From: a virus
Virus record (IMG/VR): IMGVR_UViG_3300021185_002489
Span: 1 to 61,839 of that record
DNA: 61,839 nt
Reading direction: 5' to 3' (one strand)
The notes beneath the pieces were generated by a model, which worked only from the letters and a program-made list of their open reading frames with translations, was not told the DNA's origin and did no database searches. A program made the position numbers and the translations under genes. Positions 1 to 61,839 of the stretch are shown piece by piece. The first letter of the stretch is position 1. Every line of letters starts with the position of its first letter.

Positions 1-3000
1 CGAAACAGGGAACTATGACGGTACTGCTTATATTGTAACTTATAACGAATATGATGGTACTGCTAGTAACGTAACGTATGCTACTGGTAAGTTTGGTAAT
101 GCTGCTGTATTTAATGGGAGTAGTAGTATTATAAATTTAGGAGATTTTTTTGATTTTTCAACGGAATCTTTTAGTATTTCTTGTTGGATTAATACATCTA
201 GTTTATCTTCTTCGCAGTGTATTTTTAGCCAGTGGTCAGGTACATCAAGTAACAGGGCTTTATTAGCAACTATTGAAACAAATGGTAATATTGCTGTATT
301 AGAAGGACACGGAAGTACGAATAACGGTTCTACTAGACCGATATCAACAACTGCAATAAGTACAAATACTTGGGTTCATTTTGTCTACACAAGGTCAGGA
401 ACAGAAGGAACTATTTTTATTAATGGAACAGAAGAAGATAGAAACGCTTTATCTAATACTATAAATAATAGTACTGAAGATTTTCAATTAGGTATGCAAC
501 AGGCATCCTCAAAACCATTTAATGGTTCAATAGACCAAGTAAGAATATATGACAAAGAACTTTCGGCAGCTAACGTATCTACACTTTACGCAGAAACACT
601 AGCGACATCACAAACTAACATATCTTTAAATGCACCTTCTGGAGTAGCATACTACAAAATGAATGATGCTACAGACGAAACAGGTTCTTATGATGGTACT
701 GCTACTAATGTTAATTTCAACGTAGCAGGTAAGTTTGGTAATGCAGGGGAGTTTAATGGGAGTAGTTATATTACAACGTCTTTAGATTTTGACACATTAA
801 CTGATTACTCTATTTCAATGTGGGTATATATACCAGCAACTTTAAGCGACAATACTTTTTTTGCAGGTACAATTGCTAATTCAAGTGGTTTAAACGGTAT
901 TTATTTTTTAATTAATACTAATAACACCATAAGATGGTATGAAAGAAACGCCTCTACATCAATAACAGCAATAACATCAACCGATACTATTACTGTTGGA
1001 GGTTGGAATCATATTGTAGGGGTTAGAAATGGTGGAACTAACTATTTATATGTTAATAACGGCACATCCGTATCAGCAAGTAATGCAGCTATAACACACA
1101 GTACAAACTTTACTTTTGGTAGATCAGGCGCTTATACAACAAGACCTTTAAACGGCAAAATAGACCAAGTACGCATATTCGACAGAGCAATAACATCAAA
1201 CGAAGTAACTACACTTTATGACGAGGTTTATTGTCAACCTACTATTGTACCTACAGATTATTTTGAACCTGTTATATATACGGGAAATGGTACTACTCAA
1301 TCAATAACTTCTTTGGATTTTCAACCAGATTTTACTTGGATAAAGTCAAGGACAGATGGAAGTCACTGGCATATTTTACACGATAGTATTAGGGGTGTTG
1401 GTAATAGATTATTTTCTAATGCAACTAATGCCCAAAGTTATTACGCTGCAAGTTTGCAATCATTTGATACAGACGGATTCACTTTAGGTGCAGATACAGA
1501 TGTGAATGCTAACGGAGATAACCACGTCGCTTGGAACTGGAAAGCAGGAGGTACAGCAGTACCAAACACAGATGGTACAACAACTTCTTATGTAAGTGCT
1601 AACCAAGATGCAGGATTTAGTATTGTAAAACACGGAGGTTCAAATACAATAACAGTTGGTCACGGATTAAGCCAAGCACCCGAGCTAATAATTCAAAAAA
1701 GAATTGATGGCTCAACAAATTGGATTGTTCACGTTGCATCTCTTGGATATACCCACAGACTTCAACTTAACACAACTGACAGTAAATTAAGTAACGGTAT
1801 ATTTACAAACGTAAATTCATCAACATTTTCATTCTTGTGGTCAAGCAATTCTTATGAGTATATTAACTACGCCTTCCACAGTGTGAAGGGTTTTTCTAAA
1901 ATAGGTTCTTACGTTGGAACTGGAGCAAGTAGTTATATTGTAACAGGGTTTAGACCTGCCTTTTTAATGGTAAAAGAGACGAGTACTTCTGGTAGTTGGT
2001 TTATGATTGATAACAAAAGGGGTATAGATAAAAGATTACTTGCTAATGTTAGTGATGCAGAAGCTGCAATAACTGGAGCATCATTTTTATCAAATGGATT
2101 TGAAGTTTCGGGAGGGTTAAGTTCCTCTTCAACAACCTACACCTTCCTAGCATTCGCAGAAGAGAACGCACAACCAGAACCAGTATTAGCTAATAGTTTT
2201 AACGTAGTTACTTATACAGGTAATGGCAGTACACAAGCTGTGACTGGATTAGGATTCCAGCCAGACCTTTTATGGGTAAAGAATCGTGACCAACCAGACA
2301 ACCATAGATTAGTAGATTCGATAAGAGGCGCTACAAATTATATAATACCTAATTTAACTAATACTCAAACTAATTCTTCGGCTAACGTTTCTTCATTAGA
2401 TTCTGATGGATTTACAGTAGGTACAGCATTATCCACAAATACTAATAACGAAGATTACGTGGCTTGGGCTTGGAAAGCATCTAATGATAGTACTATCAAT
2501 AATGACGGTAGTATATCAAGTGTGGTTAGTGCGAATCCTGCAAGTGGGTTTAGTGTTGTGAAGTATAAAGGGAATGGAACAAGCGGAGCAACCGTAGGAC
2601 ACGGATTAAATGCTGCTCCAGAGCTAATAATAACAAAAGGATTAAGTACAACTTATAATTGGAATGTTGTCACATCTTTGTTGCAAAATGGATATTTAGA
2701 GTTAAATAAGACATCAGCATTTAATTCCAATTCGTCAAGATATATTACGGCAGGTGCTACTACAAACAGTTTAACAGATTATGTTCAGTTTAATCAAAAC
2801 AATATTGACCATATCGCCTACTGCTTCCATTCAGTAGATGGTTATCAGAAGATAGGGAGTTATACGGGGAATGGAGGAACATTATCAGTTACAACAGGAT
2901 TTGCTCCAAGATTCGTAATGCTTAAACCATCATCTTTAGCAGATAATTGGATGATATACGATAATTTAAGAGGAGAAGACATTGTATTATTTCCTAACGT

Positions 3001-3124
3001 ATCTAATGGTGATACTACATATACAGGTAGGTTTAGTTTTTTAAGCGATGGATTTGAATTATCTACAAGCAATTCAGGGTGGAATGGGAATGGTAGTACA
3101 TACATTTATTTAGCAATAGCATAA
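1..3124 (+). CDS. Tail fibre / adhesin with LamG domains, 5' end outside window
   Basis: The frame is open from base 2 to the stop at 3124 (over 1040 residues), so the gene begins before the window. Two concanavalin/LamG-like domains come first (roughly bases 2-600 and 640-1220), each with the YDGTA...GKFGNAG.FNGSS opening and a DQVRI(Y/F)D...LY close. Then two copies of a different module follow (about 1260-2170 and 2190-3124), each opening with YTGNGTTQ/YTGNGSTQ and holding a DSIRG box, an AWxWKA box, a VGHGL box and FHSVxGxxKIGSY. LamG domains bind sugars, so this is most likely a host-receptor-binding fibre. It ends four bases before the holin gene. The module duplication inside one protein is clear; the receptor is unknown. 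Confidence 0.85.
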   Translation, partial: ETGNYDGTAYIVTYNEYDGTASNVTYATGKFGNAAVFNGSSSIINLGDFFDFSTESFSISCWINTSSLSSSQCIFSQWSGTSSNRALLATIETNGNIAVLEGHGSTNNGSTRPISTTAISTNTWVHFVYTRSGTEGTIFINGTEEDRNALSNTINNSTEDFQLGMQQASSKPFNGSIDQVRIYDKELSAANVSTLYAETLATSQTNISLNAPSGVAYYKMNDATDETGSYDGTATNVNFNVAGKFGNAGEFNGSSYITTSLDFDTLTDYSISMWVYIPATLSDNTFFAGTIANSSGLNGIYFLINTNNTIRWYERNASTSITAITSTDTITVGGWNHIVGVRNGGTNYLYVNNGTSVSASNAAITHSTNFTFGRSGAYTTRPLNGKIDQVRIFDRAITSNEVTTLYDEVYCQPTIVPTDYFEPVIYTGNGTTQSITSLDFQPDFTWIKSRTDGSHWHILHDSIRGVGNRLFSNATNAQSYYAASLQSFDTDGFTLGADTDVNANGDNHVAWNWKAGGTAVPNTDGTTTSYVSANQDAGFSIVKHGGSNTITVGHGLSQAPELIIQKRIDGSTNWIVHVASLGYTHRLQLNTTDSKLSNGIFTNVNSSTFSFLWSSNSYEYINYAFHSVKGFSKIGSYVGTGASSYIVTGFRPAFLMVKETSTSGSWFMIDNKRGIDKRLLANVSDAEAAITGASFLSNGFEVSGGLSSSSTTYTFLAFAEENAQPEPVLANSFNVVTYTGNGSTQAVTGLGFQPDLLWVKNRDQPDNHRLVDSIRGATNYIIPNLTNTQTNSSANVSSLDSDGFTVGTALSTNTNNEDYVAWAWKASNDSTINNDGSISSVVSANPASGFSVVKYKGNGTSGATVGHGLNAAPELIITKGLSTTYNWNVVTSLLQNGYLELNKTSAFNSNSSRYITAGATTNSLTDYVQFNQNNIDHIAYCFHSVDGYQKIGSYTGNGGTLSVTTGFAPRFVMLKPSSLADNWMIYDNLRGEDIVLFPNVSNGDTTYTGRFSFLSDGFELSTSNSGWNGNGSTYIYLAIA

Positions 3125-3127
3125 ACA

Positions 3128-3541
3128 ATGGAAAAAAAAAAATTTAAAGATACCGGTGTTGGTAAATTTTTATTAGATAAAATACCCAGCGTTGTTGGAG
3201 CTATTGCTGGCGATACGCCTGTTGGCTCCGTAATACAAGCTATAATTGGTGGTTCAGATATGAGCGATGCTGATAAAGAAATTGCTCTTGAAAAATTAAA
3301 AATGGAACGTGCTGAAATAGATGGTACGACAAAAAGATGGGTAGCTGATGCGAGATCAGGCTCTTGGCTAGCTTCAAACGTAAGACCTTTGGTTCTTGTG
3401 TTTTTAACAGTTAGTTATGTAGCAGGATGGTATATGGGTTACCCATTAGATTCAATAACTGGGTTACTTACAATTGTGATCGGAGGATATTTTGGTTCAC
3501 GAGGAGTAGAAAAGGTTTTTGGTAATAATAAACATAGATAA
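3128..3541 (+). CDS. Holin-like membrane protein (GTA holin 3TM type)
   Basis: The protein has 137 residues: an amphipathic Gly/Ala-rich N-terminus, a central charged helix, the motif RWVADARSGSWLASNVRPL around residues 71-90, two hydrophobic segments (about 90-107 and 112-125), and an ending with GGYFGSRGVEK. The W..D..S.SWL..N.RPL signature followed by membrane segments and GSRG.EK fits the family of three-TM holins found in gene transfer agents and phages. Holins open the inner membrane at lysis. The endopeptidase gene is 150 bases downstream, which supports a lysis cassette. The stop codon overlaps the next start (TAATG). Confidence 0.75.
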   Translation: MEKKKFKDTGVGKFLLDKIPSVVGAIAGDTPVGSVIQAIIGGSDMSDADKEIALEKLKMERAEIDGTTKRWVADARSGSWLASNVRPLVLVFLTVSYVAGWYMGYPLDSITGLLTIVIGGYFGSRGVEKVFGNNKHR

Positions 3542-3690
3542 TGATACAAGACTTAAAAATCTTTGGAATAAACGTAGTTGCAATGGTGTTTTCAATAGTG
3601 CCTGAAATAAATGTAGTACTACAGACAATAGTTTTATTGTTATCAATTGGATATACAATATTAATGATAATAAAAAAATCAAAAGAATAG
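3541..3690 (+). CDS. Small two-helix membrane protein, possible second holin or antiholin
   Basis: This 49-residue frame starts at the ATG overlapping the stop of the previous gene (TAATG) and ends four bases before the endopeptidase start. It is almost wholly hydrophobic, with segments around residues 8-20 and 25-43, and ends in a KKSKE tail. Position between holin-like and endolysin genes and the shape suggest a lysis helper. There is no recognisable family signature. Confidence 0.6.
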   Translation: MIQDLKIFGINVVAMVFSIVPEINVVLQTIVLLLSIGYTILMIIKKSKE

Positions 3691-3694
3691 CGTC

Positions 3695-4039
3695 ATGAAA
3701 TACTTTAATGAATCTGAATTTAAAGAGTTTAGCAAAATGGACTCAAATCTTCTTGAAAAATTAGATAATTTAAGAGAAGTTTATGGATATCCCATAAAAT
3801 TAACATCAACCTATAGATCGCCTGATCATCCTATTGAAGCTAAAAAATCTAAACCTGGCGAACACGCTTATGGTGCAGCTGTTGATATTGCATGTGTAGG
3901 AGGTGAAGCAACATTTAAATTAGTTAAAGCAGCTATAGAGGTTGGTTTTACTAGAATAGGTATAAGCAGAAAAAATAACTTTGTTCACGTAGGGATTGGA
4001 TACGAAGGTGCTCCTCCTATTACAATATGGACATACTAA
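3695..4039 (+). CDS. Peptidase M15 family endolysin (L-alanyl-D-glutamate / D-Ala carboxypeptidase-like)
   Basis: The protein has 114 residues. It has the layout of the small M15 peptidases: STYRSPDHP near residue 38, then H57-x6-D64 in GEHAYGAAVDIA and a final H98 in FVHVGI. These three residues are the usual zinc ligands, with H96/H98 region completing the site. M15 enzymes cut the peptide stems of peptidoglycan. It lies directly after two holin-like genes, so it is the likely endolysin. No signal peptide is present, consistent with holin-dependent release. Confidence 0.85.
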   Translation: MKYFNESEFKEFSKMDSNLLEKLDNLREVYGYPIKLTSTYRSPDHPIEAKKSKPGEHAYGAAVDIACVGGEATFKLVKAAIEVGFTRIGISRKNNFVHVGIGYEGAPPITIWTY

Positions 4040-4048
4040 ATAAATTAA

Positions 4049-4267
4049 ATGAAATTAATTAGAAAAATAAGCGTAGGTACAGATTATAAAAATGAAGCTA
4101 TGCATTACTCAGTAGGTCAAGAAGTTTATGGTGGACATAAGATATGCGACATACTAGATGACGAGGGGGGTTATAAAATTTATATTACAAAAAACAAAGA
4201 GGTATTACCGTGGAAGTATTTTAATTCAAACATGGCTGTATCTATAGAATACAATTTAGACTATTAA
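4049..4267 (+). CDS. Hypothetical protein, 72 aa
   Basis: A short beta-rich protein with no family that I recognise. It starts after an AATTAAATG context with no Shine-Dalgarno box, and its stop is immediately followed by the start of the next gene (TAAATG), so the two are probably translationally coupled. It lies between the endolysin and the tandem GroES-like gene. Confidence 0.6.
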   Translation: MKLIRKISVGTDYKNEAMHYSVGQEVYGGHKICDILDDEGGYKIYITKNKEVLPWKYFNSNMAVSIEYNLDY

Positions 4268-4852
4268 ATGAAATCACTTTTTAATTATATTATATCTACT
4301 GAATCAAGGTACAACAATAAAGTAAATGTTGACCAAAAAGAATTAATACTTAATACGGAGATCAGCGAGCGTGACTATATGTTTGTTAATAGAATAGGTA
4401 CTATCGTTAATGAACCCGCATATGGAGTAACTTTAAAGACCCCTAAAAAGGGAGACACTGTAATTGTGCATCATAATGTTTTTAGAAGATGGATTGATAT
4501 AAGGGGTGAAGAAAAAAACAGTGCAAGCTTTTTAAAAGAAAACGAATACTTTGTAGCTCCAGATCAGATATTTGCTTATAAAAGAAATAAAGAATGGCAC
4601 TGTCCAAATGAGTATTGCTTTGTAAGCCCTTTAGATATTAAAGACGCATGGTCTCCTGAGACTGAGCAAAAATTAAAAGGTGAGCTTGTGTATAGCAACG
4701 ACGAATTAGGGTCCTTAGGTATAACCTTAGGAGATATCGTGGGCTTTACACCAGACTCTGAATATGAGTTCGAAATAGAGGGAAAGAAATTATATAGAAT
4801 TTTATCTAATCAAGTTACAATAAATTATGGACAGAAGAAAACGAGTAATTGA
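4268..4852 (+). CDS. Tandem GroES-like (co-chaperonin fold) protein
   Basis: The protein has 194 residues. Residues about 30-115 look like a GroES barrel: RIGTIVNEP, then KKGDTVIVHHNVFR in the place of the GroES VKVGD.V.F strand, then ENEYFVAPDQIFAYK in the place of the final E.YLI..DDILA strand. Residues about 118-190 repeat the pattern with KGELVYS, TLGDIVGFTPDSEYEF and GKKLYRILSNQVTIN. This resembles two GroES folds in one chain. T4 gp31 shows that phages may encode divergent co-chaperonins for capsid folding. The gene is four genes upstream of the capsid gene and overlaps the next one by 26 bases. The fold assignment is from pattern only. Confidence 0.55.
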   Translation: MKSLFNYIISTESRYNNKVNVDQKELILNTEISERDYMFVNRIGTIVNEPAYGVTLKTPKKGDTVIVHHNVFRRWIDIRGEEKNSASFLKENEYFVAPDQIFAYKRNKEWHCPNEYCFVSPLDIKDAWSPETEQKLKGELVYSNDELGSLGITLGDIVGFTPDSEYEFEIEGKKLYRILSNQVTINYGQKKTSN

Positions 4853-5072
4853 AGCTGCTGAAAAAGCTTTAGTAGAACTTGAAAAAGTTATTAAACAAAA
4901 TATAGATTTACAAGAATTAGATCCTGAAAAAGCAAAAACAGCGGCACAAGCAAAATGGGTGGCAATTGAAGACTCTTTAAAAATAATTGAAAAAATTGAA
5001 GAGCTTGCAGAAAAAAAAATAGAAAATAAAAAATCAGAAGCTTTTATGGGTGTTGAAAATAGAGTTAAATAA
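4827..5072 (+). CDS. Small helical protein, candidate small terminase subunit
   Basis: An 81-residue, highly charged, all-helical protein. It overlaps the previous gene by 26 bases and its stop overlaps the start of the large terminase (TAATG). Its place, size and helical, basic N-terminus fit a small terminase subunit, but no DNA-binding helix-turn-helix is obvious, so the function is inferred from position. Confidence 0.5.
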   Translation: MDRRKRVIEAAEKALVELEKVIKQNIDLQELDPEKAKTAAQAKWVAIEDSLKIIEKIEELAEKKIENKKSEAFMGVENRVK

Positions 5073-7312
5073 TGTACAAACAAACTTTATATAAAATACA
5101 CACAGATCACTTATCTGATAAAAAGATAAAGAAAGATAATAAATATAAAAAATTTAATTACGGTTATAACGAAGAATTAGATTGCGTTATAATAAGTAAA
5201 GATGGTACTTTAGGTGATATATATGAAATTCAAGGTCTAAAGGTAGGAATACCTAAAACTCCAAATAAAATAAATGGTGAAGACCTTAAAAAAGAAGATC
5301 AAGTATTTAAACAAATATCTAAACCTGCATCGCTTAGTGGAATAAAAAATTTAATTGATTTTAAAGAATATGCAGAAGATGTTAAAGAACAATACTATGA
5401 ATATATTGAAAATGAGTTTAATTATCGTTCTAATGGCTACTGGTTCATGTGCAACAATGAACCTTGTTACATTACAGGATCGCACTATATATACCTCAAC
5501 TGGACAAAAATTGACGTTGGATCACCTGATTTTAGGCAAGCAAACAGAATATTTTACTACTTTTGGGAAGCTTGCAAGGCAGATAGAAGATCTTACGGCA
5601 TGTGTTACCTTAAGAACAGACGATCTGGGTTTAGCTTTATGGCATCCTCAGAAACAGTTAACTTGGCAACAATATCAAAAGATTCTAGATTTGGGATCTT
5701 ATCTAAGACTGGTGCAGATGCAAAGAAGATGTTCACAGATAAGGTGGTACCAATATCCATTAATTACCCGTTCTTTTTCAAACCAATACAGGACGGTATG
5801 GAAAGACCCAAAACAGAACTATCCTATAAAATTCCGTCCAGAAGACTCACAAGAAACTCCATCAAGGAGAGTTATAGCCAGGAGGAACGTAGGCAGGAAT
5901 TACGAGGGCTTGACACCACGATCGACTGGAAGAACACGGGCGACAACTCGTACGATGGAGAGAAATTACAACTCCTCGTCCACGACGAATCGGGGAAATG
6001 GGAAAAGCCGGATAATATCCTCAACAACTGGAGGGTCACGAAAACGTGTCTCAGGCTCGGTGCAAAAATAGTTGGCAAGTGCATGATGGGATCTACATCT
6101 AATGCAATTGATAAAGGAGGTGATAATTTTAAAAAATTATATTACAATTCAGATGTTACAAATAGAAACCGCAATGGCCAGACTGCAAGTGGACTATATT
6201 CTTTGTTCATACCTATGGAATGGGGATACGAAGGGTTTATTGATAAATTCGGATATCCTGTCTTCGAAGCTCCATCAGAACCGATTAAAGGAATTGATGG
6301 AGAGCAGATTTTTAATGGAGTCATCGATCATTGGAACAACGAGGTCGAAGGTTTAAAAAATGATAGTGATGCTCTTAACGAGTATTATAGACAATTTCCA
6401 AGATCTGAAAAACACGCGTTTAGAGATGAAACTGTAAATTCTTTATTTAATCTAACTAAAATATATGAACAAGTAGATTATAATGAGGAGATGACTTTAA
6501 AAGGTTATGTAACAAGAGGATCTTTTTCTTGGAAAAATGGAATAAAAGATACAGAGGTTGTATGGTCACCAAATAAAACAGGAAGATTCAATCTATCTTG
6601 GATACCACCTGTTTCTTTACAAAATAATATAATTACAAAAAATGGAACTAAATACCCTGGTAATGATGGCCTTGGATCCTTCGGCTGCGATAGTTATGAC
6701 ATTAGTGGTACTGTCGGTGGTGGCGGTTCTAATGGCGCTCTTCACGGATTAACAACCTGGAGCATGGTTAGTGACGTTCCAAACAGTAAATTTTTTTTAG
6801 AATATATTGCAAGACCACAAACCGCAGAAATATTTTTTGAAGATGTGCTTATGGCGTGTATATTCTATGGCATGCCTATATTAGCAGAAAATAACAAACC
6901 AAGATTATTATATCATTTTAAAAGAAGGGGTTATAGAGGTTTTTCTATGAACCGCCCCGATAAAACAAAAATTAAATTATCTAAAACAGAATTAGAGCTA
7001 GGTGGAATACCTAACTCTTCGGAAGATATTAGACAAGCACACGCCGCTGCAATTGAAACGTACATAGAATCTCATGTAGGTAACTTAGGTGAATCTCACG
7101 GAAATATGTATTTTCAAAGAACCTTAGAAGATTGGGCTAGATTTGATATTTCAAAGCGAACAGCACATGATGCTTCTATTAGTAGTGGACTTGCTATAAT
7201 GGCTTGTCAAAAACATTTATACCGCCCCGTAGGGGAAAGAAAAATAAAAAAGCTTGATTTTGGATTATCTAAATATACAAATTCAGGATTAAGAAGTCAG
7301 ATAATAAAGTAA
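5072..7312 (+). CDS. Terminase large subunit
   Basis: The protein has 746 residues. It shows an N-terminal region with TGSHYIYLNW and the deviant Walker A stretch KNRRSGFS (about residues 179-187), a Walker B-like LLVHDESGKW (about 299-308), the coupling motif MMGSTSNA (about 337) and a C-terminal nuclease half with acidic motif GCDSYD (about 537) and late Asp in AHDASISSG (about 698). The ATPase packs DNA through the portal and the RNase H-like nuclease cuts it. TerL of crAss-like and related phages shares the TG.HY.Y.NW and RR.GFS features. Bases about 5770-6070 within the gene are near 50% GC, far above the surrounding gene. Confidence 0.9.
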   Translation: MYKQTLYKIHTDHLSDKKIKKDNKYKKFNYGYNEELDCVIISKDGTLGDIYEIQGLKVGIPKTPNKINGEDLKKEDQVFKQISKPASLSGIKNLIDFKEYAEDVKEQYYEYIENEFNYRSNGYWFMCNNEPCYITGSHYIYLNWTKIDVGSPDFRQANRIFYYFWEACKADRRSYGMCYLKNRRSGFSFMASSETVNLATISKDSRFGILSKTGADAKKMFTDKVVPISINYPFFFKPIQDGMERPKTELSYKIPSRRLTRNSIKESYSQEERRQELRGLDTTIDWKNTGDNSYDGEKLQLLVHDESGKWEKPDNILNNWRVTKTCLRLGAKIVGKCMMGSTSNAIDKGGDNFKKLYYNSDVTNRNRNGQTASGLYSLFIPMEWGYEGFIDKFGYPVFEAPSEPIKGIDGEQIFNGVIDHWNNEVEGLKNDSDALNEYYRQFPRSEKHAFRDETVNSLFNLTKIYEQVDYNEEMTLKGYVTRGSFSWKNGIKDTEVVWSPNKTGRFNLSWIPPVSLQNNIITKNGTKYPGNDGLGSFGCDSYDISGTVGGGGSNGALHGLTTWSMVSDVPNSKFFLEYIARPQTAEIFFEDVLMACIFYGMPILAENNKPRLLYHFKRRGYRGFSMNRPDKTKIKLSKTELELGGIPNSSEDIRQAHAAAIETYIESHVGNLGESHGNMYFQRTLEDWARFDISKRTAHDASISSGLAIMACQKHLYRPVGERKIKKLDFGLSKYTNSGLRSQIIK

Positions 7313-7314
7313 AT

Positions 7315-9735
7315 ATGGCAAAAAATAAAGGACAAATAACACAGTTTCCGAGTCAAGCGGTTTCAGATGCGGTTAAAAAATCTAAAGATTATGGTTTATC
7401 TGTAGCTAGAGCAATTGAGCAAGATTGGTTTAACAAGGATAACGGGTCCGGAAGATATTACCAAACACGTGATGAATATCATAGACTAAGATTATACGCT
7501 AGAGGAGAGCAGTCAATAAAAAAATACAAAGATGAATTTGCCATTAATGGAGATCTTTCTTATTTAAACCTTGACTGGAAGCCAGTACCTATCGTACCTA
7601 AGTTTGTAGATATAGTTGTAAACGGTATGCAAGATAGACTTTTTAGTATTAAAGCTTTTGCTCAAGACCAAATATCAACTGGTAAAAGAACAAAGTTTGT
7701 TAATAATATTCAAAGGGATTTAGCTGCTAAAAAAATACTAGCAGATATTGAAGCGGAATTAGGTGTTAATGCTAGAAATGTTCCAGAAGAGGATCTGCCT
7801 GCGAATACAGAAGAGCTTGAACTTTTTATGCAGCTTAATTATAAGCAGGGTATTGAAATTGCTCAGGAGCAGGCTATAAACAATGTTTTTCTTTCAAACA
7901 AATACGACGAAATAAAAAGCAGAATTGATTACGATTTAGCTGTTATAGGTATTGGGTGTGCTAAGCATTCTTTCAATAACACTGACGGTATCAAACTTGA
8001 CTATGTAGACCCTTCAAATTTAGTATGGTCTTACACAGAAGATCCTAATTTTTCTGATTGTTATTATTTTGGTGAAGTAAAAAAAATAAAATTAAACGAA
8101 TTAAAAAAGCAATTCCCATCTTTAACAGATGAAAAAATTGCTGAGTATACAAAAAAAGGTTCAAACTGGGTAGATTATAATAGTATAGGTAACAAAAGCG
8201 GTAGTGCTATTGATGATAATAATGTTGTTACTGTTTTATATTTTAATTGGAAAACTTGGGAAAACAACGTATATAAAATAAAAGAAACTTCTACTGGCGC
8301 AGAAAAAGCAATTCCTAAAGACGATTCATTTGATCCACCTAAGGATAAAAGAACACGTTTTCAGAAAGTAGCTCAAGCTAGGGAGGTTATATATGAAGGA
8401 GCCTTTATATTAGGAACTAAGGAGTTATTGAAGTGGGAAAAAGCTACTAATATGATTCGACCATTATCTAATACAAATAAGGTAATGATGAATTATATAG
8501 CCAGTGCTCCAAGACTTTACAAAGGCAACATAAATTCTTTAGTGTCTAAAATGACACCTTATGCGGATTTATTGCAATTAACACATTTAAAACTACAGCA
8601 AGCAATACAAAGAATGACACCTTCAGGTGTTTATTTAGATGCTGATGGTTTAGCTGAAATTGATTTAGGAAACGGTACAAGTTACAATCCGCAGGAAGCA
8701 TTAAATATGTATTTCCAAACAGGATCTATAATTGGGCGTTCACAAACTGTAGATGGTGAAATGAATCCAGGCAAAGTGCCTATTCAAGAACTACCTGGAG
8801 GTGGTGGCAATCAAATTCAAATATTAATAGGTGCATACAATCAGTACATACAAATGATGCGTGATGTTACTGGTTTAAATGAAGCAAGAGATGGTTCTGA
8901 TCCAGATCCTAAAGCTTTAGTTGGTGTTCAAAAGCTAGCTGCAGCAAATAGTAATACAGCAACTAGACATATATTAACTAGTAGCATGTTTATTACCACA
9001 AGTTTAGCAGAAGCAATTTCTTTACGATTTAAAGACGTATTAGAATTTCATCCTTCTAAAGAAGCTTTTATAACAGCATTAGGTAGATTTACTGTGGGGT
9101 CTTTAGAGGAGCTAAAAGACTTGCATATACATGATTTTGGTATATTTCTAGAGTTAGAACCTGACCAAGAAGAAAAGCAAATGCTCGAAGCTAATATACA
9201 GGTAGCGCTTTCACAAGGAAGTATATTTTTAGAAGATGCTATCGATATAAGAGAAATAAACAACACGAAATTAGCTAATCAACTTTTAAAGTTTAGAAGA
9301 ATTAAAAAACAACAAGTTGACCAAGCACAAGCTCAAGCAGCAAGTGCGGCGCAAGCAGAGGCTCAGGGTCAAGCTCAAATTGTTGTCGAGCAAGCTAAAG
9401 CTCAAGCAGAACAAGTTAAAACAGAATCTAAAATACAAGTTTCAACAGCTGAAAACGAATTGTCTATTAAAAAGATGGAAGTTGAAGCTAGAACAAAAAG
9501 AGAACTTATGCAATATGAGTTTGATTTAAATGTTCAATTAAAACAATTAGAACTACAAGCTCAAAAAGAATTAGTAGAAAAACAAAGTGAAACTCAAAAA
9601 GAGATAGCTAACACAAAAGTTAGTGCATCTAAAATAACCGGCCCACCAGATACAGGTAAGCCACAAAAATCTTTTGAATCTAAAGGTAATGACGTTTTAG
9701 GAGGTTTTGATTTATCAAGATTTGAGCCTAGATAA
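7315..9735 (+). CDS. Portal protein
   Basis: The protein has 806 residues. The N-terminus contains the pattern YARGEQ...LNLDW..VPIVPKFVDIVVNGM (about residues 62-108), which I associate with portals of crAss-like and related marine phages. A middle region is followed by a long Gln/Ala/Glu-rich coiled coil (about 650-770), which fits the portal barrel/crown. The portal is the dodecameric ring that nucleates capsid assembly and forms the DNA channel. It follows terminase by two bases and precedes scaffold and capsid, the usual order. Confidence 0.88.
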   Translation: MAKNKGQITQFPSQAVSDAVKKSKDYGLSVARAIEQDWFNKDNGSGRYYQTRDEYHRLRLYARGEQSIKKYKDEFAINGDLSYLNLDWKPVPIVPKFVDIVVNGMQDRLFSIKAFAQDQISTGKRTKFVNNIQRDLAAKKILADIEAELGVNARNVPEEDLPANTEELELFMQLNYKQGIEIAQEQAINNVFLSNKYDEIKSRIDYDLAVIGIGCAKHSFNNTDGIKLDYVDPSNLVWSYTEDPNFSDCYYFGEVKKIKLNELKKQFPSLTDEKIAEYTKKGSNWVDYNSIGNKSGSAIDDNNVVTVLYFNWKTWENNVYKIKETSTGAEKAIPKDDSFDPPKDKRTRFQKVAQAREVIYEGAFILGTKELLKWEKATNMIRPLSNTNKVMMNYIASAPRLYKGNINSLVSKMTPYADLLQLTHLKLQQAIQRMTPSGVYLDADGLAEIDLGNGTSYNPQEALNMYFQTGSIIGRSQTVDGEMNPGKVPIQELPGGGGNQIQILIGAYNQYIQMMRDVTGLNEARDGSDPDPKALVGVQKLAAANSNTATRHILTSSMFITTSLAEAISLRFKDVLEFHPSKEAFITALGRFTVGSLEELKDLHIHDFGIFLELEPDQEEKQMLEANIQVALSQGSIFLEDAIDIREINNTKLANQLLKFRRIKKQQVDQAQAQAASAAQAEAQGQAQIVVEQAKAQAEQVKTESKIQVSTAENELSIKKMEVEARTKRELMQYEFDLNVQLKQLELQAQKELVEKQSETQKEIANTKVSASKITGPPDTGKPQKSFESKGNDVLGGFDLSRFEPR

Positions 9736-9766
9736 AACTATTTAAACTATTTTATTATATACAATT

Positions 9767-11008
9767 ATGGAAGAACAAATTAAAGTTAACGCTGTAGAAG
9801 ATAATACACCTCCTGCAACACCACAAGAAAAAGAAGCTGCTGTTTTAGAACAGGCTATTAATGAAGGTTCTGTTGATGAATCATATGGTCTACAGGAAGA
9901 TGGCGTTTACAAAGTAAATTTAGACAAACCACCAACAACCAAAGAAGATGCCATTCAAGAGCAAGAAACAGAGAGCGTATCTGTGGGCGATGGAGCCGAA
10001 GATAGCCCGGAAGTGGACGAACAAGTACGGGAGCAAGATACAAAAGAAGAAGACAAAGAAGAAGAAGTAAATGATGATTCACCATTAGAATTAATTAATG
10101 ATGAACCAGAACAAGAAGTGCATCAAGAAGAGCAAGAGATACAACAAGATGTACAGCAAGAAGTAAAACAGGAAGAACCCAAAGTAGTTTTACCTGAAAA
10201 CATAGAGAAGTTAGTTAAGTTCATGGAAGAGACTGGAGGATCGGTAGAAGACTACGTAAGTCTTAATCGTGACATTTCTAAAATGGACAATACAACTTTA
10301 CTAAGAGAATACTACAAGAGTACTAAACCTCATTTAGACGCAGATGATGTTGATTTTTTATTCAATAAAAATTTTGCGTATGATGAAGAGACGGATGATC
10401 CGTCAGACGTTAAAGCTAAGCAATTAGCTTTTAAAGAAGAGTTATATAATGCTCAGAATCACTTTAATACTAGTAGGGAAAAATACTACGCTGATCTTAA
10501 GTTAAGGAAGCAAGATAGTGTTGCTCCTGAATATATTGAAGCAATGGACTATTATAATAACTCTAAGCAACAATCAGAAGAATATAATAATCTTCAAAAA
10601 GAGTTTATTGAAAAAACAAATAAAGTTTTTAACGATAATTTCAAAGGTTTTGATTTTAAGGTCGGAGAAAACAAATACAGGTTTAAAGTAGATAACACAG
10701 AAAAAGTTAAACAATATCAATCAGATATTTCAAATTTTATTAATGAATTTGTCGGTGATGATGGAGCTGTAGCTGATGCCTCAGGGTATCATAGAGCTTT
10801 ATTTGCTGCTAAAAATGCAGATAAGATTGCAAATCACTTTTATGAGCAGGGCCGTGCCGATGCTGTAAGAGAAGCTGCTAAGCGAGCAAATAATATCAAT
10901 ATGGATCCTCGCGTTGATAATTCAACAATTAAAACCGATCAAGGTGATAAAATTAGAGTAGTATCTGGAAATTCATCTGATAAGTTGCGCATTAAATGGA
11001 ACAAATAA
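9767..11008 (+). CDS. Putative scaffold protein
   Basis: The protein has 413 residues. Its first about 140 residues are very acidic and rich in Glu, Gln, Asp and Val with low complexity; the rest is helical and charged and ends in a basic KLRIKWNK tail. It lies between portal and major capsid, with a 31-base gap before it and 21 bases after it. Scaffolds of many phages are acidic, helical and placed exactly here. The basic C-terminal tail fits the capsid-binding end of known scaffolds. Confidence 0.75.
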   Translation: MEEQIKVNAVEDNTPPATPQEKEAAVLEQAINEGSVDESYGLQEDGVYKVNLDKPPTTKEDAIQEQETESVSVGDGAEDSPEVDEQVREQDTKEEDKEEEVNDDSPLELINDEPEQEVHQEEQEIQQDVQQEVKQEEPKVVLPENIEKLVKFMEETGGSVEDYVSLNRDISKMDNTTLLREYYKSTKPHLDADDVDFLFNKNFAYDEETDDPSDVKAKQLAFKEELYNAQNHFNTSREKYYADLKLRKQDSVAPEYIEAMDYYNNSKQQSEEYNNLQKEFIEKTNKVFNDNFKGFDFKVGENKYRFKVDNTEKVKQYQSDISNFINEFVGDDGAVADASGYHRALFAAKNADKIANHFYEQGRADAVREAAKRANNINMDPRVDNSTIKTDQGDKIRVVSGNSSDKLRIKWNK

Positions 11009-11029
11009 CACAACTTAAAATCAAACAAA

Positions 11030-12562
11030 ATGGCTTTTACTAGTGGCATACCTGCCTCATTACAACCAACCCAGTCTAAAACACTTTATTCTGGAAACTA
11101 CATTGATTTCACCTCAGCGGCACATGATCAATGGACACAACAATTTTTACCCGATGTATACGAAAAAGAAGTAGAGCGCTACGGAAATCGTTCAATCGGA
11201 TCATTTTTAAGAATGGTATCTGCAGAGATGCCTTCAACATCAGACCAAATCATTTGGACTGAGCAAGGACGTCTACACACTCGTTACGCAAATGTACTTC
11301 CTCAAGGAACTGCTGCTGCTTTACCAGCTGTAGGAGCTGCTGCTGTTATTGCAGCTGATGCTAATGCAGGAGGGCGTTTAAATTTCGCTATCCCAGCACA
11401 ACCAACAAGCGTTGGATTAACATCTGCTACTACAGGAAACTGTAACTTCAAAGTTGGTCAAACAGCTATGATTCAAGTACAGTCAAATGCAACTTCTGCT
11501 GTAGGTGGAACTGCTGCTGTAATTAAAGGTGTAGTTACTTTAGTTGAGGACACACGTTTTCAAATTAAAGCATACAAAGCTCACGCTGGTGTAACTGCTG
11601 CACAAAGAGTAACAGCAATGGTATACGGATCTGAATTTGCTAAAGGTACTGGAAACTTTACTGAAAAGCTAGATCCTAGCTATGCTACATTTACAAATGC
11701 TCCAATCATTATGAAAGAGCACTATTCGATCAACGGATCTGACACAGCTCAGATTGGATGGATTGAAGTGACTTCAGAAAATGGAGCTGATGGATACTTA
11801 TGGTACCTAAAATCAGAGCACGAAAATAGACTACGTTGGGAAGACTACGTAGAGATGGCAATGGTTGAAGGTGTTGAAAAAAGTGCAGGAGGAGCTAATA
11901 TTGCTCTTGGAACTTACGGAGGTAGCCTAGCTGCACAAAATGCACGTGGTACTCAAGGTTTCTTTGATGCAATTGAAGAAAGAGGTAATGTATATTCAGG
12001 ATTTGGAGCGCAAGCTGCAGGTGGTGGAGCACTTACTGACTTTGATGCTGTTCTTAAGCAATTAGACAAGCAAGGAGCAATTGAAGAAAACATGCTTTTC
12101 TTAAATCGTGATCTATCATTAGAAATTGATGATATTCTTGCACAACAAAACGGTGGCTACGCTGGTGGTACTTCTTATGGGGTATTTAACAACAGCGAAG
12201 ATATGGCACTTACTTTAGGATTTACTGGATACCGAAGAGGATCTTATGACTTTTACAAAACTGACTGGAAATACTTAAATGACTGGTCAACTCGTGGAGG
12301 TTTTGGAGATATTGAAGGTGTATTAGTACCTGCAGGTACCTCTACTGTTTATGACCAACAGTTAGGAACAAACATTAAGCGTCCATTCTTACACGTACGA
12401 TACAGATCTTCAGAGACTGACAACAGAAAAATGAAATCTTGGATTACAGGATCTGTTGGAGGACCAACTAGTTCAGATATTGACGAAATGAGAATGCACT
12501 ATCTTACTGAAAGATGTCTTGTTACTCAAGCTGCAAATAACTTCGTGTTATTCAAAGCATAG
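11030..12562 (+). CDS. Major capsid protein
   Basis: The protein has 510 residues. It follows portal and scaffold, is Ala/Gly/Thr-rich, and has a conserved-looking N-arm with WTQQFLPDVYEKEVERYGNR near residue 30. Codons are noticeably more G/C-ending than in neighbouring genes, as expected for the most highly expressed phage protein. A strong hairpin with a T-rich tail follows the stop. I infer the HK97 fold from order and length only; no motif proves it. Confidence 0.85.
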   Translation: MAFTSGIPASLQPTQSKTLYSGNYIDFTSAAHDQWTQQFLPDVYEKEVERYGNRSIGSFLRMVSAEMPSTSDQIIWTEQGRLHTRYANVLPQGTAAALPAVGAAAVIAADANAGGRLNFAIPAQPTSVGLTSATTGNCNFKVGQTAMIQVQSNATSAVGGTAAVIKGVVTLVEDTRFQIKAYKAHAGVTAAQRVTAMVYGSEFAKGTGNFTEKLDPSYATFTNAPIIMKEHYSINGSDTAQIGWIEVTSENGADGYLWYLKSEHENRLRWEDYVEMAMVEGVEKSAGGANIALGTYGGSLAAQNARGTQGFFDAIEERGNVYSGFGAQAAGGGALTDFDAVLKQLDKQGAIEENMLFLNRDLSLEIDDILAQQNGGYAGGTSYGVFNNSEDMALTLGFTGYRRGSYDFYKTDWKYLNDWSTRGGFGDIEGVLVPAGTSTVYDQQLGTNIKRPFLHVRYRSSETDNRKMKSWITGSVGGPTSSDIDEMRMHYLTERCLVTQAANNFVLFKA

Positions 12563-12578
12563 TACTTTTAACTATAGG

Positions 12579-12603
12579 ATACGGGCCCTTCGGGGCCTTG
12601 TAT
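12579..12603 (+). terminator. Hairpin after the capsid gene, terminator-like
   Basis: The arms ATACGGGCCC and GGGCCTTGTAT pair with one bulged T around a TTCG tetraloop, and a T-rich stretch (TCTTATTTTAT) follows. It sits 17 bases after the capsid stop. It would stop or pause transcription, or protect the 3' end of the capsid mRNA, as seen after capsid genes in other phages. Confidence 0.7.
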
Positions 12604-12625
12604 TCTTATTTTATATTATTTAATT

Positions 12626-13396
12626 ATGACAACAAAAACAACAAAAGTCCCATCTATTGAAAAAGAATGGGAAATAAAAGACAGAACATACGTGCTTACA
12701 AATAATAGAGCACCTATATCTTGGACAATACAAACAAAACACACAGCTAGAAAGCCATTGCTTTATTTCGATGAAGTCTCTGGTATAAATAGAGAGTTAC
12801 GATATGCTACAAATCAAAGATCCTTATTCGTTGATGAACAAGATGGATCTGCAACTTTAGCTCATATTGTATTTTTAGATGGTGTTTTAAATGCTCCAAA
12901 AGAACAACAAAATTTACAAAAATTACTTTCTTTATATCATCCGGAAAAAAATCAATTATGGATGGAGATTGACGAAGTGCAAGAAGCCGAAGATGAAATT
13001 GACGTTTTAGAGATGGAACTTGAAGCTTTAAATCTTGTTAACGAAATTGACATTGAACATTTAGAGGCTATTATGAGAACTGAATTAGGCTCTACAGTAG
13101 CTGGACTTTCTTCCAAAGAATTAAAAAGAGATGCGTATAGATTTGCTAAATCGCAACCTGAATTATTCTTAGAGCTTGTTCAAGACGAAGATATAAAATT
13201 AAGAAACTTAGCTAATAGAGCTGTTGAAGTTGGAATTTTACAACTAACTGATGATAATACTGTTTTTAAATTTGCCAACGGTAAAAAAGTTTTAACAGTA
13301 CCATTTGAACAGCATCCGTACGCGGCTTTAGCACAATACTTTAAAACTGATGAAGGCGTAGATTTAATGAAATCTATAACAAAAAAGCTTTCATAA
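12626..13396 (+). CDS. Hypothetical virion-region protein, 256 aa
   Basis: The N-terminal half is rich in beta strands and the middle is a highly acidic Glu-rich helix (about residues 115-150). No family is recognised with confidence. It lies between the capsid hairpin and the first connector gene, so a structural or capsid-assembly role is likely from position alone. Confidence 0.7.
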   Translation: MTTKTTKVPSIEKEWEIKDRTYVLTNNRAPISWTIQTKHTARKPLLYFDEVSGINRELRYATNQRSLFVDEQDGSATLAHIVFLDGVLNAPKEQQNLQKLLSLYHPEKNQLWMEIDEVQEAEDEIDVLEMELEALNLVNEIDIEHLEAIMRTELGSTVAGLSSKELKRDAYRFAKSQPELFLELVQDEDIKLRNLANRAVEVGILQLTDDNTVFKFANGKKVLTVPFEQHPYAALAQYFKTDEGVDLMKSITKKLS

Positions 13397-13402
13397 ATAC
13401 TT

Positions 13403-13431
13403 GGCGTAGAGTAAGAAATTAACTCTATGCC
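13403..13431 (+). other. Intergenic perfect hairpin without T-tract
   Basis: The arms GGCGTAGAGT and ACTCTATGCC form ten continuous base pairs (one G-T) around a nine-base loop. No run of T follows, so it is not a standard intrinsic terminator. It lies in the 60-base gap between two structural genes and may be a processing or mRNA-stability element. Confidence 0.55.
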
Positions 13432-13456
13432 GTCTAAACCAATACAACAGATATAA

Positions 13457-14200
13457 ATGGTAAATATAGATAACGTCTACAATTCTGTACTAGTAATAAC
13501 TAATAAAGATAACCGTGGATATATAACACCAGAGGAGTTTAATAGATTAGCATCTCAAGCTCAAAACGAAATATTTGAAAGTTACTTTAGGAAGCAATCT
13601 TCTTATGAACTTAATGCAAATATAACCAGCGACTTTGCAGATCCTGTTTTAAATACTTCTGAGAAAATAAACGAATTTTACGGTAATGCTGATTTAGCAT
13701 TAAGTAATGGCGTTTTCAATTACCCTAATGACTTTTATAGACTAGGAGTTGTGTCTGCTAATAATAAAATAGCAGACTTTGCACATCATTCAGACATAAA
13801 ATACATTAACCAATCACCTTTAACTTACCCCGTTGACAGTCAACCTGTATACACTTTAGCTCAAAATGGAGTTAAAGTATATCCCGGCACTATAACAACT
13901 GGTGTTAATATAGATTATTTAAAAAAGCCTAATAGACCTAAGTGGGGTTACATAATGCCAACAGCTGCACAGATATCTGCTGGGATTCCTAATAAGCCTA
14001 TTTATGATCCAACAGTTTTCAACCCTGCAACTGATGATTACAGTGAATCAGCAAAGTCCTATAACTTTGAACTACATCCATCTGAAGAATACGACTTAGT
14101 GGTAAAAATATTAACTTACGCAGGGGTGGTTATAAAGCAAGCAGATGTAGCAGGCTTTGCACAAGGAAAAGAACAACAAATAGCAGCAACTGAACAATAA
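13457..14200 (+). CDS. Putative head-tail connector / ring protein 1
   Basis: The protein has 247 residues. It opens with a helix containing ITPEEFNRLASQAQ.EIF and closes with SEEYDLVVKILTYAGV...D..GFAQGKEQQ. This opening and closing pair is found in structural connector proteins of crAss-like and related phages. Position after capsid and before the nozzle gene supports a head-tail adaptor. The stop overlaps the next start. Confidence 0.6.
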   Translation: MVNIDNVYNSVLVITNKDNRGYITPEEFNRLASQAQNEIFESYFRKQSSYELNANITSDFADPVLNTSEKINEFYGNADLALSNGVFNYPNDFYRLGVVSANNKIADFAHHSDIKYINQSPLTYPVDSQPVYTLAQNGVKVYPGTITTGVNIDYLKKPNRPKWGYIMPTAAQISAGIPNKPIYDPTVFNPATDDYSESAKSYNFELHPSEEYDLVVKILTYAGVVIKQADVAGFAQGKEQQIAATEQ

Positions 14201-15123
14201 TGGCAATATCAAGAAGACCTTTAGACGTAGATAATTATTCCGCATTAGATGGCGGAACGGGATTAGCTATACCAGGATATTACAGTAGAACTAACTTGAA
14301 CGATATAATTAACAACTTTATGGTTGCTTATATTGGAGATGGTAAGGTTTTAACAAAAGTACCTAGATATGAAGTTGCTTTTTGGGCACAAAGATCTGTT
14401 CAGGAATTTAGTTATGATATTTTACATTCTGAAAAATCTATAGAAATAGAGTTAAGCCCTACTAAAAGTATATCATTACCTTCGGATTACGTTAATTATG
14501 TTAAAGTTTCATATACTGATTCTAATGGCGTAATGAGACCAATACTTCCAAGCAGAACAACTACAGCTAATAAAGCTGTTGCACAAGACCAAGATTATAA
14601 ATATTTATATGATCAGGTAGGTGATATAGTTTTTAAGGAAACATCTGAAACTATTGATAAGTATCAATCAGCAAGTAGACCATTAGATGCTGAGCAAACT
14701 CAAGACTATTATAACGGATATTTTGATACAGATGACTACGAATATTATGGCAGTCGATACGGCACAACTCCTGAATATCAAAATATTAACGGTACTTTTG
14801 TTTTAGACACAGAGGCTGGTAAAATTTATTTTGACGCAGCATTTAAAGAAGGATGTTATATAACATTTACTTATATTTCAGATGGATTAGGAAATAACGG
14901 TGATTTTGACAACGTATATGTTCCTAAATTAGCTGAAGACGCAGTGTATGCCTCTATGCTTTACAATCTTTCTAAGCTTCGAAGTTCTGCCGCAGGTGCT
15001 GCTGGTCTTTACAAAAAAGAAGCTTCTTCTAAAATGCGAAACGCAAAAATAAGATTGTCTAATATGAAAACCAACGAAATGGCGCAAATTATGCGCAATA
15101 AAGCAAAATGGATTAAACACTAA
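14200..15123 (+). CDS. Putative head-tail connector / tail adaptor protein 2
   Basis: The protein has 307 residues. It has an N-terminal helix region, a central beta-rich part with LPSDYVNYVKVSY (about residue 88) and a basic helical C-terminus ending NKAKWIKH. The mixed layout is like tail-tubular or gatekeeper proteins that sit between portal and nozzle. Overlapping start with the previous gene implies coupled translation in fixed ratio. Confidence 0.6.
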   Translation: MAISRRPLDVDNYSALDGGTGLAIPGYYSRTNLNDIINNFMVAYIGDGKVLTKVPRYEVAFWAQRSVQEFSYDILHSEKSIEIELSPTKSISLPSDYVNYVKVSYTDSNGVMRPILPSRTTTANKAVAQDQDYKYLYDQVGDIVFKETSETIDKYQSASRPLDAEQTQDYYNGYFDTDDYEYYGSRYGTTPEYQNINGTFVLDTEAGKIYFDAAFKEGCYITFTYISDGLGNNGDFDNVYVPKLAEDAVYASMLYNLSKLRSSAAGAAGLYKKEASSKMRNAKIRLSNMKTNEMAQIMRNKAKWIKH

Positions 15124-15132
15124 TAAAAATCT

Positions 15133-18100
15133 ATGCCAGAAATTAAAAGAACGTTCAATGTTGGGAAAATGAATCGCGACTTGGACGACAGATTAGTACC
15201 TCCTGGTGAATATCGGGAAGGTTTTAACATTACCGTTGGTCGATCTGAAGGATCAGATGTAGGGGCTATTGAAAATTTATTAGGTAACGAAGCGGTTGCA
15301 CAAAGCAATATAGCAAACGCAAAATGTATTGGCTACGTAAGCGATACTGGTACTGAAAAAATATATTTTTTTGTAACTAGTAACTCTTCTTATAATGAAG
15401 TTAATACTGGGCAGCATGGTTTATTTGAATATGATCAAAAAACAAAGCAAACTACTGCTCTTGTTGTTTCTGCACAACTTAATTTGCATCAAAGTTATCC
15501 TATAACAGGTATAAATATCGTAGATGATTTATTATTTTGGACAGATAATAGAAACTACCCTAGAAAATTAAATGTAGTAACTGCTAAAAACAACACTTCG
15601 TACTATACTGCATCTAATGATATTGATAACCTAATATCTGTTGCTAAATTTGCACCTTATCAATCACCTACATTAGTGTCGGCAACAAAAGAAGCAAATA
15701 TATCTTCCACATTTATGGAAGATAAGCTAATTAGGTTTTCTTATAGATGGCAATTTGAAGATAACGAATATAGCACTTTAGCTCCATTTAGTCCTATAAT
15801 TTTTTCTAGACTAGATGAATCGGATACTATAAGCACTTCATTGTCTAATTTTGGTGAAATTGAAACATTTGTTAACGCAATTAATCAAGTTCAACTTCAG
15901 ATACCAACGCCTACTGGTTACGGTATAAAAAACGTTGAATTAATATATAAAGAATCAGGTTCAGGAACATTATATGTTGTTGACGATCAAGATGTTACAA
16001 CGGAACCTTTTGTAAACTTTACATATTCATCTACAGATCCTTTTAGAACACTACCAAGTGATCAGCTTACAAGAGTTTACGATGCTGTCCCTATAAAAGC
16101 AAAAGCGCAAGAAGTGGCTGGAGGTAGATTAGTGTATGGTAATTTTTTACAAAATTATGATATTCCTGATATTGCTTTTACAGTATCCAGAACGGGTGAA
16201 ACATCCGCTAGAAATAATATATTAGAAAATCAATCGGTTAAATCAAGAAGAACTTACCAAGTAGGTATTGTTTTAGCAGATAAGTTTGGAAGACAATCTC
16301 CTGTTATATTATCAAGCTCTGGTACAGATACTGTTTTTATAGATCCAGGAAATGGTGATTCTAGTGCAATAACTGCTTTTAACGCGTTACGAATTACTTT
16401 TACGGATGCAACGCAAATACCTTCGTGGGCTTATTCATACAGAGTTGTTGTAAAACAACGTGAGCAAGAATATTATAATTGGATTTCTACAATTGACGCA
16501 GCTAATGTTGTTAATCGTTTTGGTGATAGTATTAATAAAGTACCAAGAGATCAAACTGCAACTATACCACCTAGTACATCCGCAACTATATCACCTTGTG
16601 ACGTATCTGTTTATCCTAAGTTTTTGTCTGGGGGGAATGTTTATACAAAACCCTATGCTAATTTAACTAAGATACAATCTATTGCAAATCCTTCAGGCGA
16701 TGCTTTAGTAACTACTCTTGATAATTCCGGATCTTCTGTTACAAGTGGACTTTGCGTTTTTGAAACAGAGCCTGTGTCTTCTGAATTAGATATATTTTAT
16801 GAAACTTCAACAGGTGGATTAATATCAGAAATACCAGCTACTACAATAGATATTTCATTTTTTAACTGTATATTATTAACTTTTACGTCAGGTAATCACA
16901 TTGAAATAAATAGGATACGAGCTGGATATAATGAACCGTTTTTTGATGTAGGAGTTAGAGCTTTTGTTGTGCAAGAAAATTTTACACAAGAAAGAAGAAA
17001 AAACACATTAATACATTCTAGCGGGCTTTTAAACTCTAGAACAGGTATTAATTATATAAACCAATTTAACGAGTCTGAGGGCGGCTTAACAATATCATTA
17101 GACCCTTTAGATGGCTCAATACAAAAGTTATTTGTTGATGACACTCAAGTAATAATATTTCAAGAAGACAAAGTTTCTAGGTCTCCTGTAAATAAAAACT
17201 TTATATACTCAGCAGAGGGCGGGGCTATACCTGTTACAAGTAATACTCAATTTTTAGGTACAGTAGCTGCTTATGCAGGTGAATTTGGTATTTCACAAGA
17301 CCCTCAATCTTTTGCTAGTTATGGTTTTGCAAAATACTTTACAGATAAAAATAGAGGAACGGTGCTTAGACTATCTCAAAATGGAATTACTGAGATAGCC
17401 AAATTAGGTATGGGGGATTTTTTTAGAGATGCTTTAAAGCAATCAACCAAAATTATAGGATCTTATGATGAATATAATAGATGCTACGAATTAACTATTA
17501 TAGGCCAGGGGCTTGACAGCAATAAAGATACAAATTCTGAAACAGCAAGCGAAGGATATATAACATTATCTTTTGATGATAGATCAAATGGTTGGACTAG
17601 TTTTAAAGGATTTAAGCAAGCTGGCGGGGTTTCACTAAATAATTATTATTATACATTTAGTGGTGGCGCATTATGGGAACATCACAGTGAGAATGTAACT
17701 CATAATAATTTTTATAACTCCGGAACTCAACAATCTTATGTAATACCAATATTCAACGATGCTCCTTCTCTAGTAAAGCAATATAACGCTTTAAGTTATG
17801 AAGGTGATGAAGGATGGGGTGTAGAATACATACAGACGGATATAGGAAATTCAGGCGAACTTCCTCAAGTGGCAACCTCGTATTCAACTACGTTGCAATT
17901 ATCAGGAGCTGCAGACAATTCTGTTTTTAATGGGGCTACTACGGTTATAGCTAAAGAAAACGAAGGTATTTCATGGGCTATATTTGTTAAGCCTTTAAAT
18001 TCACAATTTGAATTTACAAATGTTAATAATATAACTTTAACACAAGATGTTGGTAGCAATATTAATGTAGTTAATCCTCAATCAATAACAAGCGATGGAC

Positions 18101-19131
18101 AGCTAGTTTTTTTAGCACAGCATACTGTAGGCGCATTAAATTCAATACAAACTTTAATTATTGGTGGTGATGGAGCTGGCTTAGCTTTTACAGTTGCATT
18201 ATTAACTGTGAACACAATAGACGCGGTTGCATTAGCAGACGTATCTCCAGCATCACAAATATTTAACACAGTAGGAGGCAATAATATTAATTTTAATATT
18301 AATGCGGTTTCAAATCACTATATAGATCCTTCTGATATAACTATAAACACAGGAGGATTGCCTTCAGGTTCAAACCCAGGCGTTGTTACCAATGTTAGAA
18401 ACGGTGATAATTTAACGTACACTATACCAATAACAGTAACTGATACCGCTAATGCAGGAACAGTAACAGCTACAGGTACAGCTACTTTAAAGCCAACATT
18501 AACTTGGGCCGCTTTAACTGGATCAACTGGAGGAGTTTTAAACACTCCTATAGACACTACTATAGGAAACCTTTATTATATATCTCCTTTTGATAATTCA
18601 ACAAATAGATTAGCAACTATAGTTTTTACAGCTGGAGCTAACCAAATTTTTAAATTAAATTCTTTTAGTATTATATATGATGTTGCAGGTTCAACTATAA
18701 CTAAGCAATTAGGAGCAGGCGTTGGTGGTTCAAACCCAATGGATGGTATCTTAACAGCTAGTATACAGCTACCTATAATAACTGCAGATACTATTGCTAC
18801 TGCAACTATTACAGGTGCTGGGAGCGAAGCTGCTACGTTGGGTTCTATACCTTCTACAATTTCATTAAACCAAAATGGCGATGCAATTAGCATTCCAGGA
18901 AATTGGAATGTAGAAATACAAGTGCAACCAACACAAGGTAACACATGGGTAGAGTTTAACAATAACAACGGAACATCTATTGTTAATGCTAACACCGCAT
19001 TTTTTATAGGAGGATCCGTTAATTCAACAGGGTCTTCAAGAAGTGTTGTAGCAACTATAACAAATAGAAACACTAGAGTTGTCACATCTCCAGATGCAAG
19101 CGCAACAATAACAATAACACAAGCAGGGTAA
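15133..19131 (+). CDS. Large tail nozzle-type protein
   Basis: The protein has 1332 residues. The N-terminus contains MNRDLDDRLVPPGEYREGFN followed by EGSDVGAIENLLGNE, a signature seen at the start of nozzle or tail-tubular-B-like proteins of short-tailed phages. The body (to about residue 900) is beta-rich like a propeller; the last about 400 residues are Thr/Asn/Ile-rich repeats that look like added Ig-like domains. The nozzle is the lower tail through which DNA leaves. The extra C-terminal beta domains are unusual in length and may bind the host surface. Confidence 0.72.
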   Translation: MPEIKRTFNVGKMNRDLDDRLVPPGEYREGFNITVGRSEGSDVGAIENLLGNEAVAQSNIANAKCIGYVSDTGTEKIYFFVTSNSSYNEVNTGQHGLFEYDQKTKQTTALVVSAQLNLHQSYPITGINIVDDLLFWTDNRNYPRKLNVVTAKNNTSYYTASNDIDNLISVAKFAPYQSPTLVSATKEANISSTFMEDKLIRFSYRWQFEDNEYSTLAPFSPIIFSRLDESDTISTSLSNFGEIETFVNAINQVQLQIPTPTGYGIKNVELIYKESGSGTLYVVDDQDVTTEPFVNFTYSSTDPFRTLPSDQLTRVYDAVPIKAKAQEVAGGRLVYGNFLQNYDIPDIAFTVSRTGETSARNNILENQSVKSRRTYQVGIVLADKFGRQSPVILSSSGTDTVFIDPGNGDSSAITAFNALRITFTDATQIPSWAYSYRVVVKQREQEYYNWISTIDAANVVNRFGDSINKVPRDQTATIPPSTSATISPCDVSVYPKFLSGGNVYTKPYANLTKIQSIANPSGDALVTTLDNSGSSVTSGLCVFETEPVSSELDIFYETSTGGLISEIPATTIDISFFNCILLTFTSGNHIEINRIRAGYNEPFFDVGVRAFVVQENFTQERRKNTLIHSSGLLNSRTGINYINQFNESEGGLTISLDPLDGSIQKLFVDDTQVIIFQEDKVSRSPVNKNFIYSAEGGAIPVTSNTQFLGTVAAYAGEFGISQDPQSFASYGFAKYFTDKNRGTVLRLSQNGITEIAKLGMGDFFRDALKQSTKIIGSYDEYNRCYELTIIGQGLDSNKDTNSETASEGYITLSFDDRSNGWTSFKGFKQAGGVSLNNYYYTFSGGALWEHHSENVTHNNFYNSGTQQSYVIPIFNDAPSLVKQYNALSYEGDEGWGVEYIQTDIGNSGELPQVATSYSTTLQLSGAADNSVFNGATTVIAKENEGISWAIFVKPLNSQFEFTNVNNITLTQDVGSNINVVNPQSITSDGQLVFLAQHTVGALNSIQTLIIGGDGAGLAFTVALLTVNTIDAVALADVSPASQIFNTVGGNNINFNINAVSNHYIDPSDITINTGGLPSGSNPGVVTNVRNGDNLTYTIPITVTDTANAGTVTATGTATLKPTLTWAALTGSTGGVLNTPIDTTIGNLYYISPFDNSTNRLATIVFTAGANQIFKLNSFSIIYDVAGSTITKQLGAGVGGSNPMDGILTASIQLPIITADTIATATITGAGSEAATLGSIPSTISLNQNGDAISIPGNWNVEIQVQPTQGNTWVEFNNNNGTSIVNANTAFFIGGSVNSTGSSRSVVATITNRNTRVVTSPDASATITITQAG

Positions 19132-19132
19132 T

Positions 19133-19372
19133 ATGGCAGATATAATTTCATTTCCTTTTGAAAAAAAAGAAGGTAAATATTTTACGCCTATAGTTTCAGA
19201 ACAAACTAAATATAAAGTTGAAAATGGAGTTATAGTTGAAAATGGCAAAGAATTAATCTCAGGCATAAAAGGAGCTTTTGCTATAATAAAGTTAATACTT
19301 CCTGTAGATAAAGCGAGTACTAAAAAAGAATTATTTGCTTTAAACTCGGAAGCAGTAAATTCATCGAATTAA
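19133..19372 (+). CDS. Hypothetical protein, 79 aa
   Basis: A short acidic-to-neutral protein one base after the nozzle gene and five bases before the GNAT-like gene. It has no family signature that I know. Tight packing and a clean A-rich start support that it is real. Confidence 0.6.
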   Translation: MADIISFPFEKKEGKYFTPIVSEQTKYKVENGVIVENGKELISGIKGAFAIIKLILPVDKASTKKELFALNSEAVNSSN

Positions 19373-19377
19373 ATTAT

Positions 19378-19818
19378 ATGCAATTACAAGTTAGAAAATT
19401 ACAAGAATCCGATTGGGATTTAATACCAAAGTGGTGGGAAACTTATGGTTCTGAAGGTTTCCCACGTGACTTTTTGCCAGGAGCTTTTCAAATAGGCGAC
19501 GAACAAGAAAAAAAACGTGAAGGACTAGGTGGCTTTATGGTTTGCAAAGGAGACGATCCTATTGCAGCTATGTGGCTATGGATGACAAATAGTAAGATGG
19601 CAATTCCAGCTGTTGTAGTGAGTGATAAATCTTATCGTGACACAGACAGAAGTGATGCATTGCAACTCTTAGTAGATTTTACAACTGATTTTGCTGAAGA
19701 CTTAGGTTATAAGTATGCTTTTGCATGGGCAAAGCCAGGTAAATTATTAGAAAAATATAAAAAAGCGGATTATTATTGCGATGAAACTCCGTCATATGAA
19801 TTAATACTAAAATACTAA
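19378..19818 (+). CDS. GNAT-like acetyltransferase-fold protein
   Basis: The protein has 146 residues. It starts with the typical VRKLQESDWDLIPKWW element and has GGFMVCKGDDPIAAMW, PAVVVSDKSYRDTDRSDAL in the position of the acetyl-CoA loop, and ALQLLVDFTTDFAEDLGYKYAFAW. The Q/RxxGxG/A phosphate-binding loop is degenerate here, so activity is uncertain. Similar proteins occur beside internal virion genes in short-tailed marine phages. Its last base overlaps the next start (TAATG). Confidence 0.65.
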   Translation: MQLQVRKLQESDWDLIPKWWETYGSEGFPRDFLPGAFQIGDEQEKKREGLGGFMVCKGDDPIAAMWLWMTNSKMAIPAVVVSDKSYRDTDRSDALQLLVDFTTDFAEDLGYKYAFAWAKPGKLLEKYKKADYYCDETPSYELILKY

Positions 19819-20996
19819 TGGGAGATATAGTAAAAGGTGTAGCATCACTTTTTGGAGGTAGAAAAAGAAGGCAGGAGCAAAAGGCTGCTACTGCGGGTTT
19901 AAATGCAGCAACAGGAAGGCAAGATGCTTTTGATTTACAAAACGTATACGCAGGAATGAATGCTCCAGATATTTCAATGTCTGGGTATGACCCTTCTCAA
20001 GCTCAAGTTGGACAATTAGGTCCAGCACAACAAGCACAGTTAGCGCAATTAGGGCCTTCGCAGGGGTATGAAGCTCAAGGATACACAGCGCAAGGATATG
20101 ATCCAAGAACAACATCAATAGGTGGCTTGGCTAGGGGTGCGGATACAGGTTTAACCAACACTATGGCTAACTTGCAGGTATCAACCGCTGGTGCAGAAAT
20201 GCAGGCAAGAGAAGCTGATCAATCTTTAGCGGCTTCGCAGGATTTAGCTGCACAAGCTGGTACGGGTGCGGGTGGAGCAACGGCATTAGCTGCCGCAGCT
20301 GCAAAATCAAAAGCTGGAGTATCAGCTTCTATAGACGAACAAGTTAAAAGAAATGAAATGCTTAGAGCTCAAGGGGAAAGCGAATTACAAAGATCCCAGT
20401 TAGCTCAAGGCAATTTAGCGTCTAAATTTGATTTAGGTCAAAGCCAATTCAATGTTGGTGCACAAAACCAAGCAGCTCAGTTTGGAGCACAGGCTCAAAA
20501 TCAAGCGGCGCAATTTGGCGCTCAAGCGCAGAACCAAGCAGCAAGATTTGGTGCTCAAGCTGAGAATCAATTTTCATTAGCTCAATTTGGCGCAGCAAAT
20601 CAAATGAATCAGTTTAATGCTGGTCAGCAAAATCGTTTTGCTCAAGCACAATTTGGTGCAGAAAATCAATTTGCTTTAGCTAATCAACAAGCTCAAAACA
20701 ATGCCGCTAGATTCGGGGCTACGGCTGCTAATCAAGCACAAATGGCTGCTGCTGACTATCAGTTTAAAACCGATACTATGGCTAGACAAGGTGAAGCTGC
20801 TGTACAACAATTTGAATTTGATAGATTACAGGATCAAACAAGTAGAGCAATGGCAAAAAGTAATGCGGCAGACGCAGCAAGAGCTCAAGCTAAATCAGAC
20901 CTTATTGGTGGTATAGCTGGAGTAGCTGACGCTGCTGTAAGTGCGTTCACGGGGGGAGTGGGCGTATCAAATTTATTAGGTAAAGCAGACGATTAA
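19818..20996 (+). CDS. Ala/Gln-rich internal virion (ejection-type) protein
   Basis: The protein has 392 residues. Residues about 45-110 are Gly/Gln/Tyr-rich; residues about 210-310 hold a run of imperfect 11-residue repeats of the type NQAAQFGAQAQ; the C-terminus has a small hydrophobic segment (about 362-388). Ala/Gln-rich helical proteins after the nozzle gene are typical of T7 gp14-like or P22 gp7-like ejection proteins, which enter the cell envelope with the DNA. Confidence 0.65.
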   Translation: MGDIVKGVASLFGGRKRRQEQKAATAGLNAATGRQDAFDLQNVYAGMNAPDISMSGYDPSQAQVGQLGPAQQAQLAQLGPSQGYEAQGYTAQGYDPRTTSIGGLARGADTGLTNTMANLQVSTAGAEMQAREADQSLAASQDLAAQAGTGAGGATALAAAAAKSKAGVSASIDEQVKRNEMLRAQGESELQRSQLAQGNLASKFDLGQSQFNVGAQNQAAQFGAQAQNQAAQFGAQAQNQAARFGAQAENQFSLAQFGAANQMNQFNAGQQNRFAQAQFGAENQFALANQQAQNNAARFGATAANQAQMAAADYQFKTDTMARQGEAAVQQFEFDRLQDQTSRAMAKSNAADAARAQAKSDLIGGIAGVADAAVSAFTGGVGVSNLLGKADD

Positions 20997-20997
20997 T

Positions 20998-22569
20998 ATG
21001 GCAAACTATAATTACGACTTTTGGTCAAAAGAATTTGAATACAAACCTGGGGGTGCTAAAAGCCAACAGATGATAGGGCAAGCTATAGATTCGTCTATAG
21101 AAGAACGCCGATTAATGGCTGATAGAGCTGAAGCTAAAAAAGATAGGCAACTTAAAAGAAATATTTTAAATTATAACTATGCGCAAAAGATGGCGCAAGA
21201 TATGGATGATTTAAATATTATGCCTACTGCAGGTGTGCAGGGAATGGATCAAATAATGACAGCCGCAGGAAGATCTATTGCTGACCAAGCTGCTTATTTA
21301 AATAAAGAACTTAAAAGAACCGGGGATATGACATCATATTCTGCGGCTATGGCTAAGTTAAAAGGAGAAGTTAGTAGTATTAAAAACATGGACAAAGAAG
21401 CTAAAGCTTTTTTAGGCGGAGTTAATACAGCTATAGAAAACGGTACATTTTCAGATTATAACTCACCTGAGTTACTAGGAATGGCTGAGGATATGCGAAG
21501 AGGATCGCCTAAGGGTAGATTTGAAAATATCGATGGCGTTACTACTTGGGTTTCTGAAACTGTTGATGGTAAACCATATCAAGTTGCTGCAAGTCAATTC
21601 AGCGAGCTATCTAAAAAACTTCAAGTTAAAGATGATGTAGACACTTTATTAAAGTCATCTATAAGTTTAAATCAAGGGCGTGATGGTAACATATTAGGCT
21701 TTAATCAAAGCCCATCAGGTATTGGTGGGCAAGGTTTAAGTGCAGCTGATTTAGCAGCGGACAGTTTAACTGACCTTATAAATACTGCTGGGCCTGGAAA
21801 TAAAGAAAGAAAAAGTGCAGCTTTATTAGTTGATCATTTTGGTGTACCATCAAGAAAAGCTAAAGAACTTATGGCTCAGGTTATTGATGAAGATCAATTA
21901 ACACCTCAAGAAAAAGCAGACGGTATTGTAACAGAAGGTGATAGGTTGTTGCAAAACAAATGGCTACAAAAAGCAGAGTCTATGTACGGTATCAACCAAA
22001 AAGCTGTTAGCACAGAGCGTAGAGCAAGGCAAGATCAGTATGAGCAACACAAAGAAAAAATTGATAACAGAAGAGACGTTAATAATACAATAGAAAATTT
22101 ACCTTCAGCTACTGTTAACAATAATAATGAAAACGATCCGCTTTCAAAAAAATATCAGTTTAGAAATGAAATTCAAGATAATCCTGGGAAGTTCTGGAAT
22201 GATATAGAAACAAGCTTTATAGAAAAAGGGTTTAACAATCCTAAGCGCCTTTATTCTGAAGCTAAAACAATATACGATCCTAAAGATCCAAACGCTAATG
22301 AAGATGGAACTGTAACTATTCCATCTAGGTTTATAGGATATCAAATTGTTAATGAAAAATTGCCTGCAAACAGAAGAACGCCTGTTACAGTTTATGCAGA
22401 AGATTTTAACAATTTAGATGATGTATACAAAAAAATATATGCAGCTACGGGAATGGAGTCTTTTGGAAGAAAACCAATTTCTGCAAAGACTAAAACAGGA
22501 ACTAATGACCCTATAACTGAAATGCAAGGTATAGGACAAAGCAATCTTAGATCACAATTTGGATACTAA
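20998..22569 (+). CDS. Putative internal virion / ejection protein, 523 aa
   Basis: A charged, mostly helical protein that starts one base after the previous gene and is followed by the giant protein. It contains an N-terminal helix-rich part and a basic C-terminus. No catalytic motif is visible. The three-gene order small Ala-rich, middle, giant resembles the T7 gp14-gp15-gp16 series of ejection proteins. Confidence 0.6.
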   Translation: MANYNYDFWSKEFEYKPGGAKSQQMIGQAIDSSIEERRLMADRAEAKKDRQLKRNILNYNYAQKMAQDMDDLNIMPTAGVQGMDQIMTAAGRSIADQAAYLNKELKRTGDMTSYSAAMAKLKGEVSSIKNMDKEAKAFLGGVNTAIENGTFSDYNSPELLGMAEDMRRGSPKGRFENIDGVTTWVSETVDGKPYQVAASQFSELSKKLQVKDDVDTLLKSSISLNQGRDGNILGFNQSPSGIGGQGLSAADLAADSLTDLINTAGPGNKERKSAALLVDHFGVPSRKAKELMAQVIDEDQLTPQEKADGIVTEGDRLLQNKWLQKAESMYGINQKAVSTERRARQDQYEQHKEKIDNRRDVNNTIENLPSATVNNNNENDPLSKKYQFRNEIQDNPGKFWNDIETSFIEKGFNNPKRLYSEAKTIYDPKDPNANEDGTVTIPSRFIGYQIVNEKLPANRRTPVTVYAEDFNNLDDVYKKIYAATGMESFGRKPISAKTKTGTNDPITEMQGIGQSNLRSQFGY

Positions 22570-22580
22570 TAATTTTATAT

Positions 22581-25500
22581 ATGCTAACAGAAGAACAAAA
22601 ATTAGAATTAGATAACTTAGTTGCTTCAATGCAAACTAAAGGAGCTTCTAATGAGGAAATCCAAGCTGCTGTAGATGCTAGAAAATCACAAATGCTTTCA
22701 TCTTCAGATATGGAAAAGCCACAACCTGTTGCGGAGACAACTGCACCTGCAGCAGGTCAAACACCCGGTACGGAATTGCAGTTGGAAAGTGGTTCTTCGG
22801 AATTACAAAGTGAAGAGGAAGAAGACGAACCTAATGTATTACAATCATTAATAGCTAGAACAGGAAGAGGTGTTGTAACCGCAGCTAAAGGCTTGTCTTC
22901 TTTTAAAGATGGATTAATATTTGGTGCTATGAATCTATATGATCCTGATAAAAGTACCGAAGAAAAAAAAGCTCTTTATGATGCTATTGAAAGAGGCAGT
23001 GCTACTGACATGCTTCCCTCTACTGATGACTTTGAAACAGCTGAAGATTGGTTAAGTAAATACGTTAGAAGAACAGATAACGAAAGTATAACTGATGCAA
23101 TAACAAATGGTAATTATGCTGAAGCGGCTGAAATGACAGTAGGCGGAGCTTTAGAATCTGTGCCTTCTGTATTAGCTGCATTAACAGGCTACGGTGGTAT
23201 TGCTTTATTTGGAGCCAGCGTTGCTGGAAATAAATTTGACGAAGAACTTGAAAAAAATCCAGAAGAAGCGATAGGAACTTTAGCTTTAAACGCTTTAGGT
23301 TCAGGTGCAACTGAAGCTGGTTTTGAATTAGTTACTCGCGGTATATTAAGCAAAGCTGGATTTATAAACAAAGAAATGGGAGCTAAAGCTGCTAAAGAGT
23401 TTTTAAATCAAAGTGCCGGAAGCATGGCAAAAAAGCTTGGTTTAGGTTATTTAGGGGAAGCTGGATCAGAGGCCGCTACAGAGCTTACGCAAACTATTAA
23501 CGATGCTTATGGTTTTTTAGGGACAGGGATAGGTGAGTTAGAAGGTAGAGCTGACGAAACTTTAGCTAAAACTGTTGGAAACAATATAAAAAATATTGTT
23601 GACGCTGGTATTGTTGGTGGTTTTATGGGAGGTACTATATCTACTGTAGGTGCTTTAGGCAACAATACACCAGCAAGAAATAGAGCTGAACAAATATTAA
23701 CTCCTGAAGTACAAAAACAGCAGATGGAAACTTCTGCTAAAAATATATCTGAGTATGTTAAAGACTTAGAAAAAACAGAAGATGAATACGAAAGATCTTT
23801 GCTTGAAAAAAAAATAGTAGAAGAGGAAAATAATATTGTTAAAACGAAGAAAAAAGTTTCATTAGGGCTTTCTTCTTTAAAAGGCGATAATCTTTCTAAA
23901 TATGCTAAAAATCAAGATGAAATAACAAAAGCAAAAGCTTCTATTGAATCTGATACAGATGCTGAGAAAGCAAAATCTTTAGCTAGACAAAGATATGATG
24001 AGCTTGTAAATGAAAACAATGAGATTCTTGAAAGCTCAATAAAACAAAAATTTGAAGATATTACTGAATCTGCAGAAAAGCAGGCTGGAGATTTAGGTGT
24101 AGAATTTAAAAGATTTAAGACTTCAAAAGAGGTTGAAGATTATATACTTTCTAAAGACAAAAGAAAAACAAAAAAATCTAAAGTATTAGCAGAGTCTAAT
24201 GACGGTTTTATTATTCAAAACTTTGATGGTACTCAAGAAATTATAATAAATGAAGAGGTTGCTATGGATCCTGAAAATCAGGCTGTAAATGTAGCTTCAC
24301 ACGAATTATTACATGGAGTATTATATAATACCTTAAAAGGAAATCCAGATACTGCCGAAAATTTAGGAATTGAATTAGGTAAGGAGATAGCTAAAATTAA
24401 CGTTGAAGAAGTAGCTGATTCTAATTTTAGAAAAAGGCTTGAGCTTTATGCGGATGAATCAATAGCTGTACAGGGCGAAGAAGTTCTTGCTTTATTTTCT
24501 GATGCTGTTGCTACGGGTGATATAAAATATAATGAAAATATTTTTACTAAGTTAGGAGATGGTGTTAGGCGTGTATTAGAAACCGTAGGTCTTAAAAAGA
24601 AATTTAACACAGGAAGAGATGTATATAATTTTATAAAAGATTATAATGCGGACATTGCTAAAGGTGGCTTAAGGCAGTCTATAATACAAGGAGCTAAAGA
24701 GGGATTTGAAGGTAAATTAGTTAAAGATGCAGAAAAACAAGCTAAATCTGTAATTAAAGAATCTCGCTCAAATTTAAAAGGCTTATTAGATAAGTATGGA
24801 GATAAAAAAACTTTAATACAACAAAGTTTACTTAAAACACCGCAAGGTCAAGAAACATTTGATTTTGTAAAATCTGAATTTGGACAAGAAGTTGCGCCCA
24901 TAGTTGAGTCTGTAACTAAAAGACTATATGACCCAATACCTCAAGATGCTAAGCAGGGTGTTAGTAGAGAAGATTATAAAAACGCTATGATTTCTGATTT
25001 GGCTACTATTGTAGACCGGGAATATGATCCTGCTAAACAAGATTTAGACAAATTTGTAGGAATTAGAGCTTTTCAAAGATCTAATAGGTTAGCTAAGCAG
25101 CTAGGTATTGAATCAGTTGCTGAACGAGGTGGAGCTGGTATTACAACAGACGTTACAGAAGCTAAAGCTATTACAGCTGAAGAAAAAGCCCCAGATGAAG
25201 TTTCAACTAAAAAACCAATTGCAGAAGCTTTAAAACTGCCTAAAGAAATTTCAGAAAAAACAAATAGATTAGCTGAATTAGCTGCTATAAAAGCTGATAA
25301 ATCTTTAGAAGGAAAAGAAACATCTGATGTTAAAAAACTTTCTGCTAGAAATAAAGCTTTTAATGATATTTTTAGTAAGCAATTATTTAATGATATTAAA
25401 ACTGAGCTAGGTAAAAACACTAAAAACTCTAATGATTTTTCTAAATATTTAGATAAAAACTACGAGGGTTTATTAGATGCTGCTTTAGATAATATAGACT

Positions 25501-28500
25501 TTCAAAAAGGGGGTGGTGTATCTGCAGATTGGAATACAAATCCTCCAACAAAACAAGAGTTTGTAGATTATTATGAAGCTACTAATGAAAAAGCTTCAAC
25601 AAGAGCTGATCGCAAAAAGTCTTTAAATAATGCTATAGCTAGACAATTAGCAAATGAGGCTAGAATTGAATTTGCCAAAAAAGATCCTGCAACTGCTCAA
25701 TTATTTAAAAAGAAGCATGGAGTTGTTTTAGCTAGTAAATCTTTAATTCCTTCAAATGAAAAATTACAAACATTATCTGGAATTCCAAATTTTAATGAAT
25801 TAGGCGGTATGCCTGCAAGAAATGTTTGGAAAGGTTTAAATGCTGAAACAAATATAGGATTTAATTTAAGTACAGAAAGCGGGAGAAAAAGAGCAATTTC
25901 TTCTATGAAAAAAGCTTTAATTAAAGGGCAAGTGCCTATTGATGCTTTTTTAACAGCAGAAATAATAATAAATAGTAGTCCTAGATTTTTTGTAGAACAG
26001 GAAAAAGCGTATACAAATGCTAAAGCTAAACTTGGAAAAAATAATAAACAAACAATAGCGGCAGATAAAGAGCGCATGCGTGTTAAAAATGAATTTGTAA
26101 AAAACATGAACACTATGCTTTCTGAAGTTAAAGATAGTGGAAAAGCTGTTTATTTAACAGGCCCAGCTAAAGGATGGACTAAAAATAAATATTCATTTAA
26201 TACTTTAGGAAAAAACTTAACACAAATTGCTGAATCTTTTAAAAATGGAAAAGTTGCTAAAAACAATTTAGCTAACCTATCTATGTTTGAGCAAACTATG
26301 CGCCCTCTTTATAACTTAATTTCTGATGCTAAAACTACTTCAGAAAAAACAGAAATGGTTAATTTAATTATGATGTTAACCAACACTAGCAATGGAGGCT
26401 CTAATTTATGGTTTAGACAAGGAGCAGAAGTTGTTGGATTTTCTAAATTTTTATTACCAGGAAAAGAGGGTAAAAGAGGTATTGAGTGGGAACATGCAAT
26501 GCAGGCTAATAATGCTCGTTTATTTTTACTTAATTCTGCTTTAAACAATGTGCCATGGACCACCGTTTATCCTGCTGTAAAAAGAAATTATAAAGTAATA
26601 GCATTAGATAAATCTTTAGATGATATTTTAAAATCAGCTAAAAGAGGCAATGCAATGGGAGAAGGCTGGAACGTTTATAAAAGTCATTGGACAGAAAGGT
26701 ATTTTCATCCAGATGTAGTTGTTTTTGGGGGCATTGACCCCTTTAGTATAATTGATATTAGCGGGCAAACAATGTCTGAAAAATATAATATAGATGCGGC
26801 TGGCCAATCATTAACTGAAATTAAATCATCAAAAACTTTAAATAAAGAGTTTAACGATATTATTGAAAGAGTTAAAGGTGTTGCTTCTGATGCTACATAT
26901 TCTGAAGCTAGAGCTATAAAACTTGGAAAGAAAAATAATCCTTTTAAGTTTTTTGTTCCTTATTCAGCTGAGGATTATATGGGATTGGTATATCCTACGC
27001 TTGGCAAAGGTGCTGAAGGTGATAAAAATCTTAAATGGTATAAAGATAACATTACTGATGTTTATGCAAGAGGGATTCGTGATTTTGAAATAGCTAAGCA
27101 GCAGTCTATGACACAATGGACTGAACTTAAAAAACAAATTAAAAATTCTCCTGCTAAATTAGATAAAGAAGCTGTAAGAGATTTTACTAATGAAGAAGCT
27201 ATAAGATTATACTTATGGGATCAGCAAGGTATGCTGCCTGATAATGTTGCTAAAAAAGATATTGAAGCAATAAATAAATATATTGATAGTAAGCCTGAGT
27301 TAAAAAGTTTTGCAGAACAAATACAAGGATTGACTTCAGACGGCTACCCTGCACCTACAGGTGATTGGTTAGCTGGCACAATAACTACTGATTTAGTTAA
27401 TTATACTAATACAGCTAGTAGAGAGCAGTACTTGAAGCAATGGCAAGATAACGTAGATGTTGTGTATAGCAAAGAGAATATGAATAAACTCCGCGCTATT
27501 TATGGTGAAGACTATACCGAAGCGTTAAGTGATATGCTTTATAGAATGAAGACTGGTCGCAATAGACCATCTGGTGCTAATAAGCTTACTAATCAGTTTA
27601 TGAACTGGGTTAATGATTCTGTAGGTACGATAATGTTCTTTAATACAAGATCAGCATTGTTGCAAACAATATCAGCTGTAAACTATTTAAACTTTACAGA
27701 TAACAATCCGTTAAGAGTTGCTGCTGCATTTGCAAATCAAAAACAATACTGGTCTGATTTTTCTGAAATATTTAATTCTGATTTCTTAAAACAAAGAAGA
27801 GGTGGGTTAAAAACTGATGTTAACGCAGATGAAATAGCACGAGCTGCTTCGACATCTGATAATAAAGTTAGAGCTGCGTTAGCCGCTATATTAAAGAAAG
27901 GATTTTTACCAACTCAACTTGCGGATAGTTTTGCAATATCAGTTGGGGGCGCTGCTTTTTACAGAAACAGAATTAATTCTTTAATGAAAGATGGTCTTAC
28001 TGAAGAGCAAGCTAAAGAGCAGGCGTTTTTAGATTTTAAAGAAACAACTGAAGAGTCTCAGCAATCATCAAGACCAGATAGAGTCTCCATGCAGCAAGCG
28101 AGCCCATTAGGACGCGTTGTATTAGCCTTTGCTAACACACCTATGCAATATACTCGTTTAACTAAAAAAGCTGCCTTAGATCTCTTTAATGGACGTGGCG
28201 ACTGGAAGACTAATCTTTCTAAACTTGCTTATTACGGAGCTGTGCAGAATATTATATTTACTGCTTTACAGTCTGCAATGTTTGCAATGTTATTTTCTGA
28301 CGAAGAAGACGACAAAGAAAAAGAAAAGATTGGTAGAATTGGTAACGGTATTGCTGATACTTTACTAAGAGGTTCTGGTGTATATGGAGCTGGCGTAGCA
28401 ATGATTAAAAACATTGTTATGGAAGCTATTAAACAATATAATAGCGGAAGACCTGATTACACAAAAGCTGCAGCTAAGATAACAAGTATATCACCTCCTG

Positions 28501-29258
28501 TAGATTCTAAAATAAGAAAGCTACAGTCTGTGGGTAGAACGTTTACTTATAAGCAAGAGATTGAAAAAATGAGAACAAAAGGTTTTGATATTGACAATCC
28601 AGCTTATATGGCTGTAGGGCAAACTGTTTCTGCATTAGCCAACATACCTTTAGATAGAGCAGTACGTAAAATGAACAACTTAAAAACTGCAGTTGATCAG
28701 GATACTGAATTGTGGCAATCTATTGGTTTAGCTTTAGGATATAGTGAATGGGATTTAGGGATGATACAAGCTCAACAAAAAAAGGATAAAGAGCAAAAGA
28801 AAGCTGATAAAGTTAAAAAAGCTTACATGAAAAAGTTTAGTCCTAAGCTTGATGCTAAAACAAAAAGAATTATATCTTTTAGTAAAATGTCTAAAGACGA
28901 AAAAAAAGAATATATTCAAAAAAGAGCAAAAGCAGGACAGCCTTTATTTAAAAAAGATTTTTCAAATAGTTTACCAAAAGGAGTATTAGGTAGAGCTAAT
29001 AAAGATGGCACTATTGAAGTTGCTAATGGACTATCACCTACAAAAAAGAAACAGGTTATAGCTCATGAAAAAAAGCATCAAGAAGACATGAAGTCTGGTA
29101 AATTAAACTATGATAAGAATTTTATTTATTGGAATAATGAAAAATATAAAAGAACTTCTAATAAAAAAATAAATTACAAAGGAAAATTATATATTGAAGG
29201 CTCGCCGGCTTTGCCTTGGGAAAAAGCTGCAAATAACGCTGAAAAACAAATTAATTAA
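22581..29258 (+). CDS. Giant virion-associated protein with two HExxH motifs
   Basis: The protein has 2225 residues. A Glu/Gln-rich N-terminus is followed by small Gly/Ala hydrophobic helices (about 195-215, 340-360), coiled coil (about 380-500), then SHELLHG with H574-E575-H578, a zinc-metallopeptidase signature. A large helical body follows with boxes such as WEHAMQANNA and FFNTRSALLQT, a hydrophobic segment at about 1883-1905, and a last HEKKH motif (H2162-H2166). Giant proteins of this type after ejection genes are usually injected with DNA. The metal-binding motifs suggest protease activity towards peptidoglycan-associated or host proteins, unproven. No RNA polymerase DxDGD motif is seen. 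Confidence 0.7.
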   Translation: MLTEEQKLELDNLVASMQTKGASNEEIQAAVDARKSQMLSSSDMEKPQPVAETTAPAAGQTPGTELQLESGSSELQSEEEEDEPNVLQSLIARTGRGVVTAAKGLSSFKDGLIFGAMNLYDPDKSTEEKKALYDAIERGSATDMLPSTDDFETAEDWLSKYVRRTDNESITDAITNGNYAEAAEMTVGGALESVPSVLAALTGYGGIALFGASVAGNKFDEELEKNPEEAIGTLALNALGSGATEAGFELVTRGILSKAGFINKEMGAKAAKEFLNQSAGSMAKKLGLGYLGEAGSEAATELTQTINDAYGFLGTGIGELEGRADETLAKTVGNNIKNIVDAGIVGGFMGGTISTVGALGNNTPARNRAEQILTPEVQKQQMETSAKNISEYVKDLEKTEDEYERSLLEKKIVEEENNIVKTKKKVSLGLSSLKGDNLSKYAKNQDEITKAKASIESDTDAEKAKSLARQRYDELVNENNEILESSIKQKFEDITESAEKQAGDLGVEFKRFKTSKEVEDYILSKDKRKTKKSKVLAESNDGFIIQNFDGTQEIIINEEVAMDPENQAVNVASHELLHGVLYNTLKGNPDTAENLGIELGKEIAKINVEEVADSNFRKRLELYADESIAVQGEEVLALFSDAVATGDIKYNENIFTKLGDGVRRVLETVGLKKKFNTGRDVYNFIKDYNADIAKGGLRQSIIQGAKEGFEGKLVKDAEKQAKSVIKESRSNLKGLLDKYGDKKTLIQQSLLKTPQGQETFDFVKSEFGQEVAPIVESVTKRLYDPIPQDAKQGVSREDYKNAMISDLATIVDREYDPAKQDLDKFVGIRAFQRSNRLAKQLGIESVAERGGAGITTDVTEAKAITAEEKAPDEVSTKKPIAEALKLPKEISEKTNRLAELAAIKADKSLEGKETSDVKKLSARNKAFNDIFSKQLFNDIKTELGKNTKNSNDFSKYLDKNYEGLLDAALDNIDFQKGGGVSADWNTNPPTKQEFVDYYEATNEKASTRADRKKSLNNAIARQLANEARIEFAKKDPATAQLFKKKHGVVLASKSLIPSNEKLQTLSGIPNFNELGGMPARNVWKGLNAETNIGFNLSTESGRKRAISSMKKALIKGQVPIDAFLTAEIIINSSPRFFVEQEKAYTNAKAKLGKNNKQTIAADKERMRVKNEFVKNMNTMLSEVKDSGKAVYLTGPAKGWTKNKYSFNTLGKNLTQIAESFKNGKVAKNNLANLSMFEQTMRPLYNLISDAKTTSEKTEMVNLIMMLTNTSNGGSNLWFRQGAEVVGFSKFLLPGKEGKRGIEWEHAMQANNARLFLLNSALNNVPWTTVYPAVKRNYKVIALDKSLDDILKSAKRGNAMGEGWNVYKSHWTERYFHPDVVVFGGIDPFSIIDISGQTMSEKYNIDAAGQSLTEIKSSKTLNKEFNDIIERVKGVASDATYSEARAIKLGKKNNPFKFFVPYSAEDYMGLVYPTLGKGAEGDKNLKWYKDNITDVYARGIRDFEIAKQQSMTQWTELKKQIKNSPAKLDKEAVRDFTNEEAIRLYLWDQQGMLPDNVAKKDIEAINKYIDSKPELKSFAEQIQGLTSDGYPAPTGDWLAGTITTDLVNYTNTASREQYLKQWQDNVDVVYSKENMNKLRAIYGEDYTEALSDMLYRMKTGRNRPSGANKLTNQFMNWVNDSVGTIMFFNTRSALLQTISAVNYLNFTDNNPLRVAAAFANQKQYWSDFSEIFNSDFLKQRRGGLKTDVNADEIARAASTSDNKVRAALAAILKKGFLPTQLADSFAISVGGAAFYRNRINSLMKDGLTEEQAKEQAFLDFKETTEESQQSSRPDRVSMQQASPLGRVVLAFANTPMQYTRLTKKAALDLFNGRGDWKTNLSKLAYYGAVQNIIFTALQSAMFAMLFSDEEDDKEKEKIGRIGNGIADTLLRGSGVYGAGVAMIKNIVMEAIKQYNSGRPDYTKAAAKITSISPPVDSKIRKLQSVGRTFTYKQEIEKMRTKGFDIDNPAYMAVGQTVSALANIPLDRAVRKMNNLKTAVDQDTELWQSIGLALGYSEWDLGMIQAQQKKDKEQKKADKVKKAYMKKFSPKLDAKTKRIISFSKMSKDEKKEYIQKRAKAGQPLFKKDFSNSLPKGVLGRANKDGTIEVANGLSPTKKKQVIAHEKKHQEDMKSGKLNYDKNFIYWNNEKYKRTSNKKINYKGKLYIEGSPALPWEKAANNAEKQIN

Positions 29259-29260
29259 TT

Positions 29261-30175
29261 ATGCCAACAGAAACTTCTACACAAAGAAGTGCACGTATTA
29301 ATGCTGCACAAAAAGCTAAAAAACAAAGACTAAAAGCTAGAAATAGCCTTGGTAATATTTTTGAAGGTACATTTACTACAACGGCTCAAGCTAAAAAAAA
29401 TAAAAAGTTTGATAATTTGCAAAAAACAATAAATAATGTTGTTGCAAGTAAAAATCCCAAAGCTGGACCTAAAACTAAGGAAGAAACATTTGATTTTAGA
29501 AATCAAGCAGCAGAAGCTTTGTCTAATACAAAACCAAATGCAAAGCCAAAAAGTAAACAATCAACAAAAAAAGATTTTGGTAAAAGTTTAAAACAATTTG
29601 ACACATCAGATATTAAATCTGATAAAGAAAAGTTATCTACTTCAAAAGCAACTGCGGCTACTTTAAAAGATTTAGGTTTAAAAAGTACAGCTAAAAAAGA
29701 GTCTAAGAAACAGCTTAGTAATAAAGAAAGAAGGCAGCAAAATAGAGCTGCTAATCTTGCTTTAAGAACGGGTAAAACTTTAGATGAAGCTTCTGCTTTA
29801 AAAGAAAAAAGAAGAACGGCTAGAAAACAGTATCTTAGAAACTTTGCTAGCCAATTAGCTAGAGGTGAACAAGCCGCGCCTATTAGAGGATTTGGAGAAG
29901 GAGAAGATGGGAAACCAGGTACGGGATCATCTTTAGTTGATAACAGTGGAGCTAAAGAAGAAGTTACTGCAAAAACAGAGCAGGCGAATCAAGATACAAA
30001 ATCTATACAAAAAAGTATAGATACATTTGGCACACCTAACTCAGGCTTTGGCTTAGGTGTAACACCTATGGGAGGTGTTGGTCAAAATTTTGGTATAGAT
30101 CTTAATTTTAACACGCCAGACCTAACATCTAGTAAATATATGCAGCAAGAATATCTGCGAAAAAAGCTGGGATAA
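29261..30175 (+). CDS. Basic virion-region protein, 304 aa
   Basis: A Lys/Arg/Ala/Ser-rich, probably disordered protein for most of its length (about residues 1-190), with a Gly/Pro/Asn-rich C-terminal third. It begins two bases after the giant gene and is the last gene of the rightward block before the terminators. No family recognised; composition suggests nucleic-acid contact or a packaged basic protein. Confidence 0.6.
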   Translation: MPTETSTQRSARINAAQKAKKQRLKARNSLGNIFEGTFTTTAQAKKNKKFDNLQKTINNVVASKNPKAGPKTKEETFDFRNQAAEALSNTKPNAKPKSKQSTKKDFGKSLKQFDTSDIKSDKEKLSTSKATAATLKDLGLKSTAKKESKKQLSNKERRQQNRAANLALRTGKTLDEASALKEKRRTARKQYLRNFASQLARGEQAAPIRGFGEGEDGKPGTGSSLVDNSGAKEEVTAKTEQANQDTKSIQKSIDTFGTPNSGFGLGVTPMGGVGQNFGIDLNFNTPDLTSSKYMQQEYLRKKLG

Positions 30176-30190
30176 AAAAAAGAAATAAGT

Positions 30191-30225
30191 TGCTTGTTAA
30201 GTATTAAAAGTTAACTTAATAAGCA
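30191..30225. terminator. 12-bp hairpin at the convergent junction
   Basis: The arms TGCTTGTTAAGT and ACTTAATAAGCA pair over twelve bases (one G-T) around an 11-base loop. It is followed after 24 bases by the stronger terminator at 30249. It may act as a first 3'-end stabiliser for the rightward late transcript. Confidence 0.5.
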
Positions 30226-30248
30226 GTATATTGCTTAAATAAAAAAAA

Positions 30249-30280
30249 GGGGTAACCATTTACGGCTACCCCCTTTTTTT
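30249..30280. terminator. Bidirectional intrinsic terminator
   Basis: GGGGTA pairs with TACCCC around an ACC..GG inner stem; seven T follow on the plus strand and eight A precede, giving a T-run on the minus strand too. It lies between the stop of the basic protein gene (30175) and the stop of nrdA (30283), so it ends transcription from both convergent blocks. Confidence 0.85.
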
Positions 30281-30282
30281 AT

Positions 30283-32025
30283 TTATCCATCACAAGATAT
30301 GCAGTTAGGATCCATTGCTTGTGCAGCTATATCGCCGCGAAGCACTGATTCTGTCCTCATATAATATAATGTTTTTACTCCTCTTTTCCAAGCTTCAAAG
30401 TGAACCTGATTAATCCATCTAGGTTCTGCTTCCGAAGGGAAAGCTAAATTAAGCGATACCGACTGATCTATATAATCTTGTCGTATACCTGCTTGACCAA
30501 CCAATTCTAATTGGTTTATTTCTTTAAATGTTTTAAATACATTTTTTACTGATTCACCTTCTTCTTGAGTTAGTCTTCCGAGGTGGTCGTAAAACCATCC
30601 ATCGAGTTCTTTAATTCCTTGAACGGATCCACCATCTTCCAAAATTTTATCCCAAGTTTCTTTGGTATCAATACCAACTTTCTTAAGTACTTTTTTAAGT
30701 TCATTATTTTTACGTATAAATGTTCCTTTAGCTGATTGCTCTGTGAACACGTTAGCAGCCCAAGGCTCAATTCCAGGAGATGTATTTCCACTAAGCTTAC
30801 TATTAGAGACAGTAGGGGCCACAGACCGAAGATGAGTGTTACGCATACCAGTACCAACACACCATAACGGCTCCCCATATATTTCTGCAAGCTTTCTCGA
30901 TGCTCTTTCAGACTCAATCTTAATTTTACTAAAAATTTCACGTGTTTTAAATTGTGCTAATAAACCTTCAAAAGCAATTCCTTTTTGCTGCAACAAGGTA
31001 TGCCAACCTAAAACACCTAAGCCTATAGCTCTACCTTTTTCAGCGCTACGTATAGCATTCTCGAAGCCTTTCATGTTTTTAGCTTTTTGTATAAACTCTT
31101 CCATAACGCCATCTAAAAACCACGTAGCATCATAGATAAGATTAGAATCTTTCCATTCATCATACTTTGCTAAGTTTAAAGAAGATAAGCAACAAACAAA
31201 ACTGTGTGACTCATCTGTATGCAATGTTATTTCACTGCATATGTTAGTCATATGTACTTTTAAGCTATTGCTTTTGTAAGCTGGAGGATTAGCCTTGTTT
31301 GTATTTCCTTTAAAGAGGATATACGGTTCCCCAGTAGCTTTACGTTTTTGGAGTAGCTTGGACCATTTTTGCCTAGCTTCTTGATCTCCGTTCTCGAGGC
31401 TTCGCATAAACTTATCACCAATGACAGCACACTGATGTAAGTTAAGTGATTGCCTGTTGACATCTCCTTTAGGTTCTCTAATTTCCAACCATTCATCAAA
31501 ATCAGGGTGTTCGATATTGAGATTAACGGATGCAGCCCCTCTTCGTACTGATCCTTGATTGGTCGCGAGTATAGTTGAGTCATAGATTTTGCAAAAAGGG
31601 ACAACTCCGTCTGATGTTCCATTACCTGTAATTTTAGCTCCGGCGGGTCTTATCATATTAATGCCTATACCTACACCCCCACCGTGTTTTGCAAGCAGCA
31701 TCATTTCTAAATTCTTTTGTCCAATATCATTTATGCTGTCTGCTACGTCAATACCAAAACAACTTATAGGTAAACCTCGATCTGTACCCGTATTAGACAA
31801 CACAGGAGAGGCTAAACAGAGCCAACCCTTCCATATATATTCAAAAAACTTTTCAGCTAGTTCTGGCTTGTATAAACGCCTCGCTACTGAATTAGATACA
31901 CGCCAATAAGCATCTCTAGGTGATTCTCCTAAAAGTAAATAACCACCTGTTATAGTTTTTTTATAAACCTCAGTGTCTCCCCATGTTGGGTAATCCTTAC
32001 CCTTTTTCCATTCATTATTCCACAT
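30283..32025 (-). CDS. nrdA: Ribonucleotide reductase class I, large (alpha) subunit
   Basis: The protein has 580 residues. It reduces ribonucleotides to deoxyribonucleotides. Active-site residues are all visible: C89 (PISCFG), N261-C263-E265 (TNICSEI), partner C278, the tyrosine pair Y554-Y555 (LYYMRT) and the tail cysteines C575 and C578 (CISCDG). The chain begins near the catalytic barrel: the N-terminal ATP-cone of cellular enzymes (about 100 residues) is absent, so feedback inhibition by dATP at that site is lost, as in many phage enzymes. It is the last gene of the leftward block; a zinc-ribbon membrane protein separates it from nrdB. Confidence 0.95.
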   Translation of the reverse strand: MWNNEWKKGKDYPTWGDTEVYKKTITGGYLLLGESPRDAYWRVSNSVARRLYKPELAEKFFEYIWKGWLCLASPVLSNTGTDRGLPISCFGIDVADSINDIGQKNLEMMLLAKHGGGVGIGINMIRPAGAKITGNGTSDGVVPFCKIYDSTILATNQGSVRRGAASVNLNIEHPDFDEWLEIREPKGDVNRQSLNLHQCAVIGDKFMRSLENGDQEARQKWSKLLQKRKATGEPYILFKGNTNKANPPAYKSNSLKVHMTNICSEITLHTDESHSFVCCLSSLNLAKYDEWKDSNLIYDATWFLDGVMEEFIQKAKNMKGFENAIRSAEKGRAIGLGVLGWHTLLQQKGIAFEGLLAQFKTREIFSKIKIESERASRKLAEIYGEPLWCVGTGMRNTHLRSVAPTVSNSKLSGNTSPGIEPWAANVFTEQSAKGTFIRKNNELKKVLKKVGIDTKETWDKILEDGGSVQGIKELDGWFYDHLGRLTQEEGESVKNVFKTFKEINQLELVGQAGIRQDYIDQSVSLNLAFPSEAEPRWINQVHFEAWKRGVKTLYYMRTESVLRGDIAAQAMDPNCISCDG

Positions 32026-32375
32026 TATAAATTATATAAATAAATTAAGTAACCTATCGCTACATTTAAATTTACAGCCACAAGGTTCCATTGTTTTAAA
32101 ATAAAAACTTGAGGCGTTAGTAATACACCTGCTATTACATATGTTACCGCTCCCATGTTTCCATGACTTAGCAGATGTGGGGACATCATCATAAAAGCTG
32201 TCCCCATATATCCTAATCTAAATGCTAGTCTTTCTTTAGCTGTTAGTCTTTTATCTTGAACTAAACTCCTCAAGAATCTTTGCTTCCATCTATATTCGCA
32301 CTTTTTACAAGTACGCTTGCCATATCTAAACTTAGATACTTTTCTTTCTTTACTGCATTTATTACATTTTCTCAT
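32025..32375 (-). CDS. Zinc-ribbon plus membrane protein between nrdA and nrdB
   Basis: The protein has 116 residues. The N-terminus has CNKCSKE...CKKC (Cys at 4, 7, 18, 21), a basic stretch, then two to three hydrophobic segments (about 52-66, 72-90, 96-115). Start directly follows the nrdB stop (TAAATG) and its stop overlaps the nrdA start. No known family. Insertion between the two subunits of reductase is odd; it could recruit or tether nucleotide synthesis, but this is only a guess. Confidence 0.65.
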   Translation of the reverse strand: MRKCNKCSKERKVSKFRYGKRTCKKCEYRWKQRFLRSLVQDKRLTAKERLAFRLGYMGTAFMMMSPHLLSHGNMGAVTYVIAGVLLTPQVFILKQWNLVAVNLNVAIGYLIYLYNL

Positions 32376-33344
32376 TTACCAAATATCTTCAAAATCTTCT
32401 CCTTCATTCGCTTTAGAATAGTCCGTGGGACGTACAGCAAAAAAGTCAGTATGAGTGTGGCCACCAGTGAGATGGTAAAACCAGTCGAGCCTACTTGCGG
32501 CTGCTTCTTCAAATTTAAAGTATCCCCCGAGGTCGAAGTAACCAAGTTCTTGTAATTTTTCATTAAGTCTTTTTCTAATAAATTGTTTGAGATCGTAGGC
32601 TTTAATACCTTCAACGTCTCCTGATTCAAACATTTTGTCAATATAGTTTTCTTCGGCTTTAAGCATTGTTGTTGCTGCTGCAATAATATCTTCTCTGCAA
32701 TCATCTAAAAGTTTGTCATCTTCTTCACACATGTGCCTAAACAATTTGCATCCCATTTTAGAATGTAATGATTCATCTCGTACAGACCATTTCATTTGTT
32801 GACCAACACCTTTTAATAAATTCCTTAACTGAAAAGAATATAATACCGCAAAAGCAGAATATAAACTAACTCCTTCAGCAAAAGCACTAAACACAGCCAG
32901 CGATTTTCCAATACCAACTTTATCAGTTCCTTCATAGCTTACTAAATTATTAAACCGTTTCATTGTAGCATCATCCTGTAGAAAAGCTTCAAAGTTTTCA
33001 AGGCCAAGTGTTTCATTTAAATAACTATAAGCTACTGCATGAATTGTTTCTTGTGAACCGAACATCATAGCCATTTGTTGAATTTCGTGTTTAGGAAACC
33101 AACTAACTACTTTTTGCGTCCAGTAATCCGAAACTGCGCACTCCGTCTGAGCAAAGCCCAGTAAGATATTTCCAACCAGGTTTTTTTCTGGGATCGTAAG
33201 CTTTTCGTTCCAATCCTTGACGTCACCTGACATTGGTATCTCGGTATGTAGCCAGAATGCTTGAGCTTGTTTAAGCCATCCCTCAGTATAGTATTCGGGA
33301 TATTCAAATGGTTTGTACGGTATTCTTTCATCAAATAGACTCAT
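32376..33344 (-). CDS. nrdB: Ribonucleotide reductase class I, small (beta) subunit
   Basis: The protein has 322 residues. It carries the metal site and radical that activate NrdA. Visible ligands are E68, E99 and H102 (ETIHAVAY), E157 and E191-x2-H194 (ESLH), and Y106 at the radical tyrosine position, four residues after H102. The first ligand is Glu where class Ia enzymes have Asp. C-terminus ends DFEDIW, an acidic tail likely to dock on NrdA. Clear two-subunit pair with the downstream nrdA. Confidence 0.95.
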   Translation of the reverse strand: MSLFDERIPYKPFEYPEYYTEGWLKQAQAFWLHTEIPMSGDVKDWNEKLTIPEKNLVGNILLGFAQTECAVSDYWTQKVVSWFPKHEIQQMAMMFGSQETIHAVAYSYLNETLGLENFEAFLQDDATMKRFNNLVSYEGTDKVGIGKSLAVFSAFAEGVSLYSAFAVLYSFQLRNLLKGVGQQMKWSVRDESLHSKMGCKLFRHMCEEDDKLLDDCREDIIAAATTMLKAEENYIDKMFESGDVEGIKAYDLKQFIRKRLNEKLQELGYFDLGGYFKFEEAAASRLDWFYHLTGGHTHTDFFAVRPTDYSKANEGEDFEDIW

Positions 33345-33542
33345 TTATTTATCTTTTTCTTTTGCAGTTAAACTTTCTTTTAATTTATCTAATGCCAATT
33401 GATAATCAGGAAACTCTTTAATTAATTCCATGGTACCTATTGATAAATCTTTAAGATTAGTTAACTCCTGCACAACCCTATTCATAGCTGATCCTAAAGT
33501 GTCTATTTTATTAGACATTTCTATTAATTTATTTTCTTTCAT
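33345..33542 (-). CDS. Hypothetical coiled-coil protein, 65 aa
   Basis: A small helical protein with regular Leu spacing, immediately before nrdB with no gap. Its ATG overlaps the stop of the upstream 50-residue frame (ATGA). No family recognised. Confidence 0.6.
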   Translation of the reverse strand: MKENKLIEMSNKIDTLGSAMNRVVQELTNLKDLSIGTMELIKEFPDYQLALDKLKESLTAKEKDK

Positions 33543-33691
33543 ATAAATGATTTTTTAGATAAAAAAACTGGAGATTTATCTTTAGCATAAGCGATATAAT
33601 GGTTTTCTCTTTCTTCTACTATAATAGGTTCTCCCTTTTTAAATCTTGTTGGATATTGTTTTAATACGTAATCTTTAATTTTTTCATTCAT
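33539..33691 (-). CDS. Hypothetical protein, 50 aa
   Basis: An ATG-started frame (MNEKIKDYVLKQYP...) coupled by ATGA overlap to the next gene and overlapping the upstream small gene by eight bases. The chain of stop-start overlaps in one direction supports that it is translated. Function unknown. Confidence 0.5.
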   Translation of the reverse strand: MNEKIKDYVLKQYPTRFKKGEPIIVEERENHYIAYAKDKSPVFLSKKSFI

Positions 33692-33821
33692 AATAAACTG
33701 TTAATACTAATTCAATAAAAGGTAAATATAAAACATGCTCTGTAAACAATGTCTCTGGATAGCTTCTTAAACCTATAAGAATACCAGGATATAATCCTAT
33801 GCTAACTTCCCATCCGGTCAT
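33684..33821 (-). CDS. Hypothetical protein, 45 aa
   Basis: A hydrophobic-aromatic small protein (MTGWEVSIGLYPGILIG...). I have an impression of similar short proteins in other marine phage replication blocks, but cannot name a family. It overlaps the downstream small frame. Confidence 0.5.
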   Translation of the reverse strand: MTGWEVSIGLYPGILIGLRSYPETLFTEHVLYLPFIELVLTVYYE

Positions 33822-33884
33822 GATTTTTGTTCTAAATAATAATTAAGCATTTTCATATGGAAAGATATTCTTTCCTTATAGTGA

Positions 33885-34115
33885 TTACGTAGTGTAAAAC
33901 CCGTGTCCTCTTGCGATTCTGTCAATTTCTGTGTATTTAATTCCACCTTCTTGTTTTTTAATGTATTGTTTAATGTCTCTTTCTAAAACTCTTCTTGTGT
34001 ACATTAACCTCGATTTCTTTTTCTGTTCTCTTTGATCAGCATCACCGTCCGGTCTACTTCCTTCTGGTTTTGCGGCTTGTAAAGCGTCTTTCCAATCTTG
34101 TTTTTCGTAAGCCAT
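33885..34115 (-). CDS. Hypothetical charged protein, 76 aa
   Basis: A Lys/Arg/Glu-rich protein with RLMYTRRVLERDI in the middle. Its first 112 bases lie in another frame inside the 3' end of the nuclease gene. The protein looks like a real, well-composed chain, and the nuclease C-terminus also looks real, so both frames may be used. Function unknown. Confidence 0.55.
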   Translation of the reverse strand: MAYEKQDWKDALQAAKPEGSRPDGDADQREQKKKSRLMYTRRVLERDIKQYIKKQEGGIKYTEIDRIARGHGFYTT

Positions 34116-34462
34116 AATTTAAATAATTTCCATCTTAAAGGGAAGGACTCATTAGCCCTTCCTTTACATTCTATTATATAGTCTTTTCCAACGAAGTCAG
34201 GTGTATACTTAATTCCCAGGATTTTTTTTTGCCCTCTGTTAATATATTCACCTTTCCCATTTGATTGTTTTTCGTAAGATTCATTGTTAAAATTAAATCC
34301 CTCGATAAGCTGGAAAACTTCATTTTCATATCCTTCAAATAGTTTTTCTTTCTTAAGTGCCATATAAGTATATCGCTCCAAACCTGACGCAAAGTTTATT
34401 CCGTCGTAAGATATTTTTTTAGCCTGTACTGGCCCTCGCTTTTTACTACGCTTTTTTACCAT
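34004..34462 (-). CDS. PD-(D/E)XK nuclease, T7 endonuclease I / DUF1064-like
   Basis: The protein has 152 residues. A basic N-terminus is followed by a core with E29 (SGLERYTY), D89 (YTPDF) and E98-x-K100 (IIECKGR), the classic PD-(D/E)XK arrangement. Such small phage nucleases cut branched DNA or act in replication and recombination. It is within the DNA metabolism block, downstream of the MazG-like genes. Exact substrate is not determined by the sequence. Confidence 0.78.
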   Translation of the reverse strand: MVKKRSKKRGPVQAKKISYDGINFASGLERYTYMALKKEKLFEGYENEVFQLIEGFNFNNESYEKQSNGKGEYINRGQKKILGIKYTPDFVGKDYIIECKGRANESFPLRWKLFKLWLTKNKIGKTLYKPQNQKEVDRTVMLIKENRKRNRG

Positions 34463-34740
34463 GTCTTATCTGTGGTCCATTGATAATCTGGATCAGCATG
34501 CTTGCTAAAGCTATCAGCTTCTTCATAATCTTTAAGAATCTTTTCTTCAAGAGCATCACTTGTTTCCATCTTTAATTTTTCAATATAATTAATTGCATCC
34601 ATTAATTCTTCTTGCAAATGATTTAGCCATTTATGTAAGCTAGGTTCATCATCATGAAGTGTAACACCATATTTTTTATATCCTACGTCGCTTCGTTCTT
34701 TGAACTTATCAACTACTTGCTCAATTATTTTATCACGCAT
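34456..34740 (-). CDS. MazG-like helical protein (putative nucleotide pyrophosphohydrolase fold)
   Basis: The protein has 94 residues. It contains the HLQEELMDAINYIEKL helix (about residues 40-56), which resembles the EExxD-type helix of all-alpha NTP pyrophosphatases. It overlaps both neighbours by a few bases, and the next gene upstream also ends in a MazG domain. A role in cleaning the nucleotide pool or in lowering alarmone levels is possible. Confidence 0.5.
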   Translation of the reverse strand: MRDKIIEQVVDKFKERSDVGYKKYGVTLHDDEPSLHKWLNHLQEELMDAINYIEKLKMETSDALEEKILKDYEEADSFSKHADPDYQWTTDKTW

Positions 34741-35527
34741 CTTTTACAAATGTTCCATTAACCATTTTACCCGTACGTTCAGCTATTACTTGATAAGCTG
34801 AATCTATACAGTCTTCAATATTATATCCTTTAAGTTTAGCTAAGTTTGTTAAAACAACAACCATATCTCCTATAGCATCTATAATCTCAGGCTCATCATT
34901 CTTTAGTATAGCTTGAGCTAATTCGCCAGCTTCCTCCATAAGCTTAACATATTGAGTTCTTACATCACCGGTTTTATATATACCCTTTTCTTTAGCCCAT
35001 TCTCTAATCAATTCAAATTGATCTTGATGTGAGTATAACTTTTCTTTGGTTTTTTGAAACGGTCCTGACGCATGCATTGCTTTGTTATATACAAAACTAC
35101 GACTCTTATTGAACATAGACTCTTTAACGTTATCTACTATCCAATCTATTTTATCTGTTGAATCTATTTTAACCACACCATAAGGTGTTTCCCATTCAAG
35201 ATCACCTAAAAACCCACCATCAATATCATTTTTAGATATTGCAAAGGTTGTAGTTTGATCCGTTACATTAACTTGTTTACTCATAGGTTTTTCAAATAAT
35301 TTATCGTAAGGTTTTATATCGACCTTATATCCTAAGTCTTTTTGCAACTGTCTCTCTGCGTTAGCAGCTTCTTTTATATCATCTGTTTCAAATAATATAT
35401 CATATTCACCAGGTTTAAAACCCTGCTCTTCTACAACTCTTTTTTGTATATTAGTTGTGCAGCCTATCTTCTTACCTAGTATGTGATAAACTTTATATTT
35501 GCCTTTGCTTACTGCTGAAACTCCCAT
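34733..35527 (-). CDS. GIY-YIG-like domain fused to MazG pyrophosphohydrolase domain
   Basis: The protein has 264 residues. Residues about 8-72 look like a compact GIY-YIG fold: YKVYHIL, GCTTNIQKRV and a late Glu in NAERQLQKDLG. Residues about 80-170 are a linker region with unknown fold. Residues about 190-262 are a MazG domain with KLMEEAGELAQAI and DAIGDMVVVLTNL, the EExxE...ExxD type metal site. GIY-YIG nucleases cut DNA; MazG hydrolyses NTPs or ppGpp. The fusion joins DNA cutting with nucleotide control in one chain. Starts overlapping the end of the secreted protein gene. Confidence 0.65.
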   Translation of the reverse strand: MGVSAVSKGKYKVYHILGKKIGCTTNIQKRVVEEQGFKPGEYDILFETDDIKEAANAERQLQKDLGYKVDIKPYDKLFEKPMSKQVNVTDQTTTFAISKNDIDGGFLGDLEWETPYGVVKIDSTDKIDWIVDNVKESMFNKSRSFVYNKAMHASGPFQKTKEKLYSHQDQFELIREWAKEKGIYKTGDVRTQYVKLMEEAGELAQAILKNDEPEIIDAIGDMVVVLTNLAKLKGYNIEDCIDSAYQVIAERTGKMVNGTFVKDA

Positions 35528-35865
35528 CTTACTATATAATATTTGTTATCTTTACCTCTAAGCAATGCATCTCTTTTTATTTCACCTGGTCTAATCATAT
35601 AATCAGATTTCCAATTAGATTCAATAACTGCATCCATATCTGATTCTGATTCAAATGAATCAACAACCTTAGCTCTTAACATTATATTTTGATAATCGCC
35701 CTCGTACCTAGGTAAATAATCAGATGTTGCTATTATCATGCCTTGTTGTACAGGTGTTATATACATATCGTCGGACATGCTAACAAACTGCGAACCTGAA
35801 TAATAAACATAATCAAATTGTGCAAATGTAAATAATGGTAATAATAATAATAATAATGTTCTCAT
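35509..35865 (-). CDS. Exported small protein with signal peptide
   Basis: The protein has 118 residues. It begins MRTLLLLLLPLFTFAQ, a signal peptide with cleavage expected after A15, of the kind common in flavobacteria. The mature part is 103 residues, acidic and beta-like, without cysteine. It lies between thyA and the GIY-YIG/MazG gene. A periplasmic or surface role, for example superinfection exclusion, is possible. No homologous family recognised. Confidence 0.7.
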   Translation of the reverse strand: MRTLLLLLLPLFTFAQFDYVYYSGSQFVSMSDDMYITPVQQGMIIATSDYLPRYEGDYQNIMLRAKVVDSFESESDMDAVIESNWKSDYMIRPGEIKRDALLRGKDNKYYIVRWEFQQ

Positions 35866-35875
35866 AATTTTAATT

Positions 35876-36697
35876 TTAAGTTCCTACTGATAATTCTGCT
35901 TTTATTGGTTTGTGTGGGTTATAATCAAATAACATTACATCTTCTTTTTTTGGTAATATTAATTTATCGTCTCTTTCAAATATACCACAACCTAACGCAA
36001 CTCTAGGTAATTGTCTTATATTTCTTGAAAGTTGTTCTTTAACTTGATCTAAATGATTGTTGTATATATGACAATCACCTAAACTTATTGTTAATCTTCT
36101 CGGCGTCATCAAAGCTCCTTTAGCTAACATCTTTAATAATAAACCATACATTGCAATATCATATGGTAATCCTAAAAATAAATCTGCTGATCTTTGTTGA
36201 AGCATTAAGTCTAAATTTTCCCCATCGCTATATAATTGAAAAGAGTGGTGGCAAGGAGGAAGAACCATATTAGGCATGTCAATCGGGTTCCATGCAGATA
36301 GCATAATTCTACGAGAGGTGGGATTTTCTTTGAGTTCATGTACCACGGCTCTAAGCTGATCAACACCACCAAAATTACGCCACTGATGCCCATATACAGG
36401 TCCCAGTGTTCCATCAGTTCTTTTTGATCTTTTGTAATCGGGGTCCCAATACCTAACGCCGTTAGAATGAAGATACTCAAGATCAACACGACCGTTAATA
36501 ATCCATAATGTCTCCGCAAGTGCATTTTTAAAATATATTTTTTTAGTTGTTAATAAAGGGAAACCAGCTCGCATATCATGCTGAATCATTCTTCCAAACA
36601 CTGATTTAGTACCCGTACCTGTACGATCTGGCTTATCGTATCCTCCATTTAAAACGCCAGCAAGTAATCCTAAATACTCTTCTTCTATATTAATCAT
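35876..36697 (-). CDS. thyA: Thymidylate synthase (ThyA)
   Basis: The protein has 273 residues, the full length of the family. It makes dTMP from dUMP with methylene-tetrahydrofolate. Motifs in order: DRTGTGT (24-30), GPVYGHQWRNFG (99-110), RRIMLSAWNP (129-138), the catalytic cysteine C149 in LPPCHHSFQ, QRSADLFLGLPYDI and GDCHIYNNHLDQ. All active-site residues are present. It works with the reductase below to supply deoxynucleotides. Start overlaps the stop of the 91-residue gene upstream. Confidence 0.97.
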   Translation of the reverse strand: MINIEEEYLGLLAGVLNGGYDKPDRTGTGTKSVFGRMIQHDMRAGFPLLTTKKIYFKNALAETLWIINGRVDLEYLHSNGVRYWDPDYKRSKRTDGTLGPVYGHQWRNFGGVDQLRAVVHELKENPTSRRIMLSAWNPIDMPNMVLPPCHHSFQLYSDGENLDLMLQQRSADLFLGLPYDIAMYGLLLKMLAKGALMTPRRLTISLGDCHIYNNHLDQVKEQLSRNIRQLPRVALGCGIFERDDKLILPKKEDVMLFDYNPHKPIKAELSVGT

Positions 36698-36969
36698 TGT
36701 TTATCATAATAATATTTACACATTTCAAACATTGCATCCCATATCTGATCCTTATCATATATATGTTTACTTTTATAAACTTTTTTATAATTATCAGGAG
36801 TAGATATACCTACATACCATTTACCAGGAGTGTTTTGTATACCTATTGGGCTTATTATAATATTGTTTTTAACACAATAATCATAATACTTTTGTTGCTC
36901 TTCGCTTGTACTACACTCTGGCAATCTATACTTTTGCTGCTCTTTTTGTCGTTTACTTAAGCTTCCCAT
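36694..36969 (-). CDS. Hypothetical protein, 91 aa
   Basis: A basic protein with a repeating KRQKEQQKYRLPEC beginning. It overlaps thyA by four bases and the primase-helicase end by 13 bases, so it is probably in the same operon. It contains a GKWYVGISTPD strand region. Function not recognised. Confidence 0.6.
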   Translation of the reverse strand: MGSLSKRQKEQQKYRLPECSTSEEQQKYYDYCVKNNIIISPIGIQNTPGKWYVGISTPDNYKKVYKSKHIYDKDQIWDAMFEMCKYYYDKQ

Positions 36970-38663
36970 GGCATTTCATTTACAGCTAACTTTTCATGCG
37001 GAACATAATTACCACTTATATGATCCCATTTGAAGTGTGCTTCAGCTTGGTTTTCACCAAGGTTTTGAAATTTAACTTTAAGAACCTTAACTTTAACTGT
37101 TTTATTGTTGTAATCCCTATGAACAAGCAACCCATGATAAGAAGCATCATACCACTCACCACCTCCTTTAATAGAATACATAGTCGGTTCATCAATTGTA
37201 CCATCATCTTTTTTATACATTTTAGTTGGGTGAGCAACTATTATTACTAATACATCATATTTTTTAGCAAATGCCTCTATGCGAGTTAAATATTCCATAG
37301 TAGCATCAGGAATGCTCATCTTTTCAGCACCCTTCATTTTAACTTTATTATAAGGATCAATAACTAAGCATTTAATACCTTTGCGTTTAACAAGCTCAGC
37401 TCCTTTAGCTAAAACGGCATCTAAATCATAACGCTCATTTTCAATAAAATAAAAGTTATCATTAACAACTTCGGTTACCTTATACCATTTGTCAGTATTT
37501 ATATCTTGTTCTGTAGGCATCCAATTACCAATTTTTCTCATTAACTTATGTGCATGCAAAAACGTTGGTTTGTTTTCAGGTGAAGCAAAAGCTGTTTTCC
37601 AACCATATTTTAATTGGTATCCCACCACCATTCGATCAACAAAATCAGACTTCCCACTGCTAGGAACTCCTGTAACGGTGATGAATTGACCTGTGTAAGT
37701 AGAGAATATGCTATCAAAGTTATCAAGGCCGACTTGATACCCAGGTTTAAAACCTTCGTGAATAAATTCTTGTAGTTCATCATTTATATCATTTAAAGTT
37801 AATACATTTTCAAGAGGAACAGGAATAGCTTCATCAACAAGACGCTTGAGCATAACGCCGTCGTAAGCCATAACATATTCATTAGCATCTTTGAGGTCTC
37901 CGAAGCTAAGTGTATAGCATACTTCAGCTCCAAAGCGTCTGATGAGTTCTTGCTGTAAGTTTTGTCCGGCTTCATCTTGGTCGACTGCAATGATAATCTT
38001 TTTCTTGTCATCGAAATACTCAATGCAGTTATCCAGGTAATCAAGGTTAAGGCGATTAAGAGTAGCTCCGTTTGGTACAGAGATAACACTGTCAACCTTA
38101 GCTTCCACAAAAGATAAAGCATCCATCTCGCCTTCCACAATAACAACATACTCATGGCCGACAGTACTATCAATATTATAGAATACTTTTTCTGCCCCTT
38201 TAACAAGTTTAAAATTCTTTCTACCATCTCTATATTTTATATTTATAAGTTCATTATTAATAAAATAATTGAATTGAATTGTATTCTCTTCTTTAGATGT
38301 CTGAGGCATCCATTCGGAACCTTCAGTAATTTTCATTTTAATTAAAGTACGTTGTGATATGCCTCTGCTTTCAAACCACTTAACCGCTTTATCACTTAGC
38401 ATTATATCATTCTTCCACTCTGGTTTTGTATAAACCTTATCTGCTTCTCCTTTACGCTGAAAAGTATGCAGCTGAAAAACTTCATCACAATTCATACAAG
38501 TACCAAGACCACGTTCCCAATCATACATAGCACATTTAGCTTTGCGATTCTCGGGTTTTCTATCAGCAGAACAAAGAGGGCATACACCCTCTTTCTTACC
38601 TGCATCAAGATCATATTGATTGAACTGGTCAATCTTAAAACCATTGATCTCTGTTGTATTCAT
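36957..38663 (-). CDS. DNA primase-helicase (T7 gp4 type)
   Basis: The protein has 568 residues. A zinc-binding domain with C28-x2-C31 and C56-x2-C59 comes first, then a TOPRIM primase domain (VEGEMDAL with E178, VDQDEAG with D228 and D230), then a RecA-like helicase with Walker A GVPSSGKSD (K338), Walker B CLVIDPYNK and later motif VIIVAHPTK. The ring unwinds the fork and lays RNA primers. This two-in-one layout is that of T7 gp4. It lies next to SSB, exonuclease and annealase genes. A DNA polymerase gene, normally its partner, is not in the window. Confidence 0.93.
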   Translation of the reverse strand: MNTTEINGFKIDQFNQYDLDAGKKEGVCPLCSADRKPENRKAKCAMYDWERGLGTCMNCDEVFQLHTFQRKGEADKVYTKPEWKNDIMLSDKAVKWFESRGISQRTLIKMKITEGSEWMPQTSKEENTIQFNYFINNELINIKYRDGRKNFKLVKGAEKVFYNIDSTVGHEYVVIVEGEMDALSFVEAKVDSVISVPNGATLNRLNLDYLDNCIEYFDDKKKIIIAVDQDEAGQNLQQELIRRFGAEVCYTLSFGDLKDANEYVMAYDGVMLKRLVDEAIPVPLENVLTLNDINDELQEFIHEGFKPGYQVGLDNFDSIFSTYTGQFITVTGVPSSGKSDFVDRMVVGYQLKYGWKTAFASPENKPTFLHAHKLMRKIGNWMPTEQDINTDKWYKVTEVVNDNFYFIENERYDLDAVLAKGAELVKRKGIKCLVIDPYNKVKMKGAEKMSIPDATMEYLTRIEAFAKKYDVLVIIVAHPTKMYKKDDGTIDEPTMYSIKGGGEWYDASYHGLLVHRDYNNKTVKVKVLKVKFQNLGENQAEAHFKWDHISGNYVPHEKLAVNEMPWEA

Positions 38664-38664
38664 A

Positions 38665-38733
38665 TTAATCTTCTATTAAGTTACCATCTCCAGTATCAGA
38701 GATCCAATCGTCGTAATCAGGACATCCTAACAT
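38665..38733 (-). CDS. Tiny acidic protein, 22 aa
   Basis: A 22-residue frame (MLGCPDYDDWISD...) fits exactly in the gap between the SSB stop and the primase start, with its stop next to that start. It is acidic with one Cys. I would rate it as plausible but unproven. Confidence 0.35.
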   Translation of the reverse strand: MLGCPDYDDWISDTGDGNLIED

Positions 38734-38734
38734 A

Positions 38735-39064
38735 TTAAAATGGTAAATCAGGTTCTGGTGCTGCACCAGTAATAGACTGCAACATATCAACATTAGACTG
38801 TTGAGGTTGTCCCTCTCTTGGTGCAGTGTTTACATTTTGTCCGTTAGTCCAAACAACTTTAACATTACCTAAGTAAGACTTAGCTGCTTTAGCGTCGCGT
38901 TCTTCTTTAGTTTGTTCTGTTTGAATATAACCAGAATCTCCGTACTGTCCAACTTCGTCGTTAACAACTATTGTAATAGGATAGTACTTACCTTTTTTAC
39001 CTTCGTAAATTTTTGACTTATCAATCTTAGTTAAGTCAATGTTTGCTGAAATAATACTTGCCAT
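38735..39064 (-). CDS. Single-stranded DNA-binding protein
   Basis: The protein has 109 residues. The body has beta-strand patterns with YYPITIVVNDEVGQYGDSG and YLGNVKVVW; the C-terminus is a disordered Gln/Pro region that ends in PEPDLPF, the acidic-aromatic tail used by SSB proteins to recruit partners. Position between primase-helicase and recombination genes fits. Its start overlaps the stop of the 55-residue gene upstream. Confidence 0.72.
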   Translation of the reverse strand: MASIISANIDLTKIDKSKIYEGKKGKYYPITIVVNDEVGQYGDSGYIQTEQTKEERDAKAAKSYLGNVKVVWTNGQNVNTAPREGQPQQSNVDMLQSITGAAPEPDLPF

Positions 39065-39231
39065 TAGTATGTAGCTAATTGATTAAACATTCTTCTCATT
39101 TGATCTTTAGTAGCACCTGTAGTTCTACGTAGGTTGTCTACTGCTTTTGTGTGTGATTGATTGTTATAGAAGTTATCAACTCTAGTGTTAACTCCTGTTA
39201 CATCACATACTCTTTTTTTAACTCTTGCCAT
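39064..39231 (-). CDS. Hypothetical basic protein, 55 aa
   Basis: An ATG-started frame of 55 residues (MARVKKRVCDVTG...) whose stop overlaps the SSB start (TAATG). It is basic and helical, ending MRRMFNQLATY. The overlap and full use of the gap between SSB and exonuclease genes support translation. Function unknown. Confidence 0.6.
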   Translation of the reverse strand: MARVKKRVCDVTGVNTRVDNFYNNQSHTKAVDNLRRTTGATKDQMRRMFNQLATY

Positions 39232-39246
39232 AATATTAAATTTAAA

Positions 39247-39978
39247 TTAAAGTGTTTTGGAGATATAGTATTGGCTGAAATCTCCGTCGCCATTTACAAA
39301 AAATTCATTATAAGCCTGAACTGCTTTAGCAACTTTGTTTTGTCCAGATTGTAAAAATCTGTCGCTGCAATCAAATAGTCCAGTCTGTAATGTTTTTTTA
39401 TCTATCACTATAAATATTAATTCATAACCAAACATCTTAGAATAAATATATGCTTGACTATCATAATTATATTTATAGGCTGAATTAACAAATGAATTTA
39501 TATTGTTTGTAGTCTTAAGATCAATAACTAATTGATGACTGTGATTAACAATATCTGCTTTACCTTTCCATTGCATACCTTCTAATTCAGTTATGCCTGG
39601 TAATTCATATTCAACTGCTCCTTCTTGTATTAGATCTTTGAATAAATCATTGTCTAATACTTTCTCTCGCATCAACTCTATATTGTCAGCTTCATGTTCA
39701 AGCAGACATATATCCTCTCCAGCTATATCCTTATAAGCTTTTGTATTACGAGTTGATGATTTTACTATTTTGTATTTATCAAGCTTGTGAGGCTCTAATA
39801 TAGTTGTGTGAAAATATCCTCCGATTAAAAAAGCGGGATTAGGTGGTGAAGGTTTCTTAAAATCTAAAGGATTATTTAAGAGAGCTGATATATCACTATT
39901 GCTTAAATATGTTTTACCAAACTCTCCATAATAATCTTCGTCATTACGTAACCTTTCAATTGCTTTTTTATTATCCAT
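39247..39978 (-). CDS. PD-(D/E)XK exonuclease (RecE/RecB-like)
   Basis: The protein has 243 residues. It shows H57 in GGYFHTTILEP, D142 in GKADIV, D153-x-K155 in VIDLKTT and Q175 in DSQAYIYS, the full motif set of the RecB/RecE-type (PDDEXK_1) nuclease. Such enzymes resect DNA ends for recombination. It overlaps the ERF annealase gene by eight bases, forming the usual exonuclease-annealase recombination pair. Confidence 0.85.
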   Translation of the reverse strand: MDNKKAIERLRNDEDYYGEFGKTYLSNSDISALLNNPLDFKKPSPPNPAFLIGGYFHTTILEPHKLDKYKIVKSSTRNTKAYKDIAGEDICLLEHEADNIELMREKVLDNDLFKDLIQEGAVEYELPGITELEGMQWKGKADIVNHSHQLVIDLKTTNNINSFVNSAYKYNYDSQAYIYSKMFGYELIFIVIDKKTLQTGLFDCSDRFLQSGQNKVAKAVQAYNEFFVNGDGDFSQYYISKTL

Positions 39979-40570
39979 TAAGTTGTTTTAAAACATCATC
40001 TTTAATAGTATACTTTTCTTGTAAAGTTTTAAGTAAACCACCATTAGCCAAAAACTTTTTAGCTTGATCAATATTCTTCATATCTATTATAGGTTTTTTA
40101 TCTGCTAATATCTTATTTTCAAGATTATTAACTTTAGCTTTAAGTGTTTGCTCTCTGTGATCACGTCCGTGTGTATTAGTAGCATCAGCGTCAGCTGTAT
40201 CGTCAATAAGTAATAGATTACCTAAAGCATATTTTTTACCATAAGATGATGCTGAACCAAACTTTTGTGGCATTTGCATACCCTTTTGATTAAGATCAAC
40301 ACCTACAATAGCTGTACCTTCTATTTGATCACCAGTCTCTGCATCTACAATTGTAGCTGTGCTATGAATTATAGGAAAGTCAGAACCTAATGTTAGGTTT
40401 TCTTTAATTGTAACATATATATTATGTTTATCATTATAAGGTTTCAATGCTTCTAGTATATCTTCCGCAGATCGAAACATGTAATTACCAAAATTGTTTT
40501 TTCTAGACTTCTTGGCTTTAAAGTCTGCCTGAATAGCGCTAAGCTTCTCTCGTATGTTCATTAGATTCAA
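39971..40570 (-). CDS. ERF-family single-strand annealing protein
   Basis: The protein has 199 residues. The N-terminal two thirds match the ERF pattern: NYMFRSAEDILEALKP, STATIVDAETGDQIEG and GMQMPQKFGSASSYGKKYALGNLL (key residues FGSASSYGKKYAL). The C-terminus is a helical tail. It anneals complementary strands in phage recombination and circularisation. Directly followed by its exonuclease partner. Confidence 0.88.
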   Translation of the reverse strand: MNLMNIREKLSAIQADFKAKKSRKNNFGNYMFRSAEDILEALKPYNDKHNIYVTIKENLTLGSDFPIIHSTATIVDAETGDQIEGTAIVGVDLNQKGMQMPQKFGSASSYGKKYALGNLLLIDDTADADATNTHGRDHREQTLKAKVNNLENKILADKKPIIDMKNIDQAKKFLANGGLLKTLQEKYTIKDDVLKQLNG

Positions 40571-40664
40571 TTATTTTATAGTTAATATAAATTCCGTTTT
40601 TGTAGTATGTTACAATGCCATCTCCTGTGACTTCTGTAACCTCGTCATTAATAAATCCATCCAT
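40539..40664 (-). CDS. Hypothetical protein, 41 aa
   Basis: A small frame (MDGFINDEVTEVTGDG...) that fills the gap between the 40667 gene and the ERF gene, overlapping the ERF start by 32 bases. Beta-like and acidic. It is consistent with the dense packing of the block, but there is no family signature. Confidence 0.45.
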   Translation of the reverse strand: MDGFINDEVTEVTGDGIVTYYKNGIYINYKIIESNEHTREA

Positions 40665-40666
40665 AA

Positions 40667-41017
40667 TTAAAATGTTAGATCGTAAATGATGTTGTCTTTT
40701 TTAAATAATCTTCTTTTATTAAATTTTCTTATTGTACCGAAGACTGTTTGTCCATCTACTAAAGTATTGTTGTGATAAGAATGTTCGTGCCATATTTTTT
40801 CTTTTTGATTTACACCGTTACCGGTTAGTTGTTGATTAGTTATTGGTATATATTTGCCACCTGATACTGCATTAACAGTACTTAAATTATAATTAGGTTG
40901 CTTTTGTTTAGGTGCATTATCTTGATAAGAGGAAGGTGCTTGATCACCTGGTCTTACATATTGTAATTCATCTATTGTCGATAGACAATATTTATATTTA
41001 CTCTTAAATTTATACAT
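40667..41017 (-). CDS. Hypothetical protein, first gene after the second promoter type
   Basis: The protein starts MYKFKSKYKYC and has 116 residues. A longer start five codons upstream (41032) would lie inside the TATAAT box of the promoter, so I prefer 41017; the transcript would then have almost no leader. The middle is Gln/Asn/Pro-rich, with KIWHEHSYHNN near residue 80. Function unknown. It opens the leftward replication operon. Confidence 0.55.
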   Translation of the reverse strand: MYKFKSKYKYCLSTIDELQYVRPGDQAPSSYQDNAPKQKQPNYNLSTVNAVSGGKYIPITNQQLTGNGVNQKEKIWHEHSYHNNTLVDGQTVFGTIRKFNKRRLFKKDNIIYDLTF

Positions 41018-41020
41018 AAT

Positions 41021-41049
41021 ATTATAGTGCAATTTTACGTTAAAGGGAC
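41021..41049 (-). promoter_or_regulatory. Promoter type 2, facing the replication block
   Basis: On the minus strand GTCCCT (41049-41044) is separated by exactly 17 bases from TATAAT (41026-41021), with ATTGCAC directly before the -10. The same -35, spacer end and -10 occur at 48077-48105 on the plus strand. It lies right after the sigma-factor gene and before the replication genes. Confidence 0.7.
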
Positions 41050-41050
41050 C

Positions 41051-41827
41051 TTAATCTTTATAAATTTTTAATTTATTTTCTGCCCAATCATATACTTTTG
41101 ACGATGACTTGATACCATTGGTTACTACAAAGTAAGCCAACTCATCTAAAGCATCATCGTTGTTTTGTAGTCTAGTTAATAAACGTTGTTTTTGTTTCTT
41201 AACATTCTCTACATTCATACTAAAGTATGAAGCTATGTCCTTGATTTTCTTAGGTTTAGAATATATATCATCTAAGCCATAAAACATTTCTATCATAACA
41301 TGATACTTAGGAACATGCTTTAATAACCAACCTTTTAAAAAGTCTCCTAGTTTTTCATAATCGTAATCATATACTTCTTCATCTATAACAGATAGTACAT
41401 CATTATCAAACCATTGAGGAAACAATACAGTAACAAAACCAAAGCCATTTGAATAACGTTTTTTATCTTCATTATTCCATACACCTTTTATTGGTCGCTT
41501 TGATCCGTCTACATTTTTTTTAACTTCATCGTTAACTAAACCTTTTATACTTATACTTAAGTATTTAGAAATAGCTTTTTTACGATCTAATTTAGTTTCT
41601 AATGAGTTTATTAAATCCCAGTCTATATTAGACCATGATTTTAACAAAGCATAATAACCTTCTTGATGTAGATCATTGATGTTTACAACCCCTATAGCAG
41701 AATACTCTTTTGAAAAGCTATTTGCAATTTTAGATGCCATTTTAAAATAATCTAAAGGTATTTCAGATTTTAAATTAGAAACTGATGACTGGTTTAAAGC
41801 ATATATTTTTTTATTAAAATTTTTCAT
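41051..41827 (-). CDS. Phage sigma-70-family-like factor
   Basis: The protein has 258 residues. Residues about 26-70 resemble sigma region 2 (MASKIANSF, then DLHQEGYYALLKSW), and residues about 185-230 resemble region 4, with IEMFYGLDD, KIKDIASYFSMNVENVKKQKQRLLTRL as helix-turn-helix. It is followed by a distinct promoter motif present twice in the window. I infer that this protein redirects host RNA polymerase to those promoters. Divergence from cellular sigma factors is large. Start overlaps the stop of the 71-residue gene. Confidence 0.68.
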   Translation of the reverse strand: MKNFNKKIYALNQSSVSNLKSEIPLDYFKMASKIANSFSKEYSAIGVVNINDLHQEGYYALLKSWSNIDWDLINSLETKLDRKKAISKYLSISIKGLVNDEVKKNVDGSKRPIKGVWNNEDKKRYSNGFGFVTVLFPQWFDNDVLSVIDEEVYDYDYEKLGDFLKGWLLKHVPKYHVMIEMFYGLDDIYSKPKKIKDIASYFSMNVENVKKQKQRLLTRLQNNDDALDELAYFVVTNGIKSSSKVYDWAENKLKIYKD

Positions 41828-42039
41828 ATGCGTAATAATTTTAAGCGTCTACTGTATTTTTTTATAAGCTTAGCTTTTATTTTTAATTCTTTAACAGGTA
41901 TTCTATTTCTTATTTCACCCTGTAATACAATATCAATAATTTCAGCTCTTAAGCTAATTATTTCATTAAGCAAAAATTCTCTGTGTCTTTCTGTTCTGCT
42001 TTTAGTATCAATTCTTATTTTTCCTATTTTTATTATCAT
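41824..42039 (-). CDS. Hypothetical basic protein, 71 aa
   Basis: A Lys/Arg/Ile-rich helical protein whose stop overlaps the sigma-like gene start (ATGA). Coupling suggests it could be a regulator or partner of the sigma-like protein, but no known family is seen. Confidence 0.6.
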   Translation of the reverse strand: MIIKIGKIRIDTKSRTERHREFLLNEIISLRAEIIDIVLQGEIRNRIPVKELKIKAKLIKKYSRRLKLLRI

Positions 42040-42127
42040 TTTTCGGTTTTCTAAAGTCTTTTATTTTTGTAGCAATATTAAAACTATTGCTAGATACTAA
42101 GTGTTTGTATATTTTGTGTGATCTCAT
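42008..42127 (-). CDS. Hypothetical basic protein, 39 aa
   Basis: A small Lys/Asn-rich frame (MRSHKIYKHLVSS...) ending in a run of KNDNKNRKNKN. It overlaps the genes on each side by a few to 32 bases. Plausible by the packing pattern; no function known. Confidence 0.4.
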   Translation of the reverse strand: MRSHKIYKHLVSSNSFNIATKIKDFRKPKNDNKNRKNKN

Positions 42128-42282
42128 ATTATTTTTTCAAAGTGAATGTCCACATCTGGTGGGAATTGTTTTAAAATGTGTTCGCAAGCTTGTTCTTGCA
42201 CGTGTATAGCAACTTGAGTGTTAATCATATATTTATGTTGCTTACCTCTATCGTTTATAATCATATATTCTAGTATACTCAT
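42124..42282 (-). CDS. Hypothetical protein, 52 aa
   Basis: Frame MSILEYMIINDRGKQHKYM..., ending FEKII. It overlaps the next start by four bases (ATGA). Mixed alpha/beta composition. Unknown function. Confidence 0.5.
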   Translation of the reverse strand: MSILEYMIINDRGKQHKYMINTQVAIHVQEQACEHILKQFPPDVDIHFEKII

Positions 42283-42419
42283 TAGTACAAAGGTTTAGTG
42301 TGTTCCGGATCTGTTTGCCAGTGCTCCATAATGTGTTCGCCTGTTGAATTATCAATGTAATACGTTTCAGTACCTATTGTTATAAACACGCTATTTTCTG
42401 TTCTTATATCTACTATCAT
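42282..42419 (-). CDS. Hypothetical protein, 45 aa
   Basis: Frame MIVDIRTENSVFITIGTETYY..., a beta-like small acidic protein. Its stop overlaps the next start by one base (TAATG). Unknown function. Confidence 0.5.
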   Translation of the reverse strand: MIVDIRTENSVFITIGTETYYIDNSTGEHIMEHWQTDPEHTKPLY

Positions 42420-42583
42420 ACGTAATTCCAAAATGAATCAATCTTTTCGATATATGTTATACCTCCTTGATTAAAATGTAAGTTTTTATGTTTATCAAAA
42501 CTTGGTGGTATATTACCAATATTATAAGGTTTAAATTCAATTACTTCGCCAGTTGTTAAGCTTCTTAGTTTTTTTGTTTTCAT
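42416..42583 (-). CDS. Hypothetical protein, 55 aa
   Basis: Frame MKTKKLRSLTTGEVIEFKPY..., with an A-rich start (AAATATGAAAAC). Coupled to the next gene by four-base overlap (ATGA). Unknown function. Confidence 0.55.
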   Translation of the reverse strand: MKTKKLRSLTTGEVIEFKPYNIGNIPPSFDKHKNLHFNQGGITYIEKIDSFWNYV

Positions 42584-42588
42584 ATTTG

Positions 42589-42681
42589 TTATTTGATTAT
42601 ATAATACATATCTAATATTTTGTGCATTGCGTCTTCACTAATCTCATTAGAAAGAACCATACTGAATAATAATTTTCTCAT
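42589..42681 (-). CDS. Tiny helical protein, 30 aa
   Basis: Frame MRKLLFSMVLSNEISEDAMHK..., starting six bases after the ligase stop. Hydrophobic N-terminus. Could be a real micro-protein; evidence is only position and frame. Confidence 0.4.
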   Translation of the reverse strand: MRKLLFSMVLSNEISEDAMHKILDMYYIIK

Positions 42682-42687
42682 AGCTGT

Positions 42688-43545
42688 TTATTCGTAATTG
42701 CGAATAGATTTGAATAGAGGGTGTCTATATGATCCAGAAGGTGTACGTTGGAAGTATGTGAATGTAGCAGTCTTGCCAATATACCATTCAGCTATATCGT
42801 ACATTTTTTCTAGTACAGGCATTTTGTCCATTACTGGCATTCCGAATTCGACACCGTTAGCGTCTCGTGCAAGAAATTTGCCGATCGTGCCAGTACGTTT
42901 GCCCTGACCCTCCACCCAGCCGGTGATCGTTGCTTCGGTATCGTGGAATTCTTTGTATTTTTGTAAATTGTAACTGCGTTTGTTTTCATATGGTTTGTTA
43001 TTACGTAATATTGCGCCTTCATAGCCTTGTTTAGTAGTAAACTGATGATACATTAGTCTTGCTGTAACATCGTTTTGAACTTGATAAGTCTCAACTGTTT
43101 TACAGTATTGTAATGTAAATTCTTTGTGTAAGTTTTTAATGCTTTCATTGCGATACCCAAAACTATTATCAGGCGTATCAGGCATGAATATATCATAGTT
43201 GTGAAATTGTATTGCTTTAGCTTCGTTACGCTCAGCATCAGATGGTGATTGTTTACGTACGAGTGAGATAATCTTGTTGAAGTTATCTTTGTAATCGTGA
43301 TTGTATAGCTCACCGTCTAGCACAACGTTAGGATACTTAGTAAACAATGGCACAAGTTCATCTGTTATATGCTGAGCGTTCATAAATTGTTTATGGTTGC
43401 GTGAAAATGCACCGTGTTTAGTAATGTAACAACGTACGCCGTCAAGCTTCGGTTGAATGAAAGAATCTTTATCAAATTCTTTTTTACCTACAGGATGCGC
43501 TAGCATTACATTAAAGTTTGTCATAGTCTGTTTTAATTTTTTCAT
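42688..43545 (-). CDS. ATP-dependent DNA ligase
   Basis: The protein has 285 residues. Motif I is QPKLDGVR with the nucleophile K33; motif III is VLDGELY (D77-E79); motif IV is YEGAILR (E176); motif V is LQKYKE (K196). An OB-fold-like C-terminus (about 205-285) follows with GKRTGTIGKFLARD. It seals nicks during replication and recombination. A later start at 43524 (MTNFNVML) is also possible; the longer form overlaps the upstream gene by 35 bases. Confidence 0.92.
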   Translation of the reverse strand: MKKLKQTMTNFNVMLAHPVGKKEFDKDSFIQPKLDGVRCYITKHGAFSRNHKQFMNAQHITDELVPLFTKYPNVVLDGELYNHDYKDNFNKIISLVRKQSPSDAERNEAKAIQFHNYDIFMPDTPDNSFGYRNESIKNLHKEFTLQYCKTVETYQVQNDVTARLMYHQFTTKQGYEGAILRNNKPYENKRSYNLQKYKEFHDTEATITGWVEGQGKRTGTIGKFLARDANGVEFGMPVMDKMPVLEKMYDIAEWYIGKTATFTYFQRTPSGSYRHPLFKSIRNYE

Positions 43546-43828
43546 ATATTTCTTTTAATTCTTGTAATAATTCGTATTTTTCTTCGCTTAGTAGCTTTTT
43601 TGCTGTTTTTTCTAATTCAATTAATTGTTCTTTTAATAAATCTTTTTGATTAAATTCTTCTGAATATTTTACATTACCAAATGCATCAACATCTTTTGTA
43701 AAAAATTCTTGAGGACTCATAGTGTCAAATGATACTATTGTTTTATTAGAGTCTAAATAATCTTTTAATCTATTAAATACTTTATCAGCTATCATGTCTG
43801 ATAATAGCTCCATTTGATCTTGGGTCAT
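43511..43828 (-). CDS. Hypothetical acidic coiled-coil protein, 105 aa
   Basis: A Leu/Lys/Glu-rich protein with a coiled coil at about residues 60-105. Its start lies 41 bases below the type 1 promoter at 43869-43897. It overlaps the ligase start. No family recognised. Confidence 0.6.
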   Translation of the reverse strand: MTQDQMELLSDMIADKVFNRLKDYLDSNKTIVSFDTMSPQEFFTKDVDAFGNVKYSEEFNQKDLLKEQLIELEKTAKKLLSEEKYELLQELKEIYEKIKTDYDKL

Positions 43829-43907
43829 ATTCTAATTCTTTAAACATATTATTAATTTCTTCACTTATATTATCACTTTGTGATGGTGTTTGTAACGTAT
43901 TTTTCAT
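43785..43907 (-). CDS. Possible micro-protein overlapping a type 1 promoter
   Basis: A 40-residue frame (MKNTLQTPSQSDNISEE...). The type 1 promoter lies inside its first codons, so that promoter could only express the shorter form from the ATG at 43847 (20 residues); the long form needs read-through from upstream. One of the two may be real. Confidence 0.3.
   Translation of the reverse strand: MKNTLQTPSQSDNISEEINNMFKELEYDPRSNGAIIRHDS
43869..43897 (-). promoter_or_regulatory. Type 1 promoter, copy 1
   Basis: CGTTAC (43897-43892) then 17 bases then GATAAT (43874-43869), inside the wider pattern TACGTTAC...GTGATAATATA. It faces the ligase-to-sigma operon. Confidence 0.75.
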
Positions 43908-43908
43908 A

Positions 43909-44139
43909 TTATTTTATGTAATTATTTGTTGTGCATAGCATTTCCATTGTACGCCATACTTTTAAATCTCTTATTGCACCATAAGCTAAGTCAAAAGTTT
44001 GTTGGCTATCAATACCTGCAAGACCTTTATGTCTATTTTTAAAATAGTATTGAACCTCATGCTCGCTATGATGAATTTTAGAATAAAGCTTATTGCTTAT
44101 TCTTTCATCAACATATTTTTTCATTTCTTTTTTATTCAT
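43909..44139 (-). CDS. Hypothetical protein, 76 aa
   Basis: Frame MNKKEMKKYVDERISNK..., with an upstream alternative start at 44163. I prefer 44139, which overlaps the upstream gene by only eight bases. The middle has YYFKNRHKGLAGIDSQQTFD. No family recognised. Confidence 0.55.
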   Translation of the reverse strand: MNKKEMKKYVDERISNKLYSKIHHSEHEVQYYFKNRHKGLAGIDSQQTFDLAYGAIRDLKVWRTMEMLCTTNNYIK

Positions 44140-44455
44140 CTTCATCTTCTGTATGTTGTTCAACGTAATCTTCTATTTCATATTCATTAAAGAATTGTTC
44201 AATATCTGAGCAGTATATTACTGCCTGCTCGTCATCATAATCGTAACTTACGTCTTTAATGCGTTCAATAATATCATCAAAGCTTGGTTCATAGTAATAT
44301 ACATCTTCTTCCCAATTTATTTTTTGCTCGTCATTAGTTATGACGAATACTTCATAGCCGTCAACAGTGCTTTGAGTATATATACTTAGCTCTGGGTTGC
44401 GTGGAAAATCTTCTGAGATCTTTACATTTAATAGTTTTTCTAGTTTTTCAATCAT
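44132..44455 (-). CDS. Hypothetical very acidic protein, 107 aa
   Basis: A Glu/Asp/Tyr-rich protein with net charge strongly negative, with YYYEPSFDDIIERI and an ending HTEDEDE. Such DNA-like acidic proteins in phage early regions sometimes inhibit host nucleic-acid-binding proteins, which is only a possibility here. It lies directly downstream of the tRNA island. Confidence 0.6.
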   Translation of the reverse strand: MIEKLEKLLNVKISEDFPRNPELSIYTQSTVDGYEVFVITNDEQKINWEEDVYYYEPSFDDIIERIKDVSYDYDDEQAVIYCSDIEQFFNEYEIEDYVEQHTEDEDE

Positions 44456-44475
44456 TATATTTAATTTAATATTAG

Positions 44476-44548
44476 TTGCGGTGACAGGATTCGAACCTGT
44501 GACCTCGAGTTTATGAGACTCGCGAGCTGACCACTGCTCTACACCGCT
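44476..44548 (-). tRNA. tRNA with CAT anticodon (Met, or Ile2)
   Basis: A 73-base cloverleaf on the minus strand: acceptor stem AGCGGTG/CACCGCA (first pair A-A mismatched), D-arm GAGC...GCTC, anticodon stem CGAGT/ACTCG with loop CTCATAA, and T-arm ACAGG/CCTGT with TTCGAAT. The anticodon stem lacks the three G-C pairs of bacterial initiators, so elongator Met or lysidine-type Ile is more likely. CCA is not encoded. Confidence 0.85.
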
Positions 44549-44554
44549 AAAAGT

Positions 44555-44616
44555 TAGGGCCTCACCATTGCTTTTCGTTTACCCTTGCAAGAGGTACGCC
44601 GGTTTTTTTGGCCCTA
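44555..44616 (-). other. tRNA-like structured segment, no D-arm or T-arm
   Basis: A perfect 7-bp closing helix TAGGGCC/GGCCCTA encloses an anticodon-arm-like hairpin TACCT-CTTGCAA-GGGTA (TGC would be Ala). The sides hold no D-arm or GTTC T-arm, so it is not a functional standard tRNA. It may be a decayed tRNA or another structured RNA between the two tRNAs. Confidence 0.35.
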
Positions 44617-44673
44617 TTTGTGCTACGTGAGTCTTTAACCATTAAGGTGCCTCATTCATCTAACACTATTTTG

Positions 44674-44749
44674 TGGACGTGGCAGGAGTCGAACCTACGT
44701 TTGCTGATAGTGTACTTTTGAACTTTGTCAGCACTTGCCCATCACGCCC
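44674..44749 (-). tRNA. Aberrant tRNA or tRNA-like gene
   Basis: Acceptor GGGCGTG/CACGTCC and T-arm GTAGG-TTCGACT-CCTGC are clear. The middle lacks a standard D-arm; instead TGCTGA/TCAGCA form a 6-bp stem with a 20-base loop. The total length (76) is normal. I could not assign an anticodon. Either the fold is non-standard or the gene is decayed. Confidence 0.5.
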
Positions 44750-44751
44750 GT

Positions 44752-44943
44752 TTATTTGCGTCGCCAAGATCGGTGCACTGCTGCACTTGTTGCTTGGTCA
44801 ACGACTTGTATTTCTAGTACTTGTTTGCTACCAATGATCGGTACATAACTATATAGCTGTGTATCAGAGCATTGCACGCAATTTTTGTAGCCCATTTCAA
44901 TTCTAACAGGATGAACTTTGCTGCCACATTTACAATATTTCAT
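44752..44943 (-). CDS. Zinc-ribbon protein, 63 aa
   Basis: The protein opens with MKYCKCGSKVHPVRIEMGY and has Cys at 4, 6, 22 and 25 (CKCG...CVQC), a short zinc ribbon, then a C-terminal VDQATSAAVHRSWRRK. The ribbon resembles DksA-like or similar phage zinc ribbons. It may bind RNA polymerase or nucleic acid. Starts in an ATGA overlap with the upstream gene. Confidence 0.6.
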   Translation of the reverse strand: MKYCKCGSKVHPVRIEMGYKNCVQCSDTQLYSYVPIIGSKQVLEIQVVDQATSAAVHRSWRRK

Positions 44944-45086
44944 AATTGTTGTTTTAATATATGATCAATTATGTGTTGAGCATTACCTTCAACTGTAATT
45001 TCTGTGTCGTATAAACCCGTGTATAGCAACTTGTATGTTGCGGGTTTTACTTTTTTAAATTGTGTATCAAATTTATTTCCCGCCAT
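44940..45086 (-). CDS. Hypothetical protein, 48 aa
   Basis: Frame MAGNKFDTQFKKVKPATYK..., ending HILKQQL. Coupled by ATGA to the zinc-ribbon gene, and overlapping the end of the next upstream gene by 14 bases. Unknown function. Confidence 0.5.
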   Translation of the reverse strand: MAGNKFDTQFKKVKPATYKLLYTGLYDTEITVEGNAQHIIDHILKQQL

Positions 45087-45303
45087 CTTCTTCTATTTTT
45101 GTTGGTTCATATTTATTTTCAAGATAATCAACTAAGTTTACAGTAAAATATTCAACAATATCTTGTGCTTCAAAGCCATCATCAATTGCTGGTTTAAATT
45201 TTTCAATTGCATATTCAATTTGCCAATGGTCAATTAATTTTTTCATTCTATTGAATTTATTTTGTAAATCAATATAGTTTTGTACGTTTGTGTTTTTATT
45301 CAT
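45073..45303 (-). CDS. Hypothetical helical protein, 76 aa
   Basis: Frame MNKNTNVQNYIDLQNKF..., 28 bases below the type 1 promoter at 45331-45359. Helical, charged, Asp/Glu-rich second half. First gene of its operon. No family recognised. Confidence 0.6.
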   Translation of the reverse strand: MNKNTNVQNYIDLQNKFNRMKKLIDHWQIEYAIEKFKPAIDDGFEAQDIVEYFTVNLVDYLENKYEPTKIEEDGGK

Positions 45304-45330
45304 ATTATTATTTATTTGTTATTCATATAT

Positions 45331-45359
45331 ATTATCACGTACAAATTAATTTTGTAACG
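45331..45359 (-). promoter_or_regulatory. Type 1 promoter, copy 2
   Basis: CGTTAC (45359-45354), 17-base spacer, GATAAT (45336-45331), extended on the left by TA and on the right by ATA. It overlaps the last codons of the 45346 gene and drives the 45303 gene. Confidence 0.75.
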
Positions 45360-45507
45360 TATTTTGTTTAAAATATTCACGTATTTGATTCATAAGTGAT
45401 AAACCAATATCATATTTATTATAAACGTAATTTACTTTTTCGTCAATATTAAGATCAGTTTTGTTTTCATTTACATAATCTAATATATTTGCTATTGATT
45501 CATTCAT
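45346..45507 (-). CDS. Hypothetical protein, 53 aa
   Basis: Frame MNESIANILDYVNENKTD..., whose last codons lie inside the type 1 promoter at 45359. Its start overlaps the upstream gene stop (45504) by four bases. Helical, acidic. Unknown function. Confidence 0.5.
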   Translation of the reverse strand: MNESIANILDYVNENKTDLNIDEKVNYVYNKYDIGLSLMNQIREYFKQNTLQN

Positions 45508-45698
45508 TTTGTAACTTTTTTAATTAAACTAAATAATAGTTGTTGTTTTATTTGTAATTCTAATTCGTATAAGTCATCAAATTCATCTAATTGAAATTCC
45601 GATGGGTCCAATTGCCAGTGTATTGTATTGTCAATGTGTTCATTAACTTCTTCAATAATATCATTAGCTATATTTGCTATTAATTTTTTGTCATACAT
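45504..45698 (-). CDS. Hypothetical acidic protein, 64 aa
   Basis: A helical Glu/Leu-rich protein, with IIEEVNEHIDN and ELELQIKQQLLFSL. Ends overlapping the next start. No family recognised. Confidence 0.55.
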   Translation of the reverse strand: MYDKKLIANIANDIIEEVNEHIDNTIHWQLDPSEFQLDEFDDLYELELQIKQQLLFSLIKKVTK

Positions 45699-45701
45699 AA
45701 T

Positions 45702-45902
45702 TTATACTATTTTTATATATTGGTTTTCTTTATTCCATGCTTTACTAGTCATATATCCTGTTGTGTAATAAGTATTATTTTCTAATAAGTGCATCATTTC
45801 TTTGTATTCACTTGTAGCTTCGGGACGTTTGCATTGTTTAATGTAGTGAATTGTTTTAATTCCGCTATGGTCGTTGCCGTAAAATATCCATGTGTTTTTC
45901 AT
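45702..45902 (-). CDS. Hypothetical protein, 66 aa
   Basis: I take the start at 45902 (MKNTWIFYGNDHSG...) because the longer frame up to 45947 would overlap a small zinc-ribbon gene by 44 bases. It has a beta-alpha layout with NDHSGIKTIHYI. Unknown function. Confidence 0.55.
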   Translation of the reverse strand: MKNTWIFYGNDHSGIKTIHYIKQCKRPEATSEYKEMMHLLENNTYYTTGYMTSKAWNKENQYIKIV

Positions 45903-45903
45903 A

Positions 45904-46020
45904 TTACCATAATTTAATTCCGCAGTTTGTGCAAAGTGGCATTGCATCTACTTGTGTGTTATAAAATTCTATTTCTTCTTCGTGCAATGGTTCATTACAG
46001 TAGCTACATTCATTTATCAT
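45904..46020 (-). CDS. Mini zinc-ribbon protein, 38 aa
   Basis: Frame MINECSYCNEPLHEEE...LCTNCGIKLW with CxxC at 5-8 and CxxC at 30-33, about right for one treble-clef or rubredoxin-like zinc knuckle. Start overlaps the stop of the upstream gene (ATGATAA-type). Likely protein-protein or nucleic-acid binding. Confidence 0.6.
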   Translation of the reverse strand: MINECSYCNEPLHEEEIEFYNTQVDAMPLCTNCGIKLW

Positions 46021-46223
46021 GCTTTTATTCCGTATTTAGTGTAATGTTTAATTGTTTCAACGCTTGCGGTGTTAAAATCACGCACTCGTTGTCTGTATTT
46101 TTCGTTAGTACAATACTTTTTCATTGCATTTACGCTAGTAATACCATGATCAGCACCGTGTTTTTGTTCAAAGTTAGCTATTTGTAGTAACTTTTCTTCC
46201 ATCATTTGTTTAGTTATATTCAT
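46017..46223 (-). CDS. Hypothetical basic protein, 68 aa
   Basis: Frame MNITKQMMEEKLLQIANF..., 19 bases below the type 1 promoter at 46242-46270. Helical, with KKYCTNEKYRQRVRD in the middle. Unknown function. Confidence 0.6.
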   Translation of the reverse strand: MNITKQMMEEKLLQIANFEQKHGADHGITSVNAMKKYCTNEKYRQRVRDFNTASVETIKHYTKYGIKA

Positions 46224-46241
46224 ATTGTTTTATTTTATTAT

Positions 46242-46270
46242 ATTATCACGGTGTTTTGTATTTTGTAACG
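46242..46270 (-). promoter_or_regulatory. Type 1 promoter, copy 3
   Basis: CGTTAC (46270-46265), 17 bases, GATAAT (46247-46242). It drives the five-gene set from 46223 to 45346. Confidence 0.75.
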
Positions 46271-46286
46271 TATTTATGTATAGCAA

Positions 46287-46418
46287 TTACAAATATTTTT
46301 GTTGTTGCCATTGAGTTATCTCAGAATTAAAACGTTTATAATATTCTAATTCTAATAATTCAATTTGTGCTTTTGATATTTTTAATATTTTATTTCTTTT
46401 TACTTTACGATTTCGCAT
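46287..46418 (-). CDS. Hypothetical basic protein, 43 aa
   Basis: Frame MRNRKVKRNKILKISKAQ..., strongly basic N-terminus, then a Leu/Glu helix and Gln-rich end. It overlaps the upstream gene stop by 19 bases. Unknown function. Confidence 0.5.
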   Translation of the reverse strand: MRNRKVKRNKILKISKAQIELLELEYYKRFNSEITQWQQQKYL

Positions 46419-46744
46419 TCTGTTTCAATTTCTTTAATATCTTCATTTAAAACTTCTTCCATTTCATTCCATCTTACAACATCATCATCATCATTTAATA
46501 AATCATATAAGGCACAGAAACCTGCTTGAGAGTAATTTTCAGCTTTGCCAAATAAATCATGCTCTTGAAAGACATCATAATTTAATTCATCACAAATTTT
46601 TCTTCCTTCATAAGTATATATAACTTTATTATCAATCCAGGAATGCTTGAAATTATAAAAATCATCAGCATCATTTATTTCACCTTGATGAAAAGCTAAC
46701 CAAGCCTCTTCACTAAAATCTTGTACTATATTATCTTTATACAT
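46400..46744 (-). CDS. Hypothetical acidic protein, 114 aa
   Basis: An Asp/Glu/Trp-rich protein, with DFSEEAWLAFHQGEI at the start and DLLNDDDDVVRWNEMEEV near residue 90. It reads like one of the acidic early proteins. No family recognised. Confidence 0.6.
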   Translation of the reverse strand: MYKDNIVQDFSEEAWLAFHQGEINDADDFYNFKHSWIDNKVIYTYEGRKICDELNYDVFQEHDLFGKAENYSQAGFCALYDLLNDDDDVVRWNEMEEVLNEDIKEIETECEIVK

Positions 46745-46746
46745 AT

Positions 46747-46935
46747 TTATTTATTTATTAATTTGTTAATTTCTTTTATTGCTAAGAATTTTCTTGCTTG
46801 ATAGTCTTGATAATCAAGTAATAACTCTTCTTGTTTATTTAAACTATTACCACCATTATTTATTGCTAATTCAATTTTAGCCATTGTATGGTCAAATTCT
46901 TGTACTATTGTATTTAATTCTTTTATACTATTCAT
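46747..46935 (-). CDS. Hypothetical helical protein, 62 aa
   Basis: A helical protein with two regions broken by NNGGNSLNK, two bases upstream of the next gene start. Its start overlaps the stop of the upstream frame by eight bases. Unknown function. Confidence 0.55.
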   Translation of the reverse strand: MNSIKELNTIVQEFDHTMAKIELAINNGGNSLNKQEELLLDYQDYQARKFLAIKEINKLINK

Positions 46936-47041
46936 ATATCATTGCTAATAATTCAAATTCATCTTTTGTTATTAAGTTTTCCCACATTGCTATTACTAAA
47001 TAGGAAACATCTCTACCTGTTTTTTTATTTGTTATAATCAT
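46928..47041 (-). CDS. Hypothetical protein, 37 aa
   Basis: Frame MIITNKKTGRDVSYLVIAM..., ending LLAMIYE. Position in a run of overlapping small frames supports it. Unknown function. Confidence 0.5.
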   Translation of the reverse strand: MIITNKKTGRDVSYLVIAMWENLITKDEFELLAMIYE

Positions 47042-47043
47042 AT

Positions 47044-47178
47044 TTATTTATTTTTTATTATTTTTATATTTTCTTCAATTTCTTTTATTCTATCTTTGTG
47101 ATCGGTAGAATTTTCTCTTGAATCAACTACTTGTTCAAGTAAGGTTTCGAGTGCTAAAATTATTAAATATTTGTTCAT
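47044..47178 (-). CDS. Hypothetical protein, 44 aa
   Basis: Frame MNKYLIILALETLLEQ..., with a short hydrophobic N-terminus and Lys-rich C-terminus. Two bases before the next start. Unknown function. Confidence 0.5.
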   Translation of the reverse strand: MNKYLIILALETLLEQVVDSRENSTDHKDRIKEIEENIKIIKNK

Positions 47179-47339
47179 AATTCACTAAACTTTTTAATTA
47201 TATTTATTTCACTTTGCCAGTTTTCAGATTGTTCATCTGTTAATTCTACTAGATAATCTATATCATATAAGTTTTTAATGTAACCTTTCATTGTAAAATA
47301 AATTACATCTATTTCTTTTTGTGTTAATTCTACTTTCAT
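47175..47339 (-). CDS. Hypothetical acidic protein, 54 aa
   Basis: Frame MKVELTQKEIDVIYFTM..., acidic and helical, ATGA-coupled to its downstream gene. Unknown function. Confidence 0.5.
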   Translation of the reverse strand: MKVELTQKEIDVIYFTMKGYIKNLYDIDYLVELTDEQSENWQSEINIIKKFSEL

Positions 47340-47482
47340 ACTTCTTCTACTTTTAATATATTATCAATTCCAAAATGCTTTATAACTTTTTCAATATTAT
47401 CACTTTGCATATATTTTATATAATGTCTTATATTCCCTTTGCAATTCCAGTGTGTGGTTTTTGTTATTTTAAACATTTTCAT
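47336..47482 (-). CDS. Hypothetical basic protein, 48 aa
   Basis: Frame MKMFKITKTTHWNCKGN..., 38 bases below the type 1 promoter at 47520-47548, so it opens the operon 47482 to 46287. Coupled by ATGA to its downstream neighbour. Unknown function. Confidence 0.55.
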   Translation of the reverse strand: MKMFKITKTTHWNCKGNIRHYIKYMQSDNIEKVIKHFGIDNILKVEEV

Positions 47483-47519
47483 ATTATTATTTTTTTTATT
47501 ATTATTTATTTACATTTAT

Positions 47520-47548
47520 ATTATCACAATATTATATAAATTGTAACG
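47520..47548 (-). promoter_or_regulatory. Type 1 promoter, copy 4
   Basis: CGTTAC (47548-47543), 17 bases, GATAAT (47525-47520). The stop of the 47532 gene falls inside it. Confidence 0.75.
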
Positions 47549-47750
47549 TACTTTTTTTAATTTTATTTTTATTTATATAACTCATACCTTTTATATTAAA
47601 CTCAACAACATCACAAATGTTTAACTTATCTTTTATTTTTACATCTTGTAAGTTATTAATATTAAAACCAATGTAAACATTATTATTTAGTTTAAGTTTT
47701 TTAGTGTTTAATATTTGAGATTTGTAGTGGTTTGTTTTTAATTTTTGCAT
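47532..47750 (-). CDS. Hypothetical basic protein, 72 aa
   Basis: A Lys/Asn/Ile-rich beta-like protein (MQKLKTNHYKSQI...), alone under the type 1 promoter at 47776-47804 (26-base spacing from -10 to ATG). Unknown function. Confidence 0.55.
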   Translation of the reverse strand: MQKLKTNHYKSQILNTKKLKLNNNVYIGFNINNLQDVKIKDKLNICDVVEFNIKGMSYINKNKIKKSTLQFI

Positions 47751-47775
47751 TTTATTATATTTTATTTACATTTAT

Positions 47776-47804
47776 ATTATCACTTTATTATAAGAAGTGT
47801 AACG
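47776..47804 (-). promoter_or_regulatory. Type 1 promoter, copy 5
   Basis: CGTTAC (47804-47799), 17 bases, GATAAT (47781-47776). Identical flanks to copy 6 over the -10 and downstream bases. Confidence 0.75.
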
Positions 47805-47809
47805 TATTT

Positions 47810-47998
47810 TTAATTATTTATTTCTAATTCTAGATATCTATTATAAAACTCTTCTATACTTTCATTATATTTCATTTCTATTCCAAAATCTTTAAAACTC
47901 ATATTTAAAATTAATCTTTCATTTTCTATTTGTTTCTTACTTCCATAATAGTTATAATCTTTTAACTTTTCTAATTCTAATTTTATAATCTTTAACAT
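47810..47998 (-). CDS. Hypothetical helical protein, 62 aa
   Basis: A Leu/Glu/Lys/Asn-rich helical protein (MLKIIKLELEKLKDYN...), alone under the type 1 promoter at 48023-48051. It is the first leftward gene out of the divergent region and so probably the earliest expressed. Unknown function. Confidence 0.55.
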   Translation of the reverse strand: MLKIIKLELEKLKDYNYYGSKKQIENERLILNMSFKDFGIEMKYNESIEEFYNRYLELEINN

Positions 47999-48022
47999 AT
48001 CTTATATTTTATTTACACTTAT

Positions 48023-48051
48023 ATTATCACTTTATAATATAATTTGTAACG
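48023..48051 (-). promoter_or_regulatory. Type 1 promoter, copy 6
   Basis: CGTTAC (48051-48046), 17 bases, GATAAT (48028-48023), with the same AAAGT before and ATAAGTG after as copy 1. It fires leftward from the edge of the divergent region. Confidence 0.75.
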
Positions 48052-48487
48052 TATTTTTATAATAATTATACAAAATGTCCCTTTTTGAATATATTGCACT
48101 ATAATATAATATATAACTTTAATAACTTAAAGATATAATATAAACATTGAATATAATTCAATAAACCAAATACTATATTACATTAATGATAATTTATCAT
48201 AAGTGTAGGTATAATACAATATCTATGAGTATATGACAACAAAACATAACAATATCTACACATAATGTGACGATAGCTTCTATGTAATGAACATATGACA
48301 ATGATATATACATAAGATCAAACATAATGCATCACCATATGTGTGATAAATCATTGATATTACTACATTATTAATGATAAATGCATTGAATTACTACTAA
48401 TATGGGGGTACTTTATTAATCGACTTTCTTAAGTACTTGATTATCATATACATATATGTAATACAAAACCTCTATATATAAAACATT
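48052..48487. other. Divergent non-coding region, about 430 bp
   Basis: No coding frame of note. It is extremely AT-rich and separates the leftward and rightward blocks. It holds the plus-strand type 2 promoter at 48077-48105. No clear iterons, long palindrome or second copy of the type 1 motif was seen by eye. Position fits a control region or replication origin, which is not proved. Confidence 0.6.
48077..48105 (+). promoter_or_regulatory. Promoter type 2, facing the right-hand block
   Basis: GTCCCT (48077-48082), 17-base spacer ending ATTGCAC, TATAAT (48100-48105). It matches the minus-strand copy at 41021-41049 at -35, spacer length, the seven bases before -10, and -10. First gene downstream begins at 48488. 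Confidence 0.7.
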
Positions 48488-48646
48488 ATGAAAAAGAAAC
48501 GAAGTGTACATACGATATCACCTTTCTTAAAGAAGGATGCTTGTTACCACAGTGTTAAAGCAAGGTACGATGTATTCCCTTCTGCATATGCTTCTGGAGC
48601 TATAGCGAAATGCCGTAAGGCTGGGGGACCAAAAAAGAAAAGATAA
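48488..48646 (+). CDS. Small basic protein, DUF5872-like, 52 aa
   Basis: A Lys-rich chain with KKDACYHSVKARYDVFPSAYASGAIAKCRK; the KARY..FPSAYASGA..KCRK pattern is that of the DUF5872 family, found in marine phages and giant viruses. Role not known; basic character suggests packaged nucleic-acid binding. Confidence 0.7.
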   Translation: MKKKRSVHTISPFLKKDACYHSVKARYDVFPSAYASGAIAKCRKAGGPKKKR

Positions 48647-48663
48647 ACTAAAATTAAAAGAAC

Positions 48664-48864
48664 ATGGGAATAGGACCACAGAATTTAGGTGCTCAGGGTA
48701 TGTCTGGAAACAGTAAGCCGTGTGGGTCACCGTTGAAAAAGATTAGTAATCCATCGGATGGAGAGGGTGCAAGCCCTATAACTTTCAATGATAAGTTAGA
48801 GGCAGCTGTTGACTCAGGAAAGATCACAGGTGGATTCGCAAACGCAATTAAGAACAATAAATAA
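48664..48864 (+). CDS. Hypothetical small protein, 66 aa
   Basis: A Gly/Pro/Ser/Lys-rich flexible protein (MGIGPQNLGAQGMSG...) with an amphipathic C-terminal helix. Six bases before the next gene. Same cluster of small basic or flexible proteins. Confidence 0.6.
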   Translation: MGIGPQNLGAQGMSGNSKPCGSPLKKISNPSDGEGASPITFNDKLEAAVDSGKITGGFANAIKNNK

Positions 48865-48870
48865 TATATT

Positions 48871-49191
48871 ATGTATAAGCAAAAACCAGGAGATCCTAAA
48901 AAGAAATTAAATACCCCGGGCACATTTAGAGAAGATGCCCCTATAACAAAACTAGCTAATGACGGATCTAACCCTATGTTTAAACTAGATACTCCTGTCT
49001 ACAAGCATGAGGCTGGACATAAAGGAAAACAAAAAGGCGATAGAATCAAGACAGAAAAACTTAAGGAAGTTGTAGTATACGCTCAGCGACCAAACCGTTT
49101 TAAACCAAAGGAGGTTGGTGGAAGAAACGCTGCTTCAGGTCCAAACGCGGGGGAAGAGTTTAAAGCTAAAAAAGGTAAGCCAGTAATCTAA
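48871..49191 (+). CDS. Hypothetical basic protein, 106 aa
   Basis: A Lys/Pro/Gly-rich protein with KHEAGHKGKQKGDRIK near residue 50 and a RPNRFKPKEVGG region. Probably disordered. Adjacent to DUF5872-like genes. No motif for activity is visible. Confidence 0.6.
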   Translation: MYKQKPGDPKKKLNTPGTFREDAPITKLANDGSNPMFKLDTPVYKHEAGHKGKQKGDRIKTEKLKEVVVYAQRPNRFKPKEVGGRNAASGPNAGEEFKAKKGKPVI

Positions 49192-49353
49192 ATGAAAAAG
49201 GTTAAGGCACCTGCTGGATACCACTGGATGAAAAAGGGTACTGGGTACAAATTAATGAAGCATACCGGTAAGTTTGTAAAGCATACCGGGGCTTCTTTAT
49301 ATGCTAGCTTCCCTACACAAAAAGTACATAAGAGTGGCAGTAAGAAAAACTAA
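49192..49353 (+). CDS. Small basic protein, 53 aa
   Basis: Frame MKKVKAPAGYHWMKKG...LMKHTGKFVKHTGASLYASF. The KAPAGYHWMKKG opening with a GASL.A.F...K.H end is a small Lys/His-rich pattern that I have seen beside DUF5872-like proteins. Starts on A-rich context one base after the previous stop. Confidence 0.6.
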   Translation: MKKVKAPAGYHWMKKGTGYKLMKHTGKFVKHTGASLYASFPTQKVHKSGSKKN

Positions 49354-49630
49354 AAAAGGATTAGCCCTTAAACGTTGGTTTAAAGAGAAGTGGACTGATG
49401 AGAAAGGTAATGCTTGTGGTTCCACTAAAAATAAGAATACAAAAAAATGTCGACCATCGAAACGGGTGGGTCGAAAAACGGTGAAAACCTGGGGTGAGAT
49501 GTCGCCTTCAGAAAAGAAGCGTGCGGTAGCAGAAAAGAAAAGAGTGGGGATGGGGAGAAAAACATCTCAGATAAGAAGAAAAACTACTAAAGCAAAGAAG
49601 AATGAAACTACCAAAAAACGGAGTCGCTAA
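49334..49630 (+). CDS. DUF5872-like basic protein, 98 aa
   Basis: The frame contains KKGLALKRWFKEKWTDEKG followed by CGS...KKCRPSKRVGRKT and ends in a Lys/Arg/Thr tail. GL.RWF.E.W...CG...CRPS.RV..KT is the DUF5872 signature. I take the GTG at 49334 as start, because an ATG at 49301 would overlap the previous gene by 53 bases. Overlaps the next gene by 29 bases. Confidence 0.6.
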   Translation: MAVRKTKKGLALKRWFKEKWTDEKGNACGSTKNKNTKKCRPSKRVGRKTVKTWGEMSPSEKKRAVAEKKRVGMGRKTSQIRRKTTKAKKNETTKKRSR

Positions 49631-50003
49631 AGAATTAAGATCCTACACAGGTTCTTTATTTATATTTTTATTCGTCATAGGTATTATAATTACTTTATTA
49701 CAATACCCAGTACTTGAGTCTAACAAAGAAGTTGTAATGGTCCTTATAGGAACCATCGCTGCTTCTATACCTATTGTTATAAGTTCTATCACAGGAACTA
49801 AACCTGATGACGTGAATGCTCTCAAGCAGACCATTGAAAAGAAAGAACATCATATAGAGCTTCTAGTACAAGCTAAAGATAATCTTGAAGCTATGGTAAT
49901 TGAGTTACAAAAGCAGATGTTAGAGAATCAGGATGCAGTTATGGATAAGATCATCCTAAAAGCCGCAATGGATTTTGACGATAAACATTATAAAAAGAAA
50001 TAA
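49602..50003 (+). CDS. Membrane protein with coiled coil, 133 aa
   Basis: Two hydrophobic segments (about residues 17-37 and 46-62) are followed by a long coiled coil (about 70-130) with ELLVQAKDNLEAMVIELQKQ. The N-terminus is basic. A role in the envelope, such as spanin-like or virion-membrane interaction, is possible. No lipobox or exact family. Confidence 0.6.
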   Translation: MKLPKNGVAKELRSYTGSLFIFLFVIGIIITLLQYPVLESNKEVVMVLIGTIAASIPIVISSITGTKPDDVNALKQTIEKKEHHIELLVQAKDNLEAMVIELQKQMLENQDAVMDKIILKAAMDFDDKHYKKK

Positions 50004-50005
50004 CC

Positions 50006-50326
50006 ATGGCGAGTGTAGATATAGACGGGGATGGAAAACCAGATTTTTCTATAAACCTTAGCCAGATAATTACTTTAGGTGGTATTGTTATATCTATAGT
50101 CGGTTCGTATTATACATTGTCTTCTAAAATAGAAGCTGCTGAAGTAGCTTTAAAGAAGATAAAAGAAAACGAACAGAAGTATACATGGCCAGCCCAAAGA
50201 AAGCTTGAACAAGACGTGCAGAGAATGACTGTTGAATTTCAAGCAGCTATGAAAGATATTGAGTATTCAATGCGTGATATAGACAAGATACGCGAAGAAC
50301 TCAATAATAAAAAAAATATAAGATGA
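50006..50326 (+). CDS. Membrane-anchored coiled-coil protein with DxDGD-type loop, 106 aa
   Basis: The N-terminus MASVDIDGDGKPDFSIN has a calcium-loop-like DIDGDGKPD (residues 5-13). A hydrophobic segment (about 22-41) and then a coiled coil (about 44-105) follow. It overlaps the next gene by four bases. Same architecture as its upstream neighbour, so the two may pair. Confidence 0.6.
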   Translation: MASVDIDGDGKPDFSINLSQIITLGGIVISIVGSYYTLSSKIEAAEVALKKIKENEQKYTWPAQRKLEQDVQRMTVEFQAAMKDIEYSMRDIDKIREELNNKKNIR

Positions 50327-50571
50327 GTCAGAAACTTTCCCTTAAAGCCCGAGCAGCTAAAGCGGCTAGAGATTTAAGATACGCTAATTCGCCTGATAGA
50401 AAGGCAAAGCGTGCAGATAGCCAAAAGAAACGTAGAGCTGCTAAGAAGGCGGGACGTTCTCTGACAAATTTAGATTACGATCATAAAGATGGTAAGTTTA
50501 AATCCGTTAAAGCCAATAGAGGTAATGACGGTAAAGGTACTAAAAAAGAAAAACGTAAATTAATTAAATAA
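50323..50571 (+). CDS. Small very basic protein, 82 aa
   Basis: Lys/Arg/Ala-rich protein with KAKRADSQKKRRAAKKAGRS; the RANSPDRKAKRADSQKKRR region and NLDYDHKDGKFKSVKANRG look like the HNH-less homing or packaged-protein type RNPs seen in related phages. I make no firm family call. It lies with the other basic genes. Confidence 0.6.
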   Translation: MSQKLSLKARAAKAARDLRYANSPDRKAKRADSQKKRRAAKKAGRSLTNLDYDHKDGKFKSVKANRGNDGKGTKKEKRKLIK

Positions 50572-50574
50572 GTT

Positions 50575-50781
50575 ATGCAAATCATTGTAATCATATTATC
50601 AATTTTATTATTCACTGCAGTAGGAATCATTGTAGCAACATACCTTGGAAAATTTAAAGACTCAGATGCGGATGGTATCCCTGATGAAGTTGAGGAGTTT
50701 GTTGAAGACACTGTAGATGACGCAAAAGAAGTTGTTAAAAAGTTCACGAGAAAAAAACCGGGACGTAAAAAGAAAAACTAA
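50575..50781 (+). CDS. Single-pass membrane protein with calcium-loop motif, 68 aa
   Basis: A hydrophobic segment (residues 3-24) is followed by KDSDADGIPDEVEEF (about 28-42), a thrombospondin type 3 / EF-hand-like Asp motif, then a basic RKKPGRKKKN tail. Second calcium-loop protein in the cluster. Confidence 0.65.
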   Translation: MQIIVIILSILLFTAVGIIVATYLGKFKDSDADGIPDEVEEFVEDTVDDAKEVVKKFTRKKPGRKKKN

Positions 50782-50782
50782 T

Positions 50783-51091
50783 ATGCCAGCTAAGAAAACC
50801 ACACGACGCAAACCACCTGCTCCTTCTAAAAAGAAGTCTTTAGGATATTATGCTAAAGTGAATAAGAAGGGCGGTACGGGTAAAAAAGCTGGTGGAGGAA
50901 TGACAGCTAAGGGTGTTGCTAAGTATCGCAAGGATAATCCAGGTAGTAAACTAAAAACTGCCGTAACAACACCACCATCAAAATTAAAAAAAGGCAGCAA
51001 AGCTGCAAAAAGAAGAAAAGCATTCTGTGCAAGATCTAAAAGCTGGACATCGGAAAGAGGTCGTGCTGCTAGACGGAAATGGAATTGTTAA
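50783..51091 (+). CDS. Basic protein with CARSKSW...RKWNC end, 102 aa
   Basis: The chain starts MPAKKTTRRKPPAPSKKK and ends KRRKAFCARSKSWTSERGRAARRKWNC-type (Cys at 86 and 102). The ending FCARS...RRKWNC is known to me from marine phage proteins beside DUF5872-like genes. I use the ATG at 50783, since an upstream start at 50717 overlaps the previous gene. Confidence 0.65.
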   Translation: MPAKKTTRRKPPAPSKKKSLGYYAKVNKKGGTGKKAGGGMTAKGVAKYRKDNPGSKLKTAVTTPPSKLKKGSKAAKRRKAFCARSKSWTSERGRAARRKWNC

Positions 51092-51096
51092 AAATC

Positions 51097-51120
51097 AAAT
51101 TAAATTAAATTAAATTAAAT
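51097..51120 (+). repeat. AAATT pentanucleotide repeat before groEL
   Basis: Four AAATT units plus AAAT run directly into the groEL ATG at 51119. An equal tract with five units occurs before the glutaredoxin-like gene at 57573. A-rich leaders help start translation in Bacteroidetes. Confidence 0.75.
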
Positions 51121-52696
51121 GGCACAATTTGGAGGACCAAAGCTTGTTAAGAAACTTCACTTTAATAATGAAGCAAAAGATAAGCTTTCAAACGGAATAA
51201 ATAAAATAGCAGATGCTGTTAGCTCTACACTAGGAGCAAGCGGTAGAACAGTAATTATCGAAGATGACTTTGGTAACCCATACGTAACTAAGGATGGGGT
51301 CACTGTTGCTAATTCAATATTGCTCAACGATCCAGTTGAGAACTTAGGCGTTTCAATGATGAAACAAGCCGCTCAAAAGACAGCGAGTATGGCGGGTGAT
51401 GGCACAACCACCTCCATAGTGTTAACACAAGCCATAATCGACTGTTATAATAAAAAAGAAGGAAATCAGTTTTCTTTTAGAGATGTTAGAAGTGGGATTA
51501 ATAAATTTAAATCTCACGTAATAGACTTCTTGTCTAAAAAAGCTGTTAAAGTTGATAATAAAGAATTATACAACGTTTCTACTATTTCTGCGAATAATGA
51601 TGCAGAGCTTGGGGGTATTATTGCACAAGCTTTTGAAAACTCCGGTGACACTGGAATTGTTGCTATGGAAACTTCTCCAAACAATCAAACGTATGTTGAC
51701 ACTGTAGAAGGTACAAAAGTTGGTAGCACTTGTAAGACACCTCATTTTTATACTAATAAAGAAAAAGAAATAGCTGAGCTTGACAAGCCGCTAGTTTTTA
51801 TTAGTGTATCTGAAATACCAAATGTAAGAAAAATTCAAGACATACTGGAGCATGCTATTAAGTCCAACCGTAGCATTCTCCTTATTGCTCCTTTAGAGTC
51901 GCAGCCGTTAACCGCGCTTGCAATGAATAAAGTAAAGGGTAATATTAAAGTCAACGTAATAGATCCACCCAGCTTTGGGCTTAAGCGAAAGGACATACTA
52001 GAAGATCTTGCGTTGCTTGTCGGGGCTAAAGTTTTTGACGAAAGCCTTGGGGATTCGATTGATGCGATCTCCCCTGACATGTTAGGATCGGCCGATAAGG
52101 CTCTCTCAGATAGTGAAGGTACAGTTTTAGTTATTTCTGAAAAATCAGAAGAAGCTTTAGAACGTATCGAATATTTAAAAACTGCTCTTGATGACGAAGA
52201 CAATAAGATATTGTCTAAGCATTTAAATGAAAGGTTAGCATTGTTATGTGGTGGTGTGTCCATTGTTTATGTAGGTGCTGATACTGAAGTTGAGCTTAAA
52301 GAAAAACAAGACAGAGTAGATGATGCAATCCATGCTGTTAAAGCAGCAAGGAAAGAAGGTATTTTACCAGGAGGTGGCTCTGCATTAGCATATGCAGCAC
52401 AAACTGATTGGAAAATGGAATTAACACAGGATGAACTTACCGGTGTTGAAATATTAAAAGAAGCTTTAGTTGCACCATATACAAAAATATTATCCAATGC
52501 TGGTTTACAGCCCGAAAACTTCAATCTAACAGAATGGGGTGAAGGTGTTAATGTAACCTGTGGATGCGCTAGAAATATGCGGGATGAAGGAATTATAGAT
52601 CCTTTCCTAGTTACAAAAACTGCTTTAAATAATGCTGTTTCTGTAGCTACTACTATTCTATCAACTGATTGTGTAATTAGTAATATAAGAGAATAA
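51119..52696 (+). CDS. groEL: Phage chaperonin GroEL
   Basis: The protein has 525 residues. It shows the nucleotide site D50 in the DDFGNPYVTKDGVTVA stretch, GDGTTTS (93-99), the RVDDAIHAVKAARKEG helix with the catalytic Asp, and ILPGGGSAL. The C-terminal GGM tail of cellular GroEL is absent; it ends CVISNIRE. A 14-mer ring of such subunits folds proteins with ATP. GroES follows with stop-start overlap. The pair lies among phage genes of the same composition, so it is phage-encoded, likely for capsid folding. Confidence 0.93.
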   Translation: MAQFGGPKLVKKLHFNNEAKDKLSNGINKIADAVSSTLGASGRTVIIEDDFGNPYVTKDGVTVANSILLNDPVENLGVSMMKQAAQKTASMAGDGTTTSIVLTQAIIDCYNKKEGNQFSFRDVRSGINKFKSHVIDFLSKKAVKVDNKELYNVSTISANNDAELGGIIAQAFENSGDTGIVAMETSPNNQTYVDTVEGTKVGSTCKTPHFYTNKEKEIAELDKPLVFISVSEIPNVRKIQDILEHAIKSNRSILLIAPLESQPLTALAMNKVKGNIKVNVIDPPSFGLKRKDILEDLALLVGAKVFDESLGDSIDAISPDMLGSADKALSDSEGTVLVISEKSEEALERIEYLKTALDDEDNKILSKHLNERLALLCGGVSIVYVGADTEVELKEKQDRVDDAIHAVKAARKEGILPGGGSALAYAAQTDWKMELTQDELTGVEILKEALVAPYTKILSNAGLQPENFNLTEWGEGVNVTCGCARNMRDEGIIDPFLVTKTALNNAVSVATTILSTDCVISNIRE

Positions 52697-52950
52697 TGGA
52701 AGCAATAGGTAATTATGTAGTCTTAGAAGAGATCTTAGAGACTTCTACAAAGACACAGGGCGGCTTAGAACTAGCCGAAAAGCATAGAGAGGACATTAGG
52801 TATAGAAGAGCAAATATAATCTCTTCTGGGCCAGATATATTGAAAGAAGGTCAAACAGTACTTTTTGATAGAATAGCTGGTTATCCTGTGGAGCATGATA
52901 GTAATATTTATAAAGTTATTAATTTACGTGATATTGTAGCTATACTATAA
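52696..52950 (+). CDS. groES: Phage co-chaperonin GroES
   Basis: The protein has 84 residues. GNYVVLEEI forms the first strand, residues about 15-33 the mobile loop region, then RRANIISSG, KEGQTVLFDRIAG and VINLRDIVAIL, all in the GroES order. Its ATG overlaps the groEL stop and its stop overlaps the next gene start, so all three are coupled. It caps GroEL. Confidence 0.9.
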   Translation: MEAIGNYVVLEEILETSTKTQGGLELAEKHREDIRYRRANIISSGPDILKEGQTVLFDRIAGYPVEHDSNIYKVINLRDIVAIL

Positions 52951-53396
52951 TGGAAAGAACTGATTTTGCTCAAAGAGGTGAAGTTAAAGTTGATTTTCTT
53001 AAATATTATAGATTAGTATCCAGATGGGCTTGTAAAAATAATGATTTATCTGTAGCGGATTTAGAATTATTATTTTATTTGGACCCTATTGTTTATTTTA
53101 CTATAGATGATTTTAAAACAGGTACATTATTTTACACTTGGGATAAAGAAAGATTTTATAGATTACAAAAACAAGGCTGGATAAATAAATCACATAACGG
53201 AGGTGGTCGCAGAGGCGATCATAATAAATATAAAGTTAGCCAAAGAGGTAAGCTACTTATAAATAAAGTATATAGAATACTGATAGGCGAAGAAGATCTT
53301 CCAACTTCAGCGAAGAGAAATAAAATAATGAAACGGGAAACGTACATAGATAAAGTGTACAGCCAAGCTATAAAAGAGTTTAACAAGAAAAAATAA
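52950..53396 (+). CDS. Winged-helix-like protein, 148 aa
   Basis: The chain contains SVADLELLFYLDPIVYFTIDDF, then KERFYRLQKQGWINKSHNGGG and KYKVSQRGKLLINKVYRIL, the layout helix-helix-wing of MarR-like DNA-binding proteins. Basic N- and C-termini. It is coupled to groES by TAATG. It could be a late regulator or a virion protein; the fold is inferred from pattern. Confidence 0.55.
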   Translation: MERTDFAQRGEVKVDFLKYYRLVSRWACKNNDLSVADLELLFYLDPIVYFTIDDFKTGTLFYTWDKERFYRLQKQGWINKSHNGGGRRGDHNKYKVSQRGKLLINKVYRILIGEEDLPTSAKRNKIMKRETYIDKVYSQAIKEFNKKK

Positions 53397-53400
53397 AAAA

Positions 53401-53751
53401 ATGGCAATAAGATCAATTGTAACTACTATTGACGATACTACAGGAGCTGTTACAAATACTGTTCAGGGACTGGTTAAAAACGAAACTATCACAGGAGTAG
53501 TTTTAAGGGAATTTATGACAAATGGACCAGATCAATTAGCTGATGGTACTTATAACGACACTGCTTCTGAATTGAAGTATAACGTTAAAGTAAAACCAAA
53601 TAATTGTTTAGCTAATATTACATTTGGTAGCGATACTTTTATATTGTATAGTGCACCAACAGGTATTACGCAAACAATTAAAGCTCCAAGTGCTACAGCA
53701 ACTGTTAATGCGGTTGTTAAAGCAGTAGTTACAGATACAGACACTCCATAA
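53401..53751 (+). CDS. Hypothetical beta-rich protein, 116 aa
   Basis: A Thr/Val/Ala-rich beta protein (MAIRSIVTTIDDTTG...), starting five bases after the previous gene. The composition resembles small virion decoration or fibre-linked proteins. No family recognised. Confidence 0.6.
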   Translation: MAIRSIVTTIDDTTGAVTNTVQGLVKNETITGVVLREFMTNGPDQLADGTYNDTASELKYNVKVKPNNCLANITFGSDTFILYSAPTGITQTIKAPSATATVNAVVKAVVTDTDTP

Positions 53752-53763
53752 TAAAATAAGAAC

Positions 53764-53904
53764 ATGAAAAAAAGAAAAGTTAGCTTATACGATACTCTAC
53801 CTGGAGTAACTATCGAACCTTCTAAGGTTGATAATCAAAATATGAATATGCCTATTACAGCAAAAGTTAAATCTTCTGCGAAAGGAACAAAATTAAAGAA
53901 ATAA
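53764..53904 (+). CDS. Hypothetical basic protein, 46 aa
   Basis: Frame MKKRKVSLYDTLPGVTIEPSK..., strongly basic at both ends. It ends one base before the large fibre gene. Unknown function. Confidence 0.55.
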   Translation: MKKRKVSLYDTLPGVTIEPSKVDNQNMNMPITAKVKSSAKGTKLKK

Positions 53905-53905
53905 G

Positions 53906-56020
53906 ATGGCAAGAATTAGCACGTACGCAATTGACTCTACTATAGAAGGAAGCGATAAGCTTTTAGGTACTGATGCAAATTCTAATTCCTCACTAGCAAC
54001 TAAAAATTACACTATTGATAGTCTAAAAGAATATATCAATGGAGCTAGTGCAAAAAATATACCTGATGAAATTCCTTTAGGATTTGCTTTAACAGTAAAT
54101 AGAGAAGGAACGGATTATGAAAGAGCCTTAGTTAGAACATTAGCAAGTTCTGTTGAAACTAATGTTGTGCTTAAAAGTGCAACAGTGAATACAGGGTGTG
54201 ATGTTTATTTAAACACTCTAGGTACAGGTCAAGTATTTTTAATAATTAGGGATTATAACGACGGTCAGTTTGCTGTTGATTATGACTTAAATGATTTTGC
54301 AACAAATTCAGCAACCTTTACAGGGGTTATTGGAAATGTTACCCATAATGGTACTGTAACATCTTTTAATAATCCAAACTTTGGAAGCGATAGTCCAGCG
54401 GCTAACGATAGTCAATATGTAACAAATGGAAATAGCATTTACACTGAGTGGATGTTTAATGTTACACTGGATGCGGGAGAGGTTTATACAGGAGGCCAAG
54501 TGGCTTTTACTGAATTTACTTTTTTAACAGGTTCTCAAAGAATTGAAACTCAAGCTGTAGGATCTTTAAAAATAACAAGAAATTTAAATGTACCTGATGG
54601 TGATTTAACTGTAGGTACAGAAAGCCCAACTACGGACCCTAGAAGTCTTACAGTGTATGGGGATATAAAGTTACCTACATCTGAAAGTCGCATAAAATTT
54701 GGAGGTGATAATAATAATGTATTATTAAGCACCGATGGGTCTGATTTAACTGTATCAGGAACAGGGTCAGGCTCAAATATAGTAACTAACGCTACTAGAT
54801 TTACACAAGATATAGTAAAAGATGATAACACCACTTCTGCGGATGGCAGAACAATAATGGGTCAAAATACTTTTACTGCTATTGCGACAGATGGCACTAG
54901 AGGTGTTTTGTCTAATTCAGGTGTCGAGCTTCAAGATGCTAGTGGAAATGCTTTAGCTCAGCAGCAAGTTTCTGGTAATGCTTCTCAAGGAGGATTAAAT
55001 AATCAAGGTTATTTAACATCTTTAAAAGTTGATGGAAATTGGTATCAATTACCTGCTTTATCCTCAGGTGTAGCAGAAGCTTTACCGGGTCTAAGCGAAA
55101 CTTTAGCTGGTCCACCAACCTCTATAACTACAGGACGTTTCTTTTACGGTACGCAAAACGCCGCAGGAGCTTTATTTCAAGCAGCCACTTCCCCAGCCTC
55201 TTTATCATCTGCGGAAACAATAGGACAAGATGTAACGTCTATAACTATATCTGCAGGTAATCAGACTGATTTTGCGTCAATATTCGCTGCTGTACCTACT
55301 GGACAGAATTTATATTTCGTTGACAGTACATATACAGCTGCTTTTCCAGCGCCCGGCGGTCAAATACTAGATGCATCAGTTAATATATATTTAGTTGTTG
55401 CATACGATACAGGTACTTATGTAACTGTATTTGGCAGACAAGGCTATGGTACATTAAACGTGTCTACAAGTACTTTTAATATAGATTCAGAGGTTGTAAA
55501 ATTAAATACAATACCTACTGGAGCTAAATCAAATTTTGTGTACTACGACACAGCAACTAATGCTTTATCTCATAATCCGCTAACTGTTTCTGGTCTCGCC
55601 AATGGTGCTACGTATGATTACGGTGGTAATACAGACGTGCCTGTTGTGTCAATTGATTTTGATAACTTAGTTATATCAGCACCAGCAAACGGTGTTGTAA
55701 CTTTAAAACAAGGGCATACTTTTGGTGGTGCGTTAGTGGATAATACAATAGCTACTAATTATAATCATTATATATTAAGCAATATAACTGCTGATAAAAC
55801 TTTAACACTACCAGCAGGAACTGTAGGTGATAGTGTAAAGATAACTAACATGTCTTCTTTAGATGCTTCTGGTGCGTATGTACAACCTACGTTTACCTGG
55901 TCTATAGCTACTAATGGTTCAGATAAAATAATGAGAGCTACAAACTTAACACTTGATGCCTCTACAGAATCTTTTGAACTATTATATACAGATGCTGCTA
56001 ACGGATGGGTAATAAACTAA
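53906..56020 (+). CDS. Tail fibre protein, 704 aa
   Basis: Begins MARISTYAIDSTIEGSDKLLGTD...TKNYTIDSLKEYI, an N-terminal module shared with the 58984 gene, probably the virion-binding part. The body is a series of Gly/Asn/Thr/Ser-rich beta repeats, and the end ELLYTDAANGWVIN resembles trimeric fibre tips. Its length and low-complexity body fit a fibre or baseplate spike. Confidence 0.75.
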   Translation: MARISTYAIDSTIEGSDKLLGTDANSNSSLATKNYTIDSLKEYINGASAKNIPDEIPLGFALTVNREGTDYERALVRTLASSVETNVVLKSATVNTGCDVYLNTLGTGQVFLIIRDYNDGQFAVDYDLNDFATNSATFTGVIGNVTHNGTVTSFNNPNFGSDSPAANDSQYVTNGNSIYTEWMFNVTLDAGEVYTGGQVAFTEFTFLTGSQRIETQAVGSLKITRNLNVPDGDLTVGTESPTTDPRSLTVYGDIKLPTSESRIKFGGDNNNVLLSTDGSDLTVSGTGSGSNIVTNATRFTQDIVKDDNTTSADGRTIMGQNTFTAIATDGTRGVLSNSGVELQDASGNALAQQQVSGNASQGGLNNQGYLTSLKVDGNWYQLPALSSGVAEALPGLSETLAGPPTSITTGRFFYGTQNAAGALFQAATSPASLSSAETIGQDVTSITISAGNQTDFASIFAAVPTGQNLYFVDSTYTAAFPAPGGQILDASVNIYLVVAYDTGTYVTVFGRQGYGTLNVSTSTFNIDSEVVKLNTIPTGAKSNFVYYDTATNALSHNPLTVSGLANGATYDYGGNTDVPVVSIDFDNLVISAPANGVVTLKQGHTFGGALVDNTIATNYNHYILSNITADKTLTLPAGTVGDSVKITNMSSLDASGAYVQPTFTWSIATNGSDKIMRATNLTLDASTESFELLYTDAANGWVIN

Positions 56021-56024
56021 AAAT

Positions 56025-56339
56025 ATGGGACTAACAATAGATTTACCACAAGCTGGACTCCTAGGGATTTCCGGCGCTCAAGCTTTTGAAATAACTGGTA
56101 ATACTAATTTAAATATTAACAGTATATATGTTTGTAAGCAAGCCTCTGATTTTACAATAACACTTCCTACAACAGTAACTTCTGATGGAGGTGAAGTGCT
56201 TGTAAAAAAAGTAGGTTCACAAACAGTAACAGTAACCTCAGCACTTATAGAGGGTACCAATCAATCACTAACAATAACTAACAACCAAGCGGTAAGATTT
56301 GTATATATCAATGCTACTTTTGGTTGGTTAATAACTTAA
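56025..56339 (+). CDS. Short fibre-related protein, 104 aa
   Basis: Beta-rich, with NSIYVCKQASDFTITLP and an ending VYINATFGWLIT close to the ending of the 704-residue fibre. It may be a split or accessory fibre tip. Four bases after the previous gene. Confidence 0.6.
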   Translation: MGLTIDLPQAGLLGISGAQAFEITGNTNLNINSIYVCKQASDFTITLPTTVTSDGGEVLVKKVGSQTVTVTSALIEGTNQSLTITNNQAVRFVYINATFGWLIT

Positions 56340-56342
56340 GCT

Positions 56343-56561
56343 ATGCCAGACGTTAAAACATTTTATCCAGGCGCAACAGCAGGAAATCCAATAAATAATG
56401 CCACTGATGCTGCTTTAGCAACTACAGCAACTACAGCAACTGTTGGTAATTCTGTAGATGATCAAAATCAAACTCCAAACGCTCTTGTTTGGACGGGCAC
56501 AACTGCTGAATACGCAGCTTTAGGTACTAAAGATGCAAATACACTTTATTTCGTAATATAA
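56343..56561 (+). CDS. Short fibre-linked protein, 72 aa
   Basis: Ends with LVWTGTTAEYAALGTKDANTLYFVI; the W.GT...Y.A...KDA.TLY..I element recurs in the 57940 gene and is common near fibre ends. Ala/Thr-rich N-terminal half. Probably a structural adaptor. Confidence 0.6.
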   Translation: MPDVKTFYPGATAGNPINNATDAALATTATTATVGNSVDDQNQTPNALVWTGTTAEYAALGTKDANTLYFVI

Positions 56562-57544
56562 TGCCAGTATACAAAGGAAACACGGAAGTTACCAGCGGAA
56601 ACCTATATAAAGGATCTACTGAGATTCAGGATGGCTATAAAGCTACAGATTCTTTTTATGTTAATCAAACTGTAATATCTTTTAGTGATTATCCTGGGGT
56701 TACCCCTAATCCTAAAACATTTTCAGGAGTTCCTGGTGATCCAGTTTCTCCAGCAGCAAATGTATCTTGGAGTATAACAGCACCATCTGGTCAAGCTTAT
56801 CAAAATGCTCCAACTATATCTGGATTACAATCGCCTTTTACTTACAGCGTAAGTGGATATGGTAGTGTAAGTAATACAACTGCAACTTTTACTGTATCAG
56901 GGCCAACAACATATCCATCAAATGGAGTATCTTCTGATTATGATGATCTAACAATATCAGCACCAACTTCTACGGTTAATTCAGCTACTTTAACAATAAC
57001 AACACCTAACTTTAGTGGTGGTGGAGGGAGTAGTTTTGGAAGTACAGTTACTGGAAGTATACGAGGTGCATCAATAACAAATAATACAACAGGTGGATCA
57101 GGAACTTCTTGCAGCGCTGGTGCTTATGGTTTTCAAGAGTGGAGTATACCTGGAGTTCCCTCCGCAAATCCTTCTCCATTCCAAGGTACTGTATCAAAAT
57201 CAGTGCCTAATATGCCAGCCCCTGGAAGTTACAGTGGAACAGTACAAAGTGTAGGACCCTTAACATGGGCAGCTTGGCAAACATTTACACCATATACGCC
57301 AGCGCCTGGAGATTCATGGTGTCCTTCACCTCAATATAGTGCTTGTTGGACATTTTCAGCAACTTGGACTGGATCAGGAGGTGGAACTTTAAACCAAAAT
57401 TTTAGTGCTTTAGCTCCTTATAGCTGCTCAGTATACGCAAACTATATAATAAGATGTACCTCAGCAACACCATATAAAATTCGAGGTAATTTTAGTAGTT
57501 CTGGAGGTTATGGCGGTAGTTGCTATATTGATTATACATTATAA
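56561..57544 (+). CDS. Fibre/spike-like protein, 327 aa
   Basis: Starts MPVYKGNTEVTSGNLYKGSTEI, an N-terminal anchor of the same type as in the 58096 gene (repeated YKG or LKGYIGN). The rest is Pro/Ser/Thr/Gly-rich beta structure with several Cys near the end. Its ATG overlaps the previous stop. Confidence 0.65.
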   Translation: MPVYKGNTEVTSGNLYKGSTEIQDGYKATDSFYVNQTVISFSDYPGVTPNPKTFSGVPGDPVSPAANVSWSITAPSGQAYQNAPTISGLQSPFTYSVSGYGSVSNTTATFTVSGPTTYPSNGVSSDYDDLTISAPTSTVNSATLTITTPNFSGGGGSSFGSTVTGSIRGASITNNTTGGSGTSCSAGAYGFQEWSIPGVPSANPSPFQGTVSKSVPNMPAPGSYSGTVQSVGPLTWAAWQTFTPYTPAPGDSWCPSPQYSACWTFSATWTGSGGGTLNQNFSALAPYSCSVYANYIIRCTSATPYKIRGNFSSSGGYGGSCYIDYTL

Positions 57545-57545
57545 T

Positions 57546-57574
57546 AAATTAAATTAAATTAAATTAAATTAAAT
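57546..57574 (+). repeat. AAATT pentanucleotide repeat before the glutaredoxin-like gene
   Basis: Five AAATT units plus AAAT run into the ATG at 57573, just like the tract before groEL but one unit longer. Confidence 0.75.
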
Positions 57575-57800
57575 GAAAGTATATAAAACAACTAATTGCG
57601 AGCAATGTGCTCAAGTAGAAGTATCAGAAGAACTTAATATAAAAACTGTTTTTATAGATAGTTCAGATTATTCTGGATTTGCTCCAGAAACAGTTCCTGT
57701 ACTTCAAGTGGAGCCAGGGTTCAATGTAAATGGAGCACAATATATTAACAATTTTTTAAAAACTATAAAATCTGCACAAGATGGATTTTACAAAAAATAA
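57573..57800 (+). CDS. Glutaredoxin-like protein, 75 aa
   Basis: MKVYKTTNCEQCAQVEV shows a beta strand, then CEQC in the place of the CxxC redox site; VFIDSSDYSGFAPETVPVLQVEPG has the cis-Pro-type TVPVL. A short glutaredoxin or thioredoxin-fold is likely, which could supply electrons to ribonucleotide reductase (NrdA tail cysteines). Located in the fibre block. Confidence 0.6.
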   Translation: MKVYKTTNCEQCAQVEVSEELNIKTVFIDSSDYSGFAPETVPVLQVEPGFNVNGAQYINNFLKTIKSAQDGFYKK

Positions 57801-57936
57801 AGGTTTAGGTGATACAGTTAAAACAATGACAGATTTTACTGGTATAACTAAAGTAGTTAATGTAATTACAGGAGGCAATTGCAATTGCAATAAAAGACAA
57901 GAATGGCTAAATAAAAAAATACCATATAAAAATTAA
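57781..57936 (+). CDS. Small Cys-containing protein, 51 aa
   Basis: Frame MDFTKNKGLGDTVKTMTDFTGITKVVN...CNCNKRQEWLNKKIPYKN. The GLGD...TG...V...C.C..R.EWLN pattern is a type of small phage protein I recall, with no known role. It overlaps the glutaredoxin-like gene by 20 bases. Confidence 0.55.
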   Translation: MDFTKNKGLGDTVKTMTDFTGITKVVNVITGGNCNCNKRQEWLNKKIPYKN

Positions 57937-57939
57937 AAA

Positions 57940-58095
57940 ATGGCAAATTTAACAAACATAATAGGTGGTCAACCTTACTACGATGCTGCTAATGCAAACT
58001 CAGAATCTTTATTAAGTTTTTGGAAAGGCACGCAAGCTCAATACGATGCAATAAGCACCAAAGATGCTAAAACATTATACTTAATTACAGCATAG
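57940..58095 (+). CDS. Short fibre-linked protein, 51 aa
   Basis: Ends SFWKGTQAQYDAISTKDAKTLYLITA, a second copy of the W.GT...Y.A...KDA.TLY element of the 56343 gene. Its stop touches the next ATG. Likely structural. Confidence 0.6.
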   Translation: MANLTNIIGGQPYYDAANANSESLLSFWKGTQAQYDAISTKDAKTLYLITA

Positions 58096-58974
58096 ATGCC
58101 TATAAACTTATTCAATAATCCTTTATCCTCAATTAAGTTGGGAGCTGATAACATTCTAAAAGGATATATTGGTAACAGTCAAATATTTCCTAATAATACA
58201 GAAATAACAGCGGCAGCATTTACTAATTCTAATATAGCTAATACAGGAGGAAATACTCCTTATGTTGTTACAGGAGATATAGGGTCTTCATTTACTCTAA
58301 CAGGAAGTAATGGTGCAACCGCTCCTAGCGGAACGCAGGTTATATCGTCCAGCCCTGCTACGTATCAAATAGCAATAGCAGATCAATCTGCTACTTGTGG
58401 CTCTTCTCAAAGAAATGCGCAGGTTGTTATAGCTGCTCAGGGTAATACTGTTTTAGCTAGTGGCTTAAACAATACAGACACTATAGTACAAGCGGCTGGT
58501 CCAGTAAATCAAACAAATAATAATTCATTATCAATTTCTGCTGTAAATACAGTATACAATACTGTAACAGTAGGAGGGCAGTTGCAATGGAGTACTGGTG
58601 CCAAATGGAGGGTTACAATAAATTATACCGCAGGTATACAAAACGCTGTAGAACACATTAGAGCTAGATTCACTAATCCAGCTACCCCAAATCAATTTCC
58701 TGTTTACAGTCCTGCTAATCCTATATCACCAGGATTAGGCACTTGGCTTTACGGGGGAGGTGGTAATCCTGCTGGTGTAAAAACAGGTTTTGTATTTGCA
58801 TCAGGAGGTGCGGATATAGTTAACCCAGCTAGCGGAACTTACTCTTTTGATATAACAATAGGTTCTAACGTAGGCTCTCATCCTTATGTTAATTTTTATA
58901 CCGACCTAACACCAGCAGCGGGTTGTTATACCACAGCGGTTTCATCAGCGTCAACTGGACTTATATATCCTTAA
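58096..58974 (+). CDS. Fibre-like protein, 292 aa
   Basis: Begins MPINLFNNPLSSIKLGADNILKGYIGNSQIF, then Asn/Thr/Gly/Ala-rich beta repeats. It is of the same general type as the 56561 gene and sits immediately after the 57940 gene. No enzymatic motif. Confidence 0.65.
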   Translation: MPINLFNNPLSSIKLGADNILKGYIGNSQIFPNNTEITAAAFTNSNIANTGGNTPYVVTGDIGSSFTLTGSNGATAPSGTQVISSSPATYQIAIADQSATCGSSQRNAQVVIAAQGNTVLASGLNNTDTIVQAAGPVNQTNNNSLSISAVNTVYNTVTVGGQLQWSTGAKWRVTINYTAGIQNAVEHIRARFTNPATPNQFPVYSPANPISPGLGTWLYGGGGNPAGVKTGFVFASGGADIVNPASGTYSFDITIGSNVGSHPYVNFYTDLTPAAGCYTTAVSSASTGLIYP

Positions 58975-58983
58975 TAAAATAAT

Positions 58984-59694
58984 ATGGCAAGAATAAAATT
59001 ATATCCCAACGATACAGTTATCACAGGTGGTGACCGTTTAGTTGGAACGGATATAAACGGTAATACTACAAAAAATTACCAGATAGAGGAAATTGCTAAA
59101 TATTTTGCGAAGTCAAGCACAGCTGATTCAACTGGTATTGGTTTTCAATTTAATTATGCCGGAAAATATACGGGAGGTTCTTTAGAAAGTGGTGACTTTA
59201 GATATGAAGTTAATCCCACTGCACCCACACAATTTGGTTGGGCAAATATTACAGGTATAGCATTTTCAAGATATACAGCTAATAATACAGATATTCAACC
59301 TATAGTTGATTTATATAAAAATCAAATTATAAAAATAACGGATATTGGAACAGCTAACCCTCAAAATTATAGCGTATATAAGATAACTAGTATAACTAGT
59401 TTAAATAACGCTTACTTGTTTTCTTTAGTTCAGCAAGGTGGTGCGGGTGAGCCTGCAACATCTGTAATAGCTTTATCAGCAACAGGTATATCAACTTCAG
59501 ATGTGTTCTTTACGTTTACACAATCAAACGCTTCGGCTGTTTGGAATGTAGAACATAATTTAAAAAAATTTCCAAGTGTTACAATTATAGATAGCGCTAA
59601 CAGCATAGTGTATGGAAATACTACATATATTGACGAAAACAACTTAACAATAAATTTTTCTGCTCCTTTTTCCGGAAAGGCATACTTAAACTAA
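58984..59694 (+). CDS. Fibre or spike protein, 236 aa
   Basis: Starts MARIKLYPNDTVITGGDRLVGTD...TKNYQIEEIAKYF, the same anchor module as the 704-residue fibre gene. The middle and end are beta-rich, with a C-terminal WNVEHNLKKFPSVTIIDSAN. A WNVEHNLGKFPSV..ID element is common at phage fibre tips. So it is a second fibre with the same anchor. Confidence 0.7.
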   Translation: MARIKLYPNDTVITGGDRLVGTDINGNTTKNYQIEEIAKYFAKSSTADSTGIGFQFNYAGKYTGGSLESGDFRYEVNPTAPTQFGWANITGIAFSRYTANNTDIQPIVDLYKNQIIKITDIGTANPQNYSVYKITSITSLNNAYLFSLVQQGGAGEPATSVIALSATGISTSDVFFTFTQSNASAVWNVEHNLKKFPSVTIIDSANSIVYGNTTYIDENNLTINFSAPFSGKAYLN

Positions 59695-59703
59695 AACAAA
59701 AAA

Positions 59704-60663
59704 ATGGCAATAAAATATTTAAACAATGTAGACTTAACGAAAAACGAGCTACAGAACGCCGTAATTCAGGTATTAGCAACAGCTCCCTCAGGAGCGGTTG
59801 AAGGACAGGTATATTACGATTCTACAGATGATGTAATAAAATTTTATAATGGTACAGCCTGGGTATCAGCGGGAGGTGATTTAACTGCGATTACCACAGC
59901 TACTGCTGACCAGTTAACAATAACGGATAGCACTGGACCAATACCAAATATCGACATTGTAACTAGCGCTGTTACAAACGCAGGTGTTGAATTAGCTACA
60001 GGTGATCAAATTTATGATTTTGTAACCACAGGTATTAATGCTAGAATACAAAATGTAACTGATCCTACGAGTGCTCAGGATGTTGCTACAAAAAATTATG
60101 TAGACACTATTGCAACTGGGCTTTTAGAATATAAGGGAGGATATGATGCCTCTACTAACACCCCTGATTTAGATACAGCTACTAACATAGCTATTGATAA
60201 AGGTGATGCGTATACTGTTACTGTAGATGGTTTATTTTTTACAGAGCAAGTAAGAGTAGGTGACTTTATTATAGCTGAAACTGCTATAGCTGCAGGAGCG
60301 GGAGGTTCATTAAGTGATTTTACAATTGTACAATCTAATGTTGATTTAGCTACAGCAGCAGCAACATCAGGTGCAGCAGTTAAAGGTATATCTGGATACG
60401 ATTCCGCAGACTTTTCTGTAACAGCTGGTTTTGTATCACTTGAAACAAAAACATATAAAGCTTTAATAGGTAATGGTACATTAACAACAATACCTGTTAC
60501 ACATGGTTTAAATAGTCAAGATTTAATTATACAACTATTTGACGCGTCTACAAACGAAACTGTTTATGCAGACGTAGTAAGAACAAGTGCATCTCAAGTT
60601 GATGTAACTTTTTCAGTGGCGCCTACGTCAAATGCAATAAAAATACTTATTCAGAAAATATAA
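59704..60663 (+). CDS. Fibre/spike protein, 319 aa
   Basis: The chain contains AVEGQVYYDSTDDVIKFYNGTAWV, a frequent fibre element, TSAQDVATKNYVD near residue 120, also common in fibres, and an end with IPVTHGLNSQDLIIQLFD. It is beta-rich and Ala/Thr-rich. Probably a tail fibre subunit. Confidence 0.72.
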   Translation: MAIKYLNNVDLTKNELQNAVIQVLATAPSGAVEGQVYYDSTDDVIKFYNGTAWVSAGGDLTAITTATADQLTITDSTGPIPNIDIVTSAVTNAGVELATGDQIYDFVTTGINARIQNVTDPTSAQDVATKNYVDTIATGLLEYKGGYDASTNTPDLDTATNIAIDKGDAYTVTVDGLFFTEQVRVGDFIIAETAIAAGAGGSLSDFTIVQSNVDLATAAATSGAAVKGISGYDSADFSVTAGFVSLETKTYKALIGNGTLTTIPVTHGLNSQDLIIQLFDASTNETVYADVVRTSASQVDVTFSVAPTSNAIKILIQKI

Positions 60664-60671
60664 TTTAAATT

Positions 60672-61839
60672 ATGGCTAATCGTTTTCTTAATAATATAAG
60701 AATAAATGACGCCTACACTTTTCCAGATGATGATGGAACCGTAGGGCAGGCAATTCTCACGGATGGGGCGGGTAATCTTTCATTTGGAACGGTAGCCTCT
60801 GGGGAAGCTGAGGCTGCTCTTAAAATAGTGTTAACTGTTAAGAATGTATCTGGTGGAACTTTAACCGCAGGTACTATAGTTTTTGCCTCTCCTACCTCAA
60901 ACCCTCCAAGTGGTAACGTATTAGAAGTAGACGTTGCAGATAATGCGTCAGCTTCTACAATGCCTGCTGTAGGTATTTTATCCGAACAGATAGCGGATGA
61001 TGCTGAGGGAGATTGTGTAGCGTTTGGAAGGGCTGCTGGGTTTTCAACAACTGGATTTACAGAGGGAGATCCGGTGTGGGTTGGATCTAATGGAGGTTTT
61101 GTGGGAACCAAACCAACAGGAACGGCTCTAATACAAAGAGTAGGGCAGATAGTTAAGGTGCACGGTTCTAATGGTAGCATTGAAGTATTTGGTGCGGGAA
61201 GATCAAATGATGTTCCTAATATACCTCAAGATCAACTATGGCTCGGTAATTCAAGCGGTGTTGCAACAGCTACAAGTCATACTGTAGAAAACATATCTAA
61301 TGTAACTGTTTCTTCTAAAACTGACGGGCAAGCATTAGTATGGGATGCTACAAATAGCTATTGGAAAAATGGTACTGTTTCTGGTGGTGGAGGTGGTGGA
61401 ACTGTGAATGTAGAAAAAAATATATATACAGGAGACGGCTCGGATACAACATTTGATACTTCAACTGCAATTGTAAATGAAAACAATGTTCAAGTATATA
61501 TAGATGGTGTTTACCAATCAAAAGATAACTATACTACAAGTGGAAGTACTGTAACATTTTCTACGGCGCCTCCTAATACTGCGTCGGTTGAATTAATACA
61601 CATGGTAGGTGTCTCTGGTATAATAGCTAGCGACGATTTTACAGGTAATGGTTCAACAACAGCGTTTGTACTCTCTATGAGTATCACAAATGAAAATGCC
61701 ACGCAAGTATATATTGATGGTGTTTATCAAAGTAAAAATAATTATACAACTTCCGGTAGTACACTAACGTTCTCCACCGCACCACCGAACGGTGCTGCCG
61801 TAGAAGTTGTTCATATAAAAGCTGTTGATTCTTCATCAT
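60672..61839 (+). CDS. Tail fibre protein with repeat tips, 3' end outside window
   Basis: Starts MANRFLNNIRINDAYTFPDDDG and is open to the window end (389 codons seen). Two copies of the block NENxxQVYIDGVYQSKxNYTTSGSTxTFSTAPPN come near the window end (about 61480-61590 and 61690-61810), a known fibre repeat. A GGGGGG-type linker region precedes them at about 61380. The frame at 61839 does not continue in the frame at base 2, so it does not directly join the first gene. Confidence 0.75.
   Translation, partial: MANRFLNNIRINDAYTFPDDDGTVGQAILTDGAGNLSFGTVASGEAEAALKIVLTVKNVSGGTLTAGTIVFASPTSNPPSGNVLEVDVADNASASTMPAVGILSEQIADDAEGDCVAFGRAAGFSTTGFTEGDPVWVGSNGGFVGTKPTGTALIQRVGQIVKVHGSNGSIEVFGAGRSNDVPNIPQDQLWLGNSSGVATATSHTVENISNVTVSSKTDGQALVWDATNSYWKNGTVSGGGGGGTVNVEKNIYTGDGSDTTFDTSTAIVNENNVQVYIDGVYQSKDNYTTSGSTVTFSTAPPNTASVELIHMVGVSGIIASDDFTGNGSTTAFVLSMSITNENATQVYIDGVYQSKNNYTTSGSTLTFSTAPPNGAAVEVVHIKAVDSSS

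Follow-up and report, generated by a model that had tools for sequence, protein, structure and literature searches.

The DNA analysed here (the window) is the full 61,839-nt (61.8 kb) stretch of virus record IMGVR_UViG_3300021185_002489, which comes from a marine phage and carries its genes in plus- and minus-strand blocks (Table 1). In two relatives, G003 and G007, the GroEL/fibre block continues into the structural genes found at the window start (1-30175), so the plus-strand promoter described below would head one late block of about 45 kb. A hairpin that looks like a perfect bidirectional terminator (GGGGTA...TACCCC, together with A/T runs) was seen by eye at 30249-30273, where the plus- and minus-strand blocks converge. 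The phage appears to be podovirus-like and kin of Flavobacteriia podoviruses, in an uncultured marine group. Its closest terminase and portal proteins are those of phages of Flavobacteriia, and Shine-Dalgarno sequences are found at only 2% of window genes, such sequences being likewise absent in Bacteroidetes (PMC6847099); together these features point to a host that is probably a Bacteroidota. A host link to the 'Rickettsiales' metagenome-assembled genome MED657 (two phage-like contigs, nearly identical, from a single metagenome bin) was set aside.

The early block also holds two elements that may be RNAs. On the minus strand at 44674-44753, a tRNA-like element has the acceptor GGGCGTG/CACGTCC, a good T arm and an oversized anticodon loop; neither ARAGORN nor Rfam made a call for it, and similar sequence occurs in G001, G003, G008 and G009. 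Adjoining tRNA-Met, the non-coding minus-strand region 44550-44660 contains a long GGGCC...GGCCC stem, shows partial conservation in G001 and G003, reaching 95.8% over 48 nt in the latter, and could possibly be a small RNA of a new kind.

Table 1. Features of the window relevant to transcription, in order of position.
Feature	Position	Strand	Basis or remark
Late block, second part: GroES-like, terminase, portal, structural proteins	494..30175	+	sequence, relatives
Replication/nucleotide block: Erf, exonuclease, primase/helicase, ThyA, MazG, NrdB, NrdA	30283..40570	-	sequence
First gene past the minus-strand type-2 site	40667..41017	-	putative start site
Type-2 promoter, replication side: GTCCCT-N10-ATTGCAC-TATAAT	41021..41049	-	sequence, conserved in relatives
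Sigma-70-family protein P0001, 258 aa	41051..41827	-	PDB profile, Foldseek, homologue P0002
Early block of small ORFs, tRNA-Met, DNA ligase (42688-43545)	41828..47998	-	upstream of sigma, between both type-2 sites
Type-1 promoter 6, last before the ligase-to-sigma part of the operon	43865..43899	-	same place in G001, G002
Type-1 promoter 5	45327..45361	-	
Type-1 promoter 4	46238..46272	-	
Type-1 promoter 3	47516..47550	-	
Type-1 promoter 2	47772..47806	-	
Type-1 promoter 1, first of the early operon	48019..48053	-	
Late-side type-2 promoter; back to back with type-1 promoter 1	48077..48105	+	sequence, relatives
AT-rich non-coding leader, about 380 nt, with palindromes such as TGATAATTTATCA	48106..48488	+	past the late type-2 site
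Late block, first part: GroEL (51119-52696), fibre-like proteins	48489..61839	+	

The early block is bordered by two copies of a promoter-like motif, here termed type 2. The initial annotation had read GTCCCT-N17-TATAAT, with ATTGCAC abutting the -10 element, at 41049-41021 (minus strand) and 48077-48105 (plus strand), and both sites were confirmed, as was the 17-nt spacing at each. It had also placed the minus-strand copy beside a sigma-like gene and facing replication genes; this copy indeed starts 1 nt past the stop codon of ORF 41827-41051, pointing towards a 121-aa ORF followed by the Erf, exonuclease and primase/helicase genes. The plus-strand copy likewise faces the GroEL/fibre block, as described, with terminase, portal and structural genes following in relatives. 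No third copy of the full motif occurs anywhere in the window. A looser pattern (spacer 14-20) was found twice against 0.09 expected, and one of 100 shuffles reached two; once ATTGCAC and the exact spacing are also required, the motif far exceeds chance expectation. A weight matrix trained on other genomes only, with the window excluded, ranked the two sites first among window sites at 40.2 and 38.6 bits, compared with 13.5 bits for the next window site and 16.9 bits for the best of 10 shuffled windows. Within the 40-61.8 kb region, no inverted repeat is longer than the one made by these two sites (49 nt, 78%).

A sigma-54 promoter, a class that needs GG at -24 and GC at -12, was considered for the letters TTGCAC and rejected, as GG at -24 is absent from the aligned type-2 sites. 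Downstream of the minus-strand site, the ATG at 41017 lies 4 nt beyond the -10 element, so the first message of the window would be leaderless or nearly so, or would use a later start codon; in relatives the distance from the -10 to this ATG reaches about 14 nt. The leader that follows the late type-2 site is a possible candidate for a replication origin.

Relatives of the sigma-like ORF comprised eight from IMG/VR, two more that came with the alignment, and a nearly identical pair from a metagenome-assembled genome. A motif search in relatives, suggested earlier as a check, found type 2 at 1-4 nt after the sigma gene and with fixed spacing in all 11 clade relatives in which the sigma stop is present, their sigma homologues being 56-95% identical to that of the window. 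The clade consensus is AAnGTCnCW-N11-TTGCACTATAWT, with invariant spacing, and its information-rich core in these relatives is GTCnC...TTGCACTATA. Exactly two copies each are found in the window (G000), G003, G007 and G008 (the last with a 77-bp terminal repeat), and fragments without a second copy terminate inside the early region. In G003, G007 and G008 the second copy lies at the divergent early/late junction, where it and the first early promoter stand back to back; this junction, arranged as in the window, is seen in 10 further contigs, and that of G022 is similar. Furthermore, an exact-pattern scan of the 2.9 million viral contigs of IMG/VR gave 23 matches on 22 contigs: a sigma gene directly precedes eight, 13 lie at the early/late junction (10 with a recognisable back-to-back type-1 site) and two are chance matches in coding sequence. 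The motifs, their positions, their conservation and their exclusivity are established at the sequence level, and the view that type-2 sites behave as a conserved promoter class is supported.

The protein encoded beside the minus-strand site had been guessed to be a phage sigma factor, a protein that directs cellular RNA polymerase to its start sites, and this guess holds. Pfam and PHROG scans of the window protein returned nothing over cut-off, its Pfam match to region 2 (core binding, -10) falling below the cut-off at E 0.027, with weak matches of E 0.0017-0.07 in relatives, and tblastn against named phages found no match. A family profile searched against the PDB matched region 4 of SigA/RpoD (E 2.5e-4) and, weakly, region 2 of the same protein. 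The AlphaFold model has low confidence (pLDDT 60); all 50 of the Foldseek matches listed for it were sigma factors or sigma-RNAP complexes, none with E below 0.01. The decisive link is the homologue P0002 in G022, a complete relative (127-bp terminal repeat; terminase 67% and NrdA 87% identical), since this protein passes the Pfam cut-offs for both Sigma70_r2 (E 9e-8) and Sigma70_r4. It occupies the same place, upstream of Erf, and matches the family profile at E 2e-19. These comparisons establish the family assignment, and the window ORF can be taken to encode a real but divergent sigma-70-family protein. Directly upstream of the G022 sigma gene lies a 205-aa helix-turn-helix protein with weak HTH matches (L072:7097-7714), which could be a co-regulator.

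A second class of sites, type 1, has the form TACGTTACAAA-N13-GTGATAATATAA and occurs six times in the window, always on the early strand and always between both type-2 sites. Type-1 promoter 6 is also readable as the start of a short ORF (MKNTLQTPSQSDN...), which is conserved in G001 and G002. Type 1 keeps the window form in G007, G005, G009 and L045, has the upstream element TACACWACAAA in G003 and G008, and takes a further variant form, ending GGATAATATAA, in G022. Counts of 5+5 dyads upstream of all genes returned type 1 as a repeated class in every genome, and no third repeated promoter class upstream of the genes of any of them. Type 1 fits the sigma-70 consensus poorly and lacks the TTTG/TANNTTTG consensus of Bacteroidota, the presumed host phylum. 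Pairs matching that consensus, with the host again presumed, are not enriched in the window clade (6 against 4.2 expected); Maribacter phage Panino has 12 host-type TTTG-N-TAnnTTTG sites against 3.2 expected. A generic sigma-70 promoter scan was uninformative in such AT-rich DNA (110 found against 105 expected). A virion RNA polymerase was considered as the early reader and rejected, as judged by the DxDxD motif alone, which is absent from five large or unassigned plus-strand proteins, the 2225-aa and 1332-aa proteins among them.

Several lines of evidence tie the sigma factor to type 2. One type-2 site always follows the sigma gene in the clade, and the dyad counts leave no other motif as its target. 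Both the sigma gene and type 2 are present in all five genomes with an intact early region (the window, G003, G007, G008 and G022), a co-occurrence confounded with shared descent, and the type-2 motif is also absent from the four isolates without this sigma (ctfjg026, Panino, elemoA and phi40:1). Moreover, only three early proteins are common to the window and G022, and the sigma is among them. On this evidence the sigma quite probably makes direct contact with the type-2 promoters. The initial annotation had proposed that type-1 promoters yield the sigma, which then turns on type 2; the promoter class, the sigma family, the upstream type-1 sites and the co-occurrence support this in part, and we infer from them the remaining parts, namely promoter activity, timing, core binding and recognition of type 2 by the sigma.

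A two-step relay, running from type-1 early promoters through the sigma to two outward-facing type-2 promoters, is the reading we hold with good confidence. Type-1 promoters would fire first, and host polymerase would transcribe the early operon leftward, with the sigma made last from the distal end. The sigma would then join host core RNA polymerase and direct the enzyme to the two type-2 promoters that flank the early region, both of which would be opened at once. The minus-strand promoter would thereby open the recombination, replication and nucleotide genes, and the plus-strand promoter the chaperone, fibre, packaging and structural genes. The upstream elements of the late type-2 site and type 1 are about 25-40 bp apart, so that occupation of either site may hinder the other. 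As type-2 sites are absent upstream of the sigma gene in the window and its relatives, the sigma would not amplify itself through this class, and the relay looks non-autoregulated in that respect.

G022 bears directly on how type 2 is recognised. Its sigma is 28% identical to that of the window, with other residues in the recognition helix at the positions that usually contact the -35 element; its late type-2 site is unchanged despite this divergence, and no type-2 site follows its sigma gene. For these reasons direct contact is something we infer, and the same features would suit a reading in which some other factor, either a sigma of the host or another activator of the phage, serves the type-2 sites and the phage sigma acts elsewhere. 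No repeated motif beyond those described is available as a target for the sigma, and type 2 fits neither the Bacteroidota consensus (no TAnnTTTG) nor that of sigma-54. With few other early proteins common to all type-2 genomes, and with sigma-less relatives lacking type 2, recognition by another factor appears distinctly unlikely.

It is more doubtful still, and in our judgement very improbable, that the phage sigma reads type 1 as positive feedback on the early operon and that something else reads type 2. The mismatch of type 1 to the consensus of the likely host phylum is consistent with such feedback, as is the variation of its upstream element among relatives (TACGTTACAAA or TACACWACAAA). 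These variants, however, do not track the sigma phylogeny: in L045, a contig of MED657, type 1 has the G000 form even though the sigma there shares 72-78% identity with the G003 and G008 proteins. Furthermore, the sigma would be needed before its own gene was transcribed. Recombination or operator sites, for instance the ends of an invertible 7-kb segment, are scarcely credible, for although the inverted copies flank one 7-kb block, its orientation is identical in the window, G003, G007 and G008, on which ground inversion was rejected, while the copies have a -10-like TATAWT and 17-nt spacing, always face a gene block and do not share repeated flanks.

The relay through the phage sigma raises the question of what reads the type-1 early promoters. 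One tentative extension, which we consider rather unlikely as a whole, is that these promoters ignore the host consensus and that a further factor, either a host alternative sigma or one carried in the virion, starts the infection; an open-loop relay without autoregulation would then serve most of a 60-68 kb genome from two outward promoters. The proposed relay pairs a sigma with a 29-bp promoter, a specific and testable combination in a group where plain Pfam and PHROG searches miss the sigma. If it is correct, the time classes of nearly all genes could be predicted from two sites, and the promoter system would be orthogonal to the unusual Bacteroidota consensus.

Phage sigma cascades are already known. 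SPO1 gp28 and T4 gp55 are phage-made sigma factors that steer the host core polymerase towards middle or late promoters, with the cofactors gp33/34 in SPO1 and gp33/gp45 in T4; these systems belong to other phage groups and have other promoter sequences and cofactors than the window. Closer in gene content are Panino, Elemovirus, Cellulophaga phi40:1 and ctfjg026, which share chaperonin genes, divergent gene blocks and homologous terminase (45-63%) and portal (37-50% identity) proteins with the window, but lack both the type-2 motif and any homologue of this sigma. A search of open-licence literature for sigma factors of Bacteroidota phages or a transcriptome of a Cellulophaga phage yielded nothing directly relevant, an absence that does not amount to proof of novelty.

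The closest known system is that of phiEco32 (gp36 sigma; gp79, an inhibitor of the host holoenzyme) and Salmonella phage 7-11, in which host-type early promoters lie upstream and a phage-specific promoter, present in small numbers, serves the middle and late genes (PMC4331800, PMC3594737). Like the window phage, they are podoviruses with a plus-strand virion cluster, a minus-strand functional cluster and their own sigma. Similarly to phiEco32, the window combines a separate early class upstream of the sigma gene (six type-1 sites) with a low-copy phage-specific promoter class, here two per genome and one per middle/late block. In contrast to phiEco32, the type-1 early promoters mismatch the host housekeeping consensus, taking the presumed host as the reference. 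Phage promoters of phiEco32 and 7-11 also lie upstream of the sigma gene, which is autoregulated (PMC4331800), whereas the window has its site directly downstream of the sigma gene and none upstream. Their core promoter sequence is tAATGTAtA, unlike the bipartite window motif with its distant GTCnC element and only two copies. Judged from the genomes compared here, what is new is a divergent sigma lineage with its own putative bipartite promoter, arranged differently from phiEco32.
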